A stretch of 22,231 nucleotides of DNA from IMG/VR virus record IMGVR_UViG_3300017782_000256, positions 1 to 22,231 of that record; one strand, given 5' to 3'. Of this stretch, positions 1 to 22,231 are shown piece by piece. Source of the stretch: a virus. Under the pieces are notes generated by a model that made no database searches, had not been told where the DNA came from, and was given only the letters and a program-made list of their open reading frames with translations. The first letter of the stretch is position 1; every line of letters starts with the position of its first letter. The position numbers and the translations under genes are program-made.

Positions 1-8
1 ATACACTA

Positions 9-36
9 TATATAATACATTTTTCTAAAATGTCAA
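9..36 (-). promoter_or_regulatory. sigma70-type promoter reading out of the window
   Basis: On the minus strand TTGACA (31-36) is followed after 16 nt by TATATA (9-14). It has the same CATTGACA context as the other promoters in this window. It lies downstream of the secreted-protein gene and points off the left edge, so it would drive the next operon. The exact -10 is uncertain because the stretch is a run of alternating T and A. Confidence 0.55.
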
Positions 37-44
37 TGGTTTAA

Positions 45-365
45 TTAATTATTTTCAGTATAAGGTTGAAAATTACTTCCATTGGCAACCATGCAGGCAA
101 TACCGTTAGGATATAATGAAACTAAAGTCCATGAACCTGTATCCTGATTAACCGTGAAAACAAATTCAGTTTTGATGGTTTGTCCTGAGGCATGAATATT
201 CAATATTTGCCCATTAAACAATATCGGTTCATTATGCTTTTTAGAAATTTCGGCAATCTCTTGCATTGTGGCACAAGATTGCATTGCATAGAATGGTGGG
301 TAATTTGATTCTTGGGCAACAGCGGGTGCCGCAAGTAGTGCTGTAAGTAGTGTTAGATATTTCAT
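45..365 (-). CDS. small exported protein with Sec signal peptide, function unknown
   Basis: The protein has 106 aa. It opens with a typical Sec signal peptide: a Lys, a hydrophobic stretch of about 13 residues, then a cleavage site of the AVA type near residues 15-17. The mature part is about 88 residues with two cysteines (about 31 and 91) that could form a disulfide in the periplasm, and no membrane segment. The end of the preceding dut gene is close, and GGAAGATGAT before the ATG is a good ribosome binding site. It is the last gene of the replication operon, an odd place for an exported protein. I recognise the general look of small exported proteins from marine T4-like phages but cannot assign a function. 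It could act on the host envelope, for example in superinfection exclusion, but that is a guess. Confidence 0.8.
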   Translation of the reverse strand: MKYLTLLTALLAAPAVAQESNYPPFYAMQSCATMQEIAEISKKHNEPILFNGQILNIHASGQTIKTEFVFTVNQDTGSWTLVSLYPNGIACMVANGSNFQPYTENN

Positions 366-374
366 ATCATCTTC

Positions 375-884
375 CTATTCTCCAGTACTACCAAACCCTC
401 CGTCTCTTTCGGTTTTTTGTTCTGGACGTTCTGTGGTTTCATTTAATTCAATGTTTGTTGTTGGTTCAATTAAACATTGAGCTAATCGCTCACCGTGCTC
501 AATAGTAATAAGACTATCACTAAAATTCGTGAGCATTATAAACGACTCCTCGACATAATCAGAATCAATTATGCCAACACCATTTGCCATGGCTAAACCT
601 TTTTTAAGTGCAGTACCTGACCTAATATACATCTTCATAACGTGACCTTTTGGTACGTCAAAGATTAAACCTGTGGGGACGAGTACTCTCATCTCTGGTG
701 GTAGTTGAAAGGCATCAGGTTTTTGTCCAACACCTTTCACTACAATATCCAACTTCTTGTTCCATGTATTGTAACCAACAAGTCTTTGTTTATGTTCAAT
801 ACAGGCTGCTACATCAAAACATGCCGATCCTTCTGTTGCGTATTCAGGTATCGTAGCACGCTTATTCATTTTATAAACATTCAT
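375..884 (-). CDS. dut: dUTP diphosphatase (trimeric dUTPase family)
   Basis: The enzyme hydrolyses dUTP to dUMP and pyrophosphate, keeping uracil out of DNA and feeding dTMP synthesis. All five motifs of the trimeric family are visible in order: EGSACFDVAA near the N-terminus, RSGTALKKG, GVGIIDSDYVEE with the catalytic Asp and the uracil-binding hairpin, GERLAQCLI, and the C-terminal P-loop-like RDGGFGSTGE. The start is set at 884 (169 aa) rather than 917: the ATG at 882-884 has GGAAAG at a proper distance inside the last codons of regA, whereas the upstream ATG lies within regA and would add 11 residues that do not look like the family. An insert of about 20 residues after motif 1 (RLVGYNTWNKKL and on) is longer than in bacterial Dut. 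The gene follows regA with one base between stop and start, implying translational coupling. Confidence 0.95.
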   Translation of the reverse strand: MNVYKMNKRATIPEYATEGSACFDVAACIEHKQRLVGYNTWNKKLDIVVKGVGQKPDAFQLPPEMRVLVPTGLIFDVPKGHVMKMYIRSGTALKKGLAMANGVGIIDSDYVEESFIMLTNFSDSLITIEHGERLAQCLIEPTTNIELNETTERPEQKTERDGGFGSTGE

Positions 885-885
885 A

Positions 886-1293
886 TTATTTCTTTCCAAT
901 ATTATATTTTGCTTCAAGTATCCAATTATCTTTTTCTTTATGTGAAAGAATTTTGATTTGGTTTAAAGGTGCAATTGGGTCTTGCGCCTTTTCAGTATTC
1001 ACAATATTAACCAAACCCCATTCTTCCAATAAGTTAACTATTGTATTACGTCTTGCATTATCTTCTTCGATAAACGTGTCCTTTTTACCATCTAGGATAA
1101 ACAATTCTTTAAAATGTAGAATTGCATAGCGACCTTGTTTATGTAGGATGTGGCAAGATTGGTATAGTTTCTTTTCTTTACGAGATGAAATACCAATACG
1201 TGTGAGTGTTTCTTTGATTTTTAGAAAGCTGTCCTGCGTTGGTAGGGTAATTTCAATACCTACTCCTCTAAAAATGTTTTCTTCAATTTGCAT
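886..1293 (-). CDS. regA: RegA translational repressor
   Basis: T4 RegA binds the start region of many early phage mRNAs and blocks ribosome binding. This 135-aa protein carries the family landmarks: IEITL near the start, KIKETLTRIGI, LYQSCHIL, HFKELF, and LLEEWGLV. It sits after the gp62 gene as in T4. T4 RegA starts directly at the IEITL segment, so this copy has 12 extra N-terminal residues when read from the ATG at 1293, which is supported by AAAGGTG upstream. A second purine-rich AGAGGAG (1263-1269) lies just upstream of the position equivalent to the T4 start, but only an ATT codon (1255-1257) is available there. The family is known to regulate its own synthesis; that is not tested here. 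Confidence 0.93.
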   Translation of the reverse strand: MQIEENIFRGVGIEITLPTQDSFLKIKETLTRIGISSRKEKKLYQSCHILHKQGRYAILHFKELFILDGKKDTFIEEDNARRNTIVNLLEEWGLVNIVNTEKAQDPIAPLNQIKILSHKEKDNWILEAKYNIGKK

Positions 1294-1318
1294 AACGATA
1301 GCACCTTTATTATTGTTA

Positions 1319-1360
1319 TTATTTAGGCGATGCTCTCATGACCATCCGAATATTTATCAT
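1319..1360 (-). CDS. possible 13-codon leader ORF upstream of regA
   Basis: On the minus strand the end of gp62 (GGA GGG TAA) supplies a strong GGAGGG Shine-Dalgarno, and 7 nt later comes an ATG opening a 13-codon ORF (MINIRMVMRASPK) that ends in TAA 25 nt before the regA start. The spacing is ideal for initiation, and no other start uses this ribosome binding site. It may be a leader peptide that keeps ribosomes moving into the regA start, or the strong site may be an accident of the Gly-Gly end of gp62. Nothing in the peptide indicates a function of its own. Confidence 0.35.
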   Translation of the reverse strand: MINIRMVMRASPK

Positions 1361-1364
1361 TTTC

Positions 1365-1760
1365 TTACCCTCCTGTGCTCAATTTGGAATGTACCTCTTT
1401 GAGATCAGCGGTTGATAATGCTTTGAGATAGAGTTTAGCAATTGTTCTATTACATTGGTATACTTCTTGAATGGCATCAAGGTCTTTACTTTTATCAGCT
1501 TTTGGCCATTTGCTAAACCGTTTACGTTTACGCAATACACCTCGGTAATATTGAAATTGAGCATCTTTGAATAAGTGTGCTCTTTGATTCATTTCGTTTG
1601 CGTGAAGAATGGAATCCTCAAAGTTAGTAAACCCACGGTTAACAATATATGGAACATATAGATTTTCCGCCATCTCAGGGTTTTCATGGTTTGCAATCAA
1701 ATCATCTTTTGAGAATGAAGCTGCGTTCATAAAATCAAAAGGTGTTATTTCTTTGACCAT
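1365..1760 (-). CDS. 62: clamp-loader small subunit (T4 gp62 family)
   Basis: In T4 one gp62 and four gp44 subunits form the clamp loader that opens the gp45 ring on primed DNA. This 131-aa protein is shorter than T4 gp62 (187 aa) but keeps the family pattern: NRGFTNFEDSILHANEMN, a middle segment AQFQYYRGVLRKRKRFSKW, and the C-terminal helical region with LDAIQEVYQCN and KLYLKALS. It lies between gp44 and regA, the conserved place for gene 62. The start ATG at 1760 has GAGGAG upstream inside the preceding zinc-ribbon gene, which it overlaps by 26 nt. The short form resembles gp62 proteins of marine T4-like phages. It has no ATPase motifs, as expected of this subunit. Confidence 0.88.
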   Translation of the reverse strand: MVKEITPFDFMNAASFSKDDLIANHENPEMAENLYVPYIVNRGFTNFEDSILHANEMNQRAHLFKDAQFQYYRGVLRKRKRFSKWPKADKSKDLDAIQEVYQCNRTIAKLYLKALSTADLKEVHSKLSTGG

Positions 1761-1944
1761 TTAGGTTCTCCTCAAGATCTTTAAGCATATCATCAAAATC
1801 ATCGGCACAATTTTGACATAGCTTTAGGTGTAGCGGTCCATCCGCGGTATCAATGTCAACACTGTAAATGTCTTTCTTATTAACAGCGCTTTCACAATTA
1901 AAACAAGTGTGCATACCTATAAGTTTTTTAATCCATTCACTCAT
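1735..1944 (-). CDS. small four-cysteine (zinc-ribbon-like) protein between gp44 and gp62
   Basis: The protein has 69 aa with two CxxC knuckles, C14-F-N-C17 and C43-Q-N-C46, separated by 25 residues. This spacing is typical of a small zinc ribbon. The C-terminus is acidic (DDFDDMLKDLEENL) and probably helical. The start overlaps the gp44 stop in the form ATGA, and its end overlaps gp62 by 26 nt, so it is translationally coupled between the two clamp-loader subunits. T4 itself has no gene here. A role as a nucleic-acid-binding or clamp-loader accessory protein is an inference from position only. Confidence 0.8.
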   Translation of the reverse strand: MSEWIKKLIGMHTCFNCESAVNKKDIYSVDIDTADGPLHLKLCQNCADDFDDMLKDLEENLNGQRNNTF

Positions 1945-2894
1945 CTGAAACTCGTTTCTATCATAATTTCGGTTAAGAATGCAACCATGTTAACTTCAAG
2001 GTCAGCAACAAAGTTGGCCTTATACATATAGTCAGCAAGTGTTACAACAAAACCTGGCATTGATCTCATTTCAATTTTATCATTTGACATATCATAGATA
2101 CGACGGAACATCTCATTCATATCCTGGTCACTGTTTTTAGCAACCCATTTACGCATATTGGTAAAATCTTTTGCTTTGAGTAATTCAAACAGCGCATCCA
2201 TTGATTCTTGTTTAAGATTAACAAAAATGCCTTCATCAATTTTACCTGAAGCTGCATATGACTGCAATTCAGTTAGAACACGACGGAAGTCAGGAAAATG
2301 TTTTTGGATTACTTTTGCAACTACCGCTTTATCGTGAGCGACGTTTTCTGTTTCAAGAATTGCCTCAACTCGTTTCATAAATTGCATCGCAAGTTTAGGA
2401 CGGTCACTGGTTTCAATACTGAAATCAATTTCTGATAAACGAGAACGGAGTGGTGCAATGATACGGTTTTTGAAGTTACACGTAAAGATGAAACCACAAT
2501 TGGATGAGAATTCCTCAATAAAATTACGGAGTGCGGGTTGCACGTTAGCAGCATTTAGGTAATCTGCTTCATCAAAGATAACGTATTTACGGCCACCTTG
2601 AAGTGATACCGCTGACGCATATGTTGAAATATCATAGCGGAGGGTATCAATGTTTACGTTCAATGATCCGTTCTTAACAATATAGTCACAACCCATTTCT
2701 TCGAGCATTGCTTTTGCAATTGTTGTTTTACCAACACCTGGTCCACCACTCAATAACAGATTAGGAATACTATCATCAGATACGAATTTTTTAAACATAT
2801 CTTTAGTTTTTTGCGGAAGGATTGTGTCTTCGATAACCTGAGGTCTATATCGTTCAACCCACAATACTTCATTTGCTTTTGCATCTACAGCCAT
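1941..2894 (-). CDS. 44: clamp-loader ATPase large subunit (T4 gp44)
   Basis: This AAA+ ATPase loads the gp45 clamp using ATP. In its 317 aa the visible elements are the N-terminal LWVERYRPQ signature of clamp loaders, Walker A GPGVGKTT (residues 51-58), Walker B VIFDEAD (about 105-111), sensor 1 around FTCNFKNRI, and PLRSRLSEIDF, which occupies the place of the SRC arginine-finger motif but has Leu in place of Cys. Length is close to T4 gp44 (319 aa). The ATG at 2894 follows GGTGA with short spacing. A terminator-like hairpin precedes it at 2914-2944, so part of transcription from the gp45 side may stop before this gene. The stop overlaps the zinc-ribbon gene by 4 nt. Confidence 0.97.
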   Translation of the reverse strand: MAVDAKANEVLWVERYRPQVIEDTILPQKTKDMFKKFVSDDSIPNLLLSGGPGVGKTTIAKAMLEEMGCDYIVKNGSLNVNIDTLRYDISTYASAVSLQGGRKYVIFDEADYLNAANVQPALRNFIEEFSSNCGFIFTCNFKNRIIAPLRSRLSEIDFSIETSDRPKLAMQFMKRVEAILETENVAHDKAVVAKVIQKHFPDFRRVLTELQSYAASGKIDEGIFVNLKQESMDALFELLKAKDFTNMRKWVAKNSDQDMNEMFRRIYDMSNDKIEMRSMPGFVVTLADYMYKANFVADLEVNMVAFLTEIMIETSFR

Positions 2895-2913
2895 TTAATC
2901 ACCATTTCATAAT

Positions 2914-2944
2914 ATAAAAAATAAGGTGGGGGCATTTCACCCCC
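2914..2944 (-). terminator. intrinsic-terminator-like hairpin between the small protein gene and gp44
   Basis: On the minus strand GGGGG (2940-2944) and CCCCC (2928-2932) form a 5-bp all-GC stem with a 7-nt loop. After ACCTTA comes a run of six T (2916-2921). The U-tract starts a few bases late, so termination may be partial. It follows the 86-aa gene and precedes gp44 by about 20 nt, where an attenuator would set clamp made in excess over loader. Confidence 0.6.
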
Positions 2945-2951
2945 GAAGTTT

Positions 2952-3212
2952 TTACTGAACTTTGTCAGCGAGCGGTGCATCTGCTGGAACATCAGCAGGC
3001 GCATCCATAGGCATTTGGCCTTGAGGTGCTTCACCTTGTGGAGCGTTCTGTTGCAAGAACAATTCCAACTTGTTGCGGAGCATACCTACTCCTGCCAATT
3101 CACGGCCTTCAATGCCGCCTCGGCGTGATACCACATCAATCATTTGAACAACTGTTGCGATATCTTGTAGCGAGAGTTGTACCTTCTCTTGCTCTTGATT
3201 TTCGTTTTCCAT
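2952..3212 (-). CDS. small protein of unknown function between gp45 and gp44
   Basis: The protein has 86 aa. The N-terminal two thirds (about 12-55) look helical, with a conserved-looking segment VSRRGGIEGREL. The last 30 residues are a Pro, Ala, Gln and Asp-rich tail with repeated AP and DAP units, probably disordered. The ATG follows the gp45 stop directly, and AAAGGA in the last gp45 codons serves as its ribosome binding site, so it is coupled to the clamp gene. I recognise no domain. Its fixed place between the clamp and the loader suggests a replication-linked role, but this is not shown by the sequence. Confidence 0.82.
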   Translation of the reverse strand: MENENQEQEKVQLSLQDIATVVQMIDVVSRRGGIEGRELAGVGMLRNKLELFLQQNAPQGEAPQGQMPMDAPADVPADAPLADKVQ

Positions 3213-3878
3213 TTAGGATCCTTTCTTATAAGTCGACTTTGTGTCAATTGCTACGTAATATGTAGCTTCATTACCTTTGAACTCAGAGATACCTTTACTT
3301 GAAAGCGTAACTTTGTAGTCCTGAGGTAGGAGTTTCAAATTATCAGTCTTGATGATAATTTTGAATGTGTCGGGTGTTACACCGATTTCTACACCATAAT
3401 CATCAGCCTTTTCGGTAGATGAGTCAATGGCTTTAAGATAGCATTTGCCATCTTGTCCAACAAATGCAACTTCAGAGAACTGAAGCACACCTGCTGCTTT
3501 CACCACTGATTGGATATCTTCCCACGATACCGCCACTTCAACGTCAGCGTCCGTGATCTGAATGTCTTTCTCAGGTGGTGTATGAATCATAGAGATATCA
3601 GCAAACGCATAACGTGTGCGCTGTTTACCTTCTGTGATAATAAAGTATTTATCATGGAATTCTACATCCGGTTGCGAATGAAGTGACAAAATTGATAGAA
3701 ATCTTGACAAATCATAGATACAAGCCTGTGATGGAATTTGATCTGGGATTGTTGCTGTTGCAAGCAATGTTTTCTCAGGTGTGATTGTTTTCAATACACT
3801 GCCTGGTTGCATCAAAATTGATTTATTAATAGTAGAGAAACTCTTCAGAATAGTTAGAGTACGGTCAGAAAATTGCAT
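3213..3878 (-). CDS. 45: sliding clamp, DNA polymerase processivity factor (T4 gp45)
   Basis: T4 gp45 forms a trimeric ring that tethers the polymerase to DNA and also activates late transcription. This 221-aa protein aligns with T4 gp45 (228 aa) in the N-terminal LKSFSTINKSILMQPG, in IYDLSRFLSILSL (T4 has IYDLNGFLGILSL), in the interdomain part VSWEDIQSVVKAAGVLQF, and in the C-terminal LLPQDYKVTLSSKG followed by YYVAIDTKST. It starts at 3878 after AGGAG with a spacing of about 9 nt, behind its own near-consensus promoter (3912-3940). The neighbouring gp44, gp62 and RegA complete the T4 module. Two proteins further upstream (5415-6638 and 6652-7902) carry C-terminal tails that look made to bind it. 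Confidence 0.96.
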   Translation of the reverse strand: MQFSDRTLTILKSFSTINKSILMQPGSVLKTITPEKTLLATATIPDQIPSQACIYDLSRFLSILSLHSQPDVEFHDKYFIITEGKQRTRYAFADISMIHTPPEKDIQITDADVEVAVSWEDIQSVVKAAGVLQFSEVAFVGQDGKCYLKAIDSSTEKADDYGVEIGVTPDTFKIIIKTDNLKLLPQDYKVTLSSKGISEFKGNEATYYVAIDTKSTYKKGS

Positions 3879-3901
3879 TATATAAGACTCCTGTCATTGT
3901 G

Positions 3902-4795
3902 TTATCTGTTTATTTTATTACGCTTTTGCTTTTTTGTCAATGGCTTTTTTGCTTTTTGAGATGTTTTATCAGCAGTTAGTGGTGCACCGAGTGAACCGAT
4001 ATGTGCCATTGAACCTTTGAATACATATGCTCCAATATGTTGCAACTGCATCCATGGGCAAGTCCAAATTCTTAAGTTAATGTCACGTGCTTTACGGCAA
4101 AAGAAGTAATCTTCCGATAGATACCGTTTTGTCACTGGGTCAATGATACAATCAAAGTATGCATGGATCATTGTTTTACCATCAAAGTTTTCAGTACGAA
4201 CATGGTCAGGCTTGTATTCCATCTCAGGATATGCTTCTTTCCATTTGGTAAATGTTTCACGTGGGATGAGCATAAATCCTGTACCTGCTTCTGCAACCTC
4301 CATTGGTTCACCAACATTAAATGTTGCTTGTCCTTTAACTGGGTTCATAACATAATCAGCAGTATAGTTTTCTAATTCAAAAGGATCTTTATCAGCACGA
4401 CCTTCTTTGGCAGCACGTGATACCTTTTCCCAAGCAATTGTTTTCTTTGGGTAAGGACCTGTTACAATATTATAATTCTCAGGATCTGAAATGTTAACCG
4501 CAAGCATTGCAAGAATATCTTTTGCATTGAAACCAATATCAGAATCAATAAAGACCATGTGGGTACATTCTGACCTTAGGAATTCATCAACACAATAGTT
4601 ACGTGCTCGCTGTACAAGACTTTCATTAAACAAATAATAAAACTTTACGGTGATACCATTTGCAGCGCACATCATAGCCAAATCTGTTGAGGCTTTTGTA
4701 TATGAGCCAGCGCATTGGGCTCCATACATCGGTGTTGCTATGAAGAGGGAGTACTGCCGTAATTCCTCAACTGTTACTTCTATTTTATTACTCAT
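3902..4795 (-). CDS. GT-A-fold glycosyltransferase-like protein
   Basis: The protein has 297 aa. The N-terminal half fits a GT-A nucleotide-sugar-binding fold: FIATPMYGAQCAGSY at about 18-32, a segment LVQRARNYCVDEFL, then HMVFIDSDIGF (about 79-89) with a DxD-type metal and sugar-nucleotide site D84-S-D86. Further on EAGTGFMLIPRETF and SEDYFFCRKARD resemble the acceptor-side motifs of family-2-like transferases. The C-terminus is a basic Lys-rich tail. It starts with ATGA overlap on the dexA stop with GGAG upstream. Similar proteins occur in T4-like phages as putative glycosyltransferases. The acceptor is unknown and could be modified DNA, a virion protein or host surface glycan. The last codons of this gene hold the gp45 promoter. 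Confidence 0.75.
   Translation of the reverse strand: MSNKIEVTVEELRQYSLFIATPMYGAQCAGSYTKASTDLAMMCAANGITVKFYYLFNESLVQRARNYCVDEFLRSECTHMVFIDSDIGFNAKDILAMLAVNISDPENYNIVTGPYPKKTIAWEKVSRAAKEGRADKDPFELENYTADYVMNPVKGQATFNVGEPMEVAEAGTGFMLIPRETFTKWKEAYPEMEYKPDHVRTENFDGKTMIHAYFDCIIDPVTKRYLSEDYFFCRKARDINLRIWTCPWMQLQHIGAYVFKGSMAHIGSLGAPLTADKTSQKAKKPLTKKQKRNKINR
3912..3940 (-). promoter_or_regulatory. sigma70-type promoter for gp45
   Basis: On the minus strand TTGACA (3935-3940), a 17-nt spacer and TAAAAT (3912-3917) lie inside the last codons of the glycosyltransferase gene. Transcription should begin near 3905, giving a leader of about 27 nt before the gp45 ATG at 3878. This gives the clamp-loader-RegA operon its own start. 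Confidence 0.75.
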
Positions 4796-5418
4796 ATCAT
4801 CTCCATATCATTTTCAGCTCGATGGATTGCCTGCAAACGCATAACATCCGCAAGAATATCCCATGAGCTATCGTGTTCTTTAAAATTATTTTCCCACACT
4901 TCTGTATTATTGATTGGACAAAAACCATTGATCTTTGGGAAATCCAATTTTGCATCAATATAAGTACGTGTATCTCGTATTCTCCAAAACTTTAGGTATT
5001 CTTCCATGTGTAAAAGTTTGTTTTGTGATTTAAACAAACGACCTAGAATAATAGGATCAAACGTATTTGATCTTGACCACCAATATGTAATGTTTGGTTG
5101 ACTAATCAAATAATCCATAAACTCTGAACAGAACATTTCAACAGTTAAGTCGTTGGGTGTTGGTTTGATATGTCTGCGCACCTCAGGACCTAGTGACTCC
5201 CACCAATTAACTGTTGATGCATCAACTTCATATCCATACTTTTTAACCTGATTAACAACATCAAGTTTAAATCGTTTTGCCTTTACAACATCGTTGAAGT
5301 TATATGGATCATCAAGAAACTTATCCCAATTGAATACCATAACCGAACAGTCGATTACAGCACATTTATTAGCATCCTTTCCGAATGTTTCGAAGTCAAT
5401 TATAAGATCGTTTCTCAC
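4792..5418 (-). CDS. dexA: DexA-like 3'-5' exonuclease (DEDDh)
   Basis: T4 DexA is a 3'-5' exonuclease of the DnaQ-like DEDDh group. This 208-aa protein has ExoI LIIDFETFG with D8 and E10, the segment STVNWWESLGPEVRRHIKP matching T4's STIEWWKNQSPEARKNI, an ExoII region WWSRSNTFDPIIL, and ExoIII HDSSWDILAD with His five residues before Asp. T4 DexA is about 227 aa. The start is GTG at 5418, overlapping the methyltransferase stop as GTGA; the ribosome binding site GAGGAG is formed by the Glu-Glu codons of the methyltransferase tail. In T4 DexA is non-essential and thought to help degrade host DNA; the same is likely here. Confidence 0.92.
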   Translation of the reverse strand: MRNDLIIDFETFGKDANKCAVIDCSVMVFNWDKFLDDPYNFNDVVKAKRFKLDVVNQVKKYGYEVDASTVNWWESLGPEVRRHIKPTPNDLTVEMFCSEFMDYLISQPNITYWWSRSNTFDPIILGRLFKSQNKLLHMEEYLKFWRIRDTRTYIDAKLDFPKINGFCPINNTEVWENNFKEHDSSWDILADVMRLQAIHRAENDMEMI

Positions 5419-6638
5419 GCAAAGAACTCCTCTAATGTAGGTTGATTACTTGTACCTCGGACATCCATTTCTGTCTTTTCAGTATGATTATTCTGACGCA
5501 AATAGTTTGTTTCAGACATAGGTAGTTCACCATTAAGGAATTTTGCAATCTGCAAGTGCATATCACGAGATGTTGGTACAGGAACATTTTGGGCAATGTG
5601 GTTCATAGAAGTCATTCCATTAAGCAACTCAAAATCATCAGGGAAACCCATCAAATACAATGCTTCGCGGATTGTTAGTGAACGGTCATAGTGCGGATGT
5701 ACTGTGTCTGCAAGGTTACGTCCAATAACAGCATTCATACAATCATCAAACACATGGACTGATGCATCCCAAACACCTAAGCCTTGAGCAAACTTTTTGA
5801 TGGCATGGTCAGTTACGTGTATCCCACGTGTATGTCCTGTCTCGTGCATCCATTTATTTGCTTCTTGAATTTTACCTGATTTGTTTACATATCCAAATGC
5901 CGTTGCCGCAATCTCACGGATAACTTGACGTGCTGTCATATTTGATCCTGGTGGTAGCATTGCTTCGACAAAATTATAATAAGGTTCATCCATTAGGTTT
6001 TTGTTTACAATCAAATCTTGGTGTAGTGCATCATCCTTGACATCGTTTACATATTCATCAAATCTACGACGCGGGCGTTTATGCCAATCCATAATAGGTG
6101 CAGTTTCTGATTTCCAACCAATAGCAAAGGTACGGTCACGTGCTTGTGGAATACCATGATATTTTGTTGATGTTTTATATAATGTCATACTATAACCTGC
6201 TTTGCTGCAAATGTCAAATAGTTTATCTGCTACAGGTCGACCTTTATTAGTAAATAGTGCAGGAGCGTTTTCAACAATAATAGCTTTGGCTTCAAACCTA
6301 TTAATACCTTCTTTAAAAACTTCGTACATCCATTCGTTCTTTTCGCAACCTGCACCTTTGGCATCAGGAGCCTTTGCAGTATTCAATTGTGACAATGCAG
6401 CACAAGGTGGTGTACCGCTAACAACATCAAGTGATCTTTTTGCGGCTTCGGGAATCATTGTATAGGCAATATCTCGACCTTTTGTTACAGTCTGATAGTT
6501 AACATAGTGACTATCGTTTGCTCCAAAGTCAGGATAGGAATAGATTGTTTCAGGTGGCTTGCCGAATGCTTTTTCCGCTCCTAGCATTTGACCGCCGATT
6601 AGTGGAATGATTGGAGCCCAGGTGATTTCTTTGTTCAT
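5415..6638 (-). CDS. C5-cytosine DNA methyltransferase homologue with C-terminal PIP-box-like tail
   Basis: Enzymes of this class methylate C5 of cytosine in DNA using S-adenosylmethionine. In 407 aa the motifs seen are an unusual motif I (IPLIGGQMLGAEKAFG instead of FxGxGG), motif IV PPC with the catalytic Cys79 followed by AALSQL, motif VI VENAP (122-126), motif VIII QARDR (165-169), and the C-terminal motifs with LTIREALYLMGFPDDFEL (about 321-338). Catalytic residues are kept. The protein ends QPTLEEFFA, where residues 399-406 fit the sliding-clamp PIP box QxxLxxFF exactly. The gene begins at an ATG with AAGGA upstream and overlaps dexA by 4 nt. In a phage that also makes hydroxymethyl-dCMP, a plain C5-methylase would lack substrate in phage DNA, so it may act on residual cytosine, on host DNA, or have a changed chemistry. 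Confidence 0.88.
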   Translation of the reverse strand: MNKEITWAPIIPLIGGQMLGAEKAFGKPPETIYSYPDFGANDSHYVNYQTVTKGRDIAYTMIPEAAKRSLDVVSGTPPCAALSQLNTAKAPDAKGAGCEKNEWMYEVFKEGINRFEAKAIIVENAPALFTNKGRPVADKLFDICSKAGYSMTLYKTSTKYHGIPQARDRTFAIGWKSETAPIMDWHKRPRRRFDEYVNDVKDDALHQDLIVNKNLMDEPYYNFVEAMLPPGSNMTARQVIREIAATAFGYVNKSGKIQEANKWMHETGHTRGIHVTDHAIKKFAQGLGVWDASVHVFDDCMNAVIGRNLADTVHPHYDRSLTIREALYLMGFPDDFELLNGMTSMNHIAQNVPVPTSRDMHLQIAKFLNGELPMSETNYLRQNNHTEKTEMDVRGTSNQPTLEEFFA

Positions 6639-6651
6639 AATATATCCTTAT

Positions 6652-7902
6652 TTAAAAAAATGCCTCGAGTGTTGCTGGTTTTTGAACTTCATATCCAGTT
6701 AAATCGGGTCTCTTGTAGTTACTATCAAATGCGGTGAAGATTTTATCATTAATAAAACTGCCGTCATAATATTCAGGTTTAAGAACAGCTTGACGCAATT
6801 CTGTGATTGTTTGCTCATATGCCAATTTGTTATCAATAAGATATTGAAGATTTTTGTGGAATTCTTCAGGTGTTTTTGGACGCAAGATCTCAGGAATAGG
6901 AGTGTGACCTTGCATATCATATGACGGATGTAAGAATGGAATAACGCCAGCATGGATCATTTCGATATACTTTGATGTTACCCAACCTTCTTTAATAGGA
7001 ATGATAAACGTAAACTTAACATCCTGTAGTTTATTCTGCAACTGTTTCAGATGCATTGATCCTTTAAAGCGCTCATCTCCTTCTGTATTGTTACCCCATT
7101 TGCCATAGATCTCAACATCATCAAATTTGTCGAGTACCCATTCCTTCAAGAGTTTATAACGTGATGGTTTACCTTCATTAAGAACAACCATAAAGTCAGT
7201 GTTACGATTAGTATTTACTTCTTCTGTATATTCGTAATCAACACAGAATGCCGTTTCCATTGCAGCATATTCACAGTCAACAGGAATGTCTTGCCGTGAT
7301 TGATCCTCAATGCTTTTAATTGGATGAGCAGTATAGGTATAGTCATATTGGCTCAAACCTTTAAACGGTAGGTGCATAAAGTCACGTGCTTGCCGCATTG
7401 TATATCGAGGATCATTAATAACTTCAACATAATGTGGCTTACATTCATTTAGCCAAAAAGTCAACGGTGTAACATACCATTTTGTCATATCAAGAACAAA
7501 TGCTGGTTTGCCATCATCGTTTTCTTCACGAACCTTTTTCATCTTTTCAGGAATACTTACGTTACCGATTTGACCTACCATCATTACAGTAGCATCAAGC
7601 GTAATATTATTTTCTTCAAAATATGTTTTAATCCACCAAAAATACCGATCAGTTGGTACTCTTTCAATTTTCATTTCTGCCCAAATATCAATAACATTAT
7701 TATAAGGAAACAGATCTGCTTTATCCGTTTCAGTTAATGAAGCGAAGTCAGATCTTCCTACAATATAGAATATTTTATCAGGGTTGTTGTTTGCAATAGC
7801 ACGAAGAACACAAGATGCCTCATTGTCACCACCGACAGGAGAATATTTGTTTGTCCTTAGCTTTACTGATTTACCAATTTTGGCAAAGGCAATATGTTTC
7901 AT
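6652..7902 (-). CDS. GT-B-like glycosyltransferase with clamp-binding-like tail, candidate DNA glycosyltransferase
   Basis: From the ATG at 7902 the protein has 416 aa. The N-terminal domain starts MKHIAFAKIGKSVKL with a later SPVGGDNEAS, as in a first Rossmann domain. The C-terminal domain contains WVTSKYIEMIHAGVIPFLHP (about 307-326), the nucleotide-sugar-binding signature of GT-B transferases. Its length matches T4 alpha-glucosyltransferase (400 aa), though I see no close sequence match. The protein ends PATLEAFF, a PIP-box-like tail (xxxLxxFF) shared with the neighbouring methyltransferase. T4 alpha-glucosyltransferase is, as I recall, reported to bind gp45. The genes just upstream make a nucleotide sugar, and gp42 in this window provides hydroxymethylcytosine. 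The best guess is therefore a glycosyltransferase acting on DNA. An in-frame ATG at 7914 is less likely because it has no ribosome binding site. Confidence 0.78.
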   Translation of the reverse strand: MKHIAFAKIGKSVKLRTNKYSPVGGDNEASCVLRAIANNNPDKIFYIVGRSDFASLTETDKADLFPYNNVIDIWAEMKIERVPTDRYFWWIKTYFEENNITLDATVMMVGQIGNVSIPEKMKKVREENDDGKPAFVLDMTKWYVTPLTFWLNECKPHYVEVINDPRYTMRQARDFMHLPFKGLSQYDYTYTAHPIKSIEDQSRQDIPVDCEYAAMETAFCVDYEYTEEVNTNRNTDFMVVLNEGKPSRYKLLKEWVLDKFDDVEIYGKWGNNTEGDERFKGSMHLKQLQNKLQDVKFTFIIPIKEGWVTSKYIEMIHAGVIPFLHPSYDMQGHTPIPEILRPKTPEEFHKNLQYLIDNKLAYEQTITELRQAVLKPEYYDGSFINDKIFTAFDSNYKRPDLTGYEVQKPATLEAFF

Positions 7903-7904
7903 AA

Positions 7905-8267
7905 TTAAGTCCATTCCATAGTTTTAACGAATTGCTCAGGAGTCATTGCTTTATCGTCAATATAGTAAACACCGTATGGTTTACCCCAAACAATTTCATC
8001 ATAAGGAACGTCGTACTTTTTTAGCCAATCGACTGTAATCTGTCCGACGTCTTCAATAATTTTATTTATGTCACCGCCATGAGTCAACATTCTGCGTGCT
8101 GTATGTAGCACAATCCGAAAACCTTTTGACTTTGCCTTTTGCAGACTTGCAATCATAGGTTCATTGGGTAGAGCCATAGCATACTTCTGTTCTGATTCTT
8201 TTTGGTTATGTCTAGGGTAACATATAGTATCGTCAATGTCAACCACAATTGTTTCTTGCGTACTCAT
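7905..8267 (-). CDS. HAD-superfamily phosphatase-like protein
   Basis: This compact HAD hydrolase of 120 aa has motif I DIDDT (residues 10-14, nucleophile Asp10 and acid Asp12), motif II LHTAR (Thr), a Lys in GKP as motif III, and motif IV YIDDKA (about 106-111). There is no sizeable cap domain. Such small HAD proteins accompany nucleotidyltransferases in capsule and sugar-nucleotide clusters and remove a phosphate from a sugar phosphate. Here the gene overlaps the nucleotidyltransferase-kinase gene by 29 nt and is followed by the glycosyltransferase, which supports a step in making one sugar donor. The substrate cannot be read from sequence; a 5'-nucleotidase or polynucleotide-phosphatase role is possible. 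Confidence 0.82.
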   Translation of the reverse strand: MSTQETIVVDIDDTICYPRHNQKESEQKYAMALPNEPMIASLQKAKSKGFRIVLHTARRMLTHGGDINKIIEDVGQITVDWLKKYDVPYDEIVWGKPYGVYYIDDKAMTPEQFVKTMEWT

Positions 8268-9714
8268 TAATATAATCTCTCATTCTTTGTTGTCTGTCTT
8301 CGCAATCATAGTGAAGTTTAATACAAGTTGCGATTAACAGTGCACCGCCATCAATGATTTCGTTATAATCATCAGGAAAGTACTCTTTAATTAATTCAGA
8401 AAAACATTCCCGAACCGCTGTGGGGTATTTATGCCCCGTAACTAGTTCGCTATATCCATGATATAGGTCGTGTGACAATTTGCACATATCGTAAAGGTAA
8501 TCACCACCGATACCTATATAATCACCATAAGATCCTCGTGGATCCAATAATGTAAAAGCATCATTATATGGGTTATATAGAATGTTGCCAAAGTGCAAAT
8601 CACCGTGCATAGCATCAACAGGTTTTGCCTTTTTCAAACAGCGTTCCGCAACATTTCGGTAATATGGACTATCAGTTTCTAATCGTTCTTCTGTTTTATC
8701 AATCCACATCTTTTTTGCATTGTCAGGAAAATTGGCAGTAAACTCAAGAGTTGGCTTACGATGAAAATGGTTTGACATTGTAACTATAACTCTTTCAATC
8801 AAATACCGTATAGTACTTTTTGATATGTCCTCATGAGCAAATAGATCAGATAGCAGAATACCTGACTCATAGGACATGGTCAGGGAATAATCATCTTTTA
8901 ATACTTTAGGAATGAGCATGCTTTGAATAGGTGATAGTGATGTATACCAATTCTTTTCATTCATAATAGTTCTTGTGGCAAAACTGTTATTTGCAGTCGG
9001 AACCTTTGTAATCATATTGAGATCGGCATGATATTCAAACGAATTAAACTCACGTGCCTTTAGTGTCAACAATGTAGCACAAGTTTTATGGTATGAGGCA
9101 ATATCACCAATATCATACCACAATTCTGTACTTACGCTATCAAAGGTACCATAATCTTCAAGTGCATCGGATATATCATATCCTTTACTCTCACAAAAAG
9201 CAACGGATGCAGTTTGCCCACACGCAAAACTATATAGACCTACAAGTGCGGTTGCGTTAGGAATGTTTTCTTTTGGTTTATTGTAATATTTTTTGCCGTC
9301 ATACATACACCAGGCAAAGTGATCTTCAACTTGTTTTGTTAAAAGGAAATCTGTACCCAATGGCATATTTTCTTCAAGGATAATTGCATCACCCAACCAA
9401 ACAACAAGAGGGCATTCCCAATTACCCAAATTTTCAATACCAACAGCAATAGCGTCACGGGGTCCATTTAATGATCCTTGTTTTACACATTTAATATTTT
9501 TATATTTTGATTTTTCAACCCAGTCACGAATATCATTATGCTTACCATCAACGATAACGATCTGTCCAACTTGATCAGCATTCTTATAAATTGATTCAAT
9601 AATATATTCAATAGTAGGTTTACCGTGGACACGGATCATAGCCTTGCTACAATTTGACGTTAGCGGTTTAAGGCGTGTTGCTTCTCCTGCCGCTGGTATC
9701 ACTACATTTATCAT
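8239..9714 (-). CDS. bifunctional sugar nucleotidyltransferase and APH/choline-kinase-like kinase
   Basis: The protein has 491 aa and two domains. Residues about 1-220 form a nucleotidyltransferase of the GlmU/RfbA type: PAAGEATRLKPLT with SKAMIRVHGKPTIEY (7-37), a VVWLGDA site with the metal Asp (104-110), and DIGDIASYHK at the end of the domain. Residues about 245-490 form an aminoglycoside-phosphotransferase or choline-kinase-like domain with the catalytic loop HGDLHFGN (370-377, Asp372) and the metal motif LLDPRG (389-394). Such fusions phosphorylate a sugar or small alcohol and then activate it as an NDP (or CDP) derivative. The start ATG at 9714 has GGAG at good spacing. With the HAD phosphatase and the glycosyltransferase downstream it forms a compact donor-synthesis and transfer block. 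The sugar and nucleotide are not readable. Confidence 0.87.
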   Translation of the reverse strand: MINVVIPAAGEATRLKPLTSNCSKAMIRVHGKPTIEYIIESIYKNADQVGQIVIVDGKHNDIRDWVEKSKYKNIKCVKQGSLNGPRDAIAVGIENLGNWECPLVVWLGDAIILEENMPLGTDFLLTKQVEDHFAWCMYDGKKYYNKPKENIPNATALVGLYSFACGQTASVAFCESKGYDISDALEDYGTFDSVSTELWYDIGDIASYHKTCATLLTLKAREFNSFEYHADLNMITKVPTANNSFATRTIMNEKNWYTSLSPIQSMLIPKVLKDDYSLTMSYESGILLSDLFAHEDISKSTIRYLIERVIVTMSNHFHRKPTLEFTANFPDNAKKMWIDKTEERLETDSPYYRNVAERCLKKAKPVDAMHGDLHFGNILYNPYNDAFTLLDPRGSYGDYIGIGGDYLYDMCKLSHDLYHGYSELVTGHKYPTAVRECFSELIKEYFPDDYNEIIDGGALLIATCIKLHYDCEDRQQRMRDYINEYARNNCG

Positions 9715-10348
9715 AATTTAATCTCCACTCGTCATATTCATCTTCAAGGTTAACCCATTGCGGTTTGCATAGACCTGACCATGTATGTCTCTTATCCCAA
9801 ACAAACCACGCATAAGCAATCATACCACCTATTTGATGTTTCTTTTCAATCGGCTCAATAGAATCCTTTTTGAATTGAACTCGGTCCGATAGAAATATTA
9901 TATCACTAGGCGGGTGGTTTGTAAACAACTTTTTTCGTTTTTTTCCTTCTAAAAAGGTTAAACGTAGAAACATTGCTACATAGTCATATTCACCTATCCA
10001 TTTTTCCGCCATCTTTCGCGGCAAGTCTTTATGATATGGTGGGTTTGTCACTACTCCATCAAAACCTGTTGGCTTTGGCAATTCCATTGCATCACAAGAA
10101 GTATTTATGCTACATAAAGAATCGGAATATTCATTGAGATCATAACTTAAAACATTGTGACCATTCCGTGCAAGCTCAACTGAAATGTTGCCACGGCCTG
10201 CGCATGGTTCAACTATATCTCTTGGTGGTTTACAATACTTTGTGAGAACGAATGTTGCGAGTGGAGGTGTTGGGTAAAAATCATTCGTTCTTCGGTTAGG
10301 ATCATCTTTCTTGACCCCAACATAAACATCAGTTAGACTATTCGCCAT
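9668..10348 (-). CDS. DNA methyltransferase, adenine-N6 type (NPPY)
   Basis: This class I S-adenosylmethionine methyltransferase has motif IV NPPY, which is typical of amino-methylating DNA enzymes. From the ATG at 10348 it has 226 aa with FYPTPP (24-29), motif I VEPCAGRGN (46-54), motif II with an acidic residue in SYDLNEYS, and VTNPPYHK (100-107). The FYPTPP segment before motif I is usual in phage-type adenine methyltransferases. Longer readings begin only with TTG or GTG and overlap the dCMP deaminase more; the ATG has a weak GGTGA site. The 3' end overlaps the nucleotidyltransferase gene by 47 nt. There is no partner restriction gene, so it is an orphan methylase, likely protecting phage DNA or marking it. 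The target site is unknown. Confidence 0.82.
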   Translation of the reverse strand: MANSLTDVYVGVKKDDPNRRTNDFYPTPPLATFVLTKYCKPPRDIVEPCAGRGNISVELARNGHNVLSYDLNEYSDSLCSINTSCDAMELPKPTGFDGVVTNPPYHKDLPRKMAEKWIGEYDYVAMFLRLTFLEGKKRKKLFTNHPPSDIIFLSDRVQFKKDSIEPIEKKHQIGGMIAYAWFVWDKRHTWSGLCKPQWVNLEDEYDEWRLNYDKCSDTSGRRSNTP

Positions 10349-10859
10349 CTGATCGGTCACCGACAATGGAAACCATTACACCTGCTTCTTTAAACATAGG
10401 AGCTGATTGCTCATCCCATTTGTCAACCCAGGTTTGTGGAGTCATTGGAGTGTTTGGTTTAATTACAACTCGACGAACGCCTGATTGGATAATAAGCTTT
10501 GCACACTCAGGACAAACTGGTAAACCATAAACGTATATAGTAGCATCCTTAACTGATACACCTGAATAAAGAGCATTCATTAACGCATTTGATTCAGCAT
10601 GGACAATTAACGGATATTTCAATTCTCGATTGTTAAGGCGTTCTTCAGTATCTTCAACACCTTTAGGAAAACCGTTATAACCAGTTGCTAGGATACGCCG
10701 CTCATCATTAACAATTATAGCACCAATTTTACTCGAAGGATCTTTACTCCAACAGGCCATCAATGAAGCCATTGTCATAAATCGCTTATCCCATTTGAGT
10801 TGACGTTGATCTTCCTCACGGTATTTTCTCATTACAAATTTATCATATGGTTCTTGCAT
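10338..10859 (-). CDS. cd: deoxycytidylate (dCMP) deaminase
   Basis: The enzyme converts dCMP to dUMP for dTMP synthesis. In 173 aa the zinc site is complete: H87-A-E89 in IVHAESNALMNAL and C116-P-E-C119 in GLPVCPECAK. Upstream is the substrate loop KDPSSKIGAIIV with GYNGFPKG (about 60-67), a dCMP-deaminase signature that separates it from cytidine deaminase. Length is near T4 Cd (193 aa). The ATG shares a base with the ketoacyl synthase stop (TAATG) and has GAGG upstream. Together with the hydroxymethylase at 12773-13471 it diverts dCMP either to dUMP or to hydroxymethyl-dCMP, as in T4. Confidence 0.95.
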   Translation of the reverse strand: MQEPYDKFVMRKYREEDQRQLKWDKRFMTMASLMACWSKDPSSKIGAIIVNDERRILATGYNGFPKGVEDTEERLNNRELKYPLIVHAESNALMNALYSGVSVKDATIYVYGLPVCPECAKLIIQSGVRRVVIKPNTPMTPQTWVDKWDEQSAPMFKEAGVMVSIVGDRSDGE

Positions 10860-12094
10860 TACATACCTCGAATAGCAATAGTTGAATTTAAACCACCAAA
10901 CGCAAAGTTATTACTGATTGCAACATCAACCTTCTTTTCCTTTGCGGTATTTGGTACGACGTCAAGATCACATTCAGGGTCAGGTTCTTCATAGTTAATT
11001 GTCGGTGCAATAATTCCATCATTTACTGCCATGATTGCCGCAAGCAATTCAACTGCACCTGTTCCACCAATGCAATGTCCGTGCATAGATTTGGTTGAAC
11101 TTACACTCAATTTATGAGCATGGTCACCGAATGTTTGTTTGATAGCATCAATTTCAGTTCTATCATTTGGAACTGTGCCTGTACCATGAGCATTTATATA
11201 ATCAACTTGTTCTGGGTTAATTGATGCATCTTTGAGACATTTTTCCATTGATCTAATCAATCCTGAAACTTCAGGCATCACAAGATCACTTGAGTCTGCA
11301 GTACACGCCGCACCTAATACTTCACAGATGATATTTGCACCACGATTTTTAGCATGCCAATATTCTTCAAAGACAAATACGCCTGCACCTTCACCGTGAA
11401 CAATACCTTGACGGCCAAGAGAAAACGGTCGACAGTAGCCTGGGCTTACAACACGCAAACCTTCCCATGCTTTCATTCCTGATAGATTTAGAATTGCTTC
11501 TGAGCCACCTGTCAGCATAACAGGAGCCATACCGTATTTAACCATATGGAATGCTTGTGTCATTGCGTGGTTAGCAGAGGCACATCCTGACGTTACAGTA
11601 AATGATGGACCTTTGATATTATGTTCCATTGAAATATGGCAAACAGGAGCATTACCCATAACACGCGGAATAATAAAAGGATTAGCACGGCGTTTTGGAT
11701 TATCAGATGCAAAGTAATTATGATATGTCCGTTCCCAGGTTTCAGCACCACCACTACCGTTACCCATAATAATACCTGCTTCCTCAGCAAGTTCACCATC
11801 AAATTCTAAACCTGATTGTTCTACTGCTTCACGGGCTGCAAGTATATTGAGTTGTGTAAACCTATCAAAGATTGCAATTTGCATTCTTGTCCAATGGTCT
11901 TTTTCATCATAGCCTTTAATTTGGCCACCACGAGTGTAACGCATATTTTGGATTTCTATGATGTTTTGGAGTTCGCTAATGCCGTCGGTACCTTCGGCCA
12001 TTGCTTTCATTGTATCTTGGGCAGTCCATCCTAAAGAATTTATAGTGCCCATGCCTGTAATAACAACACGGTTAGTCTGTCTTGTTGAGCTCAT
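10859..12094 (-). CDS. beta-ketoacyl synthase (FabF/NodE-like KAS II fold)
   Basis: Ketoacyl synthases condense malonyl-ACP with an acyl thioester. From the ATG at 12094 the protein has 411 aa, the normal KAS II length. The catalytic triad is intact: Cys171 in VTSGCASANHA, His303 in NAHGTGTVPND, and His340 in KSMHGHCIGGTGAVE. HGEGAGVFVFEE and the C-terminal NNFAFGGLN are further family motifs; the latter is closer to NodE-like and secondary-metabolism synthases than to the GFGGTN of housekeeping FabF. It begins inside the end of the preceding 67-aa gene and ends one base into the dCMP deaminase start, so it is an integral operon member. No acyl carrier protein, malonyltransferase or reductase is in the window; it would depend on host ACP. 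Ketosynthases are very unusual in T4-like phages. A role in lipid remodelling or in acylating a nucleobase or other product is open. Confidence 0.93.
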   Translation of the reverse strand: MSSTRQTNRVVITGMGTINSLGWTAQDTMKAMAEGTDGISELQNIIEIQNMRYTRGGQIKGYDEKDHWTRMQIAIFDRFTQLNILAAREAVEQSGLEFDGELAEEAGIIMGNGSGGAETWERTYHNYFASDNPKRRANPFIIPRVMGNAPVCHISMEHNIKGPSFTVTSGCASANHAMTQAFHMVKYGMAPVMLTGGSEAILNLSGMKAWEGLRVVSPGYCRPFSLGRQGIVHGEGAGVFVFEEYWHAKNRGANIICEVLGAACTADSSDLVMPEVSGLIRSMEKCLKDASINPEQVDYINAHGTGTVPNDRTEIDAIKQTFGDHAHKLSVSSTKSMHGHCIGGTGAVELLAAIMAVNDGIIAPTINYEEPDPECDLDVVPNTAKEKKVDVAISNNFAFGGLNSTIAIRGM

Positions 12095-12275
12095 CAATTA
12101 ATGTTTTCCTTTTTTCACTACCCATTGCTCCATCAAAAAGTGATTTGGCAGAAGTCATAAGACAACTGCCGAGCATTAGGATTTCTTCATTATCATCGCA
12201 CATCATAATAAGACGTTCTATTTCAGCATTAAAATATGTCATTCTTTTTACAACGTGGTTTGCGGAATGTGGCAT
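12072..12275 (-). CDS. small protein of unknown function
   Basis: The protein has 67 aa and is mostly helical by composition (VKRMTYFNAEIERLIMMCDD and LGSCLMTSAKSLFDG). There is no signal peptide or DSL motif, so it is not an acyl carrier protein despite lying just before the ketosynthase. The ATG overlaps the previous stop as TAATG, and the end overlaps the ketosynthase start by 23 nt, which indicates coupled translation. I recognise no family. Confidence 0.7.
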   Translation of the reverse strand: MPHSANHVVKRMTYFNAEIERLIMMCDDNEEILMLGSCLMTSAKSLFDGAMGSEKRKTLIDELNKTD

Positions 12276-12547
12276 TACTCTTCAACGAGTTCCACTGAAA
12301 TAACTTTCTTTACTTTAATACCATCCCACCGATCCTTGCGGATATCGTAACAACCAGTATGAGAAGGTGTCAACAAAGGTGGATTGTTTATGCGGCCGCG
12401 CTTGTTTGGCATATCAGGAATTAGTTCAGGCTTGAGTGTGTAATGCTTACTGCGTGTACCAGTTTTATCATTACGTTCCCAGGTGACAAGGCATTCGCCT
12501 TCCTGTAATTTAGCTTTAAATGCTGCTTTACTCCATGTCCCTAGCAT
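12275..12547 (-). CDS. small SH3-like beta-barrel (DUF2693/WYL-like) phage protein
   Basis: The protein has 90 aa. The pattern VTWERNDKTGTRSKHYTLKP, then a loop, then GCYDIRKDRWDGIKVKKVISVE fits the small SH3-like phage family in which a first pair of strands carries a 'K.DGT.R' turn and a later strand carries 'D...WR.F....I'. Members are common in T4-like phages and of unknown role; nucleic-acid binding is often supposed. AGGAG before the ATG at 12547 is a good site lying inside the upstream gene, which it overlaps by 20 nt. The assignment rests on pattern memory, not alignment. Confidence 0.68.
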   Translation of the reverse strand: MLGTWSKAAFKAKLQEGECLVTWERNDKTGTRSKHYTLKPELIPDMPNKRGRINNPPLLTPSHTGCYDIRKDRWDGIKVKKVISVELVEE

Positions 12548-12764
12548 CGGATTCTCCTATCATTCGTTTTTCCATATTTTCTTTTACATCCATTACTTTT
12601 TCATTTTCAATTATATTAATAATGATATTAGTAATGTCTAAATCTTTTTGTAGGAAAGACATTTTGGTTTTTATTTTTTCAATCTGTTCTCGATAAAATT
12701 CAAGCTCTTTTTCTTTTCTGAGCTTTGTCTCGATAACATCTGATATTCGTATTAATTTACTCAT
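12528..12764 (-). CDS. small coiled-coil protein of unknown function
   Basis: The protein has 78 aa, highly charged, with Lys/Glu-rich helix from about residue 10 to 70; the heptad-like spacing of Ile and Leu (FYREQIEKIKTKMSFLQKDL) suggests a coiled coil. No domain is recognised. Its ATG lies only 8 nt after the gp42 stop (TAA at 12773-12775) and has no clear purine-rich site. Initiation probably depends on ribosomes finishing gp42, or on a leaderless message from the TATAAATA at 12770-12777, which I treat as doubtful. Confidence 0.65.
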   Translation of the reverse strand: MSKLIRISDVIETKLRKEKELEFYREQIEKIKTKMSFLQKDLDITNIIINIIENEKVMDVKENMEKRMIGESDARDME

Positions 12765-12772
12765 GGATATAT

Positions 12773-13471
12773 TTATACAACAAGATCAAAATGACGTTCG
12801 TATACGTGCAGGTTCATCACTTGCCATGTCAGCATACCTTTTTCAATAGTAAAGTGTTTATTACCAGGAAGCTCACAACGGTTATTCCATCGAGTAACAA
12901 GTTGATCCATTAGGTATTGCGCCCATGCGTAATCATTCTTGTAACCAAATACAACATCATTAGAACGCATTTGCGATACCATATGTAGAATACCGTCACG
13001 GATATAGAATGTTTGAGCATTGGTACAAATGAAATCAGACTTACCGTTTTCATCAAACTCAACCCAGATAGATGGACGATTGTAAACCATTTGAGCACGA
13101 CGGCTGTCAGGATTACGCCATAGTTCATCAAAGGCATTTTCAAATTGATTAAAATACTTTGGTGAGTTTACAAGGTGACCATAGTTTGAATTGATTTCAC
13201 CGTTTGGATCAGAAGCATATTGCCATGCCGCAGGTGGTTCTTTAGATGGTCCGTAAATATCATTAATATTTGTTGAACCTGATTTGTACCAATCCAATTC
13301 TGATTGAATATAACTTTGACTTGGTTTACCAAAGATTGCTGGTTCAGTTGCAAGAAAGTTTGCACCGATTAATTCAATAGTACGTTGGCCTGTTTTATCA
13401 ATAGTGAATGCTTCATCTTTAAGCTCACCTTTGAAAAACTCACGGATATCATATACGCTATCAATTCTCAT
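12773..13471 (-). CDS. 42: dCMP hydroxymethylase (T4 gp42)
   Basis: The enzyme makes 5-hydroxymethyl-dCMP from dCMP with methylene-tetrahydrofolate. The 232-aa protein matches T4 gp42 (246 aa) over most of its length: DKTGQRTIELIGANF, FGKPSQSYIQSELDWYKS, GEINSNYG, NPDSRRAQMVY, MRSNDVVFGYKNDYAW and LHVYERHFDLV. The catalytic Cys149 is in DFICTNAQTF (T4 Cys148). Asp180 matches T4 Asp179, the residue that replaces the thymidylate-synthase Asn and switches the base specificity to cytosine. That argues against a thymidylate synthase. The C-terminus is slightly shorter than T4's. It starts at 13471 after AAAAGGA, behind a consensus promoter at 13516-13544. The phage therefore very likely incorporates hydroxymethylcytosine. 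Confidence 0.95.
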   Translation of the reverse strand: MRIDSVYDIREFFKGELKDEAFTIDKTGQRTIELIGANFLATEPAIFGKPSQSYIQSELDWYKSGSTNINDIYGPSKEPPAAWQYASDPNGEINSNYGHLVNSPKYFNQFENAFDELWRNPDSRRAQMVYNRPSIWVEFDENGKSDFICTNAQTFYIRDGILHMVSQMRSNDVVFGYKNDYAWAQYLMDQLVTRWNNRCELPGNKHFTIEKGMLTWQVMNLHVYERHFDLVV

Positions 13472-13968
13472 GCGAATGTCCTTTTATAGTTTGACTTGTC
13501 TATTTCTTTAATTCTATTATACAACGGTTCGTTATCAATGTCAATAATTTTATTAAATGTTTCGAGAGCAAATCCTGCGGTATGCCTATTGTCTCGTTTG
13601 TTTTGAATAACTCTAAACCTACGTTGACCGGGTGGCGGTGCTTCCCATAATGTAACAAGCTTTGATCCAGGCCGTGGGTTTTGAACAATAATCCATCGGT
13701 CGGCATTTAAACACTTATCAAGTTGATTACTTACAGCACCACCTTTAGTTGTTGTAATCGGAACAGTAAATGCCTCATACGTTTCCATGTTAGGTACTTT
13801 AAAATGATAATAAATTGTTTGGAATTTAACTTCGGTATGTCTGCCGTCAATCATCATATCCTTTGACATATCAAACGGATCTTCCGACATTTCAACTTTG
13901 CAATTTTGCATCTCAAAGTATTCTTTTACAATACGTTCACCTAATTTACCTAACCGTTCTATGCTCAT
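13468..13968 (-). CDS. PD-(D/E)XK-like nuclease-fold protein
   Basis: The protein has 166 aa. Residues 8-48 carry the layout of a PD-(D/E)XK nuclease: GKLGERIVKEYF (Glu11 on the first helix), an acidic KDMMIDGRHTEVKFQT with Asp41 and the E46-V-K48 core. The rest includes basic and Pro-rich segments PRPGSKL and PPPGQRRFR. Possible roles are a Holliday-junction or repair nuclease, or degradation of unmodified DNA. It shares 4 nt (ATGA) with both neighbours, between the dNTP hydrolase-like gene and gp42. Its 3' end contains the gp42 promoter. The fold call is moderate; the substrate is unknown. Confidence 0.65.
   Translation of the reverse strand: MSIERLGKLGERIVKEYFEMQNCKVEMSEDPFDMSKDMMIDGRHTEVKFQTIYYHFKVPNMETYEAFTVPITTTKGGAVSNQLDKCLNADRWIIVQNPRPGSKLVTLWEAPPPGQRRFRVIQNKRDNRHTAGFALETFNKIIDIDNEPLYNRIKEIDKSNYKRTFA
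13516..13544 (-). promoter_or_regulatory. perfect-consensus sigma70 promoter for gp42
   Basis: On the minus strand TTGACA (13539-13544), a 17-nt spacer and TATAAT (13516-13521) match the bacterial consensus at all twelve positions. It lies in the last codons of the PD-(D/E)XK-like gene. Start near 13509 gives a leader of about 38 nt before gp42. This is the strongest-looking promoter in the window and would give early, high hydroxymethylase expression. Confidence 0.85.
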
Positions 13969-14276
13969 TTTTTAAACCTATCATCAGTATCAATTGGATC
14001 AGACTCAATTGTTGTCATAACAAGAATCATCATTTGAGTTAAGGCATGAGACAAATGTGGCAAACCTGATTCAGGATCTTGATCTTCACCTGACATATAT
14101 GCTAACAAATGACGCTGAATAGATGAGTAATGACGAGAGACAGGAAACTTTTCAATGTCTTGTCGCCAATTGTTTTCACCGTACTTTTCAGCACCAAAAC
14201 CAAATACCTTTGCTGCTTCGATAATAGCCTCAGGTGGAACTAAATGGATTTTGGGTTTGTCATTATCATACTTCAT
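13965..14276 (-). CDS. dATP/dGTP diphosphohydrolase-like protein (DUF5664 family)
   Basis: The protein has 103 aa with the family pattern GAEKYGENNWRQ (about 28-39), a middle RHYSSIQRHLLAYMSGEDQD, and GLPHLSHALTQMMIL (about 71-85). Relatives are annotated in phages as dATP/dGTP diphosphohydrolases; the MazG-like all-alpha hydrolases remove pyrophosphate from dNTPs. Here it sits between the GIY-YIG nuclease and the PD-(D/E)XK-like protein, next to gp42, which fits adjustment of the nucleotide pool for modified DNA. Which dNTP it takes is not certain; a dCTP-removing role like T4 gp56 would make sense in an hmC phage but has no sequence support. Confidence 0.75.
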   Translation of the reverse strand: MKYDNDKPKIHLVPPEAIIEAAKVFGFGAEKYGENNWRQDIEKFPVSRHYSSIQRHLLAYMSGEDQDPESGLPHLSHALTQMMILVMTTIESDPIDTDDRFKK

Positions 14277-14796
14277 TACGAGAGCCTCTGCCTTTTATTT
14301 GAGAATTGAGTAGTGGCTGATAATGGTCAATAGATGCATCTTCAATTAATGGAGCAATCTTTAAGTCATAATCAGCGGTGTTAATGTATTTTATCACAAC
14401 ATCCATAGTTTGTAAACCATTTTCTTTTAGATATTGCCTATATTTTCTACCTGTTACTTCATGGTGTGAGTCAGGTTTAGTAAACGAACTGCGGTGATTG
14501 CCTATCCGTGCATGGATTGAAGAAGTCTTACCATCCGTTTTGCCAATATAAAGTATTGTACCTGTGGATTTTTCTTCCCACATATAAACACCTTTATGTT
14601 CAAATGCCGCTATGCGCCTACCGTGATTACAGCGACGCAATGGAGTTACAATATCAGCTTTATATTCTGTCTTATAACCATGCTCTATGATTTGTAAACA
14701 GACTTCACCGTATTCTATGGCTTCCTCCCAATACTCTTCAATATTGGAAAGAATTTTATCTTGCAGCAAAGCCGCAAGGTCATCAAGTTTTGACAT
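14266..14796 (-). CDS. GIY-YIG nuclease-domain protein
   Basis: The protein has 176 aa. The GIY-YIG module spans about 66-165: GVY (69-71), YIGKT (83-87), HARIGNHR with the catalytic-type Arg97, and a late Glu152 (LIEDASIDHY) and Asn164 (PLLNSQ). The first 60 residues are an acidic helical region with no known domain. No second DNA-binding domain follows, so a simple homing enzyme is less likely. T4 endonuclease II (DenA), which cuts cytosine-containing host DNA, is also a single-domain GIY-YIG protein, and this phage probably has hydroxymethylcytosine in its own DNA, so a host-DNA nuclease is a fair inference. It starts at 14796 after AAAGGA. Confidence 0.82.
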   Translation of the reverse strand: MSKLDDLAALLQDKILSNIEEYWEEAIEYGEVCLQIIEHGYKTEYKADIVTPLRRCNHGRRIAAFEHKGVYMWEEKSTGTILYIGKTDGKTSSIHARIGNHRSSFTKPDSHHEVTGRKYRQYLKENGLQTMDVVIKYINTADYDLKIAPLIEDASIDHYQPLLNSQIKGRGSRNEV

Positions 14797-14808
14797 AACG
14801 TCAGTCCT

Positions 14809-14979
14809 TTATGATTTGTGGTTACGATCCTGTAAACCAATCTTTTTAGCGCCTTTATTCCAGGCACCTGATTTACCACGCCATGTTTTGAAACGTGTCT
14901 TTGAAGGCTCACATTTGGTGATCTCGCCACCATCTTTTACAAAGCTTTCAATCATTTTTTGAATATCAGAATTAGTCAT
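14809..14979 (-). CDS. 56-aa basic protein of unknown function
   Basis: A minus-strand ORF runs from ATG at 14977-14979 to TAA at 14809-14811, with AGGAG at proper spacing before the start. The peptide begins MTNSDIQKMIESFVKDGGEI and continues with a Lys/Arg/Trp-rich half (RFKTWRGKSGAWNKGAKKIG). The pattern of a short helix, then 'GG.IT.C.PS', then a basic glycine-containing tail resembles short nucleic-acid-binding proteins of T4-like phages. It fills an otherwise empty gap between the 94-aa gene and the GIY-YIG gene in the same operon. Confidence 0.78.
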   Translation of the reverse strand: MTNSDIQKMIESFVKDGGEITKCEPSKTRFKTWRGKSGAWNKGAKKIGLQDRNHKS

Positions 14980-14989
14980 ATTATAGCTC

Positions 14990-15274
14990 CTATGTTACGT
15001 TATACACATATACGTCAGCAGTAGTCGATAAGCTCAATGGCAAACCTGTTGTATACCTACGACCATTATGATTACGAGGACCACGACCTTGAAGTTTAAC
15101 ACGCTGTTTGCGATTTCTCATATAACCGTAGCCATCAATTGCATTGTTATAGTTTCTAACAATACCTTTAAGCTGATCAAGAATAGGTTGATCTTCAGGT
15201 GAAACTTGACCATTAACCATATTAACAGTGAAACGGTAAGATTGCGAATAGCGGTTTTTAGATGTTATTTTCAT
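14990..15274 (-). CDS. small basic protein of unknown function
   Basis: The protein has 94 aa, rich in Arg, Asn and Tyr, with the basic middle MRNRKQRVKLQGRGPRNHNG. It shows no signal peptide or membrane segment. It is the first gene after the promoter at 15306-15334, with a leader of only about 25 nt and a weak GGAA site, so it is probably an early protein. The composition would suit a nucleic-acid-binding role; no family is recognised. Confidence 0.72.
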   Translation of the reverse strand: MKITSKNRYSQSYRFTVNMVNGQVSPEDQPILDQLKGIVRNYNNAIDGYGYMRNRKQRVKLQGRGPRNHNGRRYTTGLPLSLSTTADVYVYNVT

Positions 15275-15305
15275 TTTGATTCCATTTTAATTTGTTTATA
15301 CAATC

Positions 15306-15334
15306 AATATAACTGATTCTAAAGCATTTGTCAA
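15306..15334 (-). promoter_or_regulatory. sigma70-type promoter, early type
   Basis: On the minus strand TTGACA (15329-15334), 17 nt, TATATT (15306-15311). A 19-nt block, TTTAGAATCAGTTATATTG, is identical to the promoter at 16171-16199. It drives the 94-aa gene and probably the long operon beyond. Confidence 0.8.
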
Positions 15335-15348
15335 TGGTTAATTTGAAA

Positions 15349-15510
15349 TTAAATCAAATTAAGTAGACCTGCTGTACCTAAAAACAAAATTAAACCTGTT
15401 AATGACCATGCCAATACTTCTAACTCAGCACCGACTTTTTTGTCATCCACAATATATGCACCAAACAGTCCACCTACAATCATGCCTGCTATAATAAAAA
15501 CTACTTCCAT
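15349..15510 (-). CDS. 53-aa membrane protein with two predicted transmembrane helices
   Basis: The ORF runs from ATG at 15508-15510 to TAA at 15349-15351. The peptide MEVVFIIAGMIVGGLFGAYI is hydrophobic, then a short charged loop VDDKKVGAELE, then a second hydrophobic stretch to the C-terminus (about 33-53). The GGAG of its ribosome binding site lies in the last codons of the preceding gene, and stop and start are 3 nt apart, so it is coupled. Two short helices with a small polar loop could be a host-membrane modulator or a holin-like protein, but the position among early genes speaks against holin. The end lies close to the next promoter. Confidence 0.72.
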   Translation of the reverse strand: MEVVFIIAGMIVGGLFGAYIVDDKKVGAELEVLAWSLTGLILFLGTAGLLNLI

Positions 15511-15513
15511 CGC

Positions 15514-15747
15514 TTACTCCTTAAGTTGGAATTTTGAACCAAATCCAACCGCGTCTTGTTTATATTCAAAAAAGAATGTATCTTCATATACATCTGTAAA
15601 TTTTCGGTGCACCCATTGCTGTTTATGTAATTGCACTTTGCACCATTGAGTTGCTGCCCATCTATTATCCGAATGAATGGCAACGACGTAAAAATTACCG
15701 CTGCTCATCCATCGTTGTTTATGATCTGCTATTTCTTGTGGCGTCAT
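15514..15747 (-). CDS. small phage protein of unknown function
   Basis: From the ATG at 15747 the protein has 77 aa and begins MTPQEIADHKQRWMSSG. It is Trp- and aromatic-rich, with YTDVYE-like and TFFFEY segments (about 52-62). I recognise the 'MTPQEIADHK..W' start and a 'W.....W.....TDVYE.TFFFE' pattern as a small protein common in T4-like marine phages, with no known function. The ATG at 15747 is preferred over 15753 because AAGGA stands at the right distance only for it, and it overlaps the upstream stop as ATGA. Confidence 0.75.
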   Translation of the reverse strand: MTPQEIADHKQRWMSSGNFYVVAIHSDNRWAATQWCKVQLHKQQWVHRKFTDVYEDTFFFEYKQDAVGFGSKFQLKE

Positions 15748-16145
15748 ACCCATTCCTTATATTCAACAATACCTAATAGATCTTCAATTAATTTCTTACC
15801 ATATTGAGTAAACAAAATTCCTTGTTCCCATACAAAATGCTCAACATCTTGACTATGATAAAAGGTTTCTTGACCAGTAATCCAACTCAATGCTGTTTTA
15901 CGGTCACCGGCACCAAGGCTGATAACATCTTGAACACGTGCTTCAAACTTTGCAACATCACGTTCTTCCTGAGATTTTGTTTCAGCCATTTGGATATCAA
16001 GGGCACGGCAATACTCATCCCACGTTTTTTGTTTTTCCGCAGGTGTACAGTTATTCCAATCATCCCAATATGCACCACGAGGTCTATAACCATAAACTTC
16101 TTTGTGTAAATCTGAAATACAATCATCTGAATATGTATAAGTCAT
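15744..16145 (-). CDS. protein of unknown function, first gene of an early operon
   Basis: From the ATG at 16145 the protein has 133 aa, beginning MTYTYSDDCISDLHKEVYGY. It contains RPRGAYWDDWNNCTPAEKQKTWDEY, an acidic and aromatic stretch, and a helical middle rich in Glu. Proteins with 'LHK.VYG.RPRG..W..W.....EKQ..WD.L' are frequent in T4-like phages without assigned function. A longer reading from TTG at 16199 is rejected because it would begin inside the -35 box of the promoter at 16171-16199; AAGGA precedes the ATG at 16145. Confidence 0.8.
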   Translation of the reverse strand: MTYTYSDDCISDLHKEVYGYRPRGAYWDDWNNCTPAEKQKTWDEYCRALDIQMAETKSQEERDVAKFEARVQDVISLGAGDRKTALSWITGQETFYHSQDVEHFVWEQGILFTQYGKKLIEDLLGIVEYKEWV

Positions 16146-16170
16146 TGTTTGTTCCTTTGTTGATGATTCC

Positions 16171-16199
16171 AATATAACTGATTCTAAACCAAATGTCAA
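16171..16199 (-). promoter_or_regulatory. sigma70-type promoter, early type
   Basis: On the minus strand TTGACA (16194-16199), 17 nt, TATATT (16171-16176). It shares an identical 19-nt block with the promoter at 15306-15334. Transcription would start near 16164, about 19 nt before the ATG at 16145. Confidence 0.82.
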
Positions 16200-16232
16200 T
16201 AGGAAACATCATTTTTTTTAGTAGATAAATCT

Positions 16233-16261
16233 ATGATAACACAGCTATGATAGTCTGTCAA
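16233..16261 (-). promoter_or_regulatory. second, upstream sigma70-type promoter
   Basis: On the minus strand TTGACA (16256-16261), 17 nt, TATCAT (16233-16238). It lies 62 nt upstream of the promoter at 16171-16199 in tandem and points the same way. The intergenic stretch 16200-16308 holds this promoter and the plus-strand late promoter and no gene. Confidence 0.65.
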
Positions 16262-16271
16262 CATATTTTTT

Positions 16272-16279
16272 TATAAATA
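16272..16279 (+). promoter_or_regulatory. T4-type late promoter TATAAATA
   Basis: TATAAATA is the whole -10 element of T4 late promoters (sigma gp55 with gp45 and gp33). It stands 30 nt before the plus-strand start codon at 16309 in an intergenic region, with transcription expected near 16286 and a GAGAGG ribosome binding site at about 16295-16301. The same 8-mer can arise by chance in this AT-rich DNA, but position and strand fit. Confidence 0.7.
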
Positions 16280-16308
16280 ATTGCACGCAACTATAGAGAG
16301 GCATTAGC

Positions 16309-16794
16309 ATGAGCACGCCATTTGTATCATTAGGTAATTACTTTGACAAGCAACCTATGATTGACTTGTTTAACGATAACAGAAGCAGTAGGCTTCAAAA
16401 ATTTGGAGCAGCCACTGGCAACCTCCCTTCTGATTTATCATTAACTTGGGATCAAATGTATTTCAATGCAGATGAAGCTAACCTGTTTAGAAGTCTTCCT
16501 CTTACGCCAAGGGGATTTCAGTTTTCTTTATCTCAGCCAAACTTCAACTATTCTATACATAAAGATGACCCAGTGGTAGGATCTAAAGTAGGAACATTAT
16601 TGTTTGGGACAGGGGATATCGTATTTTATGACGAGTCTGATGTTGAAACGCATCGTCACGACTGGTCGACTGATATTGTAAAGAATGCTCAGTATAAGCA
16701 TGCAGCAACCGCAGGGTCAGATGGAGAAAGATTAACTCTTTGGGTAAACTTTTCTGAAGATTATGAAACTGTTAAAGCTGCGTTTGGGGTGTAG
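16309..16794 (+). CDS. 2OG-Fe(II) oxygenase-like protein, only plus-strand gene
   Basis: The protein has 161 aa. A cupin-like core carries IHKDD (His84, Asp86) and a distal QYKHAA (His131), followed ten residues later by Arg141, in the order HxD ... H ... R used by 2-oxoglutarate and iron dependent oxygenases. The intervening strands GSKVGTLLFGTGDIVFYDES fit the double-stranded beta helix. It is clearly paralogous to the minus-strand protein at 18064-18525 (shared IHKD, FYD-E, DWS-DI / DYSEDI, the H then R, and an NF-E end). It begins at 16309 behind a late promoter, so it may be made late and reach the virion or modify a structural protein. Its 3' end overlaps the convergent gene by 34 nt. 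The substrate is unknown. Confidence 0.78.
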   Translation: MSTPFVSLGNYFDKQPMIDLFNDNRSSRLQKFGAATGNLPSDLSLTWDQMYFNADEANLFRSLPLTPRGFQFSLSQPNFNYSIHKDDPVVGSKVGTLLFGTGDIVFYDESDVETHRHDWSTDIVKNAQYKHAATAGSDGERLTLWVNFSEDYETVKAAFGV

Positions 16795-17249
16795 TTACCA
16801 ACTATATGTGTTCTTAGGAGTTGGTTCCTCGTAGAGTTTAAAGCAGTGTGTTTCAAAGTAGTATCTACCAAATATATGCTACCGTCTGCAGGAAGTCTGT
16901 AAATCTTATCTTCAATAATAAGCATGCAGTTTTCATCTGTTACTAAAGGTATGTGTACTCTCGGAGCAGAATCCCAATGATAAGAGTAACAAGAACTTGG
17001 ACCTAAATTCATTATCCTTGTTCTATAAAGATTAAAATCAGTAATAATTTTATTAGTATATAAAAGAGTGTCATATAAAGAAACGGTATAATCAGTTTCT
17101 TTATGTTTTAAGTCTTTTATTTTACCGATCCCCGATTTATCATTTTTTGAAACTCCCTGCAAAGCAGTTTGTCCTAAGCTAATAAATTCTTTTATTTCTT
17201 CTAATATCCAGTCAATATCACAAGAACCTATTATTTGTATTGGTTTCAT
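16761..17249 (-). CDS. aspartyl/asparaginyl beta-hydroxylase-like oxygenase
   Basis: The protein has 162 aa. The C-terminal half follows the Asp/Asn-hydroxylase cupin pattern: YSYHWDSAPRVHIPLVTDEN (about 88-107), a strand LIIEDKIYRLPADGSIYLVD with the usual 'G..Y..D', LKHTALN (His134) and LLRTHIV (Arg146). Such enzymes bind Fe(II) and 2-oxoglutarate and hydroxylate peptides or small molecules. The N-terminal 70 residues carry no motif. The start overlaps the sulfotransferase stop (TAATG). It is the most downstream gene of the accessory cluster and converges on the plus-strand oxygenase. Confidence 0.78.
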   Translation of the reverse strand: MKPIQIIGSCDIDWILEEIKEFISLGQTALQGVSKNDKSGIGKIKDLKHKETDYTVSLYDTLLYTNKIITDFNLYRTRIMNLGPSSCYSYHWDSAPRVHIPLVTDENCMLIIEDKIYRLPADGSIYLVDTTLKHTALNSTRNQLLRTHIVGNYTPNAALTVS

Positions 17250-18067
17250 TATAATAAACCCTCTATATAGTTCCTTACTTCAGAATAGTTTTCTATCAAG
17301 TCTTCGTAAGGAATATTTCTTTTTATAGTTGGACTAAATCCGTGTTTTGGTTTCCAATTTTTATCACCAATAATTTCAATCATTTTTTCAACAATAGCAT
17401 CTTCAGTTTCTAAATCTTCATAGTAGGCTATTGTATAATCAATACCTTTCAGTATTAATTCATGTTCAATGTCATGAGTTTTGTTTACTCTAGGAATAAA
17501 AGTTTTTATGTATTCTTCTCTAGATGAACCACTTAAGTTTATTGTAACTTTTTGACTTGTTGCTTTGTTGTAAGCTTTTATGTTAGCTTCATCTTGTCTT
17601 ATCGTAAATATACTAATTGTACCAGCATATAATGTACTAATAATCTGCTCGACAATATCTTTTCTTTTAGTAATTACCCAATGACGATTTTTATAAAACT
17701 CTACTAAATCCGGGCACTCAGCGCATTGCATAGTTCCTTTAAAGTAAAATTCTAATCCTAGATCACGAGCTTCTTTTAAAATCTTGACTTTATAATTATT
17801 TCTTTTTTCTAAACTATTATGCACGTAGGGATAAATGTAGTGTATGTGCATATTCCCATCATATATAATAGGATATAACTCGGTTGGGTACTCGACGTTT
17901 TCTCTATAATTAAAAACTCTATTACTATAATTAAATTCTAAAAACAATTCAGAATGGTTTATAATTGGTCTTAAACCATGATAATTTATTGCAGCATCTT
18001 CTGCTAGCTCGTATAATAATGTGCTTCTTGTTCTAGGGGGTGATAAGAAAAAAGGAGGTTTGTTCAT
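17249..18067 (-). CDS. sulfotransferase-family protein
   Basis: Sulfotransferases move sulfate from PAPS to a hydroxyl or amine. The 272-aa protein opens with FFLSPPRTRSTLLYELAED (6-24); SPPRTRSTLL fits the 5'-phosphosulfate-binding loop (S.PR.GST.L). A later VITKRKDIVEQIISTLYAG (about 131-149) resembles the 3'-phosphate-binding helix region, and the end has IAYYEDLETEDAIVEKM typical of the family. The middle is less conserved. It overlaps the upstream 2OG-like gene by ATGA. Arg codons are mostly AGA, unlike the replication genes. The acceptor may be the product of this cluster or a host or phage surface glycan. Confidence 0.8.
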   Translation of the reverse strand: MNKPPFFLSPPRTRSTLLYELAEDAAINYHGLRPIINHSELFLEFNYSNRVFNYRENVEYPTELYPIIYDGNMHIHYIYPYVHNSLEKRNNYKVKILKEARDLGLEFYFKGTMQCAECPDLVEFYKNRHWVITKRKDIVEQIISTLYAGTISIFTIRQDEANIKAYNKATSQKVTINLSGSSREEYIKTFIPRVNKTHDIEHELILKGIDYTIAYYEDLETEDAIVEKMIEIIGDKNWKPKHGFSPTIKRNIPYEDLIENYSEVRNYIEGLL

Positions 18068-18525
18068 AATTTACTTCTCACTATATCAACACTCTCTTCA
18101 AAGTTAGCAAAGAATGTAAGTCTCCATTGGTCGTTATTTTTGACACTGTGTCTTACTTGAACATCAGTCAAAATGTCTTCTGAATAATCATACGAATCTA
18201 TTACGGTTTCCTCGTCATCGTAAAATAAAATACTAGCCTCGCCTTCGAGTAAACATCCTATTCTAGATAAAATTAAACTATAATCTTTATGTATCACCAT
18301 TTCATAGTTTGGAGGCATATAAACAAATTGGTATCCTCTACACTTTGGTGTTTTAAAAAGATCTTTTCCTTCTTCCCATGAAAAATACATTTCATAGTAA
18401 TCTCGTTCAATTATTTCTGCACCTTTTGTTTTATACTTGTGTAGCTTACTATCCTTATAATGTTCAAAGATAGTAAGAAGTACTTCTTTGTTGAAGTATT
18501 CACCGATTGTAATGTAAGGTTTCAT
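18064..18525 (-). CDS. 2OG-Fe(II) oxygenase-like protein, paralogue of the plus-strand gene
   Basis: The protein has 153 aa and the same layout as the plus-strand protein at 16309-16794: IHKDY (His79, Asp81), strands LSRIGCLLEGEASILFYDDEE, DYSEDI, VRHSV (His126), WRLTFFANFEES with Arg135. The HxD, H and R set suggests an Fe(II)/2-oxoglutarate site. Overall identity to the paralogue is modest, so the duplication is old or the copies came separately. The gene overlaps the SnoaL-like gene by 26 nt at its start and the sulfotransferase by 4 nt at its end. The substrate is unknown; a small peptide or lipid-like product of the cluster is possible. Confidence 0.75.
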   Translation of the reverse strand: MKPYITIGEYFNKEVLLTIFEHYKDSKLHKYKTKGAEIIERDYYEMYFSWEEGKDLFKTPKCRGYQFVYMPPNYEMVIHKDYSLILSRIGCLLEGEASILFYDDEETVIDSYDYSEDILTDVQVRHSVKNNDQWRLTFFANFEESVDIVRSKL

Positions 18526-19360
18526 CTATAAAACTTTCATATTCTTTGTTTATACTACGAAATAAATCTATCATATCTATCTGACACCAATTATCAACTA
18601 ATTTTTCCCCATCGCATGACCAGAAATCCATCACTGAAATTCTTGGTTGTTTTCCTTCTGGTTTGAATCCAAAGTATTCTCCTTTGTGAGTGCAGGTCAT
18701 ACTTGGATGACCCATAAGACCAGCATAATTACCATCAGTGAAAATAACTTTATTAATACCTTTTGATCCATCACGGTCTGGTATAAAGTCTAAAAATCTA
18801 GATTGATGATACTCTTGGAATCCACGAAGGCCTTTTAAATGTCCAATTGCAAAAGGACCAACCCAATGCATTTGTTCTACATCCCAATGCTTGTCCATTT
18901 CCATAGAGCTTAATGACTCGCCATCATATTCTCTTAGGCCTTGTATCATACCAAATAATACATCCCAACAATCATCGTTATTTCTTTCAATAGTTGGATA
19001 GTGTATTTGTTTTACTCTATGCGGATCCATGCTACTATCACACGCCCAATAATAACTTCTTTGCCATGGGCATAAGTCTTGCTTTCCAAAGAATTCAGTC
19101 ATATCACAATTGATAAAATGACCGTGGCAATTTTCTTGTTCACCAATTTGAAATGTATATCTTTTTTTATCAGGCTTTAATGACTTCCACTTTTTAGAAA
19201 ATGTTCCACTTATATAATATACTTTGCCTTTGCAAAACTTATTATTAATTAAAAAATTACTTTTAATATTTAGAACTTCAACTTTTTCAATATCAGAAAA
19301 GCAATCCCAAAATTTATCCCATTCTTTTTCATTTTTAAACGGATACGAATAATTTATCAT
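18500..19360 (-). CDS. SnoaL-like (NTF2-fold) protein
   Basis: The protein has 286 aa. Residues about 155-270 show a SnoaL-like pattern: WVGPFAIGHLKGLRGFQEYH (166-185) with the 'G..G.F...H' segment, then GHPSMTCTHKGEYFGFKPEG (about 217-236), which fits 'G.H.G.F.G..P.G', and ISVMDFWSCDGEKLVDNW and IDMIDLF, the usual end of the fold. SnoaL proteins close polyketide rings in actinomycete biosynthesis, and many other members act as isomerases or hydrolases. Residues 1-150 are less clear and may hold a second, degraded copy. It follows the radical SAM gene by 3 nt with GGAG inside that gene's last codons. Together with the ketosynthase elsewhere it is suggestive of polyketide-like chemistry, but the fold alone does not prove it. 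Confidence 0.7.
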   Translation of the reverse strand: MINYSYPFKNEKEWDKFWDCFSDIEKVEVLNIKSNFLINNKFCKGKVYYISGTFSKKWKSLKPDKKRYTFQIGEQENCHGHFINCDMTEFFGKQDLCPWQRSYYWACDSSMDPHRVKQIHYPTIERNNDDCWDVLFGMIQGLREYDGESLSSMEMDKHWDVEQMHWVGPFAIGHLKGLRGFQEYHQSRFLDFIPDRDGSKGINKVIFTDGNYAGLMGHPSMTCTHKGEYFGFKPEGKQPRISVMDFWSCDGEKLVDNWCQIDMIDLFRSINKEYESFIDETLHYNR

Positions 19361-19363
19361 ATA

Positions 19364-20824
19364 TCACTCCAAATCTACAGACTCTAATAAGTCTTTAATA
19401 TTATCATTTAATATTATATTATCTCTTTTTAAAATATTTTTTACTCTGGTTCTTATAAAGTTATTATATCTATAACCCATGCGCCAAGCTTCTAAATAGA
19501 TCTCCAACCATCTTGCTAATCTATCATCATAAGATCCTACAATGTTATTTGACCAATCTGATTCGCCATCAACTAATTCATTGCCAATCATATAGTGATG
19601 AGTGTCCCATAATGGAGTTCCAGGTATCATTTGCATCATACTAAAGCTCATATGAATTTGATCTTTCCATTGAGAACACCATTCTACAAATCTTTTTGTT
19701 TCTTCGAAATCTTCTCGTGTTTCAGTTGGATAACCAACGATAATCAAACAACCAAATTCAATACCGCGAATCATCATTTGTTCCACTTCATAATACATAT
19801 CTTCATTGGAAAATTTCTTAAGCATATGGTCTCTTACCGATTCACTACCACTTTCTATTCCAATATAAAGTCTTGTAACTCCGCTATCTCTTAAATTATC
19901 AAAATCTTCAAGTGACATAAAGTTCTTTTTTCTTATGATGTTTTGGCCTTCCCACGTAATTTTATCATCTGTATTTTTATTAAATTCAGCAAGAAGCCGT
20001 AACATCTTTTTGTATTCTTTATTTCCATTTACTAATGAATCGGTAAAGACGAAATGTCTAATATCTGCTTCATGATACTGATGCATAATTTCTTTAAATC
20101 CATGCTCAGCTGATCTATATCTATATGTAGGCCATAATTTTACTACGTCGCAAAAAGTGCATCTTCTTACGCACCCTCTGCTCGCTGTAATGAAGGCTTG
20201 TTTCATATCATATTTTTTCCAATCAGTAAAGTCTGGAAAAACTGGATCTTCAAGAGAAGGTAATCTTGCCGGCATATCCATATTAAGACCAACGATATTA
20301 TCTTTACCTAAACATAAATCTCTTAGTGCAAATTCTCCTTCTCCATTAATATAATAATCTGTTAGTTTATTTTCTAAACAATATCTACCGAACACATTAT
20401 TCGTATCTACACTGACTGATCTATGCACTGCAGCTTGCTCTTGCATAGGAATACTTACACCTGGTCCACCAATCACTGTCGGTATATTGCTATGTTCTTT
20501 TATGTATTCCAATATAAACAAACACCATCTATGACTATGATAAGATAATACACTTAATGCTATAAGATCTGGCTTTTGATTAATTATATCTTGAACATAA
20601 ACTTCAACATATGTTATAACTTTTTCGTAATCATCTTCTACGTTCAATGCAAAATTTTCTACTAGATTACTTCCAAAATTATTTCTTTCTAAGTCAATAA
20701 CTAAATCGTGTATAGATGTTTTTAAACCAATATCTCTTAGGACTCCAGATAGCATTGCAGAGGCTGCACACGCCCTATCTACTTGTCGGCGCGGAACACT
20801 TATGAAAGAAACGGAATTATACAT
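19364..20824 (-). CDS. B12-binding-type radical SAM enzyme
   Basis: The protein has 486 aa. Residues 1 to about 165 look like a cobalamin-binding Rossmann domain: LIALSVLSYHSH, PTVIGGPG and YINGEGE; the DxHxxG histidine of base-on B12 binding is absent, as in many class B radical SAM proteins. The radical SAM core has SRGCVRRCTFCD with Cys218, Cys222 and Cys225 for the 4Fe-4S cluster, followed by FVFTDS, an IGIESGSESV segment (the usual GIESG) and LIIVGYPTETREDFEET, giving the complete TIM-barrel order. Such enzymes methylate unactivated carbons or rearrange natural products. The start at 20824 overlaps the ATP-grasp end by 8 nt, and a late-promoter-like TATAAATA lies about 46 nt before it. 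A radical SAM methylase or mutase for the cluster product is likely. Confidence 0.88.
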   Translation of the reverse strand: MYNSVSFISVPRRQVDRACAASAMLSGVLRDIGLKTSIHDLVIDLERNNFGSNLVENFALNVEDDYEKVITYVEVYVQDIINQKPDLIALSVLSYHSHRWCLFILEYIKEHSNIPTVIGGPGVSIPMQEQAAVHRSVSVDTNNVFGRYCLENKLTDYYINGEGEFALRDLCLGKDNIVGLNMDMPARLPSLEDPVFPDFTDWKKYDMKQAFITASRGCVRRCTFCDVVKLWPTYRYRSAEHGFKEIMHQYHEADIRHFVFTDSLVNGNKEYKKMLRLLAEFNKNTDDKITWEGQNIIRKKNFMSLEDFDNLRDSGVTRLYIGIESGSESVRDHMLKKFSNEDMYYEVEQMMIRGIEFGCLIIVGYPTETREDFEETKRFVEWCSQWKDQIHMSFSMMQMIPGTPLWDTHHYMIGNELVDGESDWSNNIVGSYDDRLARWLEIYLEAWRMGYRYNNFIRTRVKNILKRDNIILNDNIKDLLESVDLE

Positions 20825-21740
20825 TATAAGTATTTACTTTAAAATCTAATTGTTTTTTTCTTCTTATTCTATTTATAGGAGAATATCCAAACTGTTGATG
20901 CTCTAAATAAAAGCATTCAACTTTATGAGTATATGAAATTATTTCTGGTGGTGTTTTTCCAAAAATATAATCACACCAATTTTGGTCACTCACATCTGTA
21001 TCGTATGAACCCACATCAAATCCTCCAAAGGGTCTTAAATTAAAATCAATAGAATATAAATTATCATCTACATCTTTTAAAAATTGCCAGCCAAACAGAC
21101 GATTTTTAACTGATATTTTTTGAGATAATTTCAAAACGCTTTCTTCAATAATATTGAAATCTTCAGCACGAATTTTATATGGTGTGTAAGATTGAGATGG
21201 ACAGTTATCTACATAAAACATTATATGATTATTAAGCCAATACCATTTCTCATCGTCTGCATAAAAATGGCATGATACTATGTATTCGATTTCTACGTTG
21301 TTTTGAAAAAACCCTGTTGCTTCTTCTCTTGGCACAATTTTAAAATTAGTCCCACCGCTTAAATCGCTTTTACAAATTACTTCATCACCGTCATTTGGAA
21401 CTGTAGGTATACGAAGTTCTTTAAATATTCGGTCTTGCTCTGCTTTAGATGAAAAGAATTGCATGCTGTCGTAATTTAAAAACGTGGGTATGTTAAATCT
21501 TTCACATATTTCTTTTTCTTTTTGAAGGTACCAATCCTGTTCTTTTAAATTAATTACTAGATCTGGCTTCCAATTATTAAAAATAGAATCATCAGAGTAT
21601 GACATCTCATCTAAGTTTGAATCATTATTTGAATGATATCCACTTAAATTATAAAATCGGCAATCGTGTTTATCCTTTACATAATTATATATTGGTAAAA
21701 GTTTGCGTTTGGTTCCTAAAAACAATATGTTCTTCATCAT
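20817..21740 (-). CDS. ATP-grasp ligase-like protein
   Basis: The protein has 307 aa. The N-terminus (MMKNILFLGTKRKLLPIYNY) is the pre-ATP-grasp Rossmann domain. The ATP-grasp part includes FSSKAEQDRIFKELRIPTVP (about 96-115), VICKSDLSGGTNFKIV (121-136, the nucleotide-binding Lys and Gly-rich loop), IEYIVSCHFYADD (151-163, the base-binding hinge), and DFNLRPFGGFDV with the metal ligands Asp232, Asn234 and Arg236. These enzymes join a carboxylate to an amine or thiol through an acyl phosphate. The partner substrate cannot be read. The start overlaps the upstream stop (TAATGATG). It is probably part of the same unknown pathway as the radical SAM gene. Confidence 0.82.
   Translation of the reverse strand: MMKNILFLGTKRKLLPIYNYVKDKHDCRFYNLSGYHSNNDSNLDEMSYSDDSIFNNWKPDLVINLKEQDWYLQKEKEICERFNIPTFLNYDSMQFFSSKAEQDRIFKELRIPTVPNDGDEVICKSDLSGGTNFKIVPREEATGFFQNNVEIEYIVSCHFYADDEKWYWLNNHIMFYVDNCPSQSYTPYKIRAEDFNIIEESVLKLSQKISVKNRLFGWQFLKDVDDNLYSIDFNLRPFGGFDVGSYDTDVSDQNWCDYIFGKTPPEIISYTHKVECFYLEHQQFGYSPINRIRRKKQLDFKVNTYNV
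20870..20877 (-). promoter_or_regulatory. possible late promoter TATAAATA before the radical SAM gene
   Basis: On the minus strand TATAAATA lies in the end of the ATP-grasp gene, 46 nt upstream of the radical SAM ATG. It matches the T4 late -10 element, but in this AT-rich window a few chance copies are expected, so it is only a candidate. Confidence 0.35.
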
Positions 21741-22231
21741 TACATTATCAACCCAAAGTTTTTAGAAATAAAGTGTATGAATTGAAGTTCTTTAAACTTT
21801 ATGTTTGTTTCTAACTCATGCTTTCTTTGTTTGAAATGGCGGCTGGTTGGATCATAGGCAGCCAGCTTAGTAGTATCGTGTTTGAAATGCCATTTCTCTT
21901 GTAGGCGCATTACAGGTACATTATTGACCCTAGTCTTATATGACATTATAGTTTCATTATCGTGCCCAAATGATCTACGGATTTCCTCAGTATACATTGA
22001 GAATTCCTTAACCTCATCCATTAGATCTAACAATTCATCAATGCCGCCAAAGTAATCAAGCTGTTCCATAATCTTTCGGCTTGACATCATAATCCCAGTA
22101 TTGAATACCCAATTGTCACCATCAAGATCTTCCTCTGCCAACAATGCGTGCGCATTCCAATACTTTGCTTGAGGATTACGGAAATCTTTATTATAATGTT
22201 TGAAATATAATGGATCTCTTACATTAACTCC
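21740..22231 (-). CDS. glycosyltransferase-like protein, C-terminal part, cut by the window edge
   Basis: The reading frame is open to the right edge, with 163 codons visible and no start needed here; a TTG at 22144 is not a convincing start. The visible part contains RDPLYFKHYNKDF, NWVFNTGIMMSSRKIMEQLD, HDNETIMSYKTRV and LQEKWHFKHD. The series 'FNTGIMM', 'D..T.M' and 'L..KW' resembles the C-terminal half of GT-A glycosyltransferases such as GT8. The catalytic DxD would lie before the edge and cannot be seen. It overlaps the ATP-grasp gene by one base and is upstream in the accessory cluster. Confidence 0.6.
   Translation of the reverse strand, partial: GVNVRDPLYFKHYNKDFRNPQAKYWNAHALLAEEDLDGDNWVFNTGIMMSSRKIMEQLDYFGGIDELLDLMDEVKEFSMYTEEIRRSFGHDNETIMSYKTRVNNVPVMRLQEKWHFKHDTTKLAAYDPTSRHFKQRKHELETNIKFKELQFIHFISKNFGLIM

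Follow-up and report, generated by a model that had tools for sequence, protein, structure and literature searches.

An exchangeable cassette of putative tailoring genes at a late promoter motif in a marine T4-like phage

A marine T4-like phage and its close relative carry, at the same site in what is probably a region of host-recognition type beside late, virion-building genes, two different versions of a cassette of tailoring-type genes. We tentatively favour the reading that this exchangeable cassette is expressed late in infection and decorates a component of the virion or of the host surface, and the block as a whole probably serves to modify chemically the virus particle or the surface of the infected cell. 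The DNA analysed, referred to here as the window, is the 22,231-nucleotide IMG/VR record IMGVR_UViG_3300017782_000256, and its relevant features are as follows.

16272..16279, plus strand: TATAAATA, a late promoter motif of T4 type, placed 29 nt ahead of the HxD2 ATG and at the left cassette breakpoint
16280..21740, no strand assigned: exchangeable cassette; in its place the sister contig has an inverted block of other composition, about 4.4 kb long
16309..16794, plus strand: HxD2, a small HxD...H...R protein of 161 aa assigned by its motif, a 31% identical paralogue of HxD1
16761..17249, minus strand: AspH, an aspartyl/asparaginyl beta-hydroxylase-like 2OG oxygenase (PF05118; HxD 91-93, H134, R145)
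17249..18067, minus strand: putative sulfotransferase, a tentative assignment from an N-terminal PAPS-loop-like motif (SPPRTRST) only
18064..18525, minus strand: HxD1, a putative 2OG oxygenase of small size that belongs to the recurring module, with an HxD...H...R motif
18500..19360, minus strand: SnoaL, a tandem-domain SnoaL/ester-cyclase-like protein (PF07366), module core gene
19364..20824, minus strand: radical SAM enzyme (PF04055, E 1.8e-18) with an N-terminal B12-binding-like domain
20817..21740, minus strand: putative ATP-grasp carboxylate-amine ligase, assigned by motifs, with relatives in four contigs; module core gene
21740..22231, minus strand: two-domain glycosyltransferase-like gene, represented by its 3' part because the contig ends within it; right flank common with the sister contig

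The exchange is apparent from comparison with the sister contig (L001), which is 96% identical to the window on both sides of the block, the glycosyltransferase-like gene on the right flank reaching 96.6% DNA identity. Between these flanks the content is hypervariable and non-syntenic: the interior of the sister block is inverted and encodes ATP-grasp, SnoaL, and HxD proteins together with a different AspH and an FG-GAP protein. In both phages the cassette joins a common late promoter motif on one side and the common glycosyltransferase-like gene on the other. An invertible segment was considered as the mechanism of the flip, but long inverted repeats are absent from the cassette ends, and we prefer replacement by recombination. 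An assembly chimera is also unlikely, because both flanks run into the same backbone and further contigs contain the core unit.

The first-pass annotation had described seven consecutive, mostly overlapping genes, and this layout was borne out: seven minus-strand ORFs follow one another with overlaps of 1-26 bases and one 3-base gap, six of them (16761-21740) lying downstream of the truncated glycosyltransferase-like ORF. An eighth gene, HxD2 on the plus strand, had been overlooked. The DNA is indeed more AT-rich, with a GC content of about 0.31 in the cassette versus 0.37 in the backbone (0.29-0.32 versus mostly 0.35-0.41 per gene). AGA and AGG make up 76% of the arginine codons in the cassette versus 28% in the backbone (AGA+AGG vs CGN, p=2e-13), and the codon count likewise upholds the enrichment in AGA noted at the outset (71% versus 22%). 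Together with the swapped, inverted block between near-identical flanks, the shift in codon usage and GC backs the earlier proposal of separate acquisition.

The setting resembles the host recognition cluster of marine T4-like phages, which in pelagimyophages is hypervariable and contains glycosyltransferases and radical SAM cassettes (PMC7029224). In the sister contig, the adjoining glycosyltransferase-like and SPASM radical SAM genes continue from genes of those two families, and positions 15413-16030 match the glycosyltransferase family phrog_1962 (E 1e-12); in the window, too, a glycosyltransferase-like gene adjoins the cassette. Such clusters are defined by a place in the structural region that lies between VrlC and gp14 and includes tail fibres; the contigs compared for this are fragments, the window itself stopping short of the VrlC and tail-fibre genes. 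In one related contig, L003, the module comes after a co-directional tail fibre gene (phrog_30742, E 1e-48) and two further genes, one of which is related to a gene that lies near VrlC and baseplate gp8 in the cultured Pelagibacter phage Mosig EXVC030M (MT647606). The host recognition clusters of pelagimyophages and cyanomyophages, that of Mosig among them, are hypervariable islands by tail-fibre and baseplate genes, and the cassette region has in common with them glycosyltransferases, AspH, radical SAM genes, late promoter motifs before the tailoring operons, and cassette exchange between relatives. However, a search of parts of Mosig gave no match to ATP-grasp, SnoaL, HxD, or the radical SAM enzyme of the window. 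The window phage also differs in having a dCMP hydroxymethylase, and the clamp loaders most similar to its own are those of Stenotrophomonas phage DLP6 and Methylophilales phage Melnitz.

The late promoter motif stands at the cassette edge in both the window and the sister. In the annotated relative Mosig, 20 of 25 motif sites lie at most 80 nt upstream of a CDS, versus 12% for 8-mers of the same composition, and the motif heads both divergent tailoring operons. Its total count in the window equals chance (3 versus 3.04 expected), and in contigs L002 and L004 it stands just 7 nt ahead of the ATG, too near for an ordinary leader. The position of the motif also bears on the suggestion that the enzymes elaborate 5-hydroxymethylcytosine, which the phage probably makes, as part of a DNA hypermodification pathway. 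Its dCMP hydroxymethylase (12773-13471) matches the T4 enzyme (E 5e-61), with genes for a nucleotidyltransferase-kinase fusion and a C5 methyltransferase close by; however, these genes belong to the conserved backbone outside the cassette, and the cassette adjoins a late promoter, whereas the DNA-modifying genes of T4 are early. We therefore regard this explanation as very unlikely.

Among the individual proteins, the earlier assignment of an Asp/Asn-hydroxylase-like protein is confirmed for AspH, which matches PF05118 at E 1.9e-5 (25.0 bits, over the curated cut-off of 22.6). Its H91xD93 and H134 are invariant, R145 is present in the window protein, and it is 36% identical to a Mosig AspH. 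The AspH profile matches PDB 7V4F (E 4e-16), the structure of Cpz10 from caprazamycin biosynthesis. This closest solved relative (PMC9814697), along with an enzyme mix like that of natural-product tailoring, would fit a free small molecule, derived from an amino acid or peptide and either secreted or used within the infected cell. Cpz10 belongs to the same sequence family as AspH, but the nucleoside antibiotic genes are absent from the phage cassette, and NRPS, PKS, RiPP precursor, or exporter genes were not recognised in the block. The placement of the L003 module after tail fibre genes speaks against such a product as well, and we consider it unlikely. The protein first called 2OG-oxygenase-like, HxD1, keeps that label through its HxD...H...R motif, in which H79xD81, H126, and R135 are invariant in 65-75% identical counterparts in L002 and L001, but not through family membership, as a family profile search gave zero matches. 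Family searches with HxD2 also gave zero matches, and a profile comparison of HxD with AspH found nothing. AlphaFold models built from shallow alignments had low mean pLDDT values of 40.7 (SnoaL) and 48.2 (HxD1).

The SnoaL-like protein is of that family by profile (PF07366, E 1.2e-9, 38.5 bits, over the curated cut-off of 28.4), with counterparts of 65-85% identity in four contigs. Its dN/dS of 0.11 indicates purifying selection, and the value of 0.35 for ATP-grasp a weaker constraint. Distant full-length relatives, tandem 'ester cyclase' genes, occur on roseobacter, Vibrio, and haloarchaeal plasmids and share the W-GP-x-G and D-F/Y-W...NW...D motifs; however, identity is only ~22-30%, the phage form is ~40 N-terminal residues shorter, and the neighbourhoods are wholly unlike the phage cassettes. 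These relatives lie beside ABC transporter, histidinol-dehydrogenase-like, and methionine-synthase-II-like genes, that is, in catabolic-looking clusters rather than surface-glycan loci, which counts against surface decoration. A literature search on the bacterial SnoaL clusters found no functional account. By analogy with the roseobacter and haloarchaeal clusters, SnoaL and the oxygenases could process an abundant marine metabolite as a metabolic helper. In view of the low identity, the absence of those partner genes from the phage cassettes, and the presence of a ligase and a sulfotransferase, which suggest synthesis rather than breakdown, this role appears quite improbable.

The remaining enzymes retain their earlier names in part. 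The 'B12-type' radical SAM protein, a candidate class B enzyme, has a PF04055 core and a CX3CX2C motif (GCVRRCTFC), but the match of its N-terminus to the B12-binding family PF02310 (E 5.8e-5, 23.4 bits) is below the cut-off of 32.1. The protein called an ATP-grasp ligase, 50-85% identical to its relatives in the four contigs, conserves the motifs K-x-D-x-SGG and D-x-N-x-R and may, judging from these residues, act like such a ligase. Pfam ATP-grasp profiles match 0/5 members, however, and the sole profile match, to TIGR03909 PylC (E 0.002, 16.8 bits), falls far below its cut-off of 248. The sulfotransferase keeps its PAPS-loop-like motif, but zero matches to sulfotransferase profiles were obtained in Pfam, PHROGs, NCBIfam, and PDB. 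The truncated glycosyltransferase-like gene has zero Pfam matches, although the complete version in the sister (591 aa) has two DxD motifs and the gene is 29% identical to genes in the host recognition region of Mosig. Viral scans gave zero relatives of HxD2, the sulfotransferase, or the radical SAM enzyme, cultured-phage searches zero relatives of HxD2, the sulfotransferase, SnoaL, ATP-grasp, or HxD1, and scans of genome collections with the radical SAM enzyme and an alignment of SnoaL zero relatives. A scan for a strict ATP-grasp motif recovered the four contigs already known and no others. Such counts are lower bounds, as close kin of the window may be hidden in the collections and back-translated pattern scans detect close relatives only.

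ATP-grasp and SnoaL are adjacent in four other IMG/VR contigs (L001-L004), which with the window represent at least three phage lineages. Downstream of the pair, AspH is found in three contigs and HxD in two. Between L002 and L003, gp41 is only 56% identical; between the window and L003, SnoaL is 65% identical, yet gp44 is 50% and gp45 31%. The tailoring-type operon proposed initially is thus supported as a conserved phage core of ATP-grasp and SnoaL, whereas one pathway comprising the full set is not supported: the radical SAM enzyme, which only the window has inserted between ATP-grasp and SnoaL, and this sulfotransferase are absent from the other contigs. Scattered occurrence without a conserved set had been named at the outset as refuting the proposal, and by that yardstick the genes fall in between, conserved in part and scattered in part. 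The remark that these are not like T4 genes has also to be softened, as genes for AspH, 2OG oxygenases, sulfotransferase, radical SAM enzymes, and glycosyltransferases are common in T4-like phages from the sea, where many of them occupy the hypervariable host-recognition cluster (PMC7029224).

The absence of these two genes elsewhere would be expected if the block were a loose collection of unrelated accessory genes sharing a late-transcribed slot, with a common pathway for the ATP-grasp - SnoaL pair only. The divergence of AspH subtypes among contigs (22-34% identity), the lone position of HxD2 on the opposite strand, and the different mix in the host recognition region of Mosig point the same way. 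However, several contigs retain, in overlapping reading frames, the order ATP-grasp, SnoaL, HxD, (sulfotransferase), AspH, and an unrelated-looking sulfotransferase-like gene (PF03567, E 0.0028) occupies the equivalent slot in L002, which makes a mere collection rather doubtful. A bolder possibility, which we hold to be rather unlikely, is that ATP-grasp, the tandem SnoaL, and HxD form an undescribed phage-specific biosynthetic unit, which equips virions or the surfaces of infected cells with a new chemical group and is swapped and flipped, as part of the whole cassette, at the late promoter.

Under the favoured reading of surface decoration, the putative ATP-grasp enzyme would, late in infection, attach a group with an amino or carboxyl function to an acceptor. 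The 2OG oxygenases (HxD and AspH) would hydroxylate it, SnoaL would isomerise, cyclise, or hydrate an intermediate, and variable enzymes such as the sulfotransferase and a C-methylating radical SAM enzyme would cap it. The product would then decorate a fibre- or baseplate-associated virion protein, or a glycan handled by the adjoining glycosyltransferases.

Beside the tail genes of marine T4-like phages lie large sets of genes for oxygenases, radical SAM enzymes, and transferases, about which little is understood. This study defines a small recurring core, ATP-grasp and SnoaL, often with HxD and AspH, and provides two naturally occurring phage genomes, almost identical to each other, whose main difference is one such cassette. 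What was a vague island becomes a testable unit, the product of which can be traced by comparing the two cassettes. If the favoured reading is true, a change of cassette would alter the surface chemistry that these phages present to hosts or rival phages.

The tailoring genes beside the glycosyltransferase-like gene (21740-22231, minus strand) form a real, compositionally distinct and exchangeable block, here called the cassette (about 16280-21740), with a conserved core of two to four genes. Downstream of the glycosyltransferase-like gene, of which the window has the 3' end, lie six minus-strand genes (16761-21740) that overlap by 1-26 bases except at a single 3-base gap, which bears out the consecutive, mostly overlapping arrangement described in the first-pass annotation. 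The AT-richer DNA and AGA preference claimed there also hold: GC content is 0.29-0.32 in the six genes versus mostly 0.35-0.41 in backbone genes, and AGA accounts for 71% of arginine codons in the cassette versus 22% in the backbone (AGA plus AGG versus CGN, p = 2e-13). Pfam supports three of the proposed enzymes, whereas the ATP-grasp, HxD and sulfotransferase identities reach motif level only and are putative; the plus-strand gene HxD2 had been overlooked.

Genes of the window cassette
16309-16794, plus strand: HxD2, small protein with the HxD motif, paralogue of HxD1 (31%)
18064-18525, minus strand: HxD1, putative 2OG oxygenase
Within 16761-21740, minus strand: radical SAM enzyme (PF04055, E = 1.8e-18)
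Within 16761-21740, minus strand: SnoaL-like protein (PF07366, E = 1.2e-9)
Within 16761-21740, minus strand: AspH, aspartyl/asparaginyl beta-hydroxylase-like (PF05118, E = 1.9e-5), with a profile match to the caprazamycin hydroxylase Cpz10 (PDB 7v4f, E = 4e-16)
Within 16761-21740, minus strand: putative ATP-grasp ligase and putative sulfotransferase

The cultured Pelagibacter phage Mosig (MT647606), an annotated relative, encodes a tRNA-Arg(TCT), the reader of AGA, at 91733-91810; no tRNA genes were found in the window or related fragments.

A loose collection of genes is a rival reading. The ATP-grasp - SnoaL pair recurs in four further contigs.

Module genes in the four contigs
L001: ATP-grasp, SnoaL, HxD1, different AspH, FG-GAP
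L002: ATP-grasp, SnoaL, HxD1, different sulfotransferase-like gene (PF03567, E = 0.0028), AspH, FG-GAP
L003: ATP-grasp, SnoaL, AspH
L004: ATP-grasp, SnoaL, then contig end

Since L001 belongs to the window's sister contig, L002 and L004 are closely related, and gp41 of L002 and L003 is 56% identical, the window and the four contigs are taken to represent at least three phage lineages. Of the radical SAM, ATP-grasp and SnoaL set suggested earlier as a search target, all four contigs have the pair and none has the radical SAM gene, whose position is best explained by insertion into an older pair. Between the window and L003, SnoaL (65% identity) exceeds gp44 (50%) and gp45 (31%), which fits inter-lineage transfer or strong constraint. 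Between window and sister, SnoaL has a dN/dS of 0.11 and ATP-grasp one of 0.35; synonymous sites are saturated in HxD1. The FG-GAP repeat (beta-propeller) protein ending the cassette in L001 (12033-13058) and L002 (12481-13293) may serve as an adhesin and also be acted on by the cassette enzymes.

Outside phages, relatives that match the phage SnoaL from end to end (about 22-30%) are encoded by tandem SnoaL 'ester cyclase' genes, which belong to plasmid clusters in Ruegeria, Marinovum, Vibrio and the haloarchaeon Halobellus. Their neighbours in these clusters are ABC transporters and, in several, methionine-synthase-II-like genes; the literature searched gave no account of what the clusters do. 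Rival readings of the cassette itself are that its product is a free small molecule, or that it serves as a metabolic helper.

Exchange is seen most directly in the sister (IMGVR_UViG_3300040806_002587; 50,297 bases, loci L001 and L009-L011), whose DNA is 96.3% identical to the window over 1-16202 and 96.6% over 21755-22231, while the interior differs. There the module lies on the strand opposite to the window's, where the minus-strand radical SAM gene sits between ATP-grasp and SnoaL. The matching pieces are inverted (most of ATP-grasp, 94%; SnoaL-HxD1, 80%). At higher resolution, the left breakpoint falls at a T4-type late promoter motif, TATAAATA (16272-16279), up to which the intergenic DNA is alignable, and the right one in the final codons of the glycosyltransferase-like gene. 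Because no long inverted repeats were found at the cassette flanks, recombinational replacement of the block is favoured over a programmed switch. The stretch from the late promoter to ATP-grasp in the sister also contains a 28-codon ORF (MPLIQIEDRDSLKSMI...; L001, about 8950-9085) overlapping the ATP-grasp start; no full-length relatives were found in the other contigs, and a leader, a relic and a precursor peptide are candidates.

The cassette has a late promoter at its edge and, judging by related contigs, a tail-adjacent context. The spacing from motif to gene is 29 nt for HxD2 in the window and 126 nt for ATP-grasp in the sister. As the motif's count in the window is at chance level and it stands just 7 nt ahead of the ATG in L002 and L004, the promoter assignment rests on motif position and on Mosig, which has genes for a late sigma factor and for an accessory protein of late transcription. 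Across the Mosig regions analysed, an annotated gene follows within 80 nt at 20 of 25 motif sites, and many of these genes encode head, neck, fibre or baseplate proteins; for different 8-mers of equal composition the figure is 206 of 1703 (p = 3e-14). The motif heads both divergent tailoring operons of Mosig; at 60971-60990 copies on both strands overlap in the 35-base gap before them.

In L003, a tail fibre gene (phrog_30742, E = 1e-48) and two more same-direction genes precede the module, one of the two sharing 44% identity with a gene that lies close to VrlC and baseplate gp8 in Mosig. The sister has the shared glycosyltransferase-like gene in a run together with two radical SAM genes of SPASM type and further members of these gene families; the paired SPASM-type genes (L001, 16011-18315) are adjacent, 28% identical to each other and beside tail-region genes. 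Mosig is the only cultured phage matching both the glycosyltransferase-like gene and the window AspH. Its corresponding region contains AspH genes, a TauD-like gene, an aminotransferase, a nitroreductase and several MoaA-like radical SAM and transferase genes, and is the same kind of island as the hypervariable host recognition cluster published for pelagimyophages (PMC7029224). Additional 2OG oxygenases and one sulfotransferase lie elsewhere in Mosig.

The window, a complete IMG/VR record of 22,231 bases, is a fragment of a T4-superfamily phage genome, and much of 1-16200 is taken up by genes for the clamp loader, the sliding clamp and nucleotide metabolism. The clamp loader is nearest to those of Stenotrophomonas phage DLP6 and Methylophilales phage Melnitz (57-54%), with cyanophages next. 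The 'thymidylate synthase' at 12773-13471 is a T4-type dCMP hydroxymethylase (PDB 1b49, E = 5e-61), so the phage DNA probably carries 5-hydroxymethylcytosine. DNA hypermodification is therefore kept as a rival destination for the cassette enzymes, although the hydroxymethylase gene is situated outside the cassette. A C5 cytosine methyltransferase-like gene, a 420-aa unknown, a HAD phosphatase-like gene and a nucleotidyltransferase-kinase fusion (5415-9714) may possibly serve sugar activation for glycosylating DNA or surface. The dCMP deaminase (10338-10859) and dCMP hydroxymethylase share only 74% and 86% identity with their counterparts in the sister, versus about 97-100% for adjoining proteins, a pattern we read as two independent local replacements. 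A phage-encoded FabF-like beta-ketoacyl-ACP synthase (10859-12097, E = 1e-122) is identical in the sister, and 14266-14796 holds a possible GIY-YIG/Eco29kI-like nuclease (PF09517, E = 3.6e-4, below cut-off). For the cassette itself, we infer that its enzymes would tailor a component of the virion or of the host surface.
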